Source: a virus
IMG/VR virus record: IMGVR_UViG_3300027969_000082
Location: 1-64,000 of that record
Direction: 5' to 3' (one strand)
Length of the DNA: 64,000 nt
In this document: one piece after another, positions 1 to 64,000 of the stretch
How positions within the stretch are numbered: the stretch's first letter is position 1
Layout: the number at the start of each line of letters is the position of its first letter
Notes under the pieces: model-generated
The model's input: only the letters and a program-made list of their open reading frames with translations
Told to the model about the DNA's origin: nothing
Database searches by the model: none
Program-made: the position numbers and the translations under genes

Positions 1-153
1 CCTGGCGCATACCCTACACCAATTTATGAACACCTGATGAATAGTCGCGGTGGTTATAACAGCTTACGCATAGCGCAAGAGGTTAAAGGTGACCCTAAAG
101 CACAGAAATATCTCAAAGAGAGCTTATTAGGTATAATAAGCAAACTCCAATAA
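1..153 (+). CDS. C-terminal end of a head gene, possibly prohead protease (partial)
   Basis: An open frame enters from the left edge and stops with TAA at 151-153, giving the last 50 residues of a protein (PGAYPTPIYEHL... to ...IISKLQ). It ends 13 bases before the scaffold gene, which has its own AGAGGAG ribosome site. In T4-like phages the gene directly before scaffold 22 is the prohead protease 21, and position is the only argument for that identity. No catalytic residue lies in the visible part. It could also be another small prohead core protein. Confidence 0.45.
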   Translation, partial: PGAYPTPIYEHLMNSRGGYNSLRIAQEVKGDPKAQKYLKESLLGIISKLQ

Positions 154-166
154 AGAGGAGAATCAC

Positions 167-1261
167 ATGTTGGACGCACTAAAGAATTTGTTTGAAAATA
201 ATGTGATTTCGGAAGAGATCCAAGAATCTATTGAGAAAGCCTGGGAAGCTCGCATCGTCGAGAATCGCACCCAAGTTACTCAACAACTACGTGAAGAATT
301 CGCTCAACGCTATGAACATGACAAACAAGTTATGGTCGAAGCAATTGATCGTATGTTGGGAGACCAACTACGTGAAGAGATTTCACAATTTGTAGAAGAT
401 CGTAATCAATTAGCAGAAGCTAAAGCACGTTATACAGTAAAAATGCATAACGATGCACAGTTAATGAAAGAGTTTGTTACTCGTCAATTAGCTAGCGAAG
501 TTAAAGAATTACACGAAGATCAAGTACAAATGGCTTCTAAGTTTCACACACTTGAGAAGTTTGTAGTAGAAGCATTGGCTCAAGAAATCGCAGAATTCCA
601 TACAGACAAGCAAGACATTGCAAAAACTAAGGTACGTTTGGTACGCGAAGGCCGTCAGGCTCTAGCTAAGATGAAGGAACAATTTATTGTCCGTGCCGCT
701 AAACTTGTCGAATCTACAGTTGAAAAGACTCTAAACAAAGAGATTGGTCAATTGAAAGAAGACATCGAAGCTGCAAGACGCAACGACTTTGGTCGTAAGT
801 TGTTCGAAGCATACGCTAGCGAATATCAAAACAGTTATCTAAACGAAAAATCAGAAACAGCTAAATTGCTCAAAGTCATAGACAAGAAAGATTTACAAGT
901 TGCCGAAGCTCATCACGCTGTAGCACAAGTAACTAAAGTCCTAGAAAGCAAAGAAGCACAAGTTAAAGCTCTAATGGAGAGCAAAGAACGTCAAGAAATC
1001 ATGAACGAACTAGTAGCACCGTTGGCTAACACCCAAAAAGCTATTATGATAGAATTACTTGAAAGTGTACAGACCGCAAAATTACGTAATAGTTTTGACA
1101 AGTACATTCCGGCAGTCATTGCTGGCGAAGCTCCACAGAAGAAGAAGGCACTAGTAGAGGCAAAAGAAGTCACAGGCAACAAAGAAACCCACAGCGTCGG
1201 TAGCAGCGAGCACGAAAGCAACATTTTCAACATGCGTCGTCTTGCTGGAATTAAACATTAA
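167..1261 (+). CDS. gp22: Prohead core scaffold protein, gp22-like
   Basis: This 364-aa protein is almost entirely alpha-helical and highly charged (long Glu/Lys/Gln/Arg-rich stretches without proline), as expected of the T4 gp22 internal scaffold that shapes the prohead and is degraded by the prohead protease. Near residues 294-322 it carries the LLESV...LRNSF..Y.P pattern typical of the conserved C-terminal part of gp22, followed by a low-complexity tail. It starts at ATG with AGAGGAG upstream and is followed after 14 bases by the major capsid gene, the canonical 22-23 order. Several Leu/Ile-x-Glu sites suitable for gp21-type cleavage are visible. Identification rests on composition, the C-terminal motif and gene order. 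Confidence 0.85.
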   Translation: MLDALKNLFENNVISEEIQESIEKAWEARIVENRTQVTQQLREEFAQRYEHDKQVMVEAIDRMLGDQLREEISQFVEDRNQLAEAKARYTVKMHNDAQLMKEFVTRQLASEVKELHEDQVQMASKFHTLEKFVVEALAQEIAEFHTDKQDIAKTKVRLVREGRQALAKMKEQFIVRAAKLVESTVEKTLNKEIGQLKEDIEAARRNDFGRKLFEAYASEYQNSYLNEKSETAKLLKVIDKKDLQVAEAHHAVAQVTKVLESKEAQVKALMESKERQEIMNELVAPLANTQKAIMIELLESVQTAKLRNSFDKYIPAVIAGEAPQKKKALVEAKEVTGNKETHSVGSSEHESNIFNMRRLAGIKH

Positions 1262-1275
1262 TTAGGAGAAAATAA

Positions 1276-2445
1276 ATGTCAGAACTACTAACAGGCCGTT
1301 GGGCAGAAACAAAAGAAGCACTTCTTGAAGGCCTTCAAGGCACTAAGAGATCTGTAATGGCATCTACACTAGAGAACACACGTAAGTATCTAGCTGAGAG
1401 TGCAAGCACAGGTGCTACTTCTGCCGGAAACGTCGCAACATTAAATCGTGTGATCCTTCCAGTGATCAGACGTGTCATGCCAACAGTTATTGCTAACGAG
1501 TTGGTCGGTGTACAACCAATGACTGGTCCAGTTGGTCAAATCCATACGCTACGTGTTCGCTACAGCGATACACTAAGCGGTACATATGGTGCTACTGCTG
1601 GTGAAGAAGCATTAAGCCCGTTCAAGATTGCAGAAGGCTATTCTGCTAACAATGGCGCTGCTGCTACTGCTGCATCAACTGCATCCTTAGAAGGTGCTGC
1701 TGGTAAGCGTATGAGCATCCAGATCTTGAAACAAACAGTTGAAGCTAAGACACGTAAGTTGTCAGCTCGCTGGACATTTGAAGCTGCTCAAGATGCACAA
1801 GCCCAACAAGGTATTGACATCGAAGCAGAAATCATGGCTGCTCTTGCACAAGAGATCACAGCTGAGATTGACCAAGAAGTTCTTGGTTCTTTAGCAACTT
1901 TAGCTGGTTCACAGAACTTGCAGGCTTATAACCAAGCTGCTGTTTCTGGTACTGCTACTTTCGTTGGTGATGAACATGCTGCTCTTGCAGTTATGATCAA
2001 CCGCGTTGCTAACACAATCGCCCAACGCACACGTCGTGGTGCAGGTAACTGGGCAGTTGTAAGCCCAACAGCATTGACAGTTCTTCAGTCTGCTACTACA
2101 AGCGCATTTGCTCGTACAACAGAAGGCACATTCGAAGCACCTACAAACACTAAGTTTGTTGGTACATTGAACAATGCTATGAAGATCTATGTAAACACTT
2201 ATGCAACATCTGATGATGTATTAGTTGGTTACAAAGGTGCTAACGAGTCTGATGCAGCAGCATTCTATTGCCCATACATTCCATTGATGAGCAGTGGTGT
2301 TGTTCTAGATCCAGCAACATTCGAACCAGTCGTATCATTCATGACACGTTATGGTTATGTAGAGTTAAGCAACACTGCTTCTTCTCTAGGTAATGCAGCT
2401 GACTATCTAGGTAAAGTTACATTAGCTGGTCTAGCATTTAGTTAA
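1276..2445 (+). CDS. gp23: Major capsid protein, gp23-like
   Basis: The 389-aa product has the hallmark T4 gp23 segment ANELVGVQPMTGPVGQI near residues 73-90, followed by the ALRVRYS-like strand and the E-loop region. It forms the hexamers of the capsid. An N-terminal propeptide probably ends at YLAE41/S42, which fits the (L/I)-x-E rule of the T4 prohead protease, leaving a mature protein of about 348 residues. T4 gp23 has 521 residues, so this is a compact version, probably lacking part of the insertion domain. The start has AGGAGAAA upstream, the gene follows gp22 closely, and a strong hairpin stands just after the stop. Confidence 0.95.
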   Translation: MSELLTGRWAETKEALLEGLQGTKRSVMASTLENTRKYLAESASTGATSAGNVATLNRVILPVIRRVMPTVIANELVGVQPMTGPVGQIHTLRVRYSDTLSGTYGATAGEEALSPFKIAEGYSANNGAAATAASTASLEGAAGKRMSIQILKQTVEAKTRKLSARWTFEAAQDAQAQQGIDIEAEIMAALAQEITAEIDQEVLGSLATLAGSQNLQAYNQAAVSGTATFVGDEHAALAVMINRVANTIAQRTRRGAGNWAVVSPTALTVLQSATTSAFARTTEGTFEAPTNTKFVGTLNNAMKIYVNTYATSDDVLVGYKGANESDAAAFYCPYIPLMSSGVVLDPATFEPVVSFMTRYGYVELSNTASSLGNAADYLGKVTLAGLAFS

Positions 2446-2472
2446 TCAGTACATACAGTTTTTTACTGTAAT

Positions 2473-2496
2473 GAAAGGCTTCTTCGGAAGCCTTTC
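2473..2496 (+). terminator. Hairpin terminator after the capsid gene
   Basis: A perfect 10-bp stem (GAAAGGCTTC / GAAGCCTTTC) closed by a TTCG tetraloop stands 28 bases after the capsid stop codon. The following T-run is short (TTTCTT), so termination may be partial. The UUCG loop is the very stable type also used by the terminator after the tail tube gene. Confidence 0.75.
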
Positions 2497-2505
2497 TTAC
2501 GAACG

Positions 2506-2513
2506 GATAAATA
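2506..2513 (+). promoter_or_regulatory. T4-type late promoter (GATAAATA)
   Basis: GATAAATA matches the T4-like late -10 element (consensus TATAAATA, NATAAATA in cyanophages). It lies directly after the capsid terminator and about 90 bases before the next gene, so it would restart late transcription. Confidence 0.6.
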
Positions 2514-2602
2514 CTTTGTATGATTTACAATGGTGTAGATCTTATGCGGAAATCCAACCGCGTACAGCCTAGAACGCTGTAATTTCTTAAGGAGAAAATA
2601 AA

Positions 2603-3544
2603 ATGGGACGTCCTTTAAACAAAAAATATTTTGGTAACCGCAACGTTGGTTCATCAAGCACAACTGCTGATGATGGGTTAGGCGGTAACAGAGTTGCGAG
2701 TATCACTATTGATACTCCAGGCTCATATACAAGTGCTACAACAGTTACTATTTCTGCACCAGATTTAGCAGGTGCCGGTGCTGTACAAGCAACAGGTAGT
2801 ATCGTATACGAAGTACTAAGTGCTACTATTAGTGGTGGTACTGGTTACGGTAATGCACAAACATTTAGCTTAACTGTTACAACAGCAGCTGGTTCAGCAG
2901 TTTTAAACGTAACATCTACAGCAGGTGGAGCAATTACAACAGTTAACAGTATTACAACACGGGGCACATTTACTGGTATTTCAGCAGTAACTGGCATCAG
3001 TGGTGGTACTGGTACAGGAGCAACTCCTGTTTTAACATACCGGGTTAAGAGCATTACAATTACAGAACCTGGTTCTGGTTATACTAACGCAGCCGATGCA
3101 GCAGTTACATTTGGCGCAGGTGCAGCCGCTGGTACAGCAGTATTAGAATCAGACGGTCAGAACTATGGTAATCAAAATCCATCTGGAACAAATGAAAATT
3201 CTGTAGTTGCTTATGCTTACCACACAGGCGGTAGCTTACTACGTGGCGATATTGTTAAGCAAGTATCAAAAGATCGTTACAAAGTTGAAAATGCAACTAC
3301 TACAGCTATTGCAAAATTAAAATCAACAATTGCTAATGCAGCAGGTGAAATGAATATTGTAGCAACAGATGCAAGTGGCGGTACATATTATGTAACTAAG
3401 CTAACTGCTCGCAGAGCTACTCTTGTTCCAGCAGCAGTTGCACGTTTAAGTACAAGTGCTGGCAGCACATATTCTTCAGGACAAAGTGCTCCATGGTCGT
3501 TCTCAGCAGCGTCCGGTTCAGTAGTTCGGATTGAAAACGCTTAA
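2603..3544 (+). CDS. Beta-rich virion structural protein with Gly-Ser-Gly-Tyr repeats
   Basis: The 313-aa product begins MGRPLNKKYFGNRN and is dominated by Thr, Ala, Gly and Val. It contains repeated strands ending in SGGTGYG, SGGTGTG and GSGYTN, a repeat type that recurs inside the giant fibre proteins of this window. The C-terminal third (NIVATDASGGTYYVTKLTARRATLVP) is different and looks like a compact domain. It directly follows the capsid gene behind its own late promoter and has AAGGAG before its ATG, so a capsid-decoration or fibre role is plausible. I recognise no enzymatic motif; the exact virion location is unknown. Confidence 0.7.
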   Translation: MGRPLNKKYFGNRNVGSSSTTADDGLGGNRVASITIDTPGSYTSATTVTISAPDLAGAGAVQATGSIVYEVLSATISGGTGYGNAQTFSLTVTTAAGSAVLNVTSTAGGAITTVNSITTRGTFTGISAVTGISGGTGTGATPVLTYRVKSITITEPGSGYTNAADAAVTFGAGAAAGTAVLESDGQNYGNQNPSGTNENSVVAYAYHTGGSLLRGDIVKQVSKDRYKVENATTTAIAKLKSTIANAAGEMNIVATDASGGTYYVTKLTARRATLVPAAVARLSTSAGSTYSSGQSAPWSFSAASGSVVRIENA

Positions 3545-3552
3545 TTAGGAAT

Positions 3553-3568
3553 GGGGACTTAGGTCCCC
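3553..3568 (+). other. Intergenic hairpin GGGGAC-TTAG-GTCCCC
   Basis: A 6-bp GC-rich perfect stem with a four-base loop lies between two structural genes, about 15 bases before the ATG of the downstream gene. There is no T-run after it, so it is unlikely to be an efficient terminator. It may set translation level or be a processing site. Confidence 0.4.
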
Positions 3569-3583
3569 TACTAAGGATAATAG

Positions 3584-4645
3584 ATGTCAAAGATATTAAA
3601 AATTACCGATGGAAACTATAAAGTTCAAACTGGCTATGCTGGTACTATAACATTAGATACCGGGCCTCAAGCTGGCGCTGTTGTTATTACAGGAAGCCTA
3701 GTAGTCAACGGTGATTATACTATTGTTGAATCTGAAACGTTAACGGTCAAAGACCAACTTATTGAACTTAACGTAGGTGAACCTGGACCAGGTGTAACAA
3801 GTAAACCAACTGATAGTAGTCAGTCTTCGGGCATTCGTATTAACCGCGGTGCAGATAATACTCCTGCTAGTAGAGATGTTCTAATAGTGTTTAAAGAACA
3901 AGAACCTGGATTTCCGCCAGCGGCAATAACTGGCAGAGGTACTATTCAATTTAAATATTCTAATGGTGACCCGGTAGCAATCAGCACTAACAGTATTACA
4001 GTACCTAGTAATGGAAATCTTGGATTAATCAATGCAGGTAACGGATATGTTACTGTTTCTGGAACAACAAATTACGAAGAAAACGCATTTAACTATACTG
4101 CCTGGCTTCTTGCTGGTAGTCCGCGCCCAGCATATGCCTCTGGCGCCGCATTAATAACAACACGTGACGATGATATTATACCAAACTCAAAAGCACTGAA
4201 AGATTATGTTGACTCGTCACTTTACTATTATAGAACTCCGTTAATATTGGAAGGCGACACTAGCGTACAAACATATGATGATTCTGCAGGTCATTCACCT
4301 AGTAGAATTGAATTTAAAGTTAACAATGCTCTGCGAGGAAAGTTTATTGACACTGGATTAGATGTTGACTACGTTAATATTTTTACCAATACGATCAATA
4401 ACGCAACAAACAATTTAGTATTAACTTCAACGGCTGCTGCTAAAATTGTTGAAGTTAACGCTGTATTACAATTAAATGATACTGGCCTTGGCCCAACAGC
4501 GATAACTGGTTCAACTAAAATATATACGCAAGATTCAAATACTACGCCGGGACCGGGCAAAACAGGTATATATTTTACCAGTTTAGGAAATTCAGATGAA
4601 CTAGTTGCTAAGAATAGAGCACTATTGTTTAGCATACTATTTTAA
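3584..4645 (+). CDS. Putative tail-fibre or virion beta protein
   Basis: The 353-aa product contains the segment VNGDYTIVESETLTVKDQLIEL followed by GEPGPGV, a strand pattern seen in fibre and structural proteins of marine T4-like phages. In its middle (about residues 204-212) IIPNSKALKDYVDS closely parallels IIPTQKAIKAYL and IVPTQRAIKAYI near the C-termini of the two largest fibre proteins here, so they share a module. The C-terminal half resembles the repeat units of the 1928-aa and 2592-aa fibres (NLVLTSTAAAKIVEV). The start ATG has AAGGATAA upstream. A virion protein related to the fibres is likely; the precise role is not shown. Confidence 0.65.
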   Translation: MSKILKITDGNYKVQTGYAGTITLDTGPQAGAVVITGSLVVNGDYTIVESETLTVKDQLIELNVGEPGPGVTSKPTDSSQSSGIRINRGADNTPASRDVLIVFKEQEPGFPPAAITGRGTIQFKYSNGDPVAISTNSITVPSNGNLGLINAGNGYVTVSGTTNYEENAFNYTAWLLAGSPRPAYASGAALITTRDDDIIPNSKALKDYVDSSLYYYRTPLILEGDTSVQTYDDSAGHSPSRIEFKVNNALRGKFIDTGLDVDYVNIFTNTINNATNNLVLTSTAAAKIVEVNAVLQLNDTGLGPTAITGSTKIYTQDSNTTPGPGKTGIYFTSLGNSDELVAKNRALLFSILF

Positions 4646-4654
4646 GGAAAGAAC

Positions 4655-4987
4655 ATGGCAATCAAGAATACAGCAATTCCAGCAATAACAGATACATCAA
4701 TTTATACTAGCACTGGCGTTAATGCCATTACAACTATCATTGTATGTAATACTAATACAACTCCTACTACTGGAGATAGAACATTAACTCTATATGCAGT
4801 TGAAAATGATGCAGGTGATGTTGGTACTCCGGCAACTGGAAACATGATTGTACAAACACTAACAATTCCAGCTGGAGATACAATAAGTTTTGACCAAGAA
4901 AAAATGGTGTTAATCAACAACGATGCTATTTTTGCTTTTGCTAGTGATACTGGATTAACAGCAACAGTAAGTACATTACCGGTATAA
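4655..4987 (+). CDS. Small beta-sandwich virion protein (paralogue family)
   Basis: The 110-aa protein has the pattern AIPAITDTSIYTS... TTIIVCNTN... TLYAVEND... IVQTLTIPAGDTISF... It is recognisably related to the products at 19248-19577 and 38663-38989 and to both halves of the protein at 39991-40638. All have a small all-beta layout with an early 'I..T..Y', a central 'N.N/NRN' turn, an 'IP.G' strand and a hydrophobic C-terminal strand. No signal peptide or membrane segment is visible. The family members always sit beside fibre genes, which suggests a small fibre-associated or capsid-decorating component. Confidence 0.65.
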   Translation: MAIKNTAIPAITDTSIYTSTGVNAITTIIVCNTNTTPTTGDRTLTLYAVENDAGDVGTPATGNMIVQTLTIPAGDTISFDQEKMVLINNDAIFAFASDTGLTATVSTLPV

Positions 4988-4991
4988 GATA

Positions 4992-5525
4992 ATGAGATTT
5001 CTAAAAACGTTAACACTTAATCGTAGAGCAATATATGATAGTCGTGTTGTCTTAAACACTGACAATACGTTTACGGTTGCTGATAGCACTGCTATGATTG
5101 TACCAAAAAGTCAAAGTTCGTTAGCGGCCGTTCAGACCAACGGAATGATACGTTATAATACAGACACTAATCAATTTGAAGGCCGCCAAGATAATGTGTG
5201 GCGCGAATTTAGATTTAAAGAACCTACTGCTATGACAGTACAATATCTTGGCGTAGGTGATGATGTTGAAGTCGATTTTGGACCATTAACACCTGATCCG
5301 TACACACAGTATACTACTATTGAAAGCGGTACAACATGGAACGCTGTACAGATGGCTCAAAATTTATTAGTCATTAATGAAACTGTTTGGCAAATTGGTG
5401 GCTACGACTTTACAGTTATACAAAAACCCCCGGCTCTCGGTCTTGACCCTGCAACATATATTAGATTCAATATCGCTATTGGTACAGGACGTCCAGTCTA
5501 CGTTATACACAACACTGGAAGATAA
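4992..5525 (+). CDS. Virion structural protein, fibre-associated
   Basis: This 177-aa protein contains NGMIRYNTDTNQFEGRQDNVWREFR at about residues 50-74, the same 'G.[ML][IV]R[YF]N......EG....W' motif that appears near the C-termini of the 1928-aa and 2592-aa fibres (GEFRFNSTDNLFRGY and GMVRFNSQLARYEGY). That motif is common in phage fibre C-termini. The gene follows the preceding stop by four bases and lacks a strong ribosome site of its own, so translation may be coupled. The C-terminal half is beta-rich without a known family. Confidence 0.6.
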   Translation: MRFLKTLTLNRRAIYDSRVVLNTDNTFTVADSTAMIVPKSQSSLAAVQTNGMIRYNTDTNQFEGRQDNVWREFRFKEPTAMTVQYLGVGDDVEVDFGPLTPDPYTQYTTIESGTTWNAVQMAQNLLVINETVWQIGGYDFTVIQKPPALGLDPATYIRFNIAIGTGRPVYVIHNTGR

Positions 5526-5532
5526 AAACCTC

Positions 5533-5540
5533 GCTAAATA
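5533..5540 (+). promoter_or_regulatory. T4-type late promoter (GCTAAATA)
   Basis: GCTAAATA is 18 bases upstream of the ATG of the first giant fibre gene. The same sequence stands before the second giant fibre gene at 11356. Confidence 0.55.
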
Positions 5541-5557
5541 GTGTATCGGAGCACTAA

Positions 5558-8500
5558 ATGGCGAACAATCTCGGAAGAATTTCCGGTCAACTTTTAAAAG
5601 ATAACCTTACTCGTAACGGCCATGATCTTTCATTTCATGCTGCTCTACTTACAGGTGACGACCCAGTATTAAAACTTAACGTAACTAATCGTTATGTTAG
5701 CATCAACACTGATTCTACTTCTAAGGATCTGTTTGTCAACAGCGTAACCAATACTGATGATTTAATATCAGTTAACGGGCTACAAGGCAAATCATCATTG
5801 AAAGTAAGCATTAGTGGAAACACTATTGTTTCCACACAAGATCTTAATCTTTCCGCAGCTACTCAAGTAAATGCAAACATTATTGATACTGATAATATAC
5901 GCATTGACGGCCGTGTAATATCAACTACAACTCTTAATACAAATTTAGACCTTAGCCCAGCAGGGTCGTTAGAAATTTATAATGACCTAAACGTTACTGG
6001 CAATTTATGGGCAAAAGAAACCGCTCCTGGTAATGGAACAGGTAAAATTATCTTAGACGGTAATATTACATTTGGTAGCACAGATCAATCTGGCGCGAAT
6101 GCAGATACTATTTCTTTTGCCGCTGACATTAACACCGACATTAATCCTAATTTAAATGCAACCTATAGATTAGGTTCAAACACACGAACATGGGACGGAT
6201 TATATACTGAATTAATTAACGGCGAACAAGCGTCAACTCTGGGTTTATTATCTAGTGGAGTCAATCTAGTATTACGTCCTGGAAAAATTTGGTATGTTGC
6301 TACTAACGGCCTAGACTCGAACGTTGGAAATCATCAAAGTAGTGCGTTTGCAACAATTAAACATGCTCTTAATGAAGCGCAGTCGGGAGATACTGTTCAC
6401 ATCTATCCAGGAACATATACTGAAATAACTCCACTAGTAGTAAAACAAGGAGTAACTGTTAAAGGTACCGGCATTCGTTCAGTAACAGTACAGCCTACGG
6501 TTCCTACACAGTCAAACAATGCGTTTTTACTCAACGGTGAAACAACTGTTAGCGATTTATCTGTTAAAGATTTTTATGCTCCGGGATGTGCATTTAGTTT
6601 TGCTCCTGGATTTACAGTTTCTACTCGTAGTCCATATGTACAAAATATAACAGTAATTACAAAAGGTAGTGTTATTAGTCCAACAGATCCTCGCGGGTTT
6701 GACGAAGGCGATGCAGGTGGCGGAGCCCGTGTTGACGGAAGCCTAGCAACATCAGCTAGTAAAGAAGCTAGTATGTTGTTCCACAGTGTAACATTTATTA
6801 CACCAGGTGTAGATGCTCTAGTAATGACTAACGGTGTTCGTGTAGAGTGGTTGAATTCATTTACCTACTTTGCCAACAGAGGCATGTATGCTACTAATGG
6901 TACACTTGGACTAGCAAGCCTAGGTGTTAGATTTGGCGCTGAGATTCGAAGCATTGGTTCAGCAAACGTCTACGGTAACTACGGTGTAGAAGCCAACGGT
7001 GCAAGTACACTAATGTACTTGATACAACATAATTTTGCCTACATTGGCGCAGGCAAAGATGTTACTAATGATCCTAGTTCGAACATTGCTGCTAACGAAA
7101 CTGTTGAACTAGCTAGTGGTAAAATCTACTATCAAAGTTTAGATAATCGAGGTAACTTTAAAGTTGGCGATGCATTTGGAGTTAGTTTTGATACTGGACT
7201 AGTAACTATCAATGGAGTATCAGTATCTGCTGGCGGAGTGTCGTCAATTAACTTTGCAAACGGTACAGCTGAAACAGTTATTGATGCTGGACAAGTAACC
7301 ACTGGCAACATTAACTTTAGTGGTAATCTACTAACAACATTATCGGGTGCTGTTAATTTAGACAGCGGCACTAATGAGATTAATTTAAACGCCAATACAT
7401 CTGTAACTAATAATTTAGATATTATTGGCAACCTTAGTACCGATGGCACATTAACTATTGGCAATGCATATATTGACATTGTTAGATTTACTGCTCCTGT
7501 AGAATTTGCCCTACGTCCTAAAACAGATGATGACTTTACACTAGGCGGCCCAACAAATAAAAGATGGGATAAAGTTTATCTTGACACTTCATACATTGGC
7601 AGTTACAAATTAGATAATGCTACAATTTCTACACTACCTACAAATGCAGACATTGAGTTAAGAGCAAATAGTACTGGTAAAATTTACATACCTACTAACA
7701 ATGTTAGAATTGTTAACAATCTAACAGTTAATGGAATAACAAATTTTGGTGACAGTGCATTAACTGCTGCCGCTACTGTAACCGGCACAATAGATCATAC
7801 AGGGCTACTAGATAGAACTGGTGATACTGGACAAACAGGAACTTACAATCAAACTGGCTATATTGATGTAAGTAGCGATGTACAAATTGCCAACGTAACA
7901 TTTATAGACAATACTATTAGCACAGTTACATTGGATTCAAATTTAGAGTTAGGTGCAGCAAGTACGGGCAAGATATTAATTCCGTCTGCAAATGTAAAAA
8001 TAGATCATAATTTAGTTGTTACAAGCGATATTCATGCAGGGTCTGTAGGTGTTAGTACAGATATAACGACTGATTTGTATTCTAATGGCAACATTGAAAT
8101 TAGTTTAGATCTTATCACTACTACCTTAATTGACAGTGATTTAGAATTCCGTGCAGCAGGTACTGGTAAAGTTTATGCAAGTCAAGACAGCGTTAAGTTT
8201 GATCAAGATCTAACAGTAGACGGAATTACTGCATTAAGAACTACAAATATAACTGGTACCTTAACTCAATATGGAGATTATCTGCAAACAGGTAATACTC
8301 TACAAACTGGTAATAGAGGGATATCATCTACATTAGATGTAGACATCAATGCTTACTTTGACAGTATGTCATTTGTTAATAATGTTATAACAACTACTGA
8401 CGCCGACACTGACTTAAAATTAAAAGCTGCTCTAACTGGCATCATTGATATCAATGACAATGCTACCTTTGATCAAAACTTAAGAGTTAACAGCACAACC

Positions 8501-11344
8501 TATACTAACGGCATTACCAATTCTGGTACTATCACGTCCGATACTTTCAGTGATGGCGATATAGAAATCAGCACAAATAATATTAAAACTACTGTAGGCA
8601 GTAACAATCTTAGATTATTGGCCGCAGGCACTGGTATTATATCTGTACCAAACGATGCAGTTGAGTTTGATAATAATTTAACAGTATTAACAAATACAAA
8701 TTTAAAAAATACAGTCATTGGCACTGGCGGCCTAACTCCTGTACCTAAAGATATTTCATTAACTGGTGATTATCTACAAATTGGTGATACTTTACAAACA
8801 GGTAATAGAGGAATATCGTCTCAACTATTAGTACATAGTAATGCATACTTTCCAAATGTATCGTTAATTAATAATGTTATAAGCACTAGAATAACCGACA
8901 CTGACTTACAACTAAAAGCTGTTAGTACCGGCATCATTGATATCAATGACAATGCTAAATTTGATCAAAATTTGCGTATTAACAGCACAACTTATACCAA
9001 TGGTATAACTAATTCTGGTATTGTTGTATCTGATACATTCAGTGACGGTGATATAGAAATTAACTCAAATATTATAACAACTACTGTAGGTACTAACGAT
9101 CTTAGATTGTTGGCTGCAGGAACTGGCATTATATCTGTTCCGAATGATTCGGTCGAGTTTAATAATAACCTAACGGTCAACGGTACTACTAGCTTAACAA
9201 ATACTGTTATTGGAACTGGAGGATTAACTCCTGCACCAAAGACTCTTAACCTCACAGGGGATTATCTTCAAACTGGTAGCACACTACAAACTGGTAATAG
9301 AGGCATATCGTCTAGATTAGATGTACACAGCAATGCATACTTCGATAGTATGTCGTTTGTTAATAATGTTATAACAACGACTGACACCAACACTGATCTT
9401 TCATTAAAAGCAGCAGGTACAGGACTAGTTGTATTTGATGAGAATACTACATTTAGTCAAGGCTTATCAGCCGCTACCTTAGTTATTAACGGACTAACTA
9501 ACTCCGGAATTACCACAGCAGGAATATTGTTTGATAATGATATACAAATCAGCACAAATAATATCAAAACTACTGTTGGCAATAACAATCTTAGATTATT
9601 AGCAGCCGGAACTGGCGTCATATCTGTGCCAAATGATGCAGTTGAATTTAACAACAACCTAACTGTTAACGGCTCTACTAGTTTAAAAAATACTGTGATT
9701 GGCATTGGGGGCCTAACCCCTGTACCAAAGAATCTTAATTTAACTGGCAATTATCTACAAACAGGTAATACACTGCAAACTGGTAACAGATCAATCTCAG
9801 CCCAGCTATTAGTTCGTAGCAATGCATACTTTGACAGTATGTCGTTTGTTACAAATACAATTACTACAACTGATACCAATACTGATTTGTCATTAAAAGC
9901 GGCTGGTACAGGCCTAGTTGTATTTGACGAAGTTACTACATTTAGTCAGAGTCTAACCTCAAATACATTAGTTACTAACGGATTAACTAATTCTGGAACT
10001 ATTACTTCGGACATATTTACAGACGGTGATATAGAAATCAACGACAACTATATTACTACAACTGTGGGCAATAACGATCTTAGACTAGTCCCTAACGGTA
10101 CCGGCAAACTATCTATACCATTAGATCCTGTAGCAATTACCCAAGCGTTAACTGTACAAGACACTTCTATCTTAAAAAATGTTACAATTAATGGAGACGT
10201 AGTTCATACAGGTAACACTGTTCAAACAGGCAACGTAGTCCAAACTGGAGATTTTGATCTATCAACCAATCTAACAGTTACAGGCACTGACGCATTCTTT
10301 ACAGATGTGCGCATTATCAATAATCGCATAGCAACCTCAACAGGAAGCAATAACTTAGAGTTACGTGCTGACGGCACTGCTATTATTAAAATTGCAGACA
10401 GTGCTACTTTTGGGCAGACATTAACAGTTAATGGTATAACTACTACATCTACAATTAGTACCGTTACAGGTACAATTACTTCAGATATATTTTCAGATAG
10501 TGATATAGAAATTAATGACAATTATATCACTACCACTGTTGGTAATAACAATTTAATCTTAGCAGGTAATACTACCGGTGGCCCTAAGTTAGAAAAAATT
10601 AAATTTAACTCAAACGTTATCAGTACAGAAACTACCAATGAGGGAATTACCTTAACAGTACCAACAGGTGGCGTTACTATATCAGCAGCCACTGCCTTAA
10701 AAATTCCAGTTGGTACAACAGTAAATCGTCCAATATTAACTCAAGGCGAGTTTAGATTTAACTCAACTGACAATTTATTTAGAGGTTACAGCACTTCTAC
10801 AGTTAGCTTTGCAGGAGTATATTCTGCAGACAGAAGAACATCAGTATTGGCACATCCAACAAATAATACACTATTGTTTACTACTAATACCTTAAACAAT
10901 ATGACAGTTAGTTCAACTGGCTTAACTGTTAATTCATTAACAGTTGATAATAACTTAACATTTGCAACTAATATAATTTCTACTGCTGTTACTAATGACA
11001 GTTTATATCTAACTCCTAACGGTACCGGTAAAGTAGTAATAGATGATGTTTCTTTACGTAACAATGAAATTATCAACTCTGCTAGTGCGGCACTGGTCAT
11101 ACAAAACACTGGCAACGGTTATGTAAGATTTAACGGAACTGGTGGACTTGCACTACCAGTTGGCCCCACAGTAGTTGATACTACAGGAGTAGAACTAGGT
11201 GACCTTCGCTACAATACAGATCTAAGTATCCCAGAAATCTTTAACGGAGTTGACTATGTTGGCTTTGTTTCAGAAAACGCCGCCCTCCTTAGCGCAGCTG
11301 AAGTCCAAGAGATTACCAATCTTTGGGCCCTTGTAATCGGTTAA
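5558..11344 (+). CDS. Giant tail-fibre/adhesin protein (1928 aa) with beta-helix and tandem repeats
   Basis: The protein starts with GRISGQLLKDNLTRNGHDL, shared with the 2592-aa protein downstream, probably an attachment segment. Residues about 244-490 form a pectate-lyase-like right-handed beta-helix domain (YVATNGLDSN..., SGDTVHIYPGTYTE, VTVKGTGIRSV). A short element DNRGNFKVGDAFGV follows. From about residue 700 to 1630 there are at least twelve repeats of roughly 77 residues with the core 'LRLLAAGTGIISVPND.VEFNNNLTVNG', which suit a long triple-stranded fibre. The C-terminus has the FRFNSTDNLFRGY motif and ends ...EVQEITNLWALVIG, like the partner protein (...EAQDIGIVSAIIFG). It probably binds or degrades host-surface polysaccharide; no catalytic residue set can be assigned by eye. 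Confidence 0.85.
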   Translation: MANNLGRISGQLLKDNLTRNGHDLSFHAALLTGDDPVLKLNVTNRYVSINTDSTSKDLFVNSVTNTDDLISVNGLQGKSSLKVSISGNTIVSTQDLNLSAATQVNANIIDTDNIRIDGRVISTTTLNTNLDLSPAGSLEIYNDLNVTGNLWAKETAPGNGTGKIILDGNITFGSTDQSGANADTISFAADINTDINPNLNATYRLGSNTRTWDGLYTELINGEQASTLGLLSSGVNLVLRPGKIWYVATNGLDSNVGNHQSSAFATIKHALNEAQSGDTVHIYPGTYTEITPLVVKQGVTVKGTGIRSVTVQPTVPTQSNNAFLLNGETTVSDLSVKDFYAPGCAFSFAPGFTVSTRSPYVQNITVITKGSVISPTDPRGFDEGDAGGGARVDGSLATSASKEASMLFHSVTFITPGVDALVMTNGVRVEWLNSFTYFANRGMYATNGTLGLASLGVRFGAEIRSIGSANVYGNYGVEANGASTLMYLIQHNFAYIGAGKDVTNDPSSNIAANETVELASGKIYYQSLDNRGNFKVGDAFGVSFDTGLVTINGVSVSAGGVSSINFANGTAETVIDAGQVTTGNINFSGNLLTTLSGAVNLDSGTNEINLNANTSVTNNLDIIGNLSTDGTLTIGNAYIDIVRFTAPVEFALRPKTDDDFTLGGPTNKRWDKVYLDTSYIGSYKLDNATISTLPTNADIELRANSTGKIYIPTNNVRIVNNLTVNGITNFGDSALTAAATVTGTIDHTGLLDRTGDTGQTGTYNQTGYIDVSSDVQIANVTFIDNTISTVTLDSNLELGAASTGKILIPSANVKIDHNLVVTSDIHAGSVGVSTDITTDLYSNGNIEISLDLITTTLIDSDLEFRAAGTGKVYASQDSVKFDQDLTVDGITALRTTNITGTLTQYGDYLQTGNTLQTGNRGISSTLDVDINAYFDSMSFVNNVITTTDADTDLKLKAALTGIIDINDNATFDQNLRVNSTTYTNGITNSGTITSDTFSDGDIEISTNNIKTTVGSNNLRLLAAGTGIISVPNDAVEFDNNLTVLTNTNLKNTVIGTGGLTPVPKDISLTGDYLQIGDTLQTGNRGISSQLLVHSNAYFPNVSLINNVISTRITDTDLQLKAVSTGIIDINDNAKFDQNLRINSTTYTNGITNSGIVVSDTFSDGDIEINSNIITTTVGTNDLRLLAAGTGIISVPNDSVEFNNNLTVNGTTSLTNTVIGTGGLTPAPKTLNLTGDYLQTGSTLQTGNRGISSRLDVHSNAYFDSMSFVNNVITTTDTNTDLSLKAAGTGLVVFDENTTFSQGLSAATLVINGLTNSGITTAGILFDNDIQISTNNIKTTVGNNNLRLLAAGTGVISVPNDAVEFNNNLTVNGSTSLKNTVIGIGGLTPVPKNLNLTGNYLQTGNTLQTGNRSISAQLLVRSNAYFDSMSFVTNTITTTDTNTDLSLKAAGTGLVVFDEVTTFSQSLTSNTLVTNGLTNSGTITSDIFTDGDIEINDNYITTTVGNNDLRLVPNGTGKLSIPLDPVAITQALTVQDTSILKNVTINGDVVHTGNTVQTGNVVQTGDFDLSTNLTVTGTDAFFTDVRIINNRIATSTGSNNLELRADGTAIIKIADSATFGQTLTVNGITTTSTISTVTGTITSDIFSDSDIEINDNYITTTVGNNNLILAGNTTGGPKLEKIKFNSNVISTETTNEGITLTVPTGGVTISAATALKIPVGTTVNRPILTQGEFRFNSTDNLFRGYSTSTVSFAGVYSADRRTSVLAHPTNNTLLFTTNTLNNMTVSSTGLTVNSLTVDNNLTFATNIISTAVTNDSLYLTPNGTGKVVIDDVSLRNNEIINSASAALVIQNTGNGYVRFNGTGGLALPVGPTVVDTTGVELGDLRYNTDLSIPEIFNGVDYVGFVSENAALLSAAEVQEITNLWALVIG

Positions 11345-11355
11345 AACCCAAACGA

Positions 11356-11363
11356 GCTAAATA
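11356..11363 (+). promoter_or_regulatory. T4-type late promoter (GCTAAATA)
   Basis: GCTAAATA follows the stop of the first giant fibre gene by 11 bases and would drive the second. It leaves an unusually long leader of about 100 bases. Confidence 0.55.
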
Positions 11364-11463
11364 CAATTACTGTAAGAGTTGGCAAACTCCTACGATATTA
11401 AACTGTGGTAAACCCGCAATGCAAGGTGGTTAACCGTGAAACACGGGGTCTAAAGGAGCACTC
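11364..11463 (+). other. Structured 5' leader of the 2592-aa fibre gene
   Basis: The leader holds two short perfect hairpins: GAGTT-GGCA-AACTC at 11376-11389 and CCGTG-AAA-CACGG at 11434-11446. The latter lies shortly before the AAAGGAGC ribosome site. No open frame of note is inside. A translational control function is possible but not shown. Confidence 0.4.
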
Positions 11464-14400
11464 ATGAGCCAGCTTGGTCGTATTTCCGGTCAACTTTTAA
11501 AAGATAACCTAACCCGCAACGGCCATGACTTAACGTTTGACAAGATTGTGGATCCTGATCCACTTGTAGCTAAAGAAGGACTGCTCCACTTAGACGTTAC
11601 TAACCGTAGAGTTGGTATTAACACTGAAACCCCAGCTTACGATCTAGACGTAAACGGTACAACAAGAACAACCGATTTAGAAGTTTCACAGCAGGCAGTC
11701 ATTGCTAACGTAACAATTTCTACTGATCAAATTACCAGTGACACCGGTACATTAAATCTAACCAACGGCACTGGCGACCAAATTAATTATCAAGCTAAGT
11801 TAGTAGTTGATAACATTGAACTTGAAAATAATGTTATCTCAACTAACACAGGCGCAAATTTAGAACTACGCCCTAACGGTACAGGCTCCGTAGATATCTA
11901 TGCAGATACAAATGTATATGGTGATGTCTATGTAACAGGCAATATACGTGCTGACGGTAATATTACAGTTGGTGATGCTAATACCGATAATATTACGATC
12001 AATGCAGATGTTGCAAGTGACATTATTCCAGATGCAGATATTACATACAAATTAGGAAATGGCGGCACTGCATATAAAGAAGGCGTAGAATTTACGCTAG
12101 GTGACGTTACCGTTACAGTTAGCAGCTCCGGTACAGTTGCTACTTTATCAATTCCAGCAGCTGGACCAGCTTGGGTAGATACGTTGACAGGTAATGTTAT
12201 TGGAAAATCTTATCAGCTAGCGATTGATGGTACACCTGGAAGCTACTCAGTAAACACTGTCGGGGCATGGTCTGGAACAAATCCACAAACTGTATCAATT
12301 ACCAATGATGGGTTATTAGACGGCACCTATAATGTTAGCTCGATTAGATTTGATCAAAAGCGTTGGTTAGATGTATGGGTTAATAATTTATACGCTGATG
12401 CTATCGTAACTGGCGATATTACTGTTGATAGTATTAATCTAAATTCTGTACAAGGTAAGATTTACTACGTTGCTACTAACGGCTCAGACTCTAATGCTGG
12501 CCAACATCAAAACGATCCGTTTGCTTCAGTCAACCATGCCTTAAGTGTAGCAGCTAGCGAAGATACTGTTTACATTTATCCAGGAACATATACTGAACAA
12601 TTTCCCCTAACTGTTCCGGTAGGAGTAAGTGTTAAAGGCTCAGGCCTCCGCTCAGTAAAGATTATTCCAACAAATGCAACTCGTTATAACGATGCATTTT
12701 TACTCAATGGCGAAACAACTGTTGAAGATGTAACTGTTGCAGATTTCTTTAGCGGCGGAAATTATTTTGCAGTTACTACAGCAGGCATTGGCGAAGCTTC
12801 ATTAAATGTTGGTACTGCCCCATTTGCACACACATGGGTAAGTGGCGGAACTATCAATATATCTGGTACAGATTATAGTATTGTTGCCGCAGTCTACTCA
12901 CACACTACTGGAATATTAACAGTAAACCACACAGGGCCAGACGCAACCAGTGCAAGTCCTGTCTTCCTATCTGGACTAATATTCAGCTGCAATGGCGGCA
13001 ATAGAACATTTCCAGACAACGGTTACGCATTCCGTTTTGCAACGGATTTTGTAGTTACAAGTCGCAGTCCGTATGTTAGAAATATCACTGTCTTAACCAA
13101 AGGTAGTGTAACTAGTTTATCAGATCCTCTAGGCTACAATGAAGGCGATGCAGGTAAAGGTGCTTATATTGACGGTGCGTATGCAACAGCCGTAAGCAAA
13201 GAAGCATCAATGTTGTTCCACAGTGCGACATTCATATGTCCGGGTGTTGATATAGTTGTTGCTACAAACGGTGCTCGAGTAGAATGGTTAAACTCATTTA
13301 CCTACTATGCAAATCGCAGCATGTATCTGTACAGTAGTGCAGACGGATTTGCAGGTGACGGTAAAACACGAATTAAGATTACTACTAAGACAGGTACTTG
13401 GGCTGTCGGCAACACACTAAGCTATTATGATACTGACGGAACTACAGTATTAGCCCAAGGTGTTATTGAAAGTATTGATGGTGATTTTTACAATATTGAT
13501 ACTCGTGTATTAGGATTTGAACAAATACAAGACCGTGCTGGTAAAACTATTACTGTACACGGTAATGCAAAGTTATCCACGGCAGTTAAGAAATTTGGCA
13601 CTGCGAGTTTAGCCTTAGACGGCACTGGAGATTATCTTTCAGTAGCAACACAACCAGACTTTGCCTTTCCATCAACTATACCAAGACTGGCTAAGACAAT
13701 TACAGTCAACGGCAACGCCGCAGTCAGTGCAACACAAAGCAAGTTTGGCGGAAGCAGTATTGCATTCGACGGCACAGGTGACTACCTAAGCATTGCTTCA
13801 GATACAGATTATGGATTTGGCACAGGCAATTTTACTATTGAAGGTTGGTTCTATAAAACAGCAGTATCTACACAATACTTGTTTGATACAAGAACAACCC
13901 TAAATGAAAACTCTGTTGCTGTTCAGTCTAACGGTGCAGGAAGTTTAAGATTATTTGTAAATGGGTCATTTGTATTAACAAGTAGTAATGCTCATACTAA
14001 CAATGCTTGGAATCATCTTGCTATCTGTCGTGCTAGCGGTGTAACAAGATTCTTTATAAATGGTGTGGTATCTACCGCTACCTACACTGACACAACCAAC
14101 TACGGCACTACAAAGCCGTTAGTAGTCGGCTCTCAATACAATGGAACAACAGCATTTGCTGGTTATATCGATGACTTTAGAATAAGCAATACCGCAAGAT
14201 ACACTGCAACATTTACTCCCACTACCACTGCATTTGTTAATGACTTTAATACTAAATTATTAATACACGGCGATTCAACTATTGTCGACGATGCAGGTGG
14301 TGGAACAGCAACTGACTTTACTATCGAAGGCTGGATTTATCCAACAGCTGGCAGCGCATATCAAACAATATTTGATTTTAGATCAGCTGGTATTGAAAAA

Positions 14401-17400
14401 GCAATTTTTCTAGGCATTAATACCAGCAATCAAGTTTACCTGTATGTGAACGGTGTTATAACTATTACTACCGCCGCAACTGTATCGTTATCTGCTTGGA
14501 CCCATGTAGCCTTGGTTAGAAGTAACACTTTAACAAAGATATATTTAAATGGAACACAGTCAGGCTCTTCATGGGCAGACATAACTGACTACGGCACAAC
14601 TAAACCATTACGTATAGGTGCTGACTGGAGTGCAGCATACGGATTTACTGGTTATATTGACGATGTAAAAGTTAGCAAGGGTGTAGCACGTTATACCGCA
14701 ACATTCCCAGTACCAACGGCACAGCTAACAGGCGACCTAAGTACAGTATTATTGATCACTTGTAACGGCCTAAACAACAGTACAGCCATCGCAGACAATG
14801 GCATTACTCTACAAGATCTAAGAACATCAGCAGGCGGTACTGCCAGCATTATTGACTTTGCTGACTACTCAGACTTTGGCGTTGAATTACGCTCAATTGG
14901 TTCAGCTGCTGTTTACGGAAACTATGGTATCTATGGTGACGGTGCTGGTGTTATTGCCTACCTAATTGGACAAAACTTAGCCTACATCGGCAACGGTAAA
15001 GAGACTACTAACGATCCTAATACAGTTATACAGGCTAATGAAGTTGTTGAACTTAATGATGCTAAGATTTTCTACAACAGCGTGGACCACAAAGGTGATT
15101 TCCGTATTGGAGATTTATTCTACGTTAATCAAGCCACAGGCGAAGTTAGCTTTACAAACTCAAATGTTACAATTGGCACAAGCCTAACGTTTGATGACGG
15201 TGGCGGCAACATTACTTACCTCGACGCTACGAAGATTGAAACTGGTGATTTTAGAATCAGCGGCAATACTGTTCAAACATTAAGTCAAGACTTTAATGTT
15301 GACTCTGCTACTAATCAAATTAACCTACAGAGTAACGTAACAGTTACTGGCAATTTAGATGTAACCGGCGACGTAACAGTTGGGGGCAATGTTACAATTG
15401 GTAACGAATCAACTGACGTTGTACGTTTTGTTGCAGGTGTTGACAGTGACATTTTACCCAAATTAGACAGCACATACGATCTAGGTACTAGTACAGAACG
15501 TTGGAGCACACTATATTCTACAACATTAATCAATGCTAAAGTTCAAATTAGTACCAATGTTATTACAACTACTGACTCTAATTTAGACTTAACTCTACAG
15601 GCTAATGGCACTGGAAGAATTTACATTCCTAGTAATAATATTGAGATTACTAATAATCTAACAGTAAATGGTACAACTGATGTACAAGATTTAAATGTCA
15701 CAGGAACACTAACACACATTGGTGATGTAACACAAACTGGTAATGTAACACAAACTGGTGATATTACCTTAACAGGCACATTCACTACTACCGGTTACGG
15801 ACAGTTTGCTGACATTAAAATTGATAATAATAACATCAGTACAACTATTGGTACTCATGATCTTATACTTGACGCAGCAGGTACAGGCAAAATTTATGTT
15901 CCAGATAGCGATGTTGAAATAACACAAGACCTTACAGTAACCGGGTATATTGATGTCGGGTCGTTGAATGTAGATACTAGTATAAGCTCGTTAACATTAA
16001 CTGCCGGCGACATTAAGATACAAAGCAATTATATTACTACACTTACCGGTAATAATAATTTAGAATTACGGGCAAACGGTAGTGGATTAATTTATGTTCC
16101 ATCAAACAACGTACAGATTGACAACAATCTAACAGTACTAGGAACTACTAATTTAAAAACTACCAATATTGGTGTTGTAGGAACTCCTGCAACAGTTACT
16201 CATGTTGGTGCAGTAACGCAGACTGGTGATTTAACACAAACAGGTAGCACTGAAATTACAGGCACATTAACTGTAGGCTCTACTGCACAATTCCAAGACA
16301 TTAAGATTGACACTAATATTATCACAACAACTGTTGGTAATAATAATTTAGTATTGAGTGCTGCTGGCACTGGAAGAATCTATGTCCCTACTAATGATGT
16401 AACTATTGAAAACACATTGACTGTAGTAGGAACCACAACTACTAGTACTATTAGTAACACCGGTACAGTAACTTCTGGCACATTTAATACTAGCAATGTT
16501 TCCATAACTAGCAACAACATAACAAGTAGAACTGGTAATAGCAATCTTGTACTTGAAGCAGCTGGTACTGGTAAAATTTATGTACCGAGTAACGATGTAC
16601 AATTAGATCAAAACTTAACTGTTAACGGAACTACCTATCTAAAAGACACGACCGTTGTTGGCACAGTAACGCACACTGGTGCTGTAAATCAAACTGGCAA
16701 TTTAACACAAACTGGTAGTACTGAAATCACAGGAACTCTAACAGTTGGTTCTACAGCACAGTTCCAAGATATTAAGATCGATACTAACACTATCACAACT
16801 ACCGTTGGTAATAATAATTTAGTATTATCAGCCGCAGGTACTGGTAGAATTTATGTTCCTACAAACGATGTTACTATTGAAAACACATTAACCGTTGTAG
16901 GAACTACTACAACTAGTACAATTAGCAATACTGGCACTGTTACATCAGGTACATTTAATACTAGTAATGTTTCTATAACCAGCAACAACATAACAAGTAG
17001 AACTGGCAATAGTAACCTTGTACTTGAAGCTGCTGGCACTGGTAAAATTTATGTACCAAGTAACGATGTACAATTAGATCAAAATTTAACAGTTAACGGC
17101 TCAACATATCTAAAAGATACAACCGTTGTCGGTACTGTTACGCAAACTGGCGCAGTTACACAAACTGGTAACTTAACTCAAACTGGTAGCACAGAAATAA
17201 CTGGCACGCTAACAGTTGGATCTACAGCACAGTTCCAAGATATTAAGATTGATACTAATATTATCACAACTACCATTGGCAACAATAATTTAACATTAAA
17301 AGCCAACGGTACTGGTATAGTTATAATTCCGGACGATGATGTTAGCATAACACAAACGTTGACAGTTACCGGTACCACTAGTACCACAACTATTAACAAT

Positions 17401-19242
17401 ACTGGAACAATAACTTCCGATACGTTTAATACTACTAATGTTTCTATAAATGCAAATAACATTACCAGCAGAACTGGTAACAGTAACCTTGTACTTGAAG
17501 CAGCAGGTAGCGGAAAGATTTATGTACCAAGTAACGATGTACAATTAGATCAAAACTTAACAGTTAACGGGACAACTTACCTAAAAGATACTACTATAGT
17601 AGGAACGGTGACACAAACCGGTGCAGTTACACAAACCGGCAACTTAACACAGACGGGCAGTACAGAAATTACAGGAACATTAACTGTAGGATCAACAGCA
17701 CAATTCCAAGATATTAAGATTGATACTAATATTATTACTACAACAGTTGGTAATAATAATTTAGTATTAAAAGCCAATGGTTCTGGTATTGTTATAATAC
17801 CGGATGACGATGTTAGTGTTAGTCAAACCCTAACAGTTACCGGTACTACAAGTACTACAACTATTAATAACACAGGTACAGTTACCTCTGGTGTTTTTAG
17901 TACTGGTAATATAAGAATTACCACAAACAATATTACCACTACAGTTGGCAATACTGATCTTGTACTGGAAGCCAGCGGTACTGGAAGAATTTATGTTCCT
18001 AGTAACGATGTTACTATAGGAAAAACACTAACAGTTACGGGCCTAACAACCTTAGTAGACACTGGAATTACAGGTACATTAACTCACGTTGGTGCTACAA
18101 CACAAACAGGTGATGTAACCCAAACTGGAAATTACACTCTAAATGGAAACTTAACAGTTTCAAATATTGCACAGTTTAAAGATGTTAATATTACTAACAA
18201 TGTAATTACTACTACATTAACTAACAGTAATCTACAACTAGGCGCTGCTGGTACTGGAATTATTTCTGTACCAACTAACAATGTTACTATTGATAATAAC
18301 TTAACAGTTACCGGTACTACATACACTGCCAACATTAACAACAGTGGAACAGTGACAGCTGGAACATTTAGTACCGGCAATATAAGTATCAACGGCAATA
18401 CTATCCAAACTACTGTGGGCAGTAGTAACTTGCAACTACAAGCTGCTGGTACTGGCTACATTGTTTTAGAGCAATTTGACGTACAAGAAAATGAAATAAG
18501 AATCAATACTGGTTCTGATATGGTACTAACACCTAACGGTACAGGTATTGTTACCGTCAACTCTACACAAAGTATTAAATTACCGGTGGGGAATACAGCA
18601 GCTCGCCCAACTGGCGCAGCTGGTATGGTTCGCTTTAACAGTCAGCTAGCTCGTTATGAAGGATACGATGGCGCAAATTGGATTAGATTAGACGGGGTTG
18701 AAGATGCTGACGGCAATACTAAAATTACGGCAGAAGCTACACCTGGTGCTAATGACAATACAATTCGTTTTTATACTAACAGCACTCAGGTAGCAGACTT
18801 AACATCAACAAGATTAAACGTTATTAACGTTGATGTAGATGCAATAAACATCAATAACAATGTTATATCAACTACTACCACAGATACAAATCTAGTACTA
18901 TCACCTAATGGTACTGGAACTGTGCGCACAGGTAATTTTTCAATTAGCGGAAGCACAATTACAAATACTGTAAATAACAGTATAACATATTTTAATCAAA
19001 CTGGCAGTGGTTATGTTAAGATTAACAGCACCGGTGGATTTGTAATCCCAACAGGATTGACCACTGAAAGACCTCCGTTATTTGATGTAGGTATGATGAG
19101 ATACAATACTGACCCAGGTAATTTCCGTGTTGAAGTATGGGATGGCGCAAACTGGGTTAATGCAGGACAAGCAGCAGGTGGAGGAGTAACACTTGCAGAA
19201 GCACAAGACATTGGAATTGTCAGTGCAATTATATTTGGATAA
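11464..19242 (+). CDS. Giant tail-fibre/adhesin protein (2592 aa) with beta-helix, LamG insertions and long tandem repeats
   Basis: This is a paralogue of the 1928-aa fibre, with the same N-terminal GRISGQLLKDNLTRNGHDL and a beta-helix from about residue 332. Relative to that fibre, the beta-helix is interrupted twice: by about 95 residues near 420-515, and by about 500 residues near 625-1135 that carry LamG/concanavalin-like sugar-binding modules (a truncated copy near 694-740, a full copy near 744-930, and a third near 935-1100 with FTIEGW, LFVNG and YIDD motifs). The beta-helix resumes at VELRSIGSAAVYGNYG. From about residue 1430 a repeat of about 157 residues runs six times; four copies are almost identical in protein. 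The C-terminus has MVRFNSQLARYEGYDGANW. It is likely a host-recognition fibre. Confidence 0.85.
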   Translation: MSQLGRISGQLLKDNLTRNGHDLTFDKIVDPDPLVAKEGLLHLDVTNRRVGINTETPAYDLDVNGTTRTTDLEVSQQAVIANVTISTDQITSDTGTLNLTNGTGDQINYQAKLVVDNIELENNVISTNTGANLELRPNGTGSVDIYADTNVYGDVYVTGNIRADGNITVGDANTDNITINADVASDIIPDADITYKLGNGGTAYKEGVEFTLGDVTVTVSSSGTVATLSIPAAGPAWVDTLTGNVIGKSYQLAIDGTPGSYSVNTVGAWSGTNPQTVSITNDGLLDGTYNVSSIRFDQKRWLDVWVNNLYADAIVTGDITVDSINLNSVQGKIYYVATNGSDSNAGQHQNDPFASVNHALSVAASEDTVYIYPGTYTEQFPLTVPVGVSVKGSGLRSVKIIPTNATRYNDAFLLNGETTVEDVTVADFFSGGNYFAVTTAGIGEASLNVGTAPFAHTWVSGGTINISGTDYSIVAAVYSHTTGILTVNHTGPDATSASPVFLSGLIFSCNGGNRTFPDNGYAFRFATDFVVTSRSPYVRNITVLTKGSVTSLSDPLGYNEGDAGKGAYIDGAYATAVSKEASMLFHSATFICPGVDIVVATNGARVEWLNSFTYYANRSMYLYSSADGFAGDGKTRIKITTKTGTWAVGNTLSYYDTDGTTVLAQGVIESIDGDFYNIDTRVLGFEQIQDRAGKTITVHGNAKLSTAVKKFGTASLALDGTGDYLSVATQPDFAFPSTIPRLAKTITVNGNAAVSATQSKFGGSSIAFDGTGDYLSIASDTDYGFGTGNFTIEGWFYKTAVSTQYLFDTRTTLNENSVAVQSNGAGSLRLFVNGSFVLTSSNAHTNNAWNHLAICRASGVTRFFINGVVSTATYTDTTNYGTTKPLVVGSQYNGTTAFAGYIDDFRISNTARYTATFTPTTTAFVNDFNTKLLIHGDSTIVDDAGGGTATDFTIEGWIYPTAGSAYQTIFDFRSAGIEKAIFLGINTSNQVYLYVNGVITITTAATVSLSAWTHVALVRSNTLTKIYLNGTQSGSSWADITDYGTTKPLRIGADWSAAYGFTGYIDDVKVSKGVARYTATFPVPTAQLTGDLSTVLLITCNGLNNSTAIADNGITLQDLRTSAGGTASIIDFADYSDFGVELRSIGSAAVYGNYGIYGDGAGVIAYLIGQNLAYIGNGKETTNDPNTVIQANEVVELNDAKIFYNSVDHKGDFRIGDLFYVNQATGEVSFTNSNVTIGTSLTFDDGGGNITYLDATKIETGDFRISGNTVQTLSQDFNVDSATNQINLQSNVTVTGNLDVTGDVTVGGNVTIGNESTDVVRFVAGVDSDILPKLDSTYDLGTSTERWSTLYSTTLINAKVQISTNVITTTDSNLDLTLQANGTGRIYIPSNNIEITNNLTVNGTTDVQDLNVTGTLTHIGDVTQTGNVTQTGDITLTGTFTTTGYGQFADIKIDNNNISTTIGTHDLILDAAGTGKIYVPDSDVEITQDLTVTGYIDVGSLNVDTSISSLTLTAGDIKIQSNYITTLTGNNNLELRANGSGLIYVPSNNVQIDNNLTVLGTTNLKTTNIGVVGTPATVTHVGAVTQTGDLTQTGSTEITGTLTVGSTAQFQDIKIDTNIITTTVGNNNLVLSAAGTGRIYVPTNDVTIENTLTVVGTTTTSTISNTGTVTSGTFNTSNVSITSNNITSRTGNSNLVLEAAGTGKIYVPSNDVQLDQNLTVNGTTYLKDTTVVGTVTHTGAVNQTGNLTQTGSTEITGTLTVGSTAQFQDIKIDTNTITTTVGNNNLVLSAAGTGRIYVPTNDVTIENTLTVVGTTTTSTISNTGTVTSGTFNTSNVSITSNNITSRTGNSNLVLEAAGTGKIYVPSNDVQLDQNLTVNGSTYLKDTTVVGTVTQTGAVTQTGNLTQTGSTEITGTLTVGSTAQFQDIKIDTNIITTTIGNNNLTLKANGTGIVIIPDDDVSITQTLTVTGTTSTTTINNTGTITSDTFNTTNVSINANNITSRTGNSNLVLEAAGSGKIYVPSNDVQLDQNLTVNGTTYLKDTTIVGTVTQTGAVTQTGNLTQTGSTEITGTLTVGSTAQFQDIKIDTNIITTTVGNNNLVLKANGSGIVIIPDDDVSVSQTLTVTGTTSTTTINNTGTVTSGVFSTGNIRITTNNITTTVGNTDLVLEASGTGRIYVPSNDVTIGKTLTVTGLTTLVDTGITGTLTHVGATTQTGDVTQTGNYTLNGNLTVSNIAQFKDVNITNNVITTTLTNSNLQLGAAGTGIISVPTNNVTIDNNLTVTGTTYTANINNSGTVTAGTFSTGNISINGNTIQTTVGSSNLQLQAAGTGYIVLEQFDVQENEIRINTGSDMVLTPNGTGIVTVNSTQSIKLPVGNTAARPTGAAGMVRFNSQLARYEGYDGANWIRLDGVEDADGNTKITAEATPGANDNTIRFYTNSTQVADLTSTRLNVINVDVDAININNNVISTTTTDTNLVLSPNGTGTVRTGNFSISGSTITNTVNNSITYFNQTGSGYVKINSTGGFVIPTGLTTERPPLFDVGMMRYNTDPGNFRVEVWDGANWVNAGQAAGGGVTLAEAQDIGIVSAIIFG
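15763..18603 (+). repeat. Tandem repeat array, 471-bp period, in the 2592-aa fibre gene
   Basis: Copies in the same register begin at 15763 (486 bp long), 16249, 16720, 17191, 17662 and 18133. The last four intervals are exactly 471 bases (157 codons). Copies from 16249 to 18132 encode nearly the same sequence (STEITGTLTVGSTAQFQ...), but codons differ at very many synonymous positions. The first and last units are more divergent in protein. Confidence 0.85.
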
Positions 19243-19247
19243 AGAAC

Positions 19248-19577
19248 ATGGCATCATTTTTTAGAAATAAAGTAGCTAAGGAAATAGGAATAACACCTGT
19301 AGAAGTATTAGCAACAGCACCAAATAGTCGAATGACTGTTATTGGAATGAGCTTGGCAAATTTAACAGAAGGACTGGTACTTATAGATGTACAACTTACT
19401 GATGATGCCGAAGTTACTGGATACTATGCAAAGCAGTTATCAATACCTCCCAACTCTAGTCTTAGACTAGTTAACGGCGGTGAAAAATTAATTCTAGCAA
19501 CTAGCAATAGTTTAACTATTAATTCAAATGTACCAGCATCCATTGATGCTATTATCAGCTACGTTGAATTAATCTAA
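19248..19577 (+). CDS. Small beta-sandwich virion protein (paralogue family)
   Basis: The 109-aa product starts five bases after the 2592-aa fibre gene. Its pattern (VLATAPNSRMTVIGMSLANLT..., YYAKQLSIPPNSSLRL, DAIISYVELI) parallels the 110-aa protein at 4655 and the 108-aa protein at 38663. All are short, all-beta and without signal sequence. No enzyme motif is present. It is probably a small structural companion of the fibre encoded upstream; an alternative is a capsid-decoration protein. Confidence 0.6.
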   Translation: MASFFRNKVAKEIGITPVEVLATAPNSRMTVIGMSLANLTEGLVLIDVQLTDDAEVTGYYAKQLSIPPNSSLRLVNGGEKLILATSNSLTINSNVPASIDAIISYVELI

Positions 19578-19587
19578 GGAGCACAAA

Positions 19588-19962
19588 ATGACATATTATG
19601 TTGGACAAGACAACGACCTAAATCAACTATTAGGCATAGGAAATGCAAGATACTTTTATGCTCTACGTAGAGATGACGAAGGATTATTATTCTTTGCAAA
19701 AATTGATCAATTAATTGACACAGATCAAATAACTATTAATAATTCCGGATTAACAGAAAACGACTACAGTGAATTTGAATACGGTGTTGATTTTTTTGAC
19801 GGAAGACTACAAGAAGACCACAGTAGACCCTATTCAAATTTGCAATGGGATCAATATAGATGGGACAGTAAAAGCGTTTATTATTACATTAATACAGCTG
19901 GAGAATTAATTGTACGAATAAATCAAAGTTATACATATCCACCAGAATTAATTGTAAGCTAA
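19588..19962 (+). CDS. Conserved virion-associated protein of unknown function
   Basis: The 124-aa product is acidic and rich in aromatic residues (YFYALRRDDEGLLFF, YSEFEYGVDFFDGR, WDQYRWDSKSVYYYI). It has a clear AAGGAG ribosome site and lies between the second and third giant fibre genes on the same strand. Similar small proteins occur among structural genes of marine T4-like phages as far as I remember, but I know of no demonstrated function. The aromatic-rich beta pattern would suit a small structural or sugar-contacting protein. Confidence 0.6.
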   Translation: MTYYVGQDNDLNQLLGIGNARYFYALRRDDEGLLFFAKIDQLIDTDQITINNSGLTENDYSEFEYGVDFFDGRLQEDHSRPYSNLQWDQYRWDSKSVYYYINTAGELIVRINQSYTYPPELIVS

Positions 19963-19982
19963 ACACATAAGGAATATTTAAA

Positions 19983-22900
19983 ATGGCAGCAGAATTTAAA
20001 ATTGGCAGACTGCGTTATACATGGAAGGGAGTTTGGTCAACTGGCAAATTCTTTAATCGTGACGCGGTAGTATCTAATCAAGGTAAAACTTATGTTTGTT
20101 TAGTACCACATACCTCTGGAAACTTTTTTGATGATTTAGAACACTATGATCCAGTAGAGGGGTCAACTCCATATTGGTCGTTAATGCTTGACGGCACTAG
20201 TTGGAAAGGAGTATGGGCTCCTAGTACAGACTATACTGTTGGCAATATTGTATCTTATGGTGGAAGTTTATACAAGCGTACCATTAATGCACCTAGCGGA
20301 TTAACATTTAATCCAGCAAATTGGGAAGTCTACGTTACTATTAACAGTTCATGGACTGGCGATTTTTTACCAAGTACATTGTATAAAGAAGGTGAGAATG
20401 CCAAGTATGGTGGAAATGTATTTAAATGTATAGAAGATCACACATCAGCTGGTAACGGAGTATTAGATTATACTAAATGGGAAATTGCATTTGAAGGAAT
20501 TGAATTCAAAGGAGAGTGGGTATCATCTAGTAGACAATACAAGCCAAACGACATAGTTAAGTACGGTCCTGATTTATGGATTTGTAGTGTTGATCATAGT
20601 AGTGGGTTACCGTTTGATTCGTCTACAAAATGGAGTATATGGCTTCCTGGTATTGAGTTTGGAAATACTTGGAGTAACACTGCTACATATCAACCAGGCG
20701 AAACAGTTTTATATGGTGGTTATTCGTATGTAAGCAAATCTTCAAATAATTTAGGAAATAATCCAGCAAGTGACGAAGATAATTGGAGTTTATTAACTAC
20801 TGGATATGATATAAAAAATGATTGGACTTCGGGATTGTCTTATAAAATTGGCAGCGTGGTTCGACGAAACGGAAATCTATATGTAGCTGTACAGGATAAT
20901 TCTGCAGAAGACCCAACAGATGCATTAGTAACTACAACATATAATTCTACAGGTAGCAGCGGGTTAACACTAAAAGTTGCAAGTACTACTGGAATTTATG
21001 CAGGTATGATAATTGTGGGTACAGCCTTTAAGAAAGGACAATATGTAACCCGGGTTGATAATCTAACAACGTTAACAATTAGTCAAGCACCATACAGTTC
21101 TATCACTAACGGCGACAGTTTAGATTTTATTGGTGTAAATGGTGATAATTGGATTCCTATTTTTGCCGGTGTTAAGTGGAAAAATCGCTGGAATGCAGGA
21201 ATTGCATATGTAATTAACGATGTTGCGGTATGGGTCAACAAAACATATAAATGTATTAAAACTCACATATCATCAGAAAATGTTAGACCAGATGCTGATA
21301 TAGATAACGAATTATGGATACGATACTTAGATCACGATAGATTTAATGTGTTAAATGTTTCTGGAGATTTAATATTAAACATTGACGGAGTAAACGAAGC
21401 GTTAACTATCGGAACCGAGGGCTTCCTATTAAAATCTATTTCAGGTGTACCAACATGGTCTAATGTTTTTAGAACTCCTAATGTTTATTATGTAAAGCCG
21501 GAGGGAACAGATGAGATAACCAGCGGAGCAACTTGGGACAATCCGTATAAAAGTATAAAATACGCATGTGATCAAATCACCGCCGGCACCGAAAATCCAA
21601 ATGCAAAGATAATTTTAGAATCCAATAGAGATTTTTTAATTAGAGAACTTGTACAATGGCAGATTTTTCAAATATCAGGATCGTTGGCACCTTTTTCGTC
21701 AAATGTTACACTTGATACCGATAAAACTGAAAGAGATGCAAGCTATCTAATTGATGCAGTTATATATGATTTAATTAGAGGCAGTAATAGTCAAGTTATT
21801 GCATATACATTGGCGTTTTTTGATAAAGAATTTAACTATAAATTTGCTACTAATGAGATTGAACTTCAAGTAGATTATTTTATAGCATCATTAAATCGAT
21901 TGTTTAGTACTATAAGCCTAGTAGCATCAGCTACCCCAATCTCACCATTGTATCAAACACTTAATAATGTACCGTCATTAATTACTCAAACATTTGGTAC
22001 TCCTGGTGACACACAGACAACAACTGATATAGAATCATTTAGAACTATAGTTATTACGGCACTAAGTGCTGGTAACACTACCAGCATCCCTAGAGAAAAT
22101 CAAGGCGTTACTTCAACTATAATGGTAAAGACAGGCACATACTATGAAGAATTACCAATAGTAATACCGGCAAATACAGCGTTAAACGGTGACGAATTAA
22201 GAGGAGTAGTAGTACGACCTAAGCTGGTTATTGATCGTTTAATTACCCGCACTACTACTGGAACTAACTTACTCACCGTTGCTTCTACAGACGGGATGTA
22301 TGCTGGGATGAGAGTACAATTTGATTCTACTAATTCCGTTAACGGAATTAATACCGTGTTTGGAGGACTTGAGAGAGGAAGAAACTACTATATAGTGGGA
22401 GCTATCACTGCAACTCAATTTTCAGTAAGTTTGACTCAGAACGGATCAGCGGCCACTCTTTCTAACTATGTTGGAAATATGTATGTGTATGGCGGTGATG
22501 CATTAAAAGATATGTTCTATTGTCAAAACGGTACTGGCATTAGAAACATGACGCTTACCGGATTACTAGGAACATTAACTGCTGAAAATGAATTTTTAAC
22601 ACGTAGACCCACAGGCGGCGCATATGTAAGTTTAGACCCAGGAGTATCACCAGATGATACCAGTGCATGGATCTATCGTAGAAGCCCTTATATACAAAAC
22701 GTATCAACTTTTGGCCAAGGCGCTACTGGATTAAAAATTGACGGTACGTTGCATAACGGCGGCAATAAATCTATTGTGTGTAACGACTTTACGCAAATTA
22801 TAAGTGATGGAATTGGTATCTGGACAACTGGCCCAGACTCATTATGTGAAGCAGTTTCTGTATTTGCATACTATGCATATGCTGGGTATTTTGCCGAAGA

Positions 22901-25900
22901 CGGTGGCAGAATCCGTGCTACTAACGGCAATAGTTCTTACGGAACGTTCGGAGTTGTGGCAGAAGGATATGATGCTAACGAGACTCCGAGCACTGGATCT
23001 GTTAATAATAGATATTACGAAGCAGAGGCAACCCCATTTAGTTCTTTAGGAGCCCAAGCGGAGATTTTAAAACTACAATTTAGTCACGCTGGTGAGCACT
23101 ACTATACTGAAACTACAAACTTGCTAAAAAATAGTAATACATTTACAGGCGCAAATTGGACAACTGATAGCAATGTAACATTAATTCAATCAATTGTATC
23201 TCCTTACAACGTATCTGAAGCGTGGATTGCGTCAGGAACTACGTCAGGAACTAACAGTAGTTATTTGTATCAAAATACTACAATTGCACCTTCTGGAAAA
23301 CAATATACCGCAGTCGTAGGAGCTAACTACGGACCAGGTGGCGGGTCAGCAGCTACCTTTGATATTACTGTTACTAGTACTGAGTATATAGTTGCGGTAA
23401 ATAATGGTGGTAGCGGATATGTTGCTACTAATCAAATTTTAATCTTAGGCTCTCAACTAGGTGGCCTTGATAACATTAATGATCTGTTAATAACTGTTGA
23501 AACATTAATATCAGGAACTTCTATTAACACAGTTTCACATGAAGGCACTGTGCCTGCAGGAAGTCTACAACCGTATACTGCAAGTATTTTTTGTAAAAAA
23601 GGATCGTCAAATATAATTGACGTAGTAGCAACGTTTAGCGGGTACTCATCAGCTTCTAGTTATATAAGTTATAATTTTAATACAAAAGCAGTAACACCAG
23701 GTAATTTAACAGGCGGCCTTGTTCCTACTACGTTTAGTGCAACTCCAGTTTCTAACAGCGATAACTGGTATCGACTATCTTTTGAATTTTACGATGTATC
23801 TGGGTTAAACGATGCGCTTCAAATTAGACTTTATCCTCGAGGACAGACCGGCAATACAGCGTACACATTAATATACGGGGCACAACTACAATTAGGTGCC
23901 GGATTAAAATTCTATCAAAAAACAAATCTAGGACAATATACTGCATATGCAAACATTGATGTTATTGGTGCTGGAACAGGGGTCGAAGTTGTTGCGGACG
24001 AAGTACGCTCAAACGGAATATATCAAACTAGATTATTAGAAGTTAATTCAGTAACTGGTGGTAATAATTATTTACTATCTTCTAATAATGGACAAAATGG
24101 TGATACTACTTCAATAACTATTGCGGCATCTGACGTTGCTGGTCCTAAAGAATATTTAGGAATGAGATTGTTTATTAATAGCGGAACAGGAGCTGGACAA
24201 TACGGTACTATTTCATATTTTGATACATCTACTAAAATTGTTAGTATGTTAAAAGAATCATTTGATCAAATAACTATAACTGAAACAGAATCTAGTACTG
24301 ATACTTTTATTATTGGCGACCTAGATGACATAAACACATTATATGTAGATCAACCAATCCAATTTACTCCAACTATTTTTACAACAACTATTTCTCGTAT
24401 ATCGCAAAGTAGTGTAAATGTAATTTTAACAACAGGCGGCATTATAAATGAAATAACCGTAGTAAGCACTGCTAGATTAGCAGTGGATATGCCTATCACA
24501 TTTAGCGGAGTTACATCTGGAGGCGTTACATCTAACTTTACATATTACATTCTTAGCATTATTGATAATCAAAAAATTCAAGTTGCTACTACAGTAGGCG
24601 GAGCAGTAGTACTATTAACTACTGGAAACGCAACAATGCAGTTGAATTATCCAGACGGTACTAGTTACATAAATGCATCTACTACAAATATGGATGTAAA
24701 TTTGCCTATATATTTTACAGGTACCGCAATATCTGATATCACAGCAGGCACAACCTATTATATTAATGATATTTTAAGTAGTACAGAATTTACAATTTCT
24801 ACAGATTTAATACTACCGTCGGCTACAAATACAACATATATCACTAATGTTGTTACCGTTGATTCTACTACAGGGTTAGTATCATTAAATCCTATTAAAT
24901 TTACCGGAACAACATTTGGCGGAATAGATATTAATACTACTTACTATATAAATCACATTATAAGCGCGGGCAGTTTAACACTATCAGCAGATATTACATC
25001 AACTAGAGCATCTGTAACGTCGTCAACTAGCAATCTAGTGTACGTGCAAGATACTAGTGGATTTGTTATTGGTAACCCAATAGTGTTTACTGGAACAACA
25101 TTTGGTGGAATTGAGAATGATAAAGTTTATTATATTTTAACTATTAACGATGTACAAACTATTAGTATTACTACAAACTCTTCTGAATTAAACTTATCAG
25201 TAACAGCATCATCTGACGGTGGTGCATCACCGGACCGACTTACTACCTCGTCAACAAATAATATGGCTCCGCTGAACCCGATAAAATTTTATGGAACTAC
25301 ATTTGGCGGCATACTAACAAGCGGGACCTATTATATTAACAGAGTGTTTACTGACAACACTACAACGTTCAATGTCTCGGAAACTATAATATCTAACATT
25401 GCTACGGAAACGGTTGATGTATCTAACCTAATTACTGTAGCTAGCACGTTAGGATTCACACCAAATAATCCAATTATATTTTCTGGAGAAGTATTTGGAG
25501 GACTCCAAAGCGGTTATGTCTATTATGTAAGTGCGGTAAATGATGCAACTACGTTTACAGTTAGCGCACTTCCGGGCGGCGCAGCAGTAACATTAACTCC
25601 AGGGACTGGTAGTATTAGAGTAAGAACTACATCGGCAGCAGTACCATTAACTACAACAACTGGATCAATGACAGCCATCACTCGATCAGGTGGTACTCCG
25701 CTGCCACTAGTAACCGGCGTGGGCGATTGTATTGTACGAACAACAACTACAAGTATACCGCTAGTGTCAGCTGTAGGTACACTGCAAGGAACAACTACAT
25801 CAGCTAAATTAACCCTAGCAAGCGATGGCGGAGGTATGAAGGGAAATTTTGGAGTACCGTTAATTGGCGGAATTTCTCAAGGAACAACATATTATATTAA

Positions 25901-28106
25901 AACCATTACAACTAGTCCTACGAAAAAATTTACAGTAACAGATGCACCTGGTGGTGCAACCGCAGTATCATTAACTGATGATGTAGGTTCTATGAAAATG
26001 GGAGAAGTTGGATGGGATCATGTTAATCCTGGAACTGATCTAGTCCCTACATTTGATTCGACTTCGGTTTACAGTATTGAACCTAGAATTGTATACTCTA
26101 AACCATCGTTCTCAGCCGGCCCTGCTACAATTATATCACAAGCACCAGGCACATCTTATATTGCAATAGCATATGGAAACGGAAAATGGATTGCACTACC
26201 TGACGCTGGCAATGTTATTGCAATAGCATCGAGTGGAGAATTGTTCAATCAAGCATCATTACCGTCTGTAGGCTCATGGAAAGATATTACCTACGGAAAT
26301 GGTTACTGGGTAATTGTGTCATCGGGCGGCTCGGCCCCTGGATCTAAAGTACTATATTCGAACTCTAGCGGAGTTACATGGAAAACATCAAACTTACCAA
26401 CTGCTGGAAATTGGTCTAACGTTGCATACGGTAACGGAAAGTTTGTGGCTATAACTAGTGACGGCACTTCTGCAGCATATTCTACAAATTCTGGAGCTAA
26501 CTGGAACGCAGCAACTGGATTTTCAGGCGGGTTTACCTGGACTGATTTAACATACGGCGCAGGAACATATGTTGCAATTAGCACAAGCGGTTCAGGAAAA
26601 GTTGCATATTCAACCAACGGAACTTCATGGACAGTAATTAACCTGCCAACATCCGGAGCGTCAAATACATGGACCGGAGTTGCCTACGGTAACAGCAGAT
26701 TTGTAGCAATTGGGTCAACCCTTGGCAAAGCAGCATATAGCTTAGACGGTATTACGTGGGCGCTATCATTATATGAAGTGTCTGGTACACATTTAGCGTA
26801 CGGCAATGGAGTGTTTGTAACAACAGGGTACGAGCCATCAAGTGTTCCGACTAGTTTTACTTCTGAAGATGGCATTAGATGGTATAGAAAACAATCTACA
26901 AATAATCTTGCAGCCATCGCATACGGATTAACAAATACATATACCGGAATATTTTTAAGTGTAAAGGGGCAACAGTATGCAGCTACAGTCACCGCCGGTG
27001 CCCAGGCCAAGGCGCGCCCAATAATTTCTACAGAACAAATTATTGAGATAAATGAATGGGACACCGGGTCTAATTATGTATCAGCACCAACCGTATCAAT
27101 ATTTGACACTAACGCAACTATCGAAGCGTCAGTATCTCCGCTATCTGGACTCGGAGTACTATCAAATCCAACATTTATTAATAGAGGTACTGGTTATAAT
27201 ACTAACACTACTAGTATTAAAATTAATGGTGACGGCTATGCAGATAACTTTCAGACTGGACTACGTTTGATACTTAACAATTTAACTAAATTACCCGCAG
27301 CGGGAGATAATATTGCTCTCCAAGGAAATAGTACAATTTACAAAGTAACTGGTGCTGTTGCACTAGACGGTACGGTTGCACCAACAGTACTTGCAAGAGT
27401 TGATATTTCCCCAGCCATGTCTGTAGGATTATCTCCGTCTCATAGCACATCGGTTACTGTAAGATCAAAATATAGTCAAGCTCGTTTAACAAACCATGAT
27501 TTTTTAAACATTGGTTATGGAAATTTTGAAGAATCAAACTATCCAAGATTACCAACTGATACGTTATTATCACCTCAAAACGAAACCGTTGAAATCAACT
27601 ATGGTAGAGTGTTCTATAGCTCTACAGACCAGGACGGAAACTTTAGAGTAGGTGAATTATTCGCAGTTGAACAAGCAACAGGAATTGTAACACTAAGCGC
27701 AAGTCAATTTGGATTAACTGGATTAACTGAGTTACGATTAGGAGGTATTGCAGTTGGCGGAAACGCAGTTATTATTACACAATTTAGTACTGATCAAACG
27801 TTTATTGCTAATAGTAATAATATTATACCAACACAAAAGGCAATTAAAGCGTATTTAACTGCAAGGCTAAGCCAGGGCGGTGCTAACACGTTTACAGGGC
27901 AGTTGATTGCCGGTACTGTGTTAGTAGGCGGCCCTGATAGAATTGCTAGTACAATTCCTAACGGAAATGCAGGCTCAGTAGTAAGAATGCCTAGCAAAGT
28001 TGATATACACGGCTTTGAAGGCGGCGGCTGGGATGGAAACGGCATGGCTTTAATGATCTTCCAACAGAGTTTTGCCGCAGGCGGTGACCCAGAATCTAAC
28101 TGGTAA
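19983..28106 (+). CDS. Giant tail-fibre/adhesin protein (2707 aa): CBM-like repeats, beta-helix, seven-bladed propeller
   Basis: Domains in order: seven CBM5/12-like repeats of about 50-60 residues (W.G.W....Y..G..V.YGG..Y.C...H.S) over residues 1-460; a pectate-lyase-like start (YYVKPEGTDE) with one copy of ERDASYLIDAVIYDL near 582; beta-helix strands (VKTGTYYEELPIVIP; GNSSYGTFGVVAEG) to about 1010; a jelly-roll sugar-binding-like module (NLLKNSNTF..ANW ... GAQLQLGAGLKFYQKT) near 1045-1320 split by a Gly-rich insert; seven to eight 'NPI.FTGTTFGGI...YYI' repeats near 1457-2000; seven 'YGNG.FVAI...YS.DG..W' blades near 2058-2336, suggesting a beta-propeller; and a C-terminal part with DQDGNFRVGELFAV and IIPTQKAIKAYL. 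It is a paralogue of the next protein. Confidence 0.85.
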   Translation: MAAEFKIGRLRYTWKGVWSTGKFFNRDAVVSNQGKTYVCLVPHTSGNFFDDLEHYDPVEGSTPYWSLMLDGTSWKGVWAPSTDYTVGNIVSYGGSLYKRTINAPSGLTFNPANWEVYVTINSSWTGDFLPSTLYKEGENAKYGGNVFKCIEDHTSAGNGVLDYTKWEIAFEGIEFKGEWVSSSRQYKPNDIVKYGPDLWICSVDHSSGLPFDSSTKWSIWLPGIEFGNTWSNTATYQPGETVLYGGYSYVSKSSNNLGNNPASDEDNWSLLTTGYDIKNDWTSGLSYKIGSVVRRNGNLYVAVQDNSAEDPTDALVTTTYNSTGSSGLTLKVASTTGIYAGMIIVGTAFKKGQYVTRVDNLTTLTISQAPYSSITNGDSLDFIGVNGDNWIPIFAGVKWKNRWNAGIAYVINDVAVWVNKTYKCIKTHISSENVRPDADIDNELWIRYLDHDRFNVLNVSGDLILNIDGVNEALTIGTEGFLLKSISGVPTWSNVFRTPNVYYVKPEGTDEITSGATWDNPYKSIKYACDQITAGTENPNAKIILESNRDFLIRELVQWQIFQISGSLAPFSSNVTLDTDKTERDASYLIDAVIYDLIRGSNSQVIAYTLAFFDKEFNYKFATNEIELQVDYFIASLNRLFSTISLVASATPISPLYQTLNNVPSLITQTFGTPGDTQTTTDIESFRTIVITALSAGNTTSIPRENQGVTSTIMVKTGTYYEELPIVIPANTALNGDELRGVVVRPKLVIDRLITRTTTGTNLLTVASTDGMYAGMRVQFDSTNSVNGINTVFGGLERGRNYYIVGAITATQFSVSLTQNGSAATLSNYVGNMYVYGGDALKDMFYCQNGTGIRNMTLTGLLGTLTAENEFLTRRPTGGAYVSLDPGVSPDDTSAWIYRRSPYIQNVSTFGQGATGLKIDGTLHNGGNKSIVCNDFTQIISDGIGIWTTGPDSLCEAVSVFAYYAYAGYFAEDGGRIRATNGNSSYGTFGVVAEGYDANETPSTGSVNNRYYEAEATPFSSLGAQAEILKLQFSHAGEHYYTETTNLLKNSNTFTGANWTTDSNVTLIQSIVSPYNVSEAWIASGTTSGTNSSYLYQNTTIAPSGKQYTAVVGANYGPGGGSAATFDITVTSTEYIVAVNNGGSGYVATNQILILGSQLGGLDNINDLLITVETLISGTSINTVSHEGTVPAGSLQPYTASIFCKKGSSNIIDVVATFSGYSSASSYISYNFNTKAVTPGNLTGGLVPTTFSATPVSNSDNWYRLSFEFYDVSGLNDALQIRLYPRGQTGNTAYTLIYGAQLQLGAGLKFYQKTNLGQYTAYANIDVIGAGTGVEVVADEVRSNGIYQTRLLEVNSVTGGNNYLLSSNNGQNGDTTSITIAASDVAGPKEYLGMRLFINSGTGAGQYGTISYFDTSTKIVSMLKESFDQITITETESSTDTFIIGDLDDINTLYVDQPIQFTPTIFTTTISRISQSSVNVILTTGGIINEITVVSTARLAVDMPITFSGVTSGGVTSNFTYYILSIIDNQKIQVATTVGGAVVLLTTGNATMQLNYPDGTSYINASTTNMDVNLPIYFTGTAISDITAGTTYYINDILSSTEFTISTDLILPSATNTTYITNVVTVDSTTGLVSLNPIKFTGTTFGGIDINTTYYINHIISAGSLTLSADITSTRASVTSSTSNLVYVQDTSGFVIGNPIVFTGTTFGGIENDKVYYILTINDVQTISITTNSSELNLSVTASSDGGASPDRLTTSSTNNMAPLNPIKFYGTTFGGILTSGTYYINRVFTDNTTTFNVSETIISNIATETVDVSNLITVASTLGFTPNNPIIFSGEVFGGLQSGYVYYVSAVNDATTFTVSALPGGAAVTLTPGTGSIRVRTTSAAVPLTTTTGSMTAITRSGGTPLPLVTGVGDCIVRTTTTSIPLVSAVGTLQGTTTSAKLTLASDGGGMKGNFGVPLIGGISQGTTYYIKTITTSPTKKFTVTDAPGGATAVSLTDDVGSMKMGEVGWDHVNPGTDLVPTFDSTSVYSIEPRIVYSKPSFSAGPATIISQAPGTSYIAIAYGNGKWIALPDAGNVIAIASSGELFNQASLPSVGSWKDITYGNGYWVIVSSGGSAPGSKVLYSNSSGVTWKTSNLPTAGNWSNVAYGNGKFVAITSDGTSAAYSTNSGANWNAATGFSGGFTWTDLTYGAGTYVAISTSGSGKVAYSTNGTSWTVINLPTSGASNTWTGVAYGNSRFVAIGSTLGKAAYSLDGITWALSLYEVSGTHLAYGNGVFVTTGYEPSSVPTSFTSEDGIRWYRKQSTNNLAAIAYGLTNTYTGIFLSVKGQQYAATVTAGAQAKARPIISTEQIIEINEWDTGSNYVSAPTVSIFDTNATIEASVSPLSGLGVLSNPTFINRGTGYNTNTTSIKINGDGYADNFQTGLRLILNNLTKLPAAGDNIALQGNSTIYKVTGAVALDGTVAPTVLARVDISPAMSVGLSPSHSTSVTVRSKYSQARLTNHDFLNIGYGNFEESNYPRLPTDTLLSPQNETVEINYGRVFYSSTDQDGNFRVGELFAVEQATGIVTLSASQFGLTGLTELRLGGIAVGGNAVIITQFSTDQTFIANSNNIIPTQKAIKAYLTARLSQGGANTFTGQLIAGTVLVGGPDRIASTIPNGNAGSVVRMPSKVDIHGFEGGGWDGNGMALMIFQQSFAAGGDPESNW

Positions 28107-28127
28107 AAGTAATAGATAATGATATAC

Positions 28128-28135
28128 GATAAATA
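28128..28135 (+). promoter_or_regulatory. T4-type late promoter (GATAAATA)
   Basis: CGATAAATATA stands 22 bases after the stop of the 2707-aa gene and 22 bases before the ATG of the 3495-aa gene. Confidence 0.6.
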
Positions 28136-28157
28136 TAATATCAAAGGATGAAAGCAA

Positions 28158-31100
28158 ATGGCTGAATTTAAATTAGGTAGAATTAGATTTGTATGGAAGG
28201 GAACTTGGACACCAAGTACCTCGTACTTAATTGACGACGTCGTAAGTAATGGCGGAAAAAGTTATATATGTGTAGTAAACCATACAGCAGCTAGCCTATT
28301 CAATACTGACCTAGATTTTGTACCTTCAAAGTGGAACATTGTATCAGACGGTACTCAGTGGTTAGGTGATTGGGAACCTGAAACATATTATAATCCTGGC
28401 GCTTCGGTCAAGTACGGCGGCCTAGTTTATATTTGTAAAACAGGACACACTTCAGCTACGTATGAGGTTCCAGACTTTTTAGGCTTAGAAGACGACTTAG
28501 GAAACTGGGAATTATTTGCAGAAAGTTTTGACTGGAAGGGTCCATGGAACACTGCTACTAGATACAGAATTAATGATTTTGTATCTTACGGATCAACAGT
28601 ATATGTTTGTACAACAGGACATCTTAGCGATGCATCAACTGTTACATTACCAGCATCTGCATTTACAGTTAGTGCAGGTACTGCAACCCTTACCTACGCA
28701 CCACAAAATGTTGCCCCGTATGCAGTTGGCTCAACCGTAACACTTGCGGGATTTACACCAACTCAAACTAGCGGAGTAGTTAACACAGTCAACGCATCAT
28801 TTACAGTAATAACTTGCACAGCAACACAGTTGACATTTGCATTAACTGGAACGTATGCTAGTTCTGTTCTTGGAACAGTAACTGGTACAAGCCAATTAGG
28901 ATTAGAGACAGACTCGTCAAATTGGGATATATTTAATCAGGGTGTCATTTACTTAGGTGACTGGAGTGGATCCGCAGTTCGATATAAAGCAAATGATGTG
29001 GTAAAATTTGGAGCTAATCTTTGGATATGTACAGATTACCATACCTCAAGTGCGTCGTTTGATCAAACAAAATGGGATATTTTTGTTGAAGGTTTTGAGT
29101 TTGAAAACTCATGGAATAACTCTACTAATTATCAACCAGGTGATGTTGTTACATACGGTGGTTATTCTTATATTGCAAAAACAATTAACGTAAACAAACA
29201 GCCAACAACAAATGCAGCTGACTGGGGTGTATTTACTACCGGGTTTAATTTTGTTGGCGAATATAATTCACTAACAAATTATAAAGTAGGGGATGTAGTG
29301 CGAAACGGCGGCTACACATACGTAGCAGTTCTAGACAGCGTAGGTCAATTAGTATCTAGCGGAACTTATTGGTCACTACTGAACAGCGGATTTAGATGGA
29401 CTAACACTCCGCAAACATACACAGAAGTTGCATCTGTTACTACAATAGGAACTGGTGCAGGTGCAAAATTTAATGTTATTAGATCTGGAACAGTATATAC
29501 AGTATCTGTTGCAGGCGGATTTGCAGGTAGTGGATATTTTGCTAACGATCAAGTAAAAATATTAGGCACCGTCGTTGGCGGCATTTCACCAGCAAATGAC
29601 ATTACTATTAATATATTAACAGTTTCAGCCGGAGGCGTTGCTACCATTAATTGGAGCGGTGGTTCATCTACATGGACAACAGCTACAGCATATGTATTAG
29701 GAGATACTGTTTACTTCGGCGCCAATAGTTATGTATGTGTAGCAAACCATACTGCGTCTACCCCTAGCAGACCAGATAATGATACTACGGGCGCATACTG
29801 GAATTTATTAGCAGCTGGTTCTGAATATAATATCCTAACCACAACTGGTGACATGGTATATTATGGAACTAACGGCCCTACTAGATTGCCAGTAGGATTT
29901 GACGGTCAAGTTTTACGTAGCCAAAATGGATTTCCAATTTGGGCCAACTACGGATTAATTAACAATTTAGTGTATGTTGGTCCTCTAGGTAAAGATATTG
30001 CGTACCCTGATGCCGGCGCAACAATTGACCAGCCATGGAAAACCGTAAGATTTGCTACTAAGCAAATTGAAGAAGGGTACTTAACTCCTAACGCTAAAAC
30101 AATTTTAGCTAAGAACAAACAGTTTATAATGAAAGAAATTACCAATTGGGTAATTTATACATATACTGTAGATATCACAGCAGCAGATGATGCTAGTGAT
30201 AGGTTTACCTGCAATGATACAAGTAATTTAATATTGAATATGCCAATCGAATTTACTAGTACATTAGGGGGTGTAACAGCTGGTCAAAAATATTTTGTAA
30301 AATCAATAGTCGGATCAGAATTTAGTATTTCAGAAGCTTCTGGCGGTGCAACTAAACAATTAACAGCCGGCACTGGATCAATGACTGGAACATTGTCCTA
30401 CGATCATGATTTCTGTGAAAGAGATGTAGGCTTAATTGTAGAAGCAGTTAAGTATGACGTTTCACATGGTGGAAATATGAAAACTACTGCCGCTGCAAAA
30501 GCGTACTTTACTGCTGCAGGTAATACATATATTAATAGCAATTTTGGCGCACAAAAAACACAAACAGTTGCAGCATATACCTATCTTGCAGAACTATTTG
30601 ACAATGTGTTAAATAATGCCCCATTTAGGAATTATCAAGTTTTTAATGGAATTACAAACGGTGTTACACAAATTGTAGACACCAGCTTAACTGTTGAATC
30701 TGGAGTTGTAGATAGAGTATATGAGTTAATTAGTATCATTACCGATGCTATCACAATTGGATCAGCGACTGCTATCCCTCCGTCAATTAATCCCGCAACT
30801 ACTATTAGTGTTAAAACAGGAACATATGATGAAGTATTGCCGATGGTTATACCAGAGTATACTGCCATTGTAGGCGATGAACTACGTAGTACAATTATTC
30901 AACCAGCACCTGCAAACGGATTATTAGTAAACGATAAAGAAAAAACAACAACTGCACTGAATAGAATTAATTCTATTGCAAGCAATCTAATACAAAATAT
31001 TACAGTTAGCCCAACTAGTGGTAATACAGAAGTACAACAATATGTTACAGGATTCAAAGGCGACCCAACTTTAACTACAGCAGTTGATGACAGAGCAACT

Positions 31101-34100
31101 GATATAAGTGATATATTAGCTGGCGGCCTTAGCAGCATTCCTGCTCTAATTATTCCAGATCCAGTTGGATACGATTCTGCATATGCTGATGCTAGAGACA
31201 TGCTTGTATCTAACAAAGCATTTTTACAACAAGAAGTTAGTGCATGGATTGCTTCTCGTATAGCAGGTAACTTTGCTCCTTTTGTTGGATTTGTCTACAG
31301 TGGTACAGGGCAAACAAAATGCGAACGCGATGTAGGTTACATTGTTGATGCACTACGTTATGACTTAACATATGGCGGCAATCTTGAGACATTAGTTGCA
31401 GCTCGTTCTTTCTATTCATTTGGTACATTTGTAGAAACTGGGGAAAAAGATCAAGCACTTGCAGTATATGAATACTTAAAGTCTATTATTGGTTATATTG
31501 CCGAAGGCGATAATGGTTCGTGGATTAAAACACCAAGTAATCCGCTAAATCAAGACGATTCGTTAAACCCTGGTTCTGCAGCAGCAGGCATTTTCTTAGA
31601 AGAAAGACTACAAGAAATTATTGATACAATTGATACAGGTACAGTACCTGACGCAATTGAACCAAGTACATCGTGGGTAGACAGTGACAATGTTGCAGCA
31701 AAGGCAGCAATGCAAACTCTTAAAGCCGGCATACAAGCTGGAGCAATTGAGTATATTAGTACTTCATACCCGTCTCTTGTATATGATACTGATGTTTGCT
31801 ATAGAGACGTAGGGTACATTGTTGATGCTATCTCTTATGACATTATGTTCGGTGGTAACTTCCGCTCTATTAAAGCAGGTATGTCGTACTATAGAGGTAC
31901 ATCATCGACCCAAACCGTAATTACAAGCCAGCTTGCACAAACAGAAGCAACAATTACATATATAAACACTGCTTTACAACAAATTACAGCAGGTTATACA
32001 GGGTCAGTTGGAAGCACAACAGCAGTTTCTAGAGTTGAGACTAGCGCAAATGTTATGTGGGATATTGTAGCAAGTGGACTTGGAGCAGTACCAACACTAG
32101 TATTGCCAAATCCTACCGGGTACGGATCATCCTTAACACATACTGCATATGCAGTAACTGGTAACACTTCTGGCGCAACTACAACGTATGATTATGCTAG
32201 AACACAAATTGTTCAAAACTATGCGTTCATGAGGGCTGAAATTGCACAATATCTAAATGTGAACTATAATGCCGTATGGGTTGCGTTAGGAGCCACCGGC
32301 CAAGCTGGGTGTGCAAGGGATATCGGTTATATCTTAGATGGTATTCGTTACGATATTACTTACGGTGGAAACACACAAAGTTTAATTACAGGAAGTGCAT
32401 ATTATTCTAACTACTCACTAACTATTCAAACAGGCGAACTTACTGCAACTATCGCAGCATATACTAGACTAAAGACTATTATTGGACAAATTGCTACAAA
32501 GACTAGCGTAACAGTTACCCCTGGAAACGTAACACCACAGATAACAGCTGGTAGTGCAGGTAATGCATATAGCGCACTGTTTGCACAAAATAGAGTGCAA
32601 GATATTATTGATTGGATTTCTAATGGCACTGCAAATTCAACAGTAAAGCCTGCGTTAACATGGGCTAGCTCAGATTTACAATCTGCATATGCAGCATTAC
32701 AAGATAGAAAAACAGAAATTCAATCTGATGTTGTATGGTGGGTTTACAAAAATCATCAAGATTTAAACTTTAACGAAGACACATGCTCTAGAGACTCAGG
32801 CTACTTAATTGACGCACTAAGCTATGACGTTATTACTGGTAGTAATTTTGCTGCAATTACGTCAGGGCGAGCATACCTTAGAGGAACTACCTCAGCTCAA
32901 CTAGTTGCAACAAGTCAACGAAAAGCAGAGCTTGGATCTATTAATTTCTTAAAGTATAAAGCTAAACACATTGCCGCAGTTGGTGCTGTTGCACAAATAG
33001 ATGCATTGATTACAGACATTACCGGTTACATTAATGGCGGATCAATCCCTAGAATACAGTGGACTAATCCATCTACTATTGCTAGTGGATATGCAGCAGC
33101 AAATGTATTGTTAATAGATAATACAGAATTTATCAAAGCAGAAATTGCAGCATGGATCACAGTTCAAATTGGTCTAAGTACGTCTGGATTTGTAGGGCTA
33201 GTATTTGACAGCGAAGCTTGCCAACGCGATGTTGGCTACATTGTTGAAGCATTACGTTACGACTTAACTTATGGTTACGGCATCGGCGGCACTGGAAATC
33301 TTGCAACACGTATTGCAGGACTTGCCTACTATTCAGCATTAACGAGTGTACTACAAATTGACTCGGGCGATAAGACTGCTACACTTGCTGCATACGCAAG
33401 ATTAAAAGCTGTAGCCCAAGATGTTATCAAAGATGTTGCAGTTACTCCGTCTGCAGGCAATACAGTAACACAAGTTAGAGCAGTTACCGGACAAACAGCA
33501 GGTACTTCTACAGAAGCTACTAGCTTAGGTACTCTAGTAGATGTTATTACAACTACAATTAATAATTTAGGTAGTGCTCCAGCATTGGTAGCTCCTGGCA
33601 CAGGCTGGGTCACTACTGCATATGTTACTGAAAATAATTCGTTGCAAACAAATAAAGCAACTATTAAAGCCCAAGTAACAACGTTTATTACAGAAAATTA
33701 TCCAAATTTAAATTACAATTCTGCAACTTGTGAAAGAGATGTAGGGTACATTATTGACTATGTTGGATACGACATGTTATTTGACAGTAATTATCTAACA
33801 ATTACTTCTGCTAGAAGTTACTACCGAGCACAAGCTTCATTAGTAATTGGTGAACAACGAGATGCTACTATTGCATCATTTAGATATTTAAAAACTCTAA
33901 TGCTAGCAATTGTAGAAGGTAATGCAACGGTTAGACGCAGAGTCAAAATATTAATGGATATCATTATTAACACAATGATAAATGGTATTGGTTCAACTCC
34001 GGAAGTAACCGGAACAATAACTTACAAAAATGATGTTGGCCTATATAAAGGTGCTGAAGTTCTAAGGGCAAATAAAAACTTCTTAGCAGCAGAAGCAACA

Positions 34101-37100
34101 GCGTGGATTACTCAAAGTTATGGCGGTACAGTGACATCAGTTACTGCATCTACTGATAGATTCACTACTAGCTCTGCACACAATTTAACAGCAGGCGATC
34201 CGGTTATATTTTCTGGAACACTTATTTCAGGCAGCGGCATTGTAGCTAGTACCGTATATTATGTACTAGCTACCCCAACTACTACAACATTTACTATTAC
34301 AGATTCAGCAATTGAAACAACTGCACATAATGTAACAGCAGATGCGTCTGGCAGCATGACTGTACGTTATGCGTTCGATGATACTTCTTGCAAGCGCGAT
34401 ATGAAAGAATATATTGAAGCTATGATTTATGATTTAAGCTACACTGGTAACTACAAATCATTGAGAGCAGCTGAATTATATATTAATGCAGTACGTGGGT
34501 CTAAGCAACAAAATATGTTCTATGTTAGTAACGCTACCGGTTTACGTAATTGTACGTTAAACGGATTAAACGGAACACTAAGTGAAGAAAATGATTACGG
34601 AACTAAACGCCCAACTGCTGGCGCATATGTTAGTTTAAATCCAGGATTTGGGCCAAACGATTCAAGCGTATGGGTTAATACACGCTCGCACTACTCGCAA
34701 AACGTATCATTATTTGGAACAGGTTGTACAGGAGCCAAGATTGACGGAGCATTGCATGCCGGCGGTAATCGCTCAATGGTTAAGAATGACTTTACTACTA
34801 TTATGAGTGATGGTTTTGGTGTTTGGTGTACTGGTGCTAACTCACTAACAGAACTTGTTTCAGTGTTTAACTACTACGGCTACGCAGGCTACATGGCAGA
34901 ATTAGGCGGACGTATTCGTGCAACAAACGGTAACAGCTCATATGGTACATATGGTGTTATTGCCGAAGGTACTGATACGTACGAACAACCAATTTATGCA
35001 GTTGTAGATAATCATGCTCAACAATCGGTAGTTACTGATACTATTACAGATTCAGCAAATACTATCTACAGAATTGAATTTTCAAATGCTGGTACAAATT
35101 ATACAAACGTAGACATTGGAATCAGCGGTGATGGTGTTAATGCTACTACTATCGGGGACGAGTTCCGTGATGGTGGAGTATTTGAAACTCGATTAATTGA
35201 CCTAGACGACGGCAACGGGTACGGCGGCACAAACTATGCAAATGCTATTAATGCAGCGCAGGGCGGCGATGTTGGTTATATTACTATTGCAGCTACTGAC
35301 ATCGCTCTAAGCACTGCGTATGTTGGAATGCGTATTCAAATTAGTGCAGGCACTGGAGTAGGACAATATGCAAATATTCTAACGTATAATAGCGGTACTA
35401 AAATTGCCACTATTTACAAAGATAGTTTTACAGCATTAACAGTATCAACAACTACAGATACCGGCGACTTTGTCAACGTTGCGTCAAATGCAACATTGTA
35501 TGCTGACATGCCAATCTACTTTGTTGGAACAACATTTGGTAGCATTACTGCTAACACATTGTACTATGTCAAAGCATTAACCGGAACTACTCAATTTACT
35601 GTATATCAAAATACAACTACAAAAGCACAGATTAATGTAACAGGTGGCAGCGGAACAATGTCTATCTATGCTGCTGGATGGGATCACGCAGTTCCTGGAA
35701 CTACGTTAGTTAACAGTTTGGATTTATCTTCAAGCTATAAACTTGAACCAAGAATTAGCTATACTGCTCCTGGATATACAGCAACAGCAAGATCTATTCA
35801 AGCAGTTGCTTTCTCAGCAGCAACATTTGGTAATAACAGATATATTGCAATTCCTACAAGCGGAACAAGTACATCTTACAGTTTAGATGGAAAAACTTGG
35901 ACTGCTGGCGGAGTACTAAGTGCAAGCGCAAGCTGGGTTGACACAACATATGGCGGCGGACAAGGTGCAGTTGCAACTGCACTAGTAGGCGGCCTTGGCG
36001 GCTCCGGTGCAGTATTACAGGCAGTTATGGGAGTTGTTAACAGTATTGGCGCTCCTGGAATTGACCAAATTGTTAGTGTTACTATTATTGATGGCGGTTA
36101 CAACTATACAACACCTCCAACAATTGTGTTTACACCAGTTACAGGCGGCGCTGGCGCTGTAGCGTCCTGTACTGTACTAAACGGAAAAATTGACAGTATA
36201 ACTGTTGAGATTAACGGCTCTGGATACAATGCCAAACCAACAGTGTCAGCTGCAACAGACAGAGTAACAAAACTTACTGTGTCAACTTGGGGGAGAGGAT
36301 ATACTTCAGCTCCAACAGTTACAGTTAGCCCTCCAGTGAGCGCAACAGTGTGGAGCTCTTTAGGTAGCGCAACACAAGGAACTTATTACTCATATGTAAA
36401 CACTGGTGTTATTCCGAGCGAAACTAATTACTATCTAGCAGGAGCAACCGGAACATTTAGTTCAACTGCTCCAACTTTTACTAGTGGAACTGGCAGCTCA
36501 GGTACATACGGAGTAGGCTTAACATATGTTGGATCTTTAGCAACAGGTACTGCTGTATTGAATAACACTGGTGTAGGATCTATTACTATAGGCGCAACAG
36601 GCGGGCGTGGCTATACTAGCAATCCAACTGTGTCTATAGTTGATACTACTGCAAAATATGTTGCTATTGCAAGTGGTGCAATAGGAACTTCCTACTTGCC
36701 AACAAGTGCTGCGGCTAACGCAGCATGGTCTACAGGAGGAAATCTTCAAGCTGGATTTACCGATGCTGCCGCAATAACATATGGTGGAGGCTTATTTGTT
36801 GCAGTTGGAGGTACTAACAAAGGCGCATCTGCACCGTTAAGTGCAGTAGGCACTACCTGGACTGCTAGAACATTGCCAACAACTAGCGGAACTTATTCTG
36901 CAATTACTTATGGCAACGGAACATTTGTTGCAATAACAACAGGGGCTCAACTAACTGCCTATAGTACAAACGCTACAACGTGGACACAAGGCGGAAACCT
37001 ACCAACTTCTACCACATGGAGTAGTATTGCATATGGTAACGGACGATTTGTTGCTATTGCTACTGGCACACGGAGTGTTGCTATTAGTTTAGACAAAGGT

Positions 37101-38645
37101 GTAAATTGGAAAACAGTGACTCCAGGCATGCCTAGCGCACTAACATGGACTAAGATTGTTTACGGTCAAGGACTATTTGTTGCAATTGCTAGCGGAACCA
37201 CTTCAGTGGCAACTAGTCCTGACGGTATAAATTGGACTGTTAGAACCATGCCAGGATCTAGTTCCACATGGAAAGGCCTGGCATTTGGTAATGTAAGCAG
37301 CAACCCATTATGGGTAGCAGTATCTAGTACAAGCGGACAAAACGCAGCTTCATTAAGAACTGGTGCTACTGCATTAGGTAGAATGAAGGCAGAGTCCGGA
37401 ACTATAACTGAAATTAGAATGATTGAGCCAGGTTCCGGATATCCAAAAGGAACTGTTACAGCAACTACTGATACTACTAATGTAATCACGGTAAACAACA
37501 CTGAAAACTTAATTGATAGTCAACCAATTATATTCTCTGGAGTATCTGATGGCGGCTTAGCCACTGAGAAATTGTATTATGTTATTGGAAGCACTATTGT
37601 TACAAACACTAGCTTTAAGGTTAGCTTAGTGGCAGGTAGTGCAACACCTGCAGTATTAGTAACTGTTACAGGATTAACTGGAACTTACAGAGCAGGCCCT
37701 ATTGCTACTCAAACAGATCCAAACAAAGTTATCACTGCTGCAATTAACCCAAGAACAAACGACGGTGTACTAGCTAACCCGTCATTTAGTAATAGAGGAA
37801 CATTATATACAACTGCTACTACTGCGGTTACAGGTGACGGCCATGCTGACTTATACCAACCTAGTACATTTATTGCTGTTAGAAACTTGTATGATAGACC
37901 ACAAGCTGGTGCTAACATAGTGTTTTCATCGTTATCAGATGTATGGTATAAATTAGTTGCTGTTACTAATCTATTAGGCGACAAGGGAGACTACACGGCT
38001 CAATTCCAGATTAGTCCAGGTATTTCGGTACTCGAAGCCCCAATTGATGCAGCTACAGTTACTACTACAATTAAGTATAGCCAAGTTCGTCTAACTGGAC
38101 ACGACTTCTTGTACATTGGTACAGGAAATCAAGCACAGACTAACTATCCGTTTGTAGACCCGTCATATGCAGACATTGACAAACAGACTAATAGTAGCGG
38201 TGGCGGACGAGTATTCTTTACAAGTACTGACCAAGACGGTAACTTTAACGTTGGAGGTTTATTTGGAGTTCAACAGTCAACTGGTACTGCTACATTGAAC
38301 GCTGATGCGTTTAACCTAAGCGGTCTACAAAGTTTGCAGTTAGGTGAGATTAACCTAGGTGTTGGATCAGCTGTTATTAACCAGTTTAGTACAGACCCGT
38401 ACTTTACTGCTGATAGCGATAATATTGTACCAACACAGCGAGCAATTAAAGCATATATTACAGCCCAAATTGGTGGCGGACAGAGCTCATTGAACGTAAA
38501 TACACTAACAGCTGGTGTTGTATACGTGGCAAACGACTCGATCTCAACTACTAGTGGTGGTCAGTTAAATATAAAATCAAAGATGTATTTTACAGGTGGA
38601 ATTGACGGGGCTCCCGTTGCACTTGGATTCTTCTTACAACGATAA
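28158..38645 (+). CDS. Giant tail-fibre/adhesin protein (3495 aa), largest gene of the window
   Basis: It shares the architecture of the 2707-aa protein: seven N-terminal CBM5/12-like repeats (residues about 1-560, the third split by an insert), a pectate-lyase-like segment and VKTGTYDEVLPMVIP beta-helix strands, a shared central beta-helix (GNSSYGTYGVIAEG), propeller blades (YGNG.FVAI, about 2557-3057) and a C-terminus with DQDGNFNVGGLFGV and IVPTQRAIKAYI. It differs by eight copies of a helical motif (ERDVGYIVDALRYDLTYGGN) near residues 754, 1055, 1214, 1384, 1543, 1688, 1857 and 2077, whereas the other protein has one. Four scattered 'PI.F.G......YYV' units and Gly-rich GSGY strands inside the propeller are further differences. 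Size and repeats suit a very long fibre; no active site is obvious. Confidence 0.85.
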   Translation: MAEFKLGRIRFVWKGTWTPSTSYLIDDVVSNGGKSYICVVNHTAASLFNTDLDFVPSKWNIVSDGTQWLGDWEPETYYNPGASVKYGGLVYICKTGHTSATYEVPDFLGLEDDLGNWELFAESFDWKGPWNTATRYRINDFVSYGSTVYVCTTGHLSDASTVTLPASAFTVSAGTATLTYAPQNVAPYAVGSTVTLAGFTPTQTSGVVNTVNASFTVITCTATQLTFALTGTYASSVLGTVTGTSQLGLETDSSNWDIFNQGVIYLGDWSGSAVRYKANDVVKFGANLWICTDYHTSSASFDQTKWDIFVEGFEFENSWNNSTNYQPGDVVTYGGYSYIAKTINVNKQPTTNAADWGVFTTGFNFVGEYNSLTNYKVGDVVRNGGYTYVAVLDSVGQLVSSGTYWSLLNSGFRWTNTPQTYTEVASVTTIGTGAGAKFNVIRSGTVYTVSVAGGFAGSGYFANDQVKILGTVVGGISPANDITINILTVSAGGVATINWSGGSSTWTTATAYVLGDTVYFGANSYVCVANHTASTPSRPDNDTTGAYWNLLAAGSEYNILTTTGDMVYYGTNGPTRLPVGFDGQVLRSQNGFPIWANYGLINNLVYVGPLGKDIAYPDAGATIDQPWKTVRFATKQIEEGYLTPNAKTILAKNKQFIMKEITNWVIYTYTVDITAADDASDRFTCNDTSNLILNMPIEFTSTLGGVTAGQKYFVKSIVGSEFSISEASGGATKQLTAGTGSMTGTLSYDHDFCERDVGLIVEAVKYDVSHGGNMKTTAAAKAYFTAAGNTYINSNFGAQKTQTVAAYTYLAELFDNVLNNAPFRNYQVFNGITNGVTQIVDTSLTVESGVVDRVYELISIITDAITIGSATAIPPSINPATTISVKTGTYDEVLPMVIPEYTAIVGDELRSTIIQPAPANGLLVNDKEKTTTALNRINSIASNLIQNITVSPTSGNTEVQQYVTGFKGDPTLTTAVDDRATDISDILAGGLSSIPALIIPDPVGYDSAYADARDMLVSNKAFLQQEVSAWIASRIAGNFAPFVGFVYSGTGQTKCERDVGYIVDALRYDLTYGGNLETLVAARSFYSFGTFVETGEKDQALAVYEYLKSIIGYIAEGDNGSWIKTPSNPLNQDDSLNPGSAAAGIFLEERLQEIIDTIDTGTVPDAIEPSTSWVDSDNVAAKAAMQTLKAGIQAGAIEYISTSYPSLVYDTDVCYRDVGYIVDAISYDIMFGGNFRSIKAGMSYYRGTSSTQTVITSQLAQTEATITYINTALQQITAGYTGSVGSTTAVSRVETSANVMWDIVASGLGAVPTLVLPNPTGYGSSLTHTAYAVTGNTSGATTTYDYARTQIVQNYAFMRAEIAQYLNVNYNAVWVALGATGQAGCARDIGYILDGIRYDITYGGNTQSLITGSAYYSNYSLTIQTGELTATIAAYTRLKTIIGQIATKTSVTVTPGNVTPQITAGSAGNAYSALFAQNRVQDIIDWISNGTANSTVKPALTWASSDLQSAYAALQDRKTEIQSDVVWWVYKNHQDLNFNEDTCSRDSGYLIDALSYDVITGSNFAAITSGRAYLRGTTSAQLVATSQRKAELGSINFLKYKAKHIAAVGAVAQIDALITDITGYINGGSIPRIQWTNPSTIASGYAAANVLLIDNTEFIKAEIAAWITVQIGLSTSGFVGLVFDSEACQRDVGYIVEALRYDLTYGYGIGGTGNLATRIAGLAYYSALTSVLQIDSGDKTATLAAYARLKAVAQDVIKDVAVTPSAGNTVTQVRAVTGQTAGTSTEATSLGTLVDVITTTINNLGSAPALVAPGTGWVTTAYVTENNSLQTNKATIKAQVTTFITENYPNLNYNSATCERDVGYIIDYVGYDMLFDSNYLTITSARSYYRAQASLVIGEQRDATIASFRYLKTLMLAIVEGNATVRRRVKILMDIIINTMINGIGSTPEVTGTITYKNDVGLYKGAEVLRANKNFLAAEATAWITQSYGGTVTSVTASTDRFTTSSAHNLTAGDPVIFSGTLISGSGIVASTVYYVLATPTTTTFTITDSAIETTAHNVTADASGSMTVRYAFDDTSCKRDMKEYIEAMIYDLSYTGNYKSLRAAELYINAVRGSKQQNMFYVSNATGLRNCTLNGLNGTLSEENDYGTKRPTAGAYVSLNPGFGPNDSSVWVNTRSHYSQNVSLFGTGCTGAKIDGALHAGGNRSMVKNDFTTIMSDGFGVWCTGANSLTELVSVFNYYGYAGYMAELGGRIRATNGNSSYGTYGVIAEGTDTYEQPIYAVVDNHAQQSVVTDTITDSANTIYRIEFSNAGTNYTNVDIGISGDGVNATTIGDEFRDGGVFETRLIDLDDGNGYGGTNYANAINAAQGGDVGYITIAATDIALSTAYVGMRIQISAGTGVGQYANILTYNSGTKIATIYKDSFTALTVSTTTDTGDFVNVASNATLYADMPIYFVGTTFGSITANTLYYVKALTGTTQFTVYQNTTTKAQINVTGGSGTMSIYAAGWDHAVPGTTLVNSLDLSSSYKLEPRISYTAPGYTATARSIQAVAFSAATFGNNRYIAIPTSGTSTSYSLDGKTWTAGGVLSASASWVDTTYGGGQGAVATALVGGLGGSGAVLQAVMGVVNSIGAPGIDQIVSVTIIDGGYNYTTPPTIVFTPVTGGAGAVASCTVLNGKIDSITVEINGSGYNAKPTVSAATDRVTKLTVSTWGRGYTSAPTVTVSPPVSATVWSSLGSATQGTYYSYVNTGVIPSETNYYLAGATGTFSSTAPTFTSGTGSSGTYGVGLTYVGSLATGTAVLNNTGVGSITIGATGGRGYTSNPTVSIVDTTAKYVAIASGAIGTSYLPTSAAANAAWSTGGNLQAGFTDAAAITYGGGLFVAVGGTNKGASAPLSAVGTTWTARTLPTTSGTYSAITYGNGTFVAITTGAQLTAYSTNATTWTQGGNLPTSTTWSSIAYGNGRFVAIATGTRSVAISLDKGVNWKTVTPGMPSALTWTKIVYGQGLFVAIASGTTSVATSPDGINWTVRTMPGSSSTWKGLAFGNVSSNPLWVAVSSTSGQNAASLRTGATALGRMKAESGTITEIRMIEPGSGYPKGTVTATTDTTNVITVNNTENLIDSQPIIFSGVSDGGLATEKLYYVIGSTIVTNTSFKVSLVAGSATPAVLVTVTGLTGTYRAGPIATQTDPNKVITAAINPRTNDGVLANPSFSNRGTLYTTATTAVTGDGHADLYQPSTFIAVRNLYDRPQAGANIVFSSLSDVWYKLVAVTNLLGDKGDYTAQFQISPGISVLEAPIDAATVTTTIKYSQVRLTGHDFLYIGTGNQAQTNYPFVDPSYADIDKQTNSSGGGRVFFTSTDQDGNFNVGGLFGVQQSTGTATLNADAFNLSGLQSLQLGEINLGVGSAVINQFSTDPYFTADSDNIVPTQRAIKAYITAQIGGGQSSLNVNTLTAGVVYVANDSISTTSGGQLNIKSKMYFTGGIDGAPVALGFFLQR

Positions 38646-38662
38646 TTTACGGAGATATAAAA

Positions 38663-38989
38663 ATGGCAACAGGAAGATTAGGCGCGGGAGCAGTAGCAAT
38701 CCCAGCAATTACAAATACTACAGTATACACAGTGCCTGTAGGATATTATGCAGTATGTAATGTATCTATCACTAATAGAAATACAACAGCAGTTACTATA
38801 AGATTGGCACTTTCAACGTCAGGTTCGCCTGGTTCTGAAGAATGGATTGAATATGATACTGTTGTTATTCCTAACGGAACATACGAACGCACGGGTTTAG
38901 TCGGGCAAGCCGGACTAAATATTGTTGTTTACTCCTCAGCTGCTTTAGTTGGCTGTACAGTATACGGTATTGAAACATCTACATCATAA
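38663..38989 (+). CDS. Small beta-sandwich virion protein (paralogue family)
   Basis: The 108-aa product (AIPAITNTTVYTVPVGYYAVCNVSI...) shares the AIPAIT.T..YT opening with the 110-aa protein at 4655, and its later strands (EWIEYDTVVIPNGTYERTGLV, IVVYSSAA) match the second half of the double protein at 39991 (YIEYDSILAAGAVLERTGIV, IGVYSSVA). It follows the 3495-aa fibre gene by 17 bases with a GGAGAT ribosome site. It is a likely structural companion of fibres. No enzymatic motif is present. Confidence 0.65.
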   Translation: MATGRLGAGAVAIPAITNTTVYTVPVGYYAVCNVSITNRNTTAVTIRLALSTSGSPGSEEWIEYDTVVIPNGTYERTGLVGQAGLNIVVYSSAALVGCTVYGIETSTS

Positions 38990-39003
38990 TTGAGAGTTAA
39001 ACT

Positions 39004-39972
39004 ATGGCACGATTAAACACAGGCGCAAAGACCTTAAGTATAACAGGGACGTATAATCTCTCGTATGCGTTTACGGGGGGATTAATTTCTCTAGCTGGAA
39101 CTGCGCCTTACATTGTAACAATAGCTAACCCAGTATTTTTTCCTGGCTCAAAACAAGAATTTCATAATTCTACCACTGGAAACATAACACTTAGTACGCC
39201 CGCAGGTAATATTCAAGGACCTGGGTGGACAGCAGCGTCGACACAAATTATGCCAGCTGGTGCTACATTTACGCTAATCTCAAATGGTGCAAACTATGTT
39301 ATTACCAATGATGAAGGCGGCCCATTACAAGGAACTGCGGTGGTATTCACCACTTCGGCAACTGTTCCTACAGTGCAAGGTTCTACTGCAAGTTCCGGAC
39401 AGTTAACAATTCGGTCAACAAGCAATGCTACTAAAGGTACTGCCGGTATTTTAATGACTGATAGCATTTCATCAACTACTACATCAACTGGTACATTAGT
39501 AATAACCGGTGGCTTAGGTGTTAGTGAAAATATTCGTGCAGGCGGTACAATTTACGGTAATCTAAACAGTAGTAATGTTTCACTAAGTACAACAGGTAGT
39601 ATTGATGGAATTACAGTAGGTAGTACCACTCGAGCGGCAGGCGCATTTACTACACTTGGTGCTAATAGTACGGTAACCATTACTGGTGTAATATCGGCAG
39701 CAACGGGAACAAATAATCAAGCATATTCAACAACTGGTGCAGGCACTATCACTTTTAGTTCTGGAACATTAGGTAGTATTGATAATATGACCATTGGTGC
39801 AACAACATCAACTACTGGTAAATTTACTACAATGACTGCTACTACAGCAACATTGACTAACGGTACTATTACTACAGCTCCATCTAGCGGCAACGATATT
39901 GCCAATAAAACTTATGTCGATGCTGCTGCTAAAAAGATTAGTGGCTTTGGCTTCTTCTACGCTGGCGTGTAA
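39004..39972 (+). CDS. Tail-fibre protein with 'IDG.T[IV]G.TT...G.FTT' repeats
   Basis: The 322-aa product has an N-terminal beta domain (LSLTG-like strands, PGSKQEFHNSTTGNITL) and then repeats typical of phage fibres: GSIDGITVGSTTRAAGAFTTL and GSIDNMTIGATTSTTGKFTTM, plus GTLVITGGLGVSENIRAGGTIYG. It ends with NDIANKTYVDAAAKK, the sequence that in many phage fibres precedes a C-terminal tip domain; here only about 14 residues follow. It may therefore need a partner such as one of the neighbouring tip proteins. It has the ATG start after GAGAGTTAAA. Confidence 0.75.
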   Translation: MARLNTGAKTLSITGTYNLSYAFTGGLISLAGTAPYIVTIANPVFFPGSKQEFHNSTTGNITLSTPAGNIQGPGWTAASTQIMPAGATFTLISNGANYVITNDEGGPLQGTAVVFTTSATVPTVQGSTASSGQLTIRSTSNATKGTAGILMTDSISSTTTSTGTLVITGGLGVSENIRAGGTIYGNLNSSNVSLSTTGSIDGITVGSTTRAAGAFTTLGANSTVTITGVISAATGTNNQAYSTTGAGTITFSSGTLGSIDNMTIGATTSTTGKFTTMTATTATLTNGTITTAPSSGNDIANKTYVDAAAKKISGFGFFYAGV

Positions 39973-39990
39973 AATATTTAAGGAAATAAA

Positions 39991-40638
39991 ATGGCAATAG
40001 GAATTAATTCAAGAGTAGATTTATCCGCAGCAACCAACACAACGATTGCAACTACTCCTGCATCTGGAAAAGCACAAATATTAACTGTATCACTAGCTAA
40101 TCGAACAGGAACTGCTGGAACGTTTAACCTAGCTATTGTTAATAACGGTACAACTACGCCAGCAGCCGGAGACTATATAGAAATATCTACTCCTATCGCA
40201 GCGTATACTGTATTTGAAAAAACAGGCATTGTACTACAAAACGGACAAACTATTGTAGCTTATTCTAGCATTGCCAGTGTATCTGCTGTTACATACGGTA
40301 TAGAAGATAACGTGGCTAACTCAAACACTGGTTCTTTTAAAGCTGCTCTTCCAGCAGCGACTTGGGTACAGGCAACTGCTGGCCCTGCCGCTGGCCGTTA
40401 TCAAACAGTTAGTTTGAATATTTGTAATCGTAACAGTGCATTGACATTGATTAGAGTCTGTATTTCTACAACATACAATTCACCAAGTGCAAGCGACTAC
40501 ATCGAGTATGACTCGATATTAGCAGCAGGCGCAGTATTAGAAAGAACTGGTATTGTCATCGGTAACGGTCAACAAATTGGCGTATATTCAAGCGTAGCAA
40601 CTGTTGACCTAGTTACTATGATTGTTGACGACGCATAA
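39991..40638 (+). CDS. Two-domain beta-sandwich virion protein (internal duplication)
   Basis: The 215-aa product is a tandem duplication of the roughly 108-aa domain seen at 4655, 19248 and 38663. The first half contains ILTVSLANRTG, DYIEISTPIAAYTVFEKTGIVLQNGQTIVAYSSIASV and the second half VSLNICNRNS, DYIEYDSILAAGAVLERTGIVIGNGQQIGVYSSVATV, which align strand by strand. It has AAGGAAA before the ATG. The duplication suggests that the domain oligomerises and that two copies can be covalently linked. It lies just before the fibre-tip cassettes. Confidence 0.7.
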   Translation: MAIGINSRVDLSAATNTTIATTPASGKAQILTVSLANRTGTAGTFNLAIVNNGTTTPAAGDYIEISTPIAAYTVFEKTGIVLQNGQTIVAYSSIASVSAVTYGIEDNVANSNTGSFKAALPAATWVQATAGPAAGRYQTVSLNICNRNSALTLIRVCISTTYNSPSASDYIEYDSILAAGAVLERTGIVIGNGQQIGVYSSVATVDLVTMIVDDA

Positions 40639-40643
40639 TATAT

Positions 40644-40651
40644 GATAAATA
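40644..40651 (+). promoter_or_regulatory. T4-type late promoter (GATAAATA)
   Basis: TGATAAATAC stands 20 bases before the ATG of the first glycine- and cysteine-rich tip gene and could drive all three tip cassettes. Confidence 0.6.
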
Positions 40652-40670
40652 CAAACAAGGAAACAAAATA

Positions 40671-41414
40671 ATGTCAGGCGTTAAACTAATTTATGATAAT
40701 ACATGCACTAGCACCAGTAATACTAGCTGCTCATGGACTGTGCCAGCCGGTGTATTTCGTGTAACATTCGAATTATGGGGTGGCGGCGGCGGCGGTGGTG
40801 TTCCGGGAACTAACTGCAATTGCTGTAGTACTGGAGGCGCAGGCAGCGGTGGCGGCTACTCTAAACTAACTGTTAACACTACCCCTGGAGATGTTTATAC
40901 AGCAGTAGCAGGATCAGCTGGCGTCAGCGGCGGATTTGGAGCTCCACTATCACTGTGTGCTAACGGCATTACTGGCGGAACTAGTTATGTTACCGGAACT
41001 AACGTTGGCGCTACTTTCTGTGCTACAGGCGGTCTTGGCGGCCTAAGTGATTTTGCCACTAATTGCTATTCAATTTGTGGATGTAACTGGTATAGTAGAA
41101 CACCGGGACAAGGTTATGGTGGCGACACAGTAGCTCAAGGTACATGGGGAATTCATTCATTATGGGGCGGCCAAGAACCTTGGGGCGCCCAACACTTTGG
41201 CGGAAGCGCAGGCGGCCCAGGCGGCGGCCCAGGCGGATTTAATATGTCAGCCGGGTATTGTAGCGGACTTGCTTGCTCAGTAACAGGTGAAGGCCCACTT
41301 CATGGTCGTATACCTGGCGGCGGTGGGGCAGGTGGATCATGCTGGCAGCTCTGCTGCTGCTGCCCATGGGCTAGCGGGCGTGGCGCACCTGGCATGGTTA
41401 AAATTACTTATTAA
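40671..41414 (+). CDS. Glycine- and cysteine-rich fibre-tip protein, copy 1
   Basis: The 247-aa product opens with a beta strand block ending SWTVPAGVFRVTFELWGGGGGGG and closes with GRGAPGMVKITY. These are the typical first and last strands of glycine-rich phage fibre-tip domains, which fold as packed polyglycine-II helices and bind receptors. Between them are glycine blocks (GGAGSGGGYS, FCATGGLGG, GGPGGGPGG, PGGGGAGG). Unusually it has 17 cysteines in 247 residues, including NCNCC and LCCCC. No signal peptide is visible. It is one of three paralogues, each followed by a small chaperone-like gene. The receptor-binding role is inferred from the fold pattern and position after the fibre genes. 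Confidence 0.75.
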   Translation: MSGVKLIYDNTCTSTSNTSCSWTVPAGVFRVTFELWGGGGGGGVPGTNCNCCSTGGAGSGGGYSKLTVNTTPGDVYTAVAGSAGVSGGFGAPLSLCANGITGGTSYVTGTNVGATFCATGGLGGLSDFATNCYSICGCNWYSRTPGQGYGGDTVAQGTWGIHSLWGGQEPWGAQHFGGSAGGPGGGPGGFNMSAGYCSGLACSVTGEGPLHGRIPGGGGAGGSCWQLCCCCPWASGRGAPGMVKITY

Positions 41415-41425
41415 TTGAGGATATC

Positions 41426-41926
41426 ATGAATACACATAAAATATTAATAAGTAACGATACAGGAAAAATTATTTTACCTATCCATACTATAGACGACCCA
41501 AGACCATGTCCTCCAGATGCTACATGGATAGAAGTAGATCCAGATACTAGTATATACAAACATTATGTAAATCTTGAAGATGTTCACCATCTAGACATCG
41601 AAGCAACATATTGGGATTTTGAAACAGGCTTGTGGGTAGAAGTACCTACAAGTGCGCTACCAACATTTGAAAAAACAAGATTTAACAGAAACGAGTTACT
41701 AAAACACAGTGATAAAGTTTTTGCAACAGTAACAGATCCTGTAGAAAGACAGCAATGGATTACTTACAGGCAGCAATTAAGAACTATGTTTGACGGTCTT
41801 CCTGCGGATTTTGACTGGAATGAAATTATCTTTCCAAGAATGCCATCAGATATCAAAGCATTAAAAGACAAAGCTGCCGCAGGCGACGCTGTTGCAATCG
41901 AAATAGTTACAAGGGATAATTTATAA
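41426..41926 (+). CDS. Tail-fibre assembly chaperone-like protein, copy 1
   Basis: The 166-aa product ends with a segment that fits the phage tail assembly chaperone pattern: RNELLKHSD ... DPVERQQWITYRQQLRTM ... FDWNEIIFPRMP (about residues 91-138), the familiar 'RN.LL..SD...W..YRQ.LR......P..P' signature. Such proteins help fold or attach fibre tips and in some phages remain bound. Its position directly after the tip gene supports a cognate pair. Its stop overlaps the next tip gene by one base (TAATG), so translation of the next tip is probably coupled. The N-terminal half is not recognisable. Confidence 0.65.
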   Translation: MNTHKILISNDTGKIILPIHTIDDPRPCPPDATWIEVDPDTSIYKHYVNLEDVHHLDIEATYWDFETGLWVEVPTSALPTFEKTRFNRNELLKHSDKVFATVTDPVERQQWITYRQQLRTMFDGLPADFDWNEIIFPRMPSDIKALKDKAAAGDAVAIEIVTRDNL

Positions 41927-42624
41927 TGGGACGATTTATTAGTGCAACAGTCGGGTATACTCCTTCTCAACGAAGAACTCTTCAAGTATTTGCTAATGCT
42001 TCAAGTTTTTGTTGTTTATGGACTGTCCCATCAGGTGTTACGTCAGTAACATTTGAAATATGGGGTGGCGGTGGCGCTGGCGGCCCGAAATGCTGCTGTT
42101 ATTGCGCGGCTTCAGCCGGCGGAAGCGCAGGAGGATACGCAATTAAGACTGTAACAACTTCTGCAGGACAACAATATACTATATGCGCAGGTGGCCCAGG
42201 AGAAGCCCGTTACTGTTCAGTTGGCGGATCAAACATCGGTTGTCAAGGCTGTACAAGTTTTGTAACAGGAACAGGATTAAGCAACTTCTGTGCAACTGGA
42301 GGTGCTGGCGGGTATTCAGTTTGTTGTATTCAAATGACACAATGTTGTGGAGGCAACGGCTACGGCGGTGATTTTAATATCCCCGGTGGAGATGGCTGGC
42401 AAAAAGGCGGATGCAGTACTTGGATATGCCATTACAGTGCAGGCGGCGCAGCAGCATTTGGAGGACACTCATGGCATGCTATGCACCACTGCTGTCCTTA
42501 TGCTAGTTGCGGTTGGTGCGGATTATTCCCCGGTGGTGGCGGCACAGGATTATTTTCTTGTTGTTGCGAATGCTGTTTCTGCCAAGGCGGAGGCGCACCA
42601 GGTTTAGTAAAGGTGACTTATTAA
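41926..42624 (+). CDS. Glycine- and cysteine-rich fibre-tip protein, copy 2
   Basis: The 232-aa product aligns with copies 1 and 3: LWTVPSGVTSVTFEIWGGGGAGG near residues 31-53, NFCATGGAGG in the middle, FPGGGGTG and GGGAPGLVKVTY at the end. It has 27 cysteines (over 11 percent), with runs KCCCYC, CCIQMTQCC, HHCCPYASCGWC and SCCCECCFC. Glycine is equally abundant. The pattern suggests a polyglycine-II bundle decorated with cysteines that may form disulphides outside the cell or bind metal. It begins on the last base of the preceding stop codon (TAATG). A receptor-binding tip is the likely role. Confidence 0.75.
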   Translation: MGRFISATVGYTPSQRRTLQVFANASSFCCLWTVPSGVTSVTFEIWGGGGAGGPKCCCYCAASAGGSAGGYAIKTVTTSAGQQYTICAGGPGEARYCSVGGSNIGCQGCTSFVTGTGLSNFCATGGAGGYSVCCIQMTQCCGGNGYGGDFNIPGGDGWQKGGCSTWICHYSAGGAAAFGGHSWHAMHHCCPYASCGWCGLFPGGGGTGLFSCCCECCFCQGGGAPGLVKVTY

Positions 42625-42625
42625 T

Positions 42626-43072
42626 ATGTACTATTCAATTGTAGAAAAAGCAACAGGCATAATGCATGAAGGTTGGTCAAACTATATTCATGTTGATGAA
42701 TCAGATAGACCATTACATCAATCTCTAGCATATGTGCCATTAAATGATTTATTAACAAAATTGTTAACAACAGACGGTAGTGATTTAGGCGATGAACTAC
42801 ACCCAGTAGATTATAGACGAACACATTATGACTTTAACACAGAGCAATGGGTAATCATTTATCAAGACGATGTTCCTGTACCTGCGGATCCTGTAACTGT
42901 TGCACAAGACTTAAAAAATCAACACATAGCAGCAGTTAATATTAAATTGACTATACCAGATTTAAGCACTTCTGCTAGAACCAAATTAGAAGCTCATTTG
43001 GCAGCACTTACTGCGATTGAAGTAACTGCTGAAACAGCTAAAGATATTCAATGGCCGGTATCACCGTTTTAA
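42626..43072 (+). CDS. Tail-fibre assembly chaperone-like protein, copy 2 (divergent)
   Basis: The 148-aa product is at the same place relative to its tip gene as the other two chaperone-like genes. Its C-terminus keeps only a weak version of the signature (LEAHLAALTAIEVTAETAKDIQWPVSPF, with the final W-P-x-x-P), without the YRQ.LR core. The N-terminal part (YYSIVEKATGIMHEGW..., VDYRRTHYDFNTEQWVI) is shaped like copy 1 (ATYWDFETGLWVEV): both have a short 'T.Y.F.T..WV' strand. The function is inferred from position and this limited similarity. Confidence 0.5.
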   Translation: MYYSIVEKATGIMHEGWSNYIHVDESDRPLHQSLAYVPLNDLLTKLLTTDGSDLGDELHPVDYRRTHYDFNTEQWVIIYQDDVPVPADPVTVAQDLKNQHIAAVNIKLTIPDLSTSARTKLEAHLAALTAIEVTAETAKDIQWPVSPF

Positions 43073-43084
43073 AAGAGAAAAAAT

Positions 43085-43789
43085 ATGGCAAGATATTATA
43101 CTGTAGCAACATCAGCAACACTAACCTGTAGTGCTGTATGTGATTTTCAAAATCCGGGCGCTTATACATGGACAGTTCCATCGGGAGTAACTGAAGTTAC
43201 TTTTGAAATTTGGGGAGCCGGCGGTGGCGGTGGCGCCAAGTGCTGTTGCGAATGTTATCACGGCGGCCCCGGCGGTGCTGGTGGCGGATATTCATCAGTA
43301 AGCGTTACTACTGCTGTAGGCTGTGCTTATGCGGTATGCGTTGGCTACGGAGGCATGGTCCCAACTGTTGGAAGCTGCGCACTTCACTGGTGCTGTTATG
43401 GGCAACCCGGATCAACCACATATATTACTGGATTTAATTTAAGTAATTTCTGTGCAACCGGCGGCGATGGCGGCCATAACACATGCTATTATATTTGCGG
43501 ATGCCGCAATGACCCGGGCACCGGCTATGGCGGCAACGTAGTTGCATGTGGTGCTGGCGGGGCAATCCAGGGGTATAGCGATGCATATTTCTGGAGAATG
43601 AATCACAGTGGTAGCGCACCATTTACCGGCGGCTCAAGACCGCACTCAGGAGACCATTGCTGCCCTTGTATGTTAGGTTATCCTGGCGTATTTCCAGGTG
43701 GTGGTGGCGCAACCGTTATGCCTAATATCTGTTGCTGCTGCTCACAAGCCGGCGCTGGCGCAAACGGCCTTGTTAGAATTCACTATTAA
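43085..43789 (+). CDS. Glycine- and cysteine-rich fibre-tip protein, copy 3
   Basis: The 234-aa product has the same layout as copies 1 and 2: TWTVPSGVTEVTFEIWGAGGGGG, NFCATGGDGG with ICGC, GTGYGG, FPGGGG and the closing strand NGLVRIHY. It contains 23 cysteines, with KCCCEC near residues 52-57, HCCPC, and ICCCC near the C-terminus; the positions of most clusters match copy 2. It has AAAAGAGA before its ATG. Sequence between conserved glycine blocks varies strongly among the three copies, as expected of receptor-binding loops. Confidence 0.75.
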   Translation: MARYYTVATSATLTCSAVCDFQNPGAYTWTVPSGVTEVTFEIWGAGGGGGAKCCCECYHGGPGGAGGGYSSVSVTTAVGCAYAVCVGYGGMVPTVGSCALHWCCYGQPGSTTYITGFNLSNFCATGGDGGHNTCYYICGCRNDPGTGYGGNVVACGAGGAIQGYSDAYFWRMNHSGSAPFTGGSRPHSGDHCCPCMLGYPGVFPGGGGATVMPNICCCCSQAGAGANGLVRIHY

Positions 43790-43802
43790 AAGGTAAACTA
43801 TA

Positions 43803-44291
43803 ATGACACAATACGCTTTATTTTTTAACACACAAACAAATAAACCTCACTCTGCGGTAATTTATAGAGATGAACAAATTCCACCGCAAGAAGTTTGGCC
43901 ACCTAATACTGATCTGTTTGTCTTCGATGAAACTACTCCAAATTTTAATAAGTTATATGGAATATTTGTCGATGACAAAGAAAAAGTATATCTAGATTAT
44001 GATGCGTTTAATACAGTACGAGACCCTGTTACTGGAGAATTTACGTTTCCTTTAATGGAAAAAATGTCTAATATTGAACAAATTAGATGGGAACGTAATA
44101 AAAAGATGGAAGAAAGCGATGCGTTTATTTACGCTCCGGATCTTCCAGAAAGTATCATGCAAGAGTTGCTGGCATATAGGCAAGCATTGAGAGATATTAC
44201 CAATGGTATTGATCCAGAAACTCCGACTTATGAACTTAACTGGCCAGTTCTTCCTGAACCATTTAGGCCCGCACCACGGATGGATATTTAA
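43803..44291 (+). CDS. Tail-fibre assembly chaperone-like protein, copy 3
   Basis: The 162-aa product carries the chaperone-like signature near its C-terminus: IRWERNKKMEESDAFIYAPDLPESIMQELLAYRQALRDI...NWPVLP split as RNKKMEESD, LAYRQALRDI and LNWPVLP, close to the pattern of phage tail assembly chaperones. It follows the third tip gene by 13 bases with AAAAGGTAAA as ribosome site and ends the tip cluster. Its stop overlaps the end of the opposite-strand gene by four bases, so transcription converges here. Confidence 0.65.
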   Translation: MTQYALFFNTQTNKPHSAVIYRDEQIPPQEVWPPNTDLFVFDETTPNFNKLYGIFVDDKEKVYLDYDAFNTVRDPVTGEFTFPLMEKMSNIEQIRWERNKKMEESDAFIYAPDLPESIMQELLAYRQALRDITNGIDPETPTYELNWPVLPEPFRPAPRMDI

Positions 44292-44842
44292 GTTTTATCA
44301 ACAATTGCGTGAGCAAACTCAAAAAAGGTAGTATAACGGGTCCAATTGGACCCGTTACCTATTTTAACAGGCATGGCTTTGACAGACGATGCAGCTAATA
44401 AATCTTTATCAAACGAACTAACAACAGGAATACTACTCCAATTGATTGATTGATTTTCAGTCGCCTTATGAAACATGCCTGGGTTAGGAACAACATATGG
44501 GTCGTCTTTGGTAATAGATGGGCACCAATAAATTCCAACTACTTTAACGCCTTGTGAATTTACAAATCTCTCAACAGCACCGTTTAGATTATTAAATGTT
44601 TCATAAGGTAATTGTCTTGATTTAAATTGATTAATGAACAGAATTGCTGAATAATTTTGTTCAGCTAGTAATTTTAATCCGGCCATTGCAGACTCTAAAA
44701 AATCAATCTTTCCAGAGTGAACATCTGTTGTATTAGGATCTACTAGTGCATTAAATGGAAACAATCCAATTATTTTAGATGGCGTAACAGTGGTATTGAT
44801 ACTTGTAGTTGGTGAGGTTAATATATGTCTAAAACGACTCAT
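44288..44842 (-). CDS. HAD-like (GmhB-type) protein with degraded active site
   Basis: The 184-aa product resembles in layout the small HAD phosphatases of the heptose-bisphosphate/histidinol-phosphate type: SAMAGLKLLAEQNYSAILFINQ (helix then motif II strand), VKVVGIYWCPS..KDDPYVVPNPGMFHKA (where GmhB has the CPH...C.CRKP.PGM loop) and VVSSFDKDLLAASSVKAMPVKIGNG (where motif IV reads GD...D...A..AG). The motif I aspartates (DxD) are missing, and so are the zinc cysteines and the CRKP arginine and lysine. Catalysis is therefore doubtful. It is the only minus-strand gene at the border between tip genes and the sugar island. Assignment is by pattern only and could be wrong. Confidence 0.45.
   Translation of the reverse strand: MSRFRHILTSPTTSINTTVTPSKIIGLFPFNALVDPNTTDVHSGKIDFLESAMAGLKLLAEQNYSAILFINQFKSRQLPYETFNNLNGAVERFVNSQGVKVVGIYWCPSITKDDPYVVPNPGMFHKATENQSINWSSIPVVSSFDKDLLAASSVKAMPVKIGNGSNWTRYTTFFEFAHAIVDKT
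44334..44357. repeat. 24-bp perfect palindrome
   Basis: TAACGGGTCC, AATT, GGACCCGTTA form a perfect inverted repeat (10-bp arms, 4-base centre) inside the 3' end of the minus-strand HAD-like gene, 43 bases downstream of the plus-strand stop at 44291. In RNA it is a strong hairpin on either strand. There is no clean T-run, though the plus strand continues CCTATTTTAAC. It may stop read-through from the tip cluster. Confidence 0.55.
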
Positions 44843-44855
44843 GATAGTTTCCTTT

Positions 44856-44863
44856 TATTTAAT
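44856..44863 (-). promoter_or_regulatory. Possible late promoter (ATTAAATA) for the HAD-like gene
   Basis: On the minus strand ATTAAATA lies 13 bases before the ATG, followed by AAAGGAAA as a ribosome site. It differs at one or two positions from the late consensus used elsewhere in the window, so this is weak. Confidence 0.3.
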
Positions 44864-44947
44864 TATGCCTGCAAACCAAGACCGGGCTCATGATGTGATA
44901 CACCTCGATAAGTAATGTACAGTTTTTAATAACTCATTAGGGACATT

Positions 44948-45877
44948 ATGCAAAAAACAGTTTTTATTAATGGTGGAGCAGGCAGAATGATATGTGCGCT
45001 GCCAGCACTTGAAAGATTTATCCAAGAAAATCCAGATGGCTATATTATAACAGAAGCAGGATTAGATTTTGTGTGGGGCAATCGTATATTGCAAGATCGA
45101 TCAATTGAAATTAATACTAAGGGACTTTTTGAAAATATTATACGAAAAAGTATAATTATTGCACCAGAACCGTATAGAGATTTTGATTATTATAATCAAA
45201 ATCTAAGTATAGCACAAACATTTGATAAACTTATTAATGGAAATGTTAGAGAAGGGTTCGATTATCGTCCAAACATCATTCTTAATAAAGAAGAAGAATT
45301 AAATGGCGTATCAGTAATAAAACATGCTAAGGACGAACATAAAAAAGAAAAAACTATTGTCATTCAACCGTTTGGTCGTAGTTCAACAAATGACGATAAT
45401 GTGGGAGTTGTTGTGGACTTTAGCACCCGAAGTTTGGAAATGAAAACGTATATGGCTATTGCAAAAGCACTTAGAGAACAGTATAATGTTATCAGCATGA
45501 CAGAATTTGCAATACCTGGGGACGACATTAGTATCAACCCTAAGCAACTAACTTTGCGTAAATGGGCGTCAATTATTGACCATGCAGATTATTTCATTGG
45601 TTGTGATAGTGTAGGACAACATCTTGCATATAGTATGCAAAAACCTGGTAGTGTAATACTAGGAAGTACATTTGCTGTTAATGTAAGCTATCCTAATTAT
45701 TTTAACATTATTGAAAAACAAGGCGTAGAAAAACGATACAGCCCAATTAGGATTTCAGAATTTGGGTGCTATGAAGCAGACAGAATAAACGACATGTTGT
45801 TAGAATTTAACGACGAAGAAACAGAGCAAGTCATAAAAAATATTATGACACACATTAAAAAAACAATTGGAGAATAA
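44948..45877 (+). CDS. Glycosyltransferase family 9-like protein (heptosyltransferase fold)
   Basis: The 309-aa product shows the two halves of a GT-B fold. The N-terminal half has the nucleotide-fold start FINGGAGRMICALPALERFIQENPDG, equivalent to the 'LGD....PAL..L....P' motif of ADP-heptose:LPS heptosyltransferases. The C-terminal half begins KTIVIQPFGRSS and contains YFIGCDSVGQHLAYSMQKPGSVILGST near residues 217-243, matching the 'GNDSG..HLA.ALGKP...LFG.T' donor-site motif. It would transfer a sugar, donor unknown. It is two bases from the carbamoyltransferase gene, suggesting an operon. The family is fairly clear; donor and acceptor cannot be read from sequence. Confidence 0.65.
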   Translation: MQKTVFINGGAGRMICALPALERFIQENPDGYIITEAGLDFVWGNRILQDRSIEINTKGLFENIIRKSIIIAPEPYRDFDYYNQNLSIAQTFDKLINGNVREGFDYRPNIILNKEEELNGVSVIKHAKDEHKKEKTIVIQPFGRSSTNDDNVGVVVDFSTRSLEMKTYMAIAKALREQYNVISMTEFAIPGDDISINPKQLTLRKWASIIDHADYFIGCDSVGQHLAYSMQKPGSVILGSTFAVNVSYPNYFNIIEKQGVEKRYSPIRISEFGCYEADRINDMLLEFNDEETEQVIKNIMTHIKKTIGE

Positions 45878-45879
45878 GA

Positions 45880-47661
45880 ATGACACAATGGATTGCAGGT
45901 ATTACTCGAGGTCACAACGCAGCAACCTGTTTGCTTAAAGACGGCGAACTAATCTTCTATATTGAAGAGGAGCGACTAAGCCGTAGAAAATACGATGGTG
46001 GTCCATTAGCAGGTATGTTAAAAATTAAAGAATACACTGATAAAATTGACTATCTTGTAGTTGCCCATACGCAACCTCTTAAAGATGCCGGCAAGATTGA
46101 TTTTAGCGGTGATGACATGTATTCTGGTTTAGCCAGGAAACTAGGTCTTATTGAACAAAATTTTAAAGGTCCAGATCATCCACAAGTAATTGACCTTGGA
46201 ATGATACACCACGAGTTACATGCGGCCTGCGCATTTTATAATAGTGGATTTGAAACCGCCGCCTGTTTAATTGTTGACGGTGCTGGTACTTTTGTACCAC
46301 TAGGAGAAACTATTGGTTGGGAATTAGAAACAATTTTTAGTGCAAATTATCCAGCAAACTTTGCCACTAAGTATAAACATATAGGTCTGCGTGGCCCACA
46401 GGTAAGTTACGAAAAATTAAATTGCCCGCATGAAAACAGAGGTAAACCAGAAGATATACATGATGTAATGTTCACTGATCATCCTGGAATTACCAAATGT
46501 TACGAAGCAATGACTAACTATTGTGGTTTCAATTTTATTGAAGCTGGCAAAGCTATGGGTCTTGCACCATACGGTAAACCTAATGCAATGATTCCTCCTA
46601 TCTTTCTTGGTCCTGAAGGTAGACATTTAAGTAATAGGAACTTATTTGTTCCTAACTATCCAAATGGAGCACTTATTGATAAAACTAGTAATCCAATATT
46701 AGATAATGATAGTTTAGAAATGAAGCAGGATCTTGCATATGCTGTACAAGAAGCTACGCAAATGCAAATGGTTCGTTTAATTCTTGATGCAATTGAAAGA
46801 ACAGGTGAAAAGAATATTGTAATAGCAGGGGGCTACGGTCTAAATTGTGTTGCTAATTACGAGTATTTAAAACACTTGCCTGAAGGTGTAAACTTGTACG
46901 TTGAACCAATCAGCCATGATGGCGGTACCTGTATTGGTGCTGCAAAAATGATACATCATGATTTAAACACAGATAATACTGTTAGAAAACAAACTAGCAT
47001 TTATTACGGTCCTAACTATTTTGAAAAAAATGGCGGCTACGATATCAAACTAGCTGAATACGAAACTATTGAAGATGTTACTAAAGAAGATATTGTAGAC
47101 TTATTGTTACAAGAAAAAATTGTATGTATGTACCAAGGCCGTAGTGAAGCTGGTCCACGTGCATTAGGTAATCGAAGTATTTTGTTTAATCCTGCCGTTA
47201 AAAATGGTAAAGATATTGTAAATGGTGTTAAGCATCGTGAATGGTTCCGCCCGTTTGCAGGGACTATTTTAAAAGAAGCGGTACACGAGTGGTTTGATCT
47301 ACGAGGTATGGATGCAACTCCTCACATGATGTATGCTGTAGATTGTCAGCCAGGTGTTGTTGATAAGATCCCCAGCATCATTCACGTTGATGGTACATGC
47401 CGTATTCAGTCAGTGACTAGTGAAGAAAATTCACACTATTATGATTTAATTAGTAAATTTAATGATAAAACAGGAATACCTATCCTATTCAATACTAGCT
47501 TTAACTTGGGCGGTGAGCCACTAGTCGAAACAATTGAAGATGCATTACGTACATTAAGATTAAGTGATTTGGAATATTTGTATTTGCCAGAGATTGGTAA
47601 ACTAGTACATGTGCCTTATAATTTAAGTGAGGAGGAAGAAGATGGATGTGGTATGGTTTGA
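45880..47661 (+). CDS. NodU/CmcH/TobZ-family carbamoyltransferase
   Basis: The 593-aa length is normal for O-carbamoyltransferases, which move a carbamoyl group from carbamoyl phosphate through carbamoyl-AMP to a sugar or other hydroxyl. The N-terminal Kae1-like half has GITRGHNAATCLLKDG, EEERLSR and the metal-binding HHELHAA (about residues 110-116), then NFIEAGKAMGLAPYG. The C-terminal YrdC-like half has QGRSEAGPRALGNRS (about 420-435), HREWFRPFAGTIL and NTSFN..GEPLV (about 538-550). All expected motifs are intact, so it is probably active. It is embedded in a block with a glycosyltransferase, an oxygenase-like and an esterase-like gene, which suggests decoration of a glycan. Family members occur in marine T4-like phages. 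Confidence 0.9.
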   Translation: MTQWIAGITRGHNAATCLLKDGELIFYIEEERLSRRKYDGGPLAGMLKIKEYTDKIDYLVVAHTQPLKDAGKIDFSGDDMYSGLARKLGLIEQNFKGPDHPQVIDLGMIHHELHAACAFYNSGFETAACLIVDGAGTFVPLGETIGWELETIFSANYPANFATKYKHIGLRGPQVSYEKLNCPHENRGKPEDIHDVMFTDHPGITKCYEAMTNYCGFNFIEAGKAMGLAPYGKPNAMIPPIFLGPEGRHLSNRNLFVPNYPNGALIDKTSNPILDNDSLEMKQDLAYAVQEATQMQMVRLILDAIERTGEKNIVIAGGYGLNCVANYEYLKHLPEGVNLYVEPISHDGGTCIGAAKMIHHDLNTDNTVRKQTSIYYGPNYFEKNGGYDIKLAEYETIEDVTKEDIVDLLLQEKIVCMYQGRSEAGPRALGNRSILFNPAVKNGKDIVNGVKHREWFRPFAGTILKEAVHEWFDLRGMDATPHMMYAVDCQPGVVDKIPSIIHVDGTCRIQSVTSEENSHYYDLISKFNDKTGIPILFNTSFNLGGEPLVETIEDALRTLRLSDLEYLYLPEIGKLVHVPYNLSEEEEDGCGMV

Positions 47662-48373
47662 GGGAGCAAAGCCCCTAACAAAATTTGCACCAGCATTTAA
47701 AGTTCCTATTGGGATTGGATTTGCCGGTTCATCTAGTTTGATTGATAGATTAAAAACATATATTTTTAAAATTGAAAAAGATATCATTGTCAACGAAGAA
47801 CTAGTATCAACAGTTCCAAAGTCTAAAGAAGATCCTTATCGGCATACGCAACAATGGAAACAACATAATCTTCTTGATGACGTTGCTGGTTTAGGGGGCG
47901 AGCACTTAGAAAGGTTTCCGTCGGATCCAGTAATAGAAGAATTGTTTACACTAGTAAGGACTAATTATTTAGAATTTCTTGCTAAACTAAACTATCCTAG
48001 AAAAAAAGTCTATATTCACGGGTGGGCCAACGTATTAAGAGATACAGAATGGATTAGCAAACATCGGCATATAACTACTGAAGAATCATATCTTGCCTGT
48101 ACATATTACCTAACCACAAACAATACTGCTTTGTTTTTTGAAAATCCATTAATTGGTGATACTACTGGTACTCCAACTGAAGAAAAGAAAATAGTATTTT
48201 TTCCTAGCTGGATTCCACACTGGAGTGATGCTGTAACTGACAATAGTATTAGAATTTCTCTAGCATTTGATATAGTAACTGAGAGTTGTACTATACGTAA
48301 TCCGTGGAGACCTCATAGACTTTTAGACGACCCGGACACTATGCCAGGATTAGAAGGTTTAAGAATCAAGTAA
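47642..48373 (+). CDS. 2OG-Fe(II) oxygenase-like protein
   Basis: I take the ATG at 47642 because a perfect GAGGAGGAAGAAG ribosome site is directly before it; a GTG 15 bases upstream lies ahead of that site. The 243-aa product overlaps the carbamoyltransferase by 20 bases. Residues about 140-165 (KHRHITTEESYLACTYYL, then ALFFENP) and 185-210 (VFFPSWIPHWSD, RISLAFDIV) match the pattern of small putative 2OG-Fe(II) oxygenases of phages and bacteria ('H.H....LSG.YYL', 'FPSWL.H.V', 'RISISFN'). The iron ligands would be H142 or H144 and the histidine of WIPHW; a third ligand is not clear. It may hydroxylate a small molecule or protein. Confidence 0.6.
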   Translation: MDVVWFEGAKPLTKFAPAFKVPIGIGFAGSSSLIDRLKTYIFKIEKDIIVNEELVSTVPKSKEDPYRHTQQWKQHNLLDDVAGLGGEHLERFPSDPVIEELFTLVRTNYLEFLAKLNYPRKKVYIHGWANVLRDTEWISKHRHITTEESYLACTYYLTTNNTALFFENPLIGDTTGTPTEEKKIVFFPSWIPHWSDAVTDNSIRISLAFDIVTESCTIRNPWRPHRLLDDPDTMPGLEGLRIK

Positions 48374-49167
48374 TGAACACTGTATGGATAATTGGAGATA
48401 GTTTTTCCTATGTAAATCCTCACGATCATAGCGATAAAATATGGACTACACAGATAGCAAACAGATTAGATTACACGTTGTATAATGAAAGTTTGCCTGG
48501 CACATCTCAAGACTGGGCATGGCGTCTAATAGCAAATTATCAAGATCGAATCACATCGGATGATCAGTTAATAATAACACTAACGCATCCTTCAAGATTT
48601 TGGTTTTTTGAAGATCGTCCTGATGCTGCAAATCATGATATACTAGATTTTGATAAAATAATTAATGACGATGAAAAAGTTAAGGCTGCTAGGTATTTTA
48701 TACAACATATACAAAGACCTGAATTAGACATACAACTAACAGATCATCGCATGGGTTGGCTCAGCTATCTTGTTGAAAAATATAAATGGAGGAAACCTAT
48801 AATTTTATTAGGATTCCCTCAACTAATATACCAAGATCTGTATCCTAACTTAATTTTCTCTAACGGAGCCTTGCTCCATATTAGCAAAAATGAATATTTA
48901 GGTAATATTGAACACAGAGGCAGAGATTGTAGGTACAATCATATGTGTTTAAGCAATCATACAATACTAGTAGATAAACTTGTAAATACACTTAAGACTG
49001 GCGCCGACTTGGATTTAACTAACGGATTCAACGAAAAAATTTATAGAAAAGAGTTGTTAGACAATGCAGATTTATCTAAAGATGAACTTAGCATTATTCA
49101 ACTTAGAGAATTTCAATCTATGAGCAAGGCAGAAGAAAGTTGGTTAACTAGATTTAAATCAAAGTAA
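48373..49167 (+). CDS. SGNH/GDSL-hydrolase-like protein
   Basis: The 264-aa product begins MNTVWIIGDSFSYV: the GDS block I of SGNH hydrolases (Ser at residue 10) right after the first strand. Block II-like glycine (NESLPGTSQDWAW) and block III-like asparagine or threonine region (LIITLTHPSRFWF) follow. The C-terminal CRYNHMCLSNHTILVDKL (about residues 186-203) supplies a histidine in the place of block V, though the usual D..H spacing is not exact. Such enzymes remove or add acetyl groups on sugars and lipids. It starts on the last base of the oxygenase stop codon (TAATG), so the two are translationally coupled, and ends convergent with the Nudix gene. Confidence 0.65.
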   Translation: MNTVWIIGDSFSYVNPHDHSDKIWTTQIANRLDYTLYNESLPGTSQDWAWRLIANYQDRITSDDQLIITLTHPSRFWFFEDRPDAANHDILDFDKIINDDEKVKAARYFIQHIQRPELDIQLTDHRMGWLSYLVEKYKWRKPIILLGFPQLIYQDLYPNLIFSNGALLHISKNEYLGNIEHRGRDCRYNHMCLSNHTILVDKLVNTLKTGADLDLTNGFNEKIYRKELLDNADLSKDELSIIQLREFQSMSKAEESWLTRFKSK

Positions 49168-49605
49168 ATCTGCTATCTCGTGAATAGTCTGGATTTTGTT
49201 TTGGATAATTTTATTCCTAAGACTTAGCTCAAGCCCTTTGTGTACAGGTTTTGGCAAACTCTCTAAATTAAACCAACCCCATGCAATGTGTTCGTTACTT
49301 AGTACTGGTATAAATTCGGCTTCTACTACACAAAAATACGTATGAAAATTAAAAAGACTATCGTTACTGACAAAGCGTTCAAGCGGTATAGTCTTTTTAA
49401 TATTGGGCATTGACCCTAATTCTTCCTCGATTTCTCTCTGTAAGCCCTGCCATGCTGACTCATTAGAATGATTAGTGCCACCAACTAGTCCCCAACGTCC
49501 GGCATGTTTACCTTCTGATTTCTGTATCAATAGAAATCGTTTTGTTGTCTGTGCGCAAATTAACGCACCTGAACAATCAATTATGTCATTATTAGAAGTT
49601 ATAAT
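49159..49605 (-). CDS. Nudix hydrolase, probable non-AUG start
   Basis: The Nudix box is clear: GGTNHSNESAWQGLQREIEEELGSM fits G-x5-E-x7-RE-U-x-EE-x-G. These enzymes cleave nucleoside diphosphates linked to another group. The first beta strand (ITSNNDIIDCSGALICAQTTKRFLLIQKS) lies upstream of the first usable TTG at 49530, so the gene must start earlier, yet there is no in-frame ATG, GTG or TTG. A GGAGG (minus strand, 49615-49611) is followed by in-frame ATT (49605-49603) and ATA (49602-49600). I place the start at ATT, giving 148 aa. It overlaps the end of gp15 by seven bases. Confidence 0.75.
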   Translation of the reverse strand: MITSNNDIIDCSGALICAQTTKRFLLIQKSEGKHAGRWGLVGGTNHSNESAWQGLQREIEEELGSMPNIKKTIPLERFVSNDSLFNFHTYFCVVEAEFIPVLSNEHIAWGWFNLESLPKPVHKGLELSLRNKIIQNKIQTIHEIADLL

Positions 49606-51182
49606 TCTAACCTCCAGCTGCCGCGGCGATAATCGCCATCAAAACTTTTCACCCAGTTAACTCCATTCCACTTGTATTGTACTAGTGTATAGATATTTGT
49701 CTGATAAATCAAGTTTTCTGAGTTTTCATCTGCTGAGAATATTACCCACCACTTGCTTCCGTCCCACTCAATAATATCATTTGCCTCTGCAATAAAGTCA
49801 GTACCGTCTGTATTTTTCCACGCATCTGGGCCATCTTCATTTAGATTCAACACGTAGGTAACTGTTCTACCTACTGGTATTGAGTTGGCTAATATAATAA
49901 CATAGAATCCGTCACGTTCTATTGGGCTCCCCTGACCAACTTCGACCCCATTAACAAATACACGGCAGTCATTTACTTTTGCAAACTCAACTGTAGTGTT
50001 AATTCTTTGAATTTTTAATCCTGTGGTAAATGTATCTCTAACACCACCGCCAATATTATCAATGATTAGATATCTAGTTCCGGGTACTAGGTTAGTTGGA
50101 CCAGTAGTTGTGGGATCAATTACTGCATCAAAACTTCCTCGCTGTCCTTCTGGTCTAGCCGGACCTACGATCATGTCATTTGTTGGAAAAGTATCATCGT
50201 CCCAGTTAACCACCATCTCAGACCCGTCTAACGGATTTATACTTAGATAACCTACTACTTCACTACCGTCGGGTTGTAACAAATAAATCTTTGCTAGTCC
50301 AGCAGTATATTTGCCTGGGTGTGATTGTAGGATCACATTCCAATTTAACCAAACTCCGGGCTGTTTGCTACTTACTAGTTTGATTTTTCCTTCTGATACA
50401 ATGATGTCAAAATCACCTAATGTGGCATTTGTGCTAGCAATTGAATTTGCAGGGTATGACTGTCCTGCATCAACATACACACCTAACCCGTCAATGTATG
50501 AGTCACTCATACCAGAACTATCAAAAGTACTCGAAATAATATTAGTAACGACTCCTAACTTTTTAACCTTTGCAGGAGGAGTAATCCATATAGGAGTAGT
50601 AAGTGTTAGCGTAGCAACATCAATTTGTGTAGAAGTGCCCATTGGAACTGTACGACTAGTAAAACTAACGTCACCAAGGTCAACAACTGTTAACGAAGTC
50701 CAGTCTACAAAATTGTCAGTAGTTTGTATTTCTAAACTTGGATTAAACAACACTAGGATTTGTTCAAGAATTTGTAATTTTTGTTCAGTGCTAGTTGACC
50801 ATATATCAGCCTTAACTGATAACTTAAACGGAGTTGGCATTAAGCGTTCAACTGTGTAGTTTTGTCCTTGCGTACTAGTGTATGCACCAGTCTCTGGATC
50901 AATATCACGTTCACGAATATGCATCTTACTGACTAAGGTTGCATCTCCTAGTCGAGTATTATCAAGGTCAAGATCAGTAATGTATATTGAAATTCTTGGA
51001 GCACTTTGTAGAGTATTTTCCGAGTTTTGATTAATAATTGTTGCCGCTTGACGATCTTGATCGCCGTACATAACTGGAACACGTACTAGTGTACCGTCTC
51101 CATATCTAACTACAAAATTACTTAGGAGTCTAACTATTTGTAATAAGTATCGGCGTATTTGCCCATCATAAAAATATTGCAT
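49599..51182 (-). CDS. gp15: Tail sheath stabiliser / tail terminator, gp15-like, with C-terminal extension
   Basis: The N-terminal half matches T4 gp15 motif for motif: MQYFYDGQIRRY (T4 MFGYFYNSSFRRY), TLVRVPVMYGD, LMPTPFKLSVKADIWS...QILEQILVLFNPSLEI (T4 NPSPIKMIYELSIF...IVEQILPYFQP) and the closing ATLTLTTPIWITPPAKV. T4 gp15 (272 aa) caps the last tail ring and joins it to the neck. This protein has 527 residues, so about 300 extra residues (from about 225) form a C-terminal extension that ends in WDGSKWWVIF, YKWNGVNWVKSFDGDY and GSWRLEL. It is transcribed from the minus strand with gp14, overlapping it by TAATG. Confidence 0.85.
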   Translation of the reverse strand: MQYFYDGQIRRYLLQIVRLLSNFVVRYGDGTLVRVPVMYGDQDRQAATIINQNSENTLQSAPRISIYITDLDLDNTRLGDATLVSKMHIRERDIDPETGAYTSTQGQNYTVERLMPTPFKLSVKADIWSTSTEQKLQILEQILVLFNPSLEIQTTDNFVDWTSLTVVDLGDVSFTSRTVPMGTSTQIDVATLTLTTPIWITPPAKVKKLGVVTNIISSTFDSSGMSDSYIDGLGVYVDAGQSYPANSIASTNATLGDFDIIVSEGKIKLVSSKQPGVWLNWNVILQSHPGKYTAGLAKIYLLQPDGSEVVGYLSINPLDGSEMVVNWDDDTFPTNDMIVGPARPEGQRGSFDAVIDPTTTGPTNLVPGTRYLIIDNIGGGVRDTFTTGLKIQRINTTVEFAKVNDCRVFVNGVEVGQGSPIERDGFYVIILANSIPVGRTVTYVLNLNEDGPDAWKNTDGTDFIAEANDIIEWDGSKWWVIFSADENSENLIYQTNIYTLVQYKWNGVNWVKSFDGDYRRGSWRLEL

Positions 51183-52483
51183 TATAAGTCTGCCTTAGGT
51201 TTAAGTGCCTTGCTTAATGCTTGACGTTCTGCAACATCTTCACCGGCAATGTTATCAGTTGCTGTATTATTAATGAATCCAGTTCTGAAAGTTTGTCGAG
51301 TATCAGTATTTGACAAGGTAGTGCGAATTGCATCTTCACGTTTAACCCAACGCTTTCCGTCATATCTAAAAAGTCTATTAGGTAAAAAGTCAGTCCTTAA
51401 GAAGAAGTCGCCATCAATTGCTCCTGCAGGAAAAGCGATGCCGTGACCAAAATCAACACCATTAGTGGGGATACCGTCACCTAGTAAGTATCCACTGTAG
51501 CCAGATCTATTTGGTCTATCTGCAATTCTACTTGCATCCAAATGTGTACTAGATGCATCTGGGGGTGCTGTTGCATCGTCAACTGTTAGTAAAGTAGGAT
51601 TACCAAACTCGTCAGCAGATAGTGAATAAAATTGTTGTGTTTCATAACCACTCTTCGGAGCATTAGCTTCTGCTTGCGCAAGAATAGCATCATTAATTTC
51701 AAGACTTTTAGTTTGAGTACTTAATATACTTTGTAATGTTGCACCGGAATATACACTAAAATAAGTTGCATTAGGTGGCTCATTACCTGTAGTAGTTGCA
51801 GTAACTTGATACAATGTACCTTGATAACGTACAATTTCACCGGCAGTATAAGTTGCCGCTGGGTCATAATCGCCTGTAAAATTAGCATCTTTATTTGTGG
51901 GAATATTAAGAATGTCAGCATACTGTTGTTGATCAGCAATCTTTCCTAATTTTAATCTGTATAAGTGCGGATACCATGTGCGACTAAAACCCTCAGCAGC
52001 ACGACCTACTTCGCTAACAACAAAGAATCTTGGTAATGCTTGGTCAGCATCGTTAAGTGCAAATTCATCTCGTAAATGTGGAAGCTCTACAACGTCACCT
52101 GCTAATGGCTTACGCCCTACTAGTTTGATAAAATCATTAATATGCACAGTCATAAAAACTGTGTCATTATCAATAAACAAGCCAAACTGACTTAGGTTAA
52201 AGTCAATGTCAGATACATTATAAACACCACGTACTGTGTATATTGAGCTGTCGTATTTCCTATCACGATTTTCAAGGAATAACAAGTCCTGTATATTTGT
52301 TTCTTTTACAGCATCGTACATGGGCATATCCGCAGTACTTTCACCTGTTAACGGATTTTTAGGACCCAGGTATTTGTGCAGATATAAGTCAGTACCGCCC
52401 ACCTGAAACATTTCAGATATGCTGCGATCGTGAAATTTGTAATCGTTGCCTTTCTCGGGCTTGTAAAGGGATAAACGTGGCAT
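51182..52483 (-). CDS. gp14: Neck protein gp14-like, with embedded carbohydrate-binding-like module
   Basis: I choose the ATG at 52483 (MPRLSLYKPEKGNDYKFHDR), because LPLYKPEKGNDY is the typical start of gp14 in marine T4-like phages; the longer frame begins in the divergent promoter. The 433-aa product (T4 gp14 is 256 aa) would form the neck ring with gp13. MFQVGGTDLYLHKYLGPKN and LPRFFVVSEVGRAAEGFSRTWYPHLYRLKLG are family-like segments. Residues about 199-246 (YDPAATYTAGEIVRYQGTLYQV...PPN..YFSVY) are a single copy of the CBM5/12-like repeat found seven times in each of the two largest fibres. The C-terminal part holds LLGDGIPTNGVDFGHGIAFP and FLRTDFLPNRLFRYDGKRW. Confidence 0.85.
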   Translation of the reverse strand: MPRLSLYKPEKGNDYKFHDRSISEMFQVGGTDLYLHKYLGPKNPLTGESTADMPMYDAVKETNIQDLLFLENRDRKYDSSIYTVRGVYNVSDIDFNLSQFGLFIDNDTVFMTVHINDFIKLVGRKPLAGDVVELPHLRDEFALNDADQALPRFFVVSEVGRAAEGFSRTWYPHLYRLKLGKIADQQQYADILNIPTNKDANFTGDYDPAATYTAGEIVRYQGTLYQVTATTTGNEPPNATYFSVYSGATLQSILSTQTKSLEINDAILAQAEANAPKSGYETQQFYSLSADEFGNPTLLTVDDATAPPDASSTHLDASRIADRPNRSGYSGYLLGDGIPTNGVDFGHGIAFPAGAIDGDFFLRTDFLPNRLFRYDGKRWVKREDAIRTTLSNTDTRQTFRTGFINNTATDNIAGEDVAERQALSKALKPKADL

Positions 52484-52490
52484 AGTACAA

Positions 52491-52498
52491 TATTTAGC
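52491..52498 (-). promoter_or_regulatory. T4-type late promoter (GCTAAATA) for gp14-gp15
   Basis: On the minus strand GCTAAATA ends eight bases before the gp14 ATG at 52483. It directly abuts the plus-strand late promoter, so the two -10 elements are back to back. Confidence 0.55.
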
Positions 52499-52506
52499 GA
52501 TAAATA
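52499..52506 (+). promoter_or_regulatory. T4-type late promoter (GATAAATA) for gp13
   Basis: GATAAATA stands 16 bases before the gp13 ATG, with GGGAGATA as ribosome site between. It immediately adjoins the divergent minus-strand element. Confidence 0.6.
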
Positions 52507-52521
52507 ACATGGGAGATACAA

Positions 52522-53283
52522 ATGTCAGACAATCCACAACAGGTTAAACAGCAAGTTTTTGATTATTGCCGCGCTATGCTAGGTGACGGCATGATTGACG
52601 TTGAGCTTGATCCAATTCATTATGAAACAGCGTTAGATCGTGCATTAACACGATTCCGCCAACGTAGTCCGAATGCAGTAGAAGAAAGCTACAGTTTTTT
52701 AACCCTTGAGAAAGACAAAAATGATTACATACTTCCTGCAGAAATTATTAATGTTCAGTCTGTTTTTAGAAGAACACTGGGATCAAGAACTGGAGGAGGA
52801 ACTGGTACAAACTTTGAACCTTTCAATCTTGCGTACACTAATACGTATCTCTTAAACTCAACAATGATGGGTGGCATTGCTACATACTTTATGTTTGCCA
52901 GCTATCAAGAAATGATAGGTAAAATGTTTGGGGCCTATATTGAGTTTCAATGGATCCCATCTAGCCGTACTATTAGAATACTACAACGTCCATTTAGTGA
53001 AGGCGAAGTAATCGGCCTGCGTACTCAGAATTTTAGACCTGACTATCTTATCATTGAAGACATATATGCTAAACAATGGATACGTGATTATACTCTAGCT
53101 AACTGTAAGATTATGTTAGGCGAAGCACGTAGCAAGTTTCAAAGTATCGCTGGCCCGCAGGGAGGCGGCAGTTTAAACGGTAATGATTTAAAATCAGCAG
53201 GTAAAGAAGAACTAACGGCACTAGATAAAGAATTAGAAACCTTAATCAGTGGTGGAACTGGCTATACATTTGTTATTGGTTAA
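52522..53283 (+). CDS. gp13: Neck protein gp13-like
   Basis: The 253-aa product resembles gp13 of T4-like phages: QVFDYCRAMLGDGMIDVELDPIHYETALDRALTRFRQRS at the N-terminus, YILPAEIINVQSVFRR, the IATYFMFASYQEMIGKMFG segment, and YAKQWIRDYTLANCKIMLGEARSKF near residues 194-218. gp13 forms the head-proximal neck ring with gp14 and closes the filled head. T4 gp13 is slightly longer (309 aa). It is divergent from gp14, separated by the back-to-back late promoters. It is followed after two bases by a small basic protein gene. Confidence 0.85.
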   Translation: MSDNPQQVKQQVFDYCRAMLGDGMIDVELDPIHYETALDRALTRFRQRSPNAVEESYSFLTLEKDKNDYILPAEIINVQSVFRRTLGSRTGGGTGTNFEPFNLAYTNTYLLNSTMMGGIATYFMFASYQEMIGKMFGAYIEFQWIPSSRTIRILQRPFSEGEVIGLRTQNFRPDYLIIEDIYAKQWIRDYTLANCKIMLGEARSKFQSIAGPQGGGSLNGNDLKSAGKEELTALDKELETLISGGTGYTFVIG

Positions 53284-53285
53284 CT

Positions 53286-53477
53286 ATGCGAGTAACTGAA
53301 ATTATTGCTGAAAATTTTGCTGACGGTCGCAACCCACAAGATAAAGGCGACGCTAAACGTCACGGTATTAATACTAAGGCTAGTGTGAGTAGTCTACGTA
53401 AAACAGCCAAGCAAGGCGGACGTAAGGGACAATTAGCCCATTGGTTAGCTAATATGAAAGCAGGAAGAGCAAAATGA
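53286..53477 (+). CDS. Small basic protein with capsid-targeting-like N-terminus
   Basis: The 63-aa product is rich in Lys and Arg and begins MRVTEIIAE/N, the same M[KR]V.EII.E pattern as the next two genes. This fits the T4 capsid-targeting signal of internal head proteins (MKTYQEFIAE/A in IPIII), which is cut by the prohead protease after (L/I)-x-E. The remainder (GINTKASVSSLRKTAKQGGRKGQLAHWLANMKAGR) resembles a short helical nucleic-acid-binding protein. If the signal is real, the protein would be packed inside the head and perhaps injected with DNA. Similar short proteins occur in other phages; their function is unknown to me. Confidence 0.6.
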   Translation: MRVTEIIAENFADGRNPQDKGDAKRHGINTKASVSSLRKTAKQGGRKGQLAHWLANMKAGRAK

Positions 53478-54019
53478 AAGTATTTGAAATAATTAATGAA
53501 TCTGCTGCATGGCGCAGAAAAGAAGGTAAGAGCAAAGCAGGTGGACTAAATGCCAAAGGTGTTGCTAGTTATCGTCGCGAAAATCCGGGCAGTAAGCTAC
53601 AGACAGCAGTTACTACTAAACCTAGTAAACTAAAAGCAGGATCTAAAGCTGCTAAACGTCGTAAATCATTCTGTGCTAGAATGGGCGGAGTTAAAGGTCC
53701 AATGAAAAAACCTAACGGCAAACCAACACGTAAAGCACTGGCGTTGAGAAAGTGGAATTGTGAAAGTGTAGAGCATATGGTAGAAATGATCTTAGAAAAT
53801 ATGGATCATGACAAAGACAATCAAGCAGTACCTGAATTAAAGGCAGCATTGATTGCTCAAAAGACAAAACTACAAAAGGCAAGCGACGACGAAGTCTATG
53901 ATATCATTGATAACATAATGACACGCATTGCCAAGACACACGGCATCAGCGGCCAGAAGTTGCACGACATGTGGGTTGATCAATATGATCAAGTGCCCGA
54001 TACTTGGATAATGAAATGA
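53474..54019 (+). CDS. Basic protein with capsid-targeting-like N-terminus and conserved Lys/Arg-rich core
   Basis: The 181-aa product starts MKVFEIINE/S and then has a strongly basic core: LNAKGVASYRRENPGSKLQTAV, KPSKLKAGSKAAKRRKSFCARM and GVKGPMKKPNGKPTRKALALRKWNC. This core is common among phage proteins of unknown function. The C-terminal part (about residues 95-181) is a separate helical segment with mixed charge. It overlaps the preceding gene by ATGA and the next by ATGA, so the three form one translation unit. A DNA-binding internal head protein is a reasonable guess given the N-terminal motif and charge; the direct evidence is limited to that. Confidence 0.6.
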   Translation: MKVFEIINESAAWRRKEGKSKAGGLNAKGVASYRRENPGSKLQTAVTTKPSKLKAGSKAAKRRKSFCARMGGVKGPMKKPNGKPTRKALALRKWNCESVEHMVEMILENMDHDKDNQAVPELKAALIAQKTKLQKASDDEVYDIIDNIMTRIAKTHGISGQKLHDMWVDQYDQVPDTWIMK

Positions 54020-54393
54020 AAGTACACGAAATTATTACCGAAGCTAAAGGTATGAAGAAAATTGATGATACACATAAGTCTGCTATGAAAAACGCAATGA
54101 CGTTCCCGTCAATGAATATGAGTACTGGAAGTGCATATTTAGGATGGCGCATGGGCATTGCAATGGCAGGCGCACCAACCTATCCAACTAAGATGAATGC
54201 TGATAATTGGATTGGAGGTGATCCGCTATTATCAACTTATACTAAAGAAGAAATGGATATTGTCAATGCCGCAGCCAAGGCTGTAGGTGCCGGATCCGCT
54301 CAAAATTGGAGCGGTGACCGTAGTAAAGAAATTGCCGGAACTAATGTAGCAAGTCCGGTTGCCAAACGCAAATTGAACAAATACGGAATATAA
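54016..54393 (+). CDS. Small protein with capsid-targeting-like N-terminus
   Basis: The 125-aa product starts at the ATG at 54016, giving MKVHEIITE/A, which overlaps the preceding stop codon (ATGA). An upstream TTG would add four residues and break the shared motif. After the motif come KKIDDTHKSAMKNAMTFPSMNMSTGSAYLGWRMGIAMAGAP and a TKEEMDIVNAAAKAVG helix. It is less basic than its two neighbours. I do not recognise the family. The shared N-terminus and operon suggest it acts in the same place, possibly inside the head. Confidence 0.55.
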   Translation: MKVHEIITEAKGMKKIDDTHKSAMKNAMTFPSMNMSTGSAYLGWRMGIAMAGAPTYPTKMNADNWIGGDPLLSTYTKEEMDIVNAAAKAVGAGSAQNWSGDRSKEIAGTNVASPVAKRKLNKYGI

Positions 54394-54398
54394 ATTTC

Positions 54399-54427
54399 TT
54401 GACATTGTAATCTAATTGTTATATACT
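54399..54427 (+). promoter_or_regulatory. Sigma-70-type promoter for the dNMP kinase gene
   Basis: TTGACA at 54399-54404 and TATACT at 54422-54427 are separated by exactly 17 bases, a near-perfect host housekeeping promoter. It is 22 bases before the kinase ATG (AAGGAG in between). It would give early, host-polymerase-driven expression inside an otherwise late region. Confidence 0.8.
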
Positions 54428-54448
54428 AGCGTTATCTAAGGAGACGCT

Positions 54449-55147
54449 ATGATTATAGGTGTGTGCGGTTTTATTGGTTCAGGCAAAGATACAGTTGCCG
54501 ATTATCTAACTAACTTTCATGGTTTTCGACGAGAATCTTTTGCCAACAGCCTTAAAGATGCAGTAGCACAAGTCTTTGGTTGGGATCGAACCATGCTAGA
54601 AGGCCGTACCAAACAAGCTCGTGAATGGCGTGAACAGGTAGATCCTTGGTGGTCAGAGAGACTTAACATGCCTAACTTAACCCCACGTTGGGTACTGCAA
54701 TATTGGGGTACAGAAGTATGCCGACGAGCATTCCATGATGACATTTGGATTGCTGCCTTAGAAAACAAACTGCGTAATAGTACAGATGATATTGTTATCA
54801 GTGATTGCAGATTCCCTAACGAAATCAAGTCAATTAAAGATGCTGGTGGAATCGTTGTACGAGTCATTCGCGGCTCCGAACCCGAATGGTACGATGCGGC
54901 AATTAGCCTTAATAAGGGCGACCGTGGTAATATGAATTGGGCATTAAGTAGAGCTAAAATAGAAGAATTAAAAATTCATGCTAGCGAAACAGCATGGGTG
55001 GGAACAGAATTTGATGCAGTGCTAGATAATAATTCTACTATTGAAGACCTATTTGCCCAGGTTAGAAATCTGGTTTCAGATCTCCCTGTTTCCACTGAAC
55101 CCCTTCCCTATGTAGAATCCTCTGACAGTTTGCACACACTGTCTTAA
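54449..55147 (+). CDS. gp1: Deoxynucleoside monophosphate kinase, gp1-like
   Basis: The 232-aa product has a P-loop at residues 7-15 (GFIGSGKDT) and the T4 gp1-type sequence around it (VCGFIGSGKDTVADYL, FANSLKDAVAQVFGWDR). LTPRWVLQYWGTEVCRR and DIVISDCRFPNEIKSIKDAGGIVVRVIR are conserved in dNMP kinases of T4-like phages. It phosphorylates dNMPs to dNDPs for phage DNA synthesis. It has its own sigma-70-type promoter. Its last 86 bases overlap, tail to tail, the end of the antisense HNH gene, and the last 20 or so residues (about SDLPVSTEPLPYV...) are encoded in that overlap. Confidence 0.9.
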   Translation: MIIGVCGFIGSGKDTVADYLTNFHGFRRESFANSLKDAVAQVFGWDRTMLEGRTKQAREWREQVDPWWSERLNMPNLTPRWVLQYWGTEVCRRAFHDDIWIAALENKLRNSTDDIVISDCRFPNEIKSIKDAGGIVVRVIRGSEPEWYDAAISLNKGDRGNMNWALSRAKIEELKIHASETAWVGTEFDAVLDNNSTIEDLFAQVRNLVSDLPVSTEPLPYVESSDSLHTLS

Positions 55148-55403
55148 GATTACTTGGACGAGAATTATTTAGATTTCCGTCCATGTGAAATACATTAAAC
55201 TGTTCAGTAAATTTAGATTTAAATCCACATTTATCGCATACAGATTTCATGCGGTATCCATCCCTGTACCACTTAGGTTCTCCACTACGTATCCCACCGT
55301 GGTGTAGACACGCCTCACATCGCTTACGATAGTAAGTGCGTCCGTTCTTAACATAGTTAATAGCCGCGGGTCTAAGCCCGCAAATACACAAGGGTCTTGC
55401 CAT
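55062..55403 (-). CDS. HNH homing-type endonuclease
   Basis: Starting at the ATG at 55403 (MARPLCICGLRPAAINYVKNG) the product has 113 aa; a longer frame would begin upstream of the promoter. Four CxxC pairs (CICG, CEAC, CDKC, CANC) indicate zinc binding. The C-terminal part, FNVFHMDGNLNNSRPSNLKTVCANCQRILH, is an HNH nuclease motif with H-D, N and H in the expected order. Free-standing enzymes of this kind are frequent in T4-like phages and spread by cutting DNA of related phages that lack them. It lies antisense between the kinase and the sheath gene. A TATAAATA element stands only four bases before the ATG. Confidence 0.85.
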   Translation of the reverse strand: MARPLCICGLRPAAINYVKNGRTYYRKRCEACLHHGGIRSGEPKWYRDGYRMKSVCDKCGFKSKFTEQFNVFHMDGNLNNSRPSNLKTVCANCQRILHREGVQWKQGDLKPDF

Positions 55404-55407
55404 AGTG

Positions 55408-55415
55408 TATTTATA
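55408..55415 (-). promoter_or_regulatory. T4-type late promoter (TATAAATA) for the HNH gene
   Basis: On the minus strand TATAAATA is separated from the HNH ATG by four bases (CACT). Transcription from it would start at or beside the ATG, giving a leaderless or nearly leaderless message. Confidence 0.6.
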
Positions 55416-55472
55416 CCGGACCTTTTTGACCCCTTTTCTATGGTGTATTAATAGCATTTTTTATCCAAATAC

Positions 55473-55480
55473 TATAAATA
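55473..55480 (+). promoter_or_regulatory. T4-type late promoter (TATAAATA) for the sheath gene
   Basis: A perfect TATAAATA lies 32 bases before the sheath ATG, with CTTAGGAGATT as the ribosome site. Confidence 0.75.
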
Positions 55481-55512
55481 CATGTAGAACAAGAACCTTA
55501 GGAGATTCCAAA

Positions 55513-58500
55513 ATGGCATTAAGTTCACCAGGCGTACAAGTCAGCGTAATTGACGAATCATTTTATACACCAGCAGAACCTGGCACAGTCCCTTTGATTG
55601 TGGTAGCAACAGCTGAGAACAAATCAAACGGCGGAGGCACCGGCATCGCCCCGGGAACACAAGTTGCCAACGACGGAACAGTGTATTTGCTAACAAGTCA
55701 GAAAGACCTAGCAGATACTTTTGGAGACCCAGTTTTCAAGACTGACTCTAATAACAACCCTATCCATGCAGGCGAGCAAAACGAATACGGTTTGCAAGCT
55801 GCCTACAGTTTACTAGGTGTTAGCAATCGTGCATTTGTAGTTAGAGCAAATGTTGATTTAGATCAACTAAATGCCAGCGCAGAAGCACCGTCAGCTAATC
55901 CAGCAAACGGTACATATTGGTTAGACACACAAAATACAGCATTTGGTATTTTTGAATGGAACGATGCACCAGCAGCAGCTGGCGGTCAAATGTTTGTCAA
56001 GAAGACACCGATTGTTATTACTGACACAAACAAGATCGATGGTGACATACCAAAGACCTCAGTTGGTGCAATCGGTGATTATGCAGTTGATGCTACACAA
56101 ACTCCAGTATCTATATTCCATAAAAATACTACAGGCGACTGGAATAAAGTTGGTAGTAATGACTGGCAATCAAGCATTCCTACAGTATCAGGTGCTGCAT
56201 TTACATCAGCTACAAATGGTCAAACATTCCTTATCAACACTAATAGTATTGCTATTAGCGTAGGCGGTGCAACCGGAATTGACGGAGTAGTTGAAGACAT
56301 CAACAATGCAAACATTGCTGGTATTACTGCATCCAAATTAAACAACAAAATTCAAATTTTCTCAACAAGCACATCAGTAGATATTGCTGCTGGTACAGCA
56401 TCTCTAACTAATCTTGGACTAACAGCTGGTGTATATGCTGCACCTAAACTAGCAATTGACAAGCACACGGCAGTTCCTCAATGGAAACATGCTTCTAATG
56501 CAGGAAACGTTGCTGCTACTGGTTCTGTCTGGATCAAGACTACTGAACCAAACGGTGGCGCACGTTGGAGAGTCAAGCGTTTTAATGCAGGCACTGCACT
56601 ATGGGAAGCAGCAGAAGCTCCTATATATTCAACAGCATCAGCAGCATTAAATGCATTAGATTCTGCAGGCGGCGGATTAAATCTAGCAGTTGGTACATTG
56701 TTTACACAGTCTAATTCGTACAGTGCCGATACAGCAGAAGCAGACTTTACGGTATATCGTCGTAAGGCGAGCGGAGCAACTACTATTACTTCAGCTGTAA
56801 TTACTGATACAACATTTGATGGCGCCGAAGGTTATAGATTTACTATTAAAGAAAGTACAGTTGGTTCAGCTACTATCTCTGGTGCAACAACAGTTGAGTT
56901 TAATACTGTTGCTACTGGTGCTGGAAAAGGCCTTGCTGATGCTGACCTTATTGCTAGTGCAATTAACGCCGCTGGTCTTACTAATGTGCAAGCGTCGATC
57001 GACAGTCAAAACCGCATAGTGATTACTCATTCTAAAGGCGGCGAAATGGCATTTGAGGACACGTACTACAATACCACAGGATTTATACCTGAATCAGGCC
57101 TTGGTGTTGCAGCTAATATGATTTCACTTGGTTCTCAAAAGTATATTGCTTCATTATGGGCACCATTAAGCTACACAGCAGGTATGGATGCTCCTATGGC
57201 ATTGGCAGCAGATGGCGCACTATGGTACAGTTCAGTAATTGACGAAATTGACATTATGATTCATGATGGTACTACATGGGTTGGTTATGCTAGTGTTGCT
57301 GGTACAGATCCAGCAGGTCCTATTGTAAGTGCTACTAAGCCTGATATGCAAAGTGATGAATCAGCATTAGTTACTGGCGATCTATGGATTGATACTAGCG
57401 ACATTGAAAACTTTCCAACTATCTACAAATATAATGCAGATTTAGCAGTAGGACAACGTTGGGTATTAGTCGACAAGACCGATCAAAGCACAGAAGATGG
57501 TATCTTATTTGCAGATGCTCGAGCAGGCGCAAATGGTGGATCAGCTACATCAGCACCAGACTCAACTATTGTTGAATTGCTAGATAGTGCTTTCTTAGAC
57601 TTCGATGCTCCAGATCCTGCACTATATCCAAAAGGTATGTTGCTATGGAATCTACGTCGTTCAGGATTTAACGTTAAGAAATTTGTACGCAACTATGTTG
57701 ACCTAGCTGGCGACAACGGTCGTCAAGGTGGCGCATCAATGGCTCTTTACTATCCACATCGTTGGGTAACTGAAAGTGCCAACCAAGCCGACGGTTCTGG
57801 TACATTTGGTCGTAAGGCACAACGTGCAGTGGTTGTACAAGCTCTACAGGCAACTGTAAATGCTAACCAAGACATCCGTGATGAAGAAAGCCGTGTGTTT
57901 AACTTAATTGCTTGCCCAGGTTATCCTGAGCTAATTGGTGAGTTAATCAGCTTAAACTACGATCGTGGTTTAACTGCATTCGTAGTTGGTGATACCCCTG
58001 CTCGTTTAACAGCCGATGCAACTAGTTTGTTAGCATGGGGCAATAACCTAAATGGCGCATTAGAAGACAACGATATTGGTGCAACTAGCTTTGACGAATA
58101 CATGGGTATGTTCTATCCATGGGGTTATACAAGCGACAACTTTGGTAACAATGTTGCTGTTCCTCCAAGCCACATGATCTTAAGAACTATTGCTCTAAAC
58201 GACCAAGTTGCTTATCCATGGTTTGCACCAGCAGGTGTACGTCGTGGTGGTATTACTAACGCAACAGCAGTTGGTTATATCAGCGGCGAAGGCGAGTTTA
58301 AATCAGTTGCACTAAACACTGGACAACGTGATACATTATATGAAGCAAAGATTAATCCTATTACATTCTTAACAGGTACAGGCCTAGTTAATTATGGTCA
58401 AAAGACACGTGCTCGCGCAGCAAGTAGCTTAGATCGTATTAACGTAGCACGTCTAGTTTGCTACTTACGTAGACAACTAAGTGCATTAGCTAAGCCATAT

Positions 58501-58752
58501 ATCTTTGAGCCAAACGATAAGGTAACTAGAGACCAGATCAAGAACGCAGTTGATGGATTGATGCTTGAGCTAGTTGGTCAACGTGCATTGTATGATTACG
58601 TAGTAGTTTGCGACGAATCTAACAATACTCCTTCAAGAGTTGATCGTAACGAACTATGGATTGATATTGCGATTGAGCCAGTTAAGGCAATTGAATTTAT
58701 CTACATTCCATTACGCTTGAAGAATACTGGCGAAATCGCCGCATTAGGTTAA
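55513..58752 (+). CDS. gp18: Tail sheath protein, gp18-like (enlarged)
   Basis: The start is the ATG at 55513 (MALSSPGVQVSVIDESFYTPAEPGTVP), with AGGAG upstream; this is the standard gp18 opening, and the longer frame runs into the promoter. The 1079-aa product (T4 gp18 is 659 aa) has the family's N- and C-terminal regions: LVVVATAENK-like strand, GLQAAYSLLGVSNRAFVVRAN, ESRVFNLIACPGYPELI, YPWFAPAGVRRGGI, RTRAASSLDRINVARLVCYLRRQL and a final IEPVKAIEFIYIPLRLK. A middle insertion (about residues 125-650) contains repeated 'G.[VL]W[IL][DK]T......[WI]..[FY]N' modules, which would project from the contractile sheath. Confidence 0.95.
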   Translation: MALSSPGVQVSVIDESFYTPAEPGTVPLIVVATAENKSNGGGTGIAPGTQVANDGTVYLLTSQKDLADTFGDPVFKTDSNNNPIHAGEQNEYGLQAAYSLLGVSNRAFVVRANVDLDQLNASAEAPSANPANGTYWLDTQNTAFGIFEWNDAPAAAGGQMFVKKTPIVITDTNKIDGDIPKTSVGAIGDYAVDATQTPVSIFHKNTTGDWNKVGSNDWQSSIPTVSGAAFTSATNGQTFLINTNSIAISVGGATGIDGVVEDINNANIAGITASKLNNKIQIFSTSTSVDIAAGTASLTNLGLTAGVYAAPKLAIDKHTAVPQWKHASNAGNVAATGSVWIKTTEPNGGARWRVKRFNAGTALWEAAEAPIYSTASAALNALDSAGGGLNLAVGTLFTQSNSYSADTAEADFTVYRRKASGATTITSAVITDTTFDGAEGYRFTIKESTVGSATISGATTVEFNTVATGAGKGLADADLIASAINAAGLTNVQASIDSQNRIVITHSKGGEMAFEDTYYNTTGFIPESGLGVAANMISLGSQKYIASLWAPLSYTAGMDAPMALAADGALWYSSVIDEIDIMIHDGTTWVGYASVAGTDPAGPIVSATKPDMQSDESALVTGDLWIDTSDIENFPTIYKYNADLAVGQRWVLVDKTDQSTEDGILFADARAGANGGSATSAPDSTIVELLDSAFLDFDAPDPALYPKGMLLWNLRRSGFNVKKFVRNYVDLAGDNGRQGGASMALYYPHRWVTESANQADGSGTFGRKAQRAVVVQALQATVNANQDIRDEESRVFNLIACPGYPELIGELISLNYDRGLTAFVVGDTPARLTADATSLLAWGNNLNGALEDNDIGATSFDEYMGMFYPWGYTSDNFGNNVAVPPSHMILRTIALNDQVAYPWFAPAGVRRGGITNATAVGYISGEGEFKSVALNTGQRDTLYEAKINPITFLTGTGLVNYGQKTRARAASSLDRINVARLVCYLRRQLSALAKPYIFEPNDKVTRDQIKNAVDGLMLELVGQRALYDYVVVCDESNNTPSRVDRNELWIDIAIEPVKAIEFIYIPLRLKNTGEIAALG

Positions 58753-58755
58753 TCC

Positions 58756-58763
58756 TATAAATA
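58756..58763 (+). promoter_or_regulatory. T4-type late promoter (TATAAATA) for the tube gene
   Basis: A perfect TATAAATA begins four bases after the sheath stop and 26 bases before the tube ATG, giving the tube gene separate high expression. Confidence 0.75.
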
Positions 58764-58781
58764 CTATACAGGAGCTATAAT

Positions 58782-59402
58782 ATGGCAATCGCAACACTAA
58801 ACAAATTTTCAGTACCACTAGCTGGTTCTCCACAGAACCAGGGTATGTTGATGCCAAAGTTAAAGTATCGTTTCCGCGTTACTTTACAAAACTTTGGTGT
58901 TGGCGGAAATACTACTGAAATCACTAAAATGGTAGTGGACTTCACTCGTCCTACTATCACTTTTGATGATATCACACTAGATACATACAACAGCAAGATC
59001 TTCATGGCTGGTAAGCATACATGGAGTGACGCTACTCTAAACGTTCGCGATGACGCTAACGGTAACGTAACAAAACTAGTAGGTGAACAACTACAGAAAC
59101 AATTCGACTTCTTCGAAATGTCATCTGCAGCATCTGCAGTTGACTATAAGTTCGTTACAGTTTGTGAAATCTTAGACGGTGGTAACGGTGCATTTACTCC
59201 TAATGTTCTAGAAACATGGGAATTATATGGCTGCTACTTAAAGGCTGCAAACTACAACAACGTAGCATACAATGCTAACGAAGCTGCTACTATTGCATTA
59301 ACAATCAAGTTTGATAATGCACAACAAACAGCTCAAGGCACAGGCGTTGGTACTAATGTTGGTTGGTCTGGTGCAAGTACACTAGCTACTGGCGTTAAGT
59401 AA
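58782..59402 (+). CDS. gp19: Tail tube protein, gp19-like
   Basis: The 206-aa product directly follows the sheath gene. It has the beta-barrel pattern of T4 gp19 (163 aa): a short basic start (LNKFSVPLAGSPQNQGMLMPKLKYRFRVTLQNFG), the TTEITKMVVDFTRPTITFDDITLDTYNSKIFMAGKHTW block, LQKQFDFFEMSSAASAVDYKFVTVCEILDGG, and VLETWELYGCYLKAANYNNVAYNANEAATIALTIKFDNA. Stacked hexamers form the inner tube. It has its own perfect late promoter and is closed by a strong terminator, as expected for a very abundant protein. Confidence 0.95.
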   Translation: MAIATLNKFSVPLAGSPQNQGMLMPKLKYRFRVTLQNFGVGGNTTEITKMVVDFTRPTITFDDITLDTYNSKIFMAGKHTWSDATLNVRDDANGNVTKLVGEQLQKQFDFFEMSSAASAVDYKFVTVCEILDGGNGAFTPNVLETWELYGCYLKAANYNNVAYNANEAATIALTIKFDNAQQTAQGTGVGTNVGWSGASTLATGVK

Positions 59403-59418
59403 TCTACTTAATAAGTAC

Positions 59419-59445
59419 AAAAAAGCAACTTCGGTTGCTTTTTTT
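59419..59445 (+). terminator. Rho-independent terminator after the tube gene
   Basis: A stem AAAAAAGCAAC / GTTGCTTTTTT with a TTCG loop, followed by T's, lies 17 bases after the tube stop. It is a textbook intrinsic terminator; the A-tract also pairs, so it may work for both strands. Confidence 0.9.
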
Positions 59446-59478
59446 GTGATTTGATTATATACCCAGTTAATTTAATTG

Positions 59479-59486
59479 GCTAAATA
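59479..59486 (+). promoter_or_regulatory. T4-type late promoter (GCTAAATA)
   Basis: GCTAAATA ends five bases before the ATG at 59492 (TTGTT between), leaving almost no leader and no ribosome site. The following gene may also use another start. Confidence 0.5.
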
Positions 59487-59491
59487 TTGTT

Positions 59492-60574
59492 ATGGCAAGT
59501 AAATCAATTGGTCAGTTTATAACTGATGTATCAAATCCTAAAGGCAATGTTGCCGACTTCCGTCATGCGGCAAGGATGTTTTCTGATGACAGTTTTAGAC
59601 TAGCCCCTAAAAGCAAGTTTAATTATCACGTGTCTTTTAGCATTGATACTAGAGCATTAAAAAGTTTAAATTTTGACTATCGACATAGAAATGAAATTAA
59701 TATGCTGGTTAAGAAATGTGAATTACCTAAATTTACAATTGCTACAGAAGTATTAAATCAGTACAACAGAAAAAAAATTGTACAAAATAAAGTTGACTAT
59801 TCTCCAATTAACATATCATTTCACGATGATCGATTAGGGGTTACTCGTCAACTATGGGAAAACTATTTTGCATATTATTATGCAGATTCTACAGTGGCTA
59901 AACGTGCAGGATCATATAATAGAACAGCAATGGCCGGATCGTCTTTTATTAAAACTCCGTATGGGTTTGACAATAACAGCAGTGTGCCTTTCTTTCAAAA
60001 GATTACCATTTATCAAATGGCCAATAAACAGTATGCCAGCTATACTCTAGTAAATCCGGTCATTACTGCATGGAATCATGATTCATTAGATTACGGATCG
60101 AGTGTTCCTGCAGAGCAATCAATGACTGTAGCGTATGAAGCGGTATCATACGATACTGGATATGTTAGTCAAGGCAATCCTCCGGGATTTGGTCAAGATC
60201 ACTATGATACATTGCCTAGCCCGTTAAAATTAGCAGGCGGATCTAGTAATAATCTTTTTGGTCCAGCAGGTGTATTAGCAGGCGCTGAATCAGTATTTGG
60301 AGCAGTTTCTAGTATGCTGTCTGATCCAAGTAGCGTAACTATTAATGATATATTGCGAACTGGTACGCAGGCAATTAACACTTATAACAGTGCTAAAAAT
60401 CTTAATATGGCTGCTGTAAGAAATGAACTAAGTACTGCTGGATATAATGCAGCAGTGACTGGTGCTAGATCAATAGCTAATCAACCTATTAGTGGATTAA
60501 CTAATTTTTCATTCCCATTAGGTGACGGTGGCGCACCTAATACTATAGCATCTCCACGTAATTTAGGACCGTAA
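59492..60574 (+). CDS. Tail-tube-fold protein, possibly baseplate tube initiator
   Basis: The 360-aa product has a tube-like core (about residues 40-235). FNYHVSFSIDTRA, INMLVKKCELPKFTIATEVLNQYNRKKIVQNKVDYSPINISFHDD and VFFQKITIYQM...SYTLVNPVITAWNHDSLDYG...SMTVAYEAVSYDTGYV follow the strand order of gp19-like proteins. A Gly/Ser/Ala-rich C-terminal tail of about 120 residues follows. In T4, gp48 and gp54 have this fold and start the tube on the baseplate, so that is a plausible role. It lies just after the tube gene under a separate late promoter and is coupled to the next gene by TAATG. Confidence 0.6.
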   Translation: MASKSIGQFITDVSNPKGNVADFRHAARMFSDDSFRLAPKSKFNYHVSFSIDTRALKSLNFDYRHRNEINMLVKKCELPKFTIATEVLNQYNRKKIVQNKVDYSPINISFHDDRLGVTRQLWENYFAYYYADSTVAKRAGSYNRTAMAGSSFIKTPYGFDNNSSVPFFQKITIYQMANKQYASYTLVNPVITAWNHDSLDYGSSVPAEQSMTVAYEAVSYDTGYVSQGNPPGFGQDHYDTLPSPLKLAGGSSNNLFGPAGVLAGAESVFGAVSSMLSDPSSVTINDILRTGTQAINTYNSAKNLNMAAVRNELSTAGYNAAVTGARSIANQPISGLTNFSFPLGDGGAPNTIASPRNLGP

Positions 60575-60951
60575 TGAGTACTACAATGAATTTACCTAGG
60601 GTAACTACCAGTAATGATAGTGCCGACCAAGTTAAAAGTTTCTTTGACAGATATTTCCAACATCAAGTTACATTTCCCAGTAATCAAATTGATGCTGTTT
60701 TAGGATATTTTTTAAAACGCGGATTTCAAGAAGAAGCTGCAAAAAGTACAAGCATTGTACTGTTAAATCAAGCCCGCATAGATAATATTCCAGTATTTCA
60801 ATTATTAGACACACTAAAAGGTCTTACTGATATACAGCTAAGTCAGGTTGTTACTGAAGTACTAAACATATACCGCGAGAAATCTTCGGCGTTAGGTTTC
60901 AAGATTTTGCAAACAGAAGAAACCATAGAAAGTCGAAATATTAAACCATAA
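60574..60951 (+). CDS. Conserved structural-module protein of unknown function
   Basis: The 125-aa product is predicted largely helical (QVKSFFDRYFQHQVTFPSNQIDAVLGYFLKRGFQEEAAKSTSIVLLNQA..., LSQVVTEVLNIYREKSS). Its frame overlaps both neighbours by TAATG, so it is translated with the tube-fold protein before it and gp4 after it. No enzymatic motif, signal or membrane segment is visible. A tail assembly factor or a minor virion protein would both fit the location. I do not recognise the family with confidence. Confidence 0.6.
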   Translation: MSTTMNLPRVTTSNDSADQVKSFFDRYFQHQVTFPSNQIDAVLGYFLKRGFQEEAAKSTSIVLLNQARIDNIPVFQLLDTLKGLTDIQLSQVVTEVLNIYREKSSALGFKILQTEETIESRNIKP

Positions 60952-61388
60952 TGAGTCGATTTGCTCAAGGTAAATTCACAATAACTAACCCAGACAAATA
61001 TGTAGGAAATAAACTTCCAACATATCGCAGCTCTTGGGAATGGCACTTTATGCGATTCTGTGACCAAGATCCTCGCATAATGAAATGGGCCAGTGAAGCT
61101 ATTAAAATCCCCTACAAAGATCCATTTACCGGCAAGGGCACAGTATATGTACCTGATTTTTTCATACAATATGCAGATGCTAAGGGTAAGATGCAAGTTG
61201 AACTTATTGAAGTAAAACCACAGAATCAAACAGTATTTGAAAAAGTGGGCAAGAATAAACATAATCAATTACAGTTTGCAAAAAATCAAGTGAAGTGGCG
61301 AGCAGCATATGAATGGTGCGCAAAACAAGGCATAAAATTTAGAGTTTTAAATGAACAAGACTTATTCCACAATGGCAAAGTGAGATAA
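60951..61388 (+). CDS. gp4: Head completion nuclease-like protein, gp4-like
   Basis: The 145-aa product matches the T4 gp4 (gp50/65) head-completion protein: FTITNPDKYVGNKLPTYRSSWEW at residues 9-31, MKWASEAIKIPY, then the restriction-nuclease-like motif PDF (D69) ... ELIEVKP (E87, K89), and YEWCAKQGIKFRVLNEQDLF. The D...ExK arrangement is that of small endonuclease-fold proteins. In T4 it acts late, on filled heads, before tail joining. It starts on the last base of the preceding stop (TAATG) and is eight bases before the small terminase gene. Confidence 0.85.
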   Translation: MSRFAQGKFTITNPDKYVGNKLPTYRSSWEWHFMRFCDQDPRIMKWASEAIKIPYKDPFTGKGTVYVPDFFIQYADAKGKMQVELIEVKPQNQTVFEKVGKNKHNQLQFAKNQVKWRAAYEWCAKQGIKFRVLNEQDLFHNGKVR

Positions 61389-61396
61389 GTATTATT

Positions 61397-61876
61397 ATGA
61401 AAAAACTTGAAGAAATCCTAAACTTGCCCGAAAGCAAAAAAACTATTAAAAAAGCTGAGAAAGAAAAAGCTGACGAAGTAGCACAACCGTTTCTTCGTGA
61501 CATGTCAGAATTTGACAAAATTGCTGCTAGTTTGCCTGCTGTTAAAGGGTTAGGAGATGCGGCAGATGCTGAGTTTGATGCACTAGCACAGCGAGCCACA
61601 GACGCCTACGATGACCTTATGGATCTAGGTATGAACGTCGAAGCACGTTACAGCGGACGTATATTTGAAGTTGCAGGCGGCATGTTAAAAAATGCTATTG
61701 ATGCTAAAGCAGCTAAAATTGACAAGAAACTTAAGATGATTGAATTGCAACTTAAGAAACAAAAACTTGATCAAGACGCAGGAGATAGTGACGGCGGCAT
61801 AGATGTTACTGGTACTGGCGTGATCGTATCAGACCGTAATAGTTTGATCGAAAAACTAAAAAATATGAATAAATAA
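61397..61876 (+). CDS. gp16: Terminase small subunit, gp16-like
   Basis: The 159-aa product is similar in length to T4 gp16 (164 aa) and has the same layout: a short N-terminal motif (LEEILNLPESKK), a central pair of long helices (ALAQRATDAYDDLMDLGMNVEARYSGRIFEVAGGMLKNAIDAKAAKIDKKLKMIELQLKKQ, which would form the oligomerising coiled coil), and a C-terminal ending VTGTGVIVSDRNSLIEKLKNM that parallels the 'TVFMGSPTELMDEI' tail of T4. It recognises DNA and stimulates the large terminase, encoded 1.3 kb downstream. A late promoter for the next gene overlaps its stop. Confidence 0.75.
   Translation: MKKLEEILNLPESKKTIKKAEKEKADEVAQPFLRDMSEFDKIAASLPAVKGLGDAADAEFDALAQRATDAYDDLMDLGMNVEARYSGRIFEVAGGMLKNAIDAKAAKIDKKLKMIELQLKKQKLDQDAGDSDGGIDVTGTGVIVSDRNSLIEKLKNMNK
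61868..61875 (+). promoter_or_regulatory. T4-type late promoter (AATAAATA)
   Basis: AATAAATAAT overlaps the stop codon of the small terminase gene and stands 19 bases before the next ATG, with ATCAGGAC as a weak ribosome site. Confidence 0.5.
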
Positions 61877-61893
61877 TACATCAGGACTTCAAT

Positions 61894-62496
61894 ATGAAAT
61901 CGTTTACAGAATACTTAATGGAAAGCAAAGAAGAGAAGAAATACTCTTTTAAAATTAAAATCGCCGGAGATCTTCCAGAGAACTGCGAAGATGTTATGGA
62001 AACTGCTTTACAAAAATATCAAGTAGCTAAGTTTACAAAGACTAAGACTACCCCTATACAAGCTAAACTTCGTGACTTTCCTACAATGGAAAATGCACAG
62101 GTTAGTATTTTTGATGTTGAATTAGAATATCCAACAACTAGTGCTGTATTAACTAGCTACATGTTAGAGCAAACTGGCCTAACAGCTGAACGTATTAAAG
62201 TGCGTAGTCCATTGGAAGATGCAGAAAGCGAATTAAATGCAGAGCATCTTGAAGTTGATAACAAAGCACTATTGACACAAGATTACCAAAAAGAAAATAA
62301 TCAAAATACTGTTGGTGACAAAGGCGTTAGTAACTTTCTTAAAGACCTAGCAAAGATTAGAAAAGAACAAGTACAATACAAAGGTGTAAACGATGCTATC
62401 CTAGCAAAAAAGGCACCTAAAGAAAAAGCACAAGATCAAGCTAAACCAAGTGCTGGCACAAGTCCAATAGGTTCTGCTAAAGGAAAAACAAAATGA
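61894..62496 (+). CDS. Conserved T4-like phage protein with capsid-targeting-like N-terminus
   Basis: The 200-aa product begins MKSFTEYLME/S, which matches the T4 capsid-targeting signal MKTYQEFIAE/A in length and in the (L/I)-x-E cleavage rule. The middle part is an alpha/beta domain (YSFKIKIAGDLPENCEDVMETALQKYQVAKFTKTKTTPIQAKLRDFPTMENAQVSIFDVELEYPTT). The C-terminal third is Lys/Glu/Gln-rich and disordered. It sits between the terminase genes and overlaps the next gene by ATGA. Similar proteins are present in marine T4-like phages to my recollection, without known function. A prohead core or internal protein is possible. Confidence 0.6.
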   Translation: MKSFTEYLMESKEEKKYSFKIKIAGDLPENCEDVMETALQKYQVAKFTKTKTTPIQAKLRDFPTMENAQVSIFDVELEYPTTSAVLTSYMLEQTGLTAERIKVRSPLEDAESELNAEHLEVDNKALLTQDYQKENNQNTVGDKGVSNFLKDLAKIRKEQVQYKGVNDAILAKKAPKEKAQDQAKPSAGTSPIGSAKGKTK

Positions 62497-63086
62497 ACTT
62501 TAACGAATTAATGCAAAAAATGCGTGACTTAGATGCTCCAGTTAGTGAAGAATTAAAAGGTGGCCAGAAGAAACTAGATGTTGACAAAGATGGCGACATT
62601 GAAGCGGACGATTTAAAAGACCTACGTGATAAAAAAGTTGATGAAGAAGTTGTTGATGAGTGCGGTATGATGCCTCCTATGGGTGGACCTGGACAACAAG
62701 ATTCTATTAGTGCAAACATTAGCATGAATGCTAGTGGCGCCGGTGGCATACGAGACTTAATGGCTATCTTACACAACATTGAGAACGGTAGTAGCGCACA
62801 TAGTGGGGATGAGCACGATATGGCCGTTGCAATTGATACTATGGACGAACCAGAGCCACTACTTGGTATGGACGAAGCAGAAGGTGGTGGATTTGATCAC
62901 GCAAGCACAACTCCTAATCCACAAATAGCTCCATTAGGTGCTGCATTTCCAAAAGGCAATGATATTTCTAGTCATGGCAACAATGAAAGACCTAAAGTAA
63001 ATGGTGGCGGTAATCCTTATTCCGTAACTGCTGAAAGTTTAATTCCAAGACTTAGCTCTTTATATCACGAAGTAAAAAGTCGTTAA
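62493..63086 (+). CDS. Acidic protein with an EF-hand-like loop, unknown function
   Basis: The 197-aa product carries KKLDVDKDGDIEADDLKDLRDKK near residues 27-49: D-x-D-x-D-G-x-I-x-x-x-D is a canonical EF-hand calcium loop. The rest is acidic, Gly/Pro/Met-rich and probably disordered (CGMMPPMGGPGQQDS, EPEPLLGMDEAEGG). It is translated from an ATGA overlap with the previous gene and is followed by a terminator. I do not know its function; location between terminase subunits and the EF-hand loop common in marine phage structural proteins suggest a virion or assembly role. Confidence 0.6.
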   Translation: MNFNELMQKMRDLDAPVSEELKGGQKKLDVDKDGDIEADDLKDLRDKKVDEEVVDECGMMPPMGGPGQQDSISANISMNASGAGGIRDLMAILHNIENGSSAHSGDEHDMAVAIDTMDEPEPLLGMDEAEGGGFDHASTTPNPQIAPLGAAFPKGNDISSHGNNERPKVNGGGNPYSVTAESLIPRLSSLYHEVKSR

Positions 63087-63103
63087 TTAGCTATAAGCTA
63101 CTC

Positions 63104-63129
63104 AAAGAGGCCCAGGTGGCCTCTTTTTT
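63104..63129 (+). terminator. Rho-independent terminator before the large terminase gene
   Basis: AAAGAGGCC / GGCCTCTTT pair in a 9-bp stem with a five-base loop (CAGGT), followed by a run of T's to 63129. It ends the unit begun upstream and is 15 bases before the large terminase ATG. Confidence 0.85.
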
Positions 63130-63143
63130 ATTGTAAATAAAAG

Positions 63144-64000
63144 ATGGCAACTAAATCACTAGATGGCGTACTTACAAAAAAGGCGCATACACGAGAAACC
63201 TTCACTGAACGACACATTGAAGATTTAATCGCATGTTCGGATCCTAATACCGGATATCATTATTTCTGTAAGAATTATTTTTACATTCAACATCCAGTTA
63301 AAGGTAAAATGTTGTTTGAGCCTTTTGGCTTTCAAACAAGACTTTTAGATGCATATCACAATCATCGATTTAATGTAAACATGTTACCTCGTCAGATGGG
63401 CAAGACTACCTGTGCTGCCGGTTACCTACTCTGGTTTGCCATGTTTCATCCAGACCAGACTATTCTTATTTCAGCGCATAAATTTACTGGCTCACAAGAA
63501 ATTATGCAGCGTATTCGATACGCATACGAATTATGTCCCGATCATATTCGCTCGGGTGTAGTAAACTATAACAAAGGCTCTATTGAGTTTGATAATGGAT
63601 CACGTATTGTCTCTACAACTACTACTGGCAACACAGGTCGTGGTATGTCTATTTCCCTACTATACTGTGACGAATTTGCCTTTGTACCTCCAAATATCGC
63701 CAATGAGTTTTGGACTTCAATTTCCCCGACACTAGCAACTGGTGGTCGAGCAATTTTAACATCAACACCTAACAGTGATGAAGATACATTTGCTATCATA
63801 TGGAAAGAAGCTAACAAAAAGTTTGACGAGTTTGGTAACGAACAAGAAACGGGCGTTAACGGATTCTTTCCCTTTACATGTGCATGGAGTGAGCATCCAG
63901 ATCGAGATGACAAGTGGGCTTCATTAGAACGTGGGCGTATTGGTGAGGAACGATTCCGTCGTGAATACAATTGCGAGTTCTTAGTTTATGATGAAACACT
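63144..64000 (+). CDS. gp17: Terminase large subunit, gp17-like (N-terminal part)
   Basis: The frame runs from the ATG at 63144 (MATKSLDGVLTKKAHTRE) through the right edge, giving the first 285 residues. The packaging ATPase is evident. An adenine-site-like segment PFGFQTRLLDAY is followed by Walker A PRQMGKTT near residues 82-89 (T4 SRQLGKTT). Walker B LLYCDEFAF lies near 172, and the coupling motif TSTPN near 206. ITEGSQEIMQRIRYAYELCPDHI-like arms and FFPFTCAWSEHPDRDDKWA also fit the family. The nuclease domain lies beyond the window. A weak TAAATAA element at 63134-63140 may act as a promoter. Confidence 0.95.
   Translation, partial: MATKSLDGVLTKKAHTRETFTERHIEDLIACSDPNTGYHYFCKNYFYIQHPVKGKMLFEPFGFQTRLLDAYHNHRFNVNMLPRQMGKTTCAAGYLLWFAMFHPDQTILISAHKFTGSQEIMQRIRYAYELCPDHIRSGVVNYNKGSIEFDNGSRIVSTTTTGNTGRGMSISLLYCDEFAFVPPNIANEFWTSISPTLATGGRAILTSTPNSDEDTFAIIWKEANKKFDEFGNEQETGVNGFFPFTCAWSEHPDRDDKWASLERGRIGEERFRREYNCEFLVYDET

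Follow-up and report, generated by a model that had tools for sequence, protein, structure and literature searches.

Organization of the tip array and the adjoining sugar genes

The analysed window comprises 64,000 nucleotides, positions 1 to 64,000 of IMG/VR record IMGVR_UViG_3300027969_000082, from a T4-like aquatic phage with three sister genes for cysteine-rich tail-fibre tips. The first-pass annotation, which covered positions 40671–44291, had described three paralogues of 232–247 aa with common opening and closing strands, 17, 27, and 23 cysteines, and a small chaperone-like gene after each; all of this was recovered in the plus-strand ORFs. Tip protein 1 (40671..41414, +; 247 aa, 17 Cys), with its glycine-rich fibre-tip domain, and tip protein 2 (41926..42624, +; 232 aa, 27 Cys) matched phrog_4205 at 1e-19 and 9e-32, respectively, and tip protein 3 (43085..43789, +) has 234 aa and 23 Cys. 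In the search for glycine-rich tip families that the annotation had proposed, the three proteins scored 33.9, 28.5, and 47.6 bits against Pfam Gly_rich_2 (PF21722), all exceeding the curated cut-off of 24.3 bits. Cysteine averaged 0.42% in 36 other genes tallied from the window, and at this background rate the tip counts have probabilities of 1e-15 to 5e-30, by which chance or a composition artefact was rejected. Upstream, an ORF of 3495 aa (28158..38645, +) is likely the long fibre, and the order of a tail fibre gene followed by tips also occurs in S-SSM7 and P-SSM2.

The small genes following the tips were compared with Phage_tail_APC (PF16778, cut-off 26.6 bits). Partner 3 (43803..44291, +; 162 aa) exceeded this cut-off with 40.4 bits, and partner 1 (41426..41926, +; 166 aa), which also matched a tail fibre assembly phrog, fell just under it with 24.6 bits. 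Hence, the earlier claim of a clear chaperone pattern in two cases holds loosely. Partner 2 (42626..43072, +; 148 aa) was not among the PF16778 matches listed and gave a weak, sub-threshold match to Caudo_TAP (0.055) and one to phrog_188 (0.005); it is placed as partners 1 and 3 are, and the equivalent position is also found in loci L001 and L004. Moreover, 32 of 41 partner homologues matched PF16778 at E 0.01 or better. The AF2 model of partner 3 (pLDDT 92) found nothing in the PDB above Z 8, the best match being 2kz6 (Z 6.8, helical part), and neither gp25 nor Mu Tfa was among the PDB matches listed. As this model has no convincing solved relative, "chaperone" is to be read here as chaperone-like. 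In the cyanophage Pam3, fibre gp24 assembles with its chaperone gp25 as a 3:3 complex (PMC9608196), and together with this precedent the PF16778 matches of the partners and their homologues make the pairing of tip and chaperone-like gene well supported. Each tip would be folded with the help of the protein encoded directly after it.

The unit of interest extends beyond 44291, to about 47661, and contains candidate sugar genes. A HAD phosphatase on the opposite strand (44288..44842, −) resembles GmhB, the heptose-bisphosphate phosphatase, with an NCBIfam PRK08942 match (E 1e-10) below the equivalog cut-off. It is followed by a heptosyltransferase-like glycosyltransferase (GT; 44948..45877, +), whose matches to GT9 families (TIGR02201, 6e-8; PF01075, 0.005) both lie below the curated cut-offs; a profile match to WaaF (1psw) was found at E 0.009. 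This GT is labelled "GT9-like" because it scored 16.7 bits against Glycosyltransferase family 9 (PF01075, cut-off 22 bits), whereas its S-CAM1 homologue reached 22.0 bits, at the cut-off. The next gene encodes a NodU/Nol-type carbamoyltransferase (45880..47661, +; phrog_1601) that belongs to the NodU/TobZ kind by both domains, Carbam_trans_N (PF02543, 81.2 bits, cut-off 24) and Carbam_trans_C (PF16861, 193.3 bits, cut-off 27). A 2OG-Fe(II) oxygenase (47642..48373, +; PF13759, 31.6 bits) is less regularly linked; related genes occur near few other arrays, and it was dropped as a fixed partner.

Predicted fold of the tips

The expected glycine-rich fibre-tip domain was supported by the AlphaFold (AF2) model of tip 3, the one tip modelled (pLDDT 81), and by structure search. 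The model aligned with the glycine-rich end of Pam3 fibre gp24 (PDB 7YPX) at Z 20.9 over 196 residues, with an rmsd of 2.4 and 21% identity, and reproduced the gp24-type architecture of a TNF-like sandwich bearing a glycine-rich distal domain. The N-terminus is of low confidence, and the model contains no helix of at least 4 residues. The predicted fibre-tip fold is well supported. Like the window, Pam3 has a partner chaperone gene; however, its gp24 is a single homotrimeric protein that docks to the baseplate through a helical shaft of its own, whereas the window encodes several separate tips of only 232–247 aa, without such a shaft and with a GT nearby. Cysteine-richness in this comparison is a statement on the window tips alone. 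The structure search identified Syn9 gp38 as having the same fold. Pam3 gp24 was reported to resemble the S16 gp38 adhesin (PMC9608196), and the likeness of the window tips to this T4-like polyglycine tip runs through gp24 only, the S16 gp38 structure being absent among the PDB matches listed for tip 3. Most cysteines are located in loops between the glycine-rich stretches, and by comparison with Pam3 these loops would form the distal end. We read the tips as receptor-binding proteins at the far end of the fibre, similar to the glycine-rich domain that terminates Pam3 gp24.

Conservation of cysteines and array size among homologues

Relatives of the tips are widespread in aquatic phages; 75 of 128 family members matched PF21722 at E 0.01 or better. 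The first-pass annotation had staked its reading on the cysteines of homologues: all 228 distinct homologues were cysteine-rich, with the cysteines conserved, and the idea that these residues are peculiar to the window phage was rejected. Between orthologues, cysteine was the most conserved residue (0.87), ahead of glycine (0.77) and tryptophan (0.71). This ranking also fits disulphides or metal sites. One explanation is that oxygen in the water oxidises the thiols once the host has lysed, so that disulphides staple and harden the distal loops, the GT being used for something else. The many cysteine positions common to the whole family and a spread of cysteine number per tip smaller than chance agree with it; however, runs of CCC and CCCC are awkward to pair, and even and odd counts were equally common (102 and 96), giving no sign of obligatory pairing. 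We consider such stapling rather unlikely. Another explanation, akin to the "Ferrojan horse" idea of iron-bearing phage tails, is a tip whose Cys/His clusters bind iron, zinc, or copper. The highly conserved CCCxC and CHC motifs and the enrichment of histidine beside cysteine speak for it, but no metal-site family was among the Pfam matches listed for the tips, and this explanation appears improbable.

The arrays usually have three members, three being found in most lineages, and within a lineage each array position forms its own clade. These features agree with the earlier suggestion of a function for three different tips, while the two-tip arrays of P-SSM2-like phages speak against it; the idea that every array holds three was dropped. 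The three tips would probably act jointly, perhaps as a hetero-trimer on a trimeric fibre, a reading that the two-tip arrays weaken.

Linkage to the glycosyltransferase and possible role of the cysteines

The strongest clue to the role of the cysteines had escaped the first-pass annotation: the GT9-like gene lay 3′ of the array in 53/53 arrays with more than 3.5 kb downstream and was usually accompanied by the NodU-type carbamoyltransferase. With a tip as bait, the GT was present in 79 of 90 loci, and the remaining 11 loci were all of 8.1 kb or less. In the reverse comparison with the GT as bait, a cysteine-rich gene was found in 73/90 loci, while a capsid-gene control gave none (0/80 loci, 0/679 genes). 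Of the 17 GT loci without such a gene, some were inspected closely, and in L112, L114, L116, and L120 the GT is surrounded by different genes; several others end early. Moreover, all GT homologues of >35% identity opened among 50,697 phage records (S-CAM1, S-CAM3, S-SSM7, Sf-FS3, P-SSM2, AG-345-P14, and AG-345-O18) have adjoining cysteine-rich genes. Several cysteine-rich GT neighbours belong to families other than the tips, and Pfam and PHROGs scans of these other proteins gave few matches. Neither the disulphide nor the metal explanation predicts the linkage to the GT, for the former across unrelated families.

Relatives without the GT offer a contrast. Syn9 gp38 and its relatives, which share the fold and are likewise glycine-rich tip genes after a fibre gene, differ in having 0.8% Cys; their 64 loci contain neither GT nor cysteine-rich gene, and the cysteine content of glycine-rich genes was 1.1% at these loci versus 9.5% in the comparison. 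Similarly, Vibrio tail-protein homologues without the GT mostly have polar residues at the cysteine positions of SBP1, whereas K480, with the GT, keeps most of them as Cys; such replacement is not predicted by disulphide staples. The sugar genes might also act on the host surface, superinfection exclusion being one example, and be inherited together with the tips simply because both form a host-range module. Clusters in large cyanophages were indeed described as lipopolysaccharide genes, with their role unknown (PMC3037559), but the neighbour of the GT is cysteine-rich whatever its protein family, and the 64 loci combine the same tip fold with low cysteine and no GT. This explanation is given little credence.

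The near-constant presence of the GT beside cysteine-rich tips raises the possibility of a sugar coat that the phages place on these cysteines. Although gene neighbourhood is evidence of co-selection and not of substrate, our leading interpretation, held at slightly below an even chance, is that the tips bind receptors and that their cysteines serve the co-encoded glycosyltransferase as acceptor sites or are its partners in some other way. In the proposed pathway, the tip cysteines would most likely be the acceptors, the GT9-like enzyme would place a sugar, perhaps heptose, on the thiols, and the carbamoyltransferase would modify that thiol-linked sugar. The resulting sugar coat on the tip would serve in host binding or in resistance to degradation. 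Heptose is hinted at by an HldE-like kinase adjoining the S-CAM1 tips and by the GmhB-like gene of the window. No cysteine-modifying GT9 enzyme is known to us, and a sugar on every residue of CCC or CCCC runs would mean crowding, which counts against S-glycosylation. TibC-type protein heptosyltransferases carry a four-Cys iron finger, and their family was absent among the matches listed for the GT. The studied enzyme TibC acts on serine of autotransporter adhesins (PMC4358343), an argument by analogy against a thiol acceptor; TibC/AAH resemble the proposed GT functionally, as heptosyltransferases acting on adhesins. Like TibC, the GT, with the carbamoyltransferase, might modify Ser/Thr of the tips or the fibre, the cysteines being separately structural. 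The heptosyltransferase-like nature of the GT is in line with this, but cysteine-richness tracks the GT across families (the comparison was made for Cys content), and Ser/Thr glycosylation is judged quite unlikely.

Extended to all carriers, thiol glycosylation would define a phage module in which adhesins of several unrelated families have many surface cysteines S-glycosylated by a GT9-like enzyme, the tips possibly being hetero-trimeric; this broader proposal is plausible but held with somewhat less confidence than an even chance would imply, and less than the leading interpretation. The carriers are aquatic phages, T4-like and N4-like, in which tail adhesins of several families, all hyper-rich in cysteine, have a single, as yet unstudied enzyme as their common partner. 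Should the thiols prove to be glycosylated, receptor-binding surfaces would be built in a novel manner, thiol-directed glycosyltransferases would have a new source, and some sugar genes of large cyanophages, for which the function was described as unknown (PMC3037559), would gain a role. No description of the module was found in the open-access literature searched, which is not proof of absence. A single-protein query of genome contigs found no tips in cellular genomes; the GT query returned 10 contigs from metagenome-assembled genomes, most with the same tip genes, and these are provisionally taken for phage contigs.

Cysteine-rich tips and their partner genes

As the first-pass annotation had described, the window carries three Cys-packed, paralogous tip genes on the plus strand, namely, tip 1 (40671-41414; 247 residues, 17 Cys), tip 2 (41926-42624; 232 residues, 27 Cys) and tip 3 (43085-43789; 234 residues, 23 Cys), each with a smaller partner gene behind it (41426-41926, 42626-43072 and 43803-44291). 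As the other 36 window genes tallied average 0.42% Cys, these counts are far above chance. Moreover, all three tips passed the Pfam Gly_rich_2 cut-off and matched phrog_4205. Two small genes lying after the long fibre and before the tips (38663-38989 and 39991-40638) matched the tail fibre family phrog_11338, the second in two stretches, so that it looks like a fusion of two copies. The viral record containing the window is 73,131 bases. Since the major capsid protein is closest to those of Vibrio phage 2.275.O, Sinorhizobium phage Phosso and Pseudomonas PA5oct-like phages (66 to 69% identity), the phage is judged from this gene to be T4-like and outside Kyanoviridae.

The AlphaFold2 model of tip 3, built from 128 sequences (pLDDT 81, pTM 0.81), matched best, among solved structures, the fibre of cyanophage Pam3 (Z 20.9; 196 residues aligned at rmsd 2.4 and 21% identity), in which a glycine-rich domain forms the distal end of the trimeric fibre (PMC9608196). 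Next came the tail tip of Bxb1 (Z 14.2), followed by glycine-rich domains from ALK and LTK (Z 8 to 10); among predicted viral structures, the matches included Syn9 gp38 and numerous proteins with a glycine-rich domain. The proposed glycine-rich tip domain was thus supported; the tip is a variant of an already known type.

In the case of the partners, a chaperone pattern had been claimed behind each tip, clearly in two cases. This held for partner 3, which was above the Phage_tail_APC cut-off, and nearly for partner 1, slightly below it, while partner 2 gave a weak chaperone-family match. Among homologous partners, 32 of 41 matched a chaperone family at E 0.01 or better. The partner 3 model (pLDDT 92) found no convincing relative among solved structures. 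Because of these uneven matches and this model, the partners are termed only chaperone-like, from sequence and position. In Pam3, gp25, encoded beside the fibre gene, is a chaperone that forms a 3:3 complex with the fibre and was not detected in virions (PMC9608196).

Conservation and array layout

All 228 distinct homologous proteins from IMG/VR loci and fetched phage records were Cys-rich. In a 128-sequence alignment, Cys occupied six columns in about 90% or more of rows and 25 columns in at least 40%. Across 1460 orthologous pairs at 45 to 65% identity, Cys was retained most often of all residues (0.87, against 0.77 for Gly and 0.71 for Trp). The Cys-richness, on whose conservation the earlier proposal had been made to depend, is therefore kept. 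Such strong conservation would fit disulphide staples formed by the tip cysteines, considered unlikely here, and would fit metal loading of them, which is held improbable. The spread of Cys counts was below Poisson expectation, and even and odd counts were equally frequent.

Arrays mostly hold three tips, P-SSM2 with two being an exception. Tips and partners alternate in the window and in four other loci (L001, L002, L004 and L021); elsewhere, a partner follows the first and third tips or only the third. In a FastTree tree built on 66 arrays of three tips, the tips of each array position mostly formed a clade of their own inside each lineage, and these clades were not common to different lineages; the deep nodes are uncertain owing to several long branches. 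From the number of tips per array and the position-specific clades, a hetero-trimer of tips may reasonably be inferred.

Linkage to a putative glycosyltransferase

A partner overlooked in the first-pass annotation is the heptosyltransferase-like glycosyltransferase (GT) gene at 44948-45877 (TIGR02201 6e-8 and PF01075 0.005, each under its curated cut-off; profile match to WaaF 1psw, E 0.009). A GT relative lay downstream of the tips in all 53 arrays whose downstream sequence exceeded 3.5 kb, and 38 of these also carried a NodU-type carbamoyltransferase. With loci that are not independent samples, several being near-copies across different metagenomes, a tip bait recovered the GT in 79 of 90 loci (the other 11 each 8.1 kb or less), and a GT bait recovered a Cys-rich gene in 73 of 90. 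This gene was of the tip family in 48 of the 73; the remainder include large proteins outside the family (894 residues with 94 Cys, 684 with 80 and 791 with 58 in L131, L135 and L126). When the major capsid protein served as control bait, none of 679 genes in 80 loci was Cys-rich. A full reading of four GT loci without a Cys-rich gene (L112, L114, L116 and L120) showed several other genes adjoining the GT, so a tip could sit beyond the 6 kb covered.

Syn9 gp38 has the fold of the tips but 0.8% Cys, and the 64 loci recovered with it as bait held neither GT nor Cys-rich gene. Glycine-rich genes averaged 1.1% Cys in these loci versus 9.5% in GT loci, and when the tips were aligned with seven proteins of the gp38 type, the well-kept Cys columns lay mostly opposite gaps or Ser, His, Gly or Thr residues. 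A 41-Cys tail protein of Vibrio phage SBP1 adjoins a distant GT relative. Homologous segments in four Vibrio phages, none among the GT matches listed, hold 0, 0, 3 and 0 Cys versus 10, 10, 19 and 6 in SBP1, with mostly polar residues at the Cys places; in phage K480, where the GT is present, most of these places are still Cys. Judged by both contrasts, Cys-richness tracks the GT, not the fold.

Candidate tip modification

The simplest account, given somewhat short of an even chance, would be that the GT acts on tip cysteines. Thiols in the loops that separate the glycine-rich stretches, distal ones to judge from Pam3, would receive a sugar that the carbamoyltransferase then modifies. The resemblance to GT9, a GmhB-like gene in the window (44288-44842; 1e-10, below cut-off) and an HldE-like kinase near the tips of cyanophage S-CAM1 suggest heptose as the sugar. 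Against cysteine as target, the Cys runs are crowded, the high Cys conservation would suit disulphides or metal as well, and TibC, the analogue that has been studied, modifies serine (PMC4358343). Glycosylation of Ser/Thr, with cysteines in a structural role, is rather doubtful, and modification of the host surface by the sugar genes has a low probability. In the open-access literature searched, no description of the Cys-rich tip version or of its enzyme partner was found, and both appear to be undescribed so far; were thiol glycosylation shown, the module would count as a new kind.

Several neighbouring genes were also observed. In Syn9 (L275:17966-21071), two annotated tryptophan halogenases directly follow the glycine-rich tip genes, the place of the GT in Cys-rich lineages, and may modify tips by other chemistry. 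Just upstream of the GT, two loci carry a flavoprotein-like gene, halogenase-like by eye (L114:1969-3609 and L116:1260-2855; GGGSSGWMAAATLAK), and likewise oxygenase-like genes. An annotated glutaredoxin (nrdC) lies in P-SSM2 (L103:16598-16846), a few kilobases past the GT, the carbamoyltransferase and the Cys-rich tips. A Vibrio phage tail protein of 1756 aa (L100:7729-12999) has alanine-rich repeats with Cys in place of Ala (ACACAYADG). GT relatives also occur in contigs labelled archaeal or bacterial metagenome-assembled genomes (L185-L194), the majority of which carry these Cys-rich tip genes as well; they are probably phage contigs binned with cells.

Follow-up and report, generated by a model that had tools for sequence, protein, structure and literature searches.

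Within the window, by which we mean the whole 64,000-nucleotide stretch of DNA analyzed here and which covers the larger part of a 73,131-base phage record that encodes T4-like head and tail proteins, three small genes lie between the gene for the neck protein and a dNMP kinase gene (54449-55147). The first of these genes starts 2 bases past the neck-protein gene, neighboring members of the trio share 4 bases, and the neck gene and all three are presumably co-transcribed. Sheath and tube genes are also found in the window. Seven other loci (L004, L007, L008, L018, L019, L036 and L041) show the same succession of neck gene, DUF6321 gene (gene 2), gene 3, dNMP kinase gene and sheath gene, although L004 stops short of the last of these. 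In another phage group gene 3 is located near a gene for the NFADG module, the body of the gene 1 protein. A strong sigma-70-like promoter match (11/12) is present at 54399-54427, in the gap that separates gene 3 from the dNMP kinase gene. An HNH-endonuclease-like ORF with a weak family match, possibly a homing gene, is encoded on the minus strand at 55062-55457, between the dNMP kinase and sheath genes. The coordinates of the features are collected in Table 1.

Table 1. Features of the putative head-cargo locus and of the head genes discussed in the text.
Feature	Position	Strand	Remarks
Scaffold (gp22-like) core protein	167..1261	+	Presumed docking partner of the signals
Major capsid protein gp23	1276..2445	+	PF07068, E=8e-98; predicted gp21 site YLAE/SAS after residue 41
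Neck protein / head-tail adaptor	52522..53283	+	phrog_211; directly upstream of gene 1
Gene 1 (putative cargo)	53286..53477	+	63 aa; signal MRVTEIIAE and 54-residue basic NFADG module
Signal MRVTEIIAE	53286..53312	+	Predicted gp21 cut after E9
Gene 2 (putative cargo)	53474..54019	+	181 aa; signal followed by basic DUF6321 domain and helical acidic module
Signal MKVFEIINE	53474..53500	+	Predicted gp21 cut after E9
DUF6321 piece	53501..53797	+	Residues 10-108; 26 K/R, 6 D/E; ends at second predicted site, MILE/NMDH
Helical acidic module	53798..54016	+	Residues 109-181 (NMDHDKD...DTWIMK); 9 K/R, 13 D/E
Gene 3 (putative cargo)	54016..54393	+	125 aa from ATG at 54016; signal MKVHEIITE and body without recognized fold
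Signal MKVHEIITE	54016..54042	+	M1, I7 and E9 invariant in 19 aligned relatives
Gene 4 (candidate cargo)	61894..62496	+	200 aa; MKSFTEYLME/S; phrog_14802
Tag [IML]R[RK]LAG[IL]	167-1261; L003:751-3147; L171-L173; L042; L098; L116; L136		Possibly a core-docking peptide

The first-pass annotation of this DNA had noted that the three overlapping genes begin MRVTEIIAE/N, MKVFEIINE/S and MKVHEIITE/A and that a fourth begins MKSFTEYLME/S, and these ORFs and starts are as it described. It had further called the bodies unrelated apart from the signal and two of them basic. We likewise found no evident similarity among the bodies, and K/R residues outnumber D/E residues by 13 to 3 in the mature gene 1 protein and by 26 to 2 in the DUF6321 part (residues 10-96) of the gene 2 protein. 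The third protein is mildly basic (15 K/R and 9 D/E) and the fourth is neutral (30 and 29). The signal had also been described as being of the same size as that of T4 internal proteins; in three of the genes it has 9 residues and not 10, but the spacing of the critical positions, counted back from the glutamate, is kept. Specifically, V3, I6, I7 and E9 of the three genes match Y4, F7, I8 and E10 of T4 IPIII, and the fourth gene has F4, Y7, L8 and E10 at the equivalent positions. The gp21 consensus, [LI]xE, closes all four signals (IAE/N, INE/S, ITE/A and LME/S), and the phage's own gp23 carries LAE/S.

A pattern drawn from mutational work on T4 IPIII (K/R at residue 2 and hydrophobic positions -6, -3 and -2 ahead of an E at 0) is fitted by 4 of the 46 genes on the 73-kb record, compared with a mean of 0.07 when the residues within each N-terminus were shuffled (maximum of 2 in 2000 trials). 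Similarly, a survey of the genes of the record for M[KR]..E.[LI].E, as proposed in the first-pass annotation, returned 3 matches where 0.006 were expected. The codons of the shared residues differ (ATT/ATA, CGA/AAA), which argues against a recently copied DNA stretch, and across related contigs the nine-residue signals occur in 160 distinct 27-base versions with mixtures of GAA/GAG and of ATT/ATA/ATC.

Gene 1 matches at least 550 stretches of viral contigs, and no match was found by tblastn in cultured phages. The conserved block of this family, NFADG[RK]NPQDKGD...HWLANMKAGRAK, is preceded either by nothing more than a short signal (MRISELLE/NFADG, MRIHELLSE/NFADG) or by long, unrelated bodies to which it is fused. 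When similar upstream sequences among the matches listed were collapsed, 44 distinct upstream contexts remained. In all 44 of these contexts the residue before the module is E; the contigs with NFADG or DUF6321 are related to one another, so that such counts are not independent, and part of the conservation of this glutamate could come from common descent of the module. One of the residues L, I, V and M occupies position P3 in 39 of the 44 contexts, as against 19% at P4-P12 (binomial p=3e-23, again among the matches listed). The residues and codons at P3 vary, P2 and P4 are unconstrained, and the background frequencies are 6% for E and 1.6% for [LIVMF]xE. Since P3 is largely confined to aliphatic residues and yet freely varied among them, with many codons, the site appears to have been kept and not simply inherited by descent, as would be expected of a gp21-type [LI]xE site (PMC9026906).

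Some of the long NFADG proteins contain Pfam nucleotidyltransferase, cytidine deaminase, GH19 or cytidylyltransferase-like domains, and 4 of 10 longer relatives carry a Pfam enzyme domain over the cut-off. Protein 1 may also resemble a cyanophage RPGRVKRAGASC domain, and such variants follow E/NFADG in three of the related loci (L015, L016 and L022). Two very long mosaic proteins, L151:3179-7588 (1470 aa) and L137:2003-4651 (883 aa), have 22 and 11 [LIVM]xE sites, respectively. Both include a module of the NFADG type as well as a domain that is NMNAT-like or of the nucleotidyltransferase kind, and they are candidate injected polyproteins.

The gene 2 protein is a true member of the DUF6321 family (PF19846; E=7e-22, 78.3 bits against a curated cut-off of 28.5) and matches phrog_4689 (E=5e-30); the family corresponds to PHROGs 4689, 3477 and 727. 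We found no mention of DUF6321 in the literature searched, outside which most subscription papers lay. Relative to the family, gene 2 adds the signal in front and the helical module behind. A glutamate directly precedes DUF6321 in 20 of 28 contexts and lies one residue earlier in 3 more; five metagenomic contexts are without the E site. Among T4-like phages and metagenomic relatives the domain is mostly preceded by [LIVM]xE, regardless of the upstream part (IISE/SAAW, ELLDE/SAAW, ELYE/TAAW), and in the marine T4-like cyanophages S-P4, S-SM1 and P-TIM68 the glutamate is kept with a P3 residue other than L or I. The T7-like connector (PF12236) gave no match on any contig and none in the controls, and the comparison with T7-like phages therefore rests on named members. 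In three of these, Eistla, HTVC031P and S-TIP37, DUF6321 is a free-standing gene near the scaffold and capsid genes and is without the E site; the domain is likewise without the site in HTVC104P, a 54-kb phage considered beside the named T7-like set. The separate DUF6321 gene of T7-like Pelagibacter phages lies between the scaffold and capsid genes, and that of S-TIP37 follows soon after the scaffold gene (L179-L181). This position suggests an old role of DUF6321 in the head.

The helical module of gene 2 starts after MILE and recurs behind other bodies, again after a glutamate (MIIE, SVYRE, YNVGE, DSVYE). With predicted E sites at the borders of the signal, the basic DUF6321 piece and the acidic helical piece, the gene 2 product is probably a mini-polyprotein that would be cut twice. 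Comparison of the gene 2 protein with solved structures gave nothing credible, and the AlphaFold models of the gene 3 and gene 2 proteins were of low confidence (mean pLDDT of 46 and 51, respectively). For gene 3, an alignment of 19 sequences, with identity to the window protein down to 29%, showed that the signal is kept and that the stretch after E9 is variable. A further 33 matches came from contigs gathered for the other genes, some of them repeat copies of one place. The family was found in metagenomic phages only: tblastn gave no relative in cultured phages, and a search of PHROGs gave one weak match only.

The signals themselves come in different flavors, M[KR]VxEII in the group to which the window belongs and MRAxEF[IVL] or MKIxELL elsewhere. 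Agreement at the variable positions was 0.596 between unrelated proteins of one locus, 0.587 between homologous gene 3 proteins of different loci and 0.488 between unrelated proteins of different loci. Reshuffling within families gave 0.501 +/- 0.021 (permutation p=0.001 with 57 loci, an optimistic value because the loci are related). These comparisons suggest that the choice of signal variant tends to track the phage and not the protein family, the direction expected if a signal must fit the core of its own phage rather than its own protein. The gene for gp21 is off the contig, which begins 166 bases before the scaffold gene, just downstream of the place of gp21 in relatives. Three NFADG-carrying contigs encode gp21 (PF03420), with gp23 starts that are nearly identical to that of the window; their gp23 sites are HLAE/SATAG, YLSE/SATAG and YLLE/SPSAG, compared with YLAE/SASTG in the window. 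A second short tag, [IML]R[RK]LAG[IL], was also seen repeatedly. The scaffold protein of the window and those of relatives carry it at their extreme C-terminus, a 798-aa protein has it both internally and close to its end, and in the form MDELxxIKRLAGI it is N-terminal in a small gene near NFADG genes.

The relative of the fourth gene in Pseudomonas phage PA5oct, EST35_0202, is annotated as a virion protein detected by ESI-MS/MS and keeps MKSF, F4 and Y7, but is without the cleavage glutamate E10. In T4 IPIII, residues 4 and 7 serve targeting and residues 8 and 10 serve processing (PMC9026906). Because position 10 affects processing and not targeting in T4, the PA5oct relative may still be targeted even if no cut is made at this point. 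Loss of the glutamate in this relative makes gene 4 a weaker candidate for a cleaved protein than the other three.

Short motifs arise by chance, and a loose form of the pattern matches unrelated cyanophage genes; together with the loss of the glutamate in PA5oct, this could be taken to mean that the resemblance to a capsid signal is incidental, the N-terminal motif being no more than a common short helix or an effect of translation start. We regard this as very improbable, given the excess of matches over the shuffled sequences, the synonymous codon variation within the signal and the presence of [LIVM]xE at internal module borders, where there is no start codon.

Published virion proteomes of T4-like cyanophages were used for an experimental comparison. 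Virions of S-CREM2 contain a SAM hydrolase, a kinase, NMNAT and a small unknown protein (PMC10665884, Table 3); these proteins start MKDFDSFLEE, MKRFDAFLTE, MKNFSSFLTE/A and MKDLHSFLTE, respectively. S-CREM2 gp136, encoded beside the small terminase gene, starts MQTFSMFFSE. NMNAT has also been detected in virions of S-SZBM1 (PMC9146016) and S-SM1 (PMC3037559). The NMNAT of S-SZBM1 starts MRFRQFIIE/A, and such a start is present in 4 of 5 further cyanophages, the exception being Bellamy as annotated. A first pattern, modeled on the window and with E/Q before the hydrophobic pair, had zero matches in S-CREM2 and was dropped. With a pre-set loose pattern the relation to virion detection gave p=0.09 in S-CREM2 and, in S-SZBM1, p=0.65 with 1 of 7 detected. 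When K/R was required at residue 2, in a tighter and partly post hoc pattern, the share detected was 5 of 7 for proteins with the signal and 77 of 430 for the rest (p=0.003). S-SZBM1 gp191 and gp192 have clear signals and yet are absent from the proteins detected in virions. The association between signal and virion in cyanophages is therefore modest. The T4-like capsid-targeting starts of the virion enzymes (L174-L177 in S-CREM2, and L228-L232) go unmentioned in the accessible parts of the source papers. If the starts act as signals, they would account for the NMNAT, SAM hydrolase and kinases in cyanophage virions, for which the authors could not exclude contamination.

The first-pass proposal of a targeting and cleavage signal on unrelated bodies thus gains support from the module borders at [LIVM]xE, the E-less T7-like relatives, the tendency of the signal to follow the genome and the signal-bearing enzymes of cyanophage virions. 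That the signal is separable from the body is indicated by the 44 NFADG contexts among the matches listed and by DUF6321 standing alone in T7-like phages; the fourth gene is less clear in this respect. Taken together, the relatives provide strong indirect evidence, at the level of sequence, for T4-type capsid targeting and gp21 cleavage of the three proteins, and the products of the three small genes, together with dozens of unrelated relatives that bear this type of signal in phages from other lakes and seas, are very likely to be phage head cargo.

These observations provide the basis for a model, to which we assign a probability of roughly 0.8, in which the three are internal head proteins that use T4-type targeting, are cut by gp21, lie with their basic bodies on the DNA and are ejected with it. 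The proteins would be made late, together with the neck protein. The short amphipathic N-terminal signal would hold each of them to the scaffold core in the growing prohead. During prohead maturation gp21 would cut past the glutamate of [LIVM]-x-E, which is E9 in all three, and probably cut the gene 2 protein again after E108. Cleavage would free the signal, and the mature basic or mixed bodies would stay in the head, with the NFADG module and DUF6321 most likely bound to the packaged DNA. The mature bodies would then be ejected with the DNA, like the T4 internal proteins. We infer docking on gp22 and the actual cleavage; DNA binding is suggested by charge, and ejection by analogy with T4.

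Alternatively, the proteins could be targeted to the prohead and cut, but serve only as components of the assembly core, like T4 gp67 and gp68, which build or size the head, with nothing useful ejected. The genes do lie within the late structural block, DUF6321 adjoins the scaffold and capsid genes in T7-like phages, DUF6321 and NFADG are very conserved, and T4 IPIII itself aids head assembly (PMC9026906). However, the mature modules are basic, whereas the core proteins examined are acidic (T4 gp67, and the acidic ORFs before gp21 in relatives), and sibling NFADG proteins carry deaminase, nucleotidyltransferase and GH19 domains with no evident role in building a head. We therefore consider this alternative unlikely.

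Less likely still is that the proteins are injected to counter host defenses, in the manner of T4 IPI, IPII and IPIII, which block type IV restriction enzymes. T4 Ip1-3 all inhibit GmrSD variants (PMC12373910); the signal type and the unrelated small bodies are as in these proteins, and the body of the third family is diverse. In contrast, neither a defense target nor a homology was found, and across many phages the bodies of DUF6321 and NFADG hardly vary, with no sign of fast divergence. Such conservation argues against an arms-race inhibitor for both. Because these modules are conserved, widespread and carried on many bodies, and because DUF6321 lies beside scaffold and capsid genes in T7-like phages, DNA binding or head structure fits better. 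The anti-defense function suggested in the first-pass annotation is thus not supported, and for the two basic bodies it is less likely than DNA binding; the diversity of the third family leaves room for a possible function of this kind there.

The model of injected internal proteins has clear parallels in known systems. The T4 proteins IPI, IPII and IPIII, like those of the window, have a short signal whose positions -6, -3 and -2, counted from the glutamate, are hydrophobic, an [LI]xE site and unrelated, often basic bodies (PMC9026906), and T4-like head genes are common to both, in the window on the same contig. The window signals, however, are one residue shorter; the bodies are unrelated to the T4 proteins and consist of shuffling modules that are also found inside longer proteins with several predicted cuts, and the genes sit between the neck gene and the dNMP kinase gene. 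T4 Alt undergoes gp21 cleavage at each of its ends (PMC9026906), and the cyanophage virion enzymes comparable to it (NMNAT/T4-GC190, SAM hydrolase and an APH-like kinase) have MKxFxxF[LI]xE-type starts; the window bodies, by comparison, are small and without a recognized enzyme domain. In the giant phages SPN3US and phiKZ, head proteins are cut after glutamate by a gp21-like protease and diverged bodies have N-termini in common (PMC5694885), but these propeptides mostly exceed 100 residues, compared with 9 in the window. Polyvalent proteins are multi-domain phage proteins, with enzyme domains that include lysozymes and peptidases, for which packaging and injection have been predicted (PMC5512222). 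The longer NFADG relatives are similar to such proteins, whereas the window genes encode one or two modules and no recognized catalytic domain. The [LIVM]xE sites between the modules of the NFADG relatives predict that these, unlike polyvalent proteins, are separated inside the head.

T4-type capsid targeting is already known; what is new is a shuffling set of head-cargo modules, of which we found no description in the literature searched (again with most subscription papers outside the search). Based on these results we speculate, at somewhat better than even odds, that cargo loading of this type is a general system among the T4-like phages of lakes and seas. Mosaic precursors would carry signals of 9-10 residues that co-vary with the head core of the phage in question; their exchangeable modules, split by gp21 sites, would include a mobile basic module that brings its own cut site and is placed on dozens of bodies, and gp21 would act as a polyprotein processor for injected cargo. 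Deaminase, nucleotidyltransferase, chitinase-like and NMNAT-like bodies represent the enzyme-type cargo in this scheme, and the window genes would be its minimal forms, with one or two modules. The many short signals described here, matched with gp22 and gp21 in some relatives, are available for tests of cargo recognition. If the scheme is true, the signal and the [LIVM]xE borders would constitute a reading rule for uncultured T4-like phages, one that picks out, among their many unknown proteins, those carried inside the head and thus the first to reach the cell interior.
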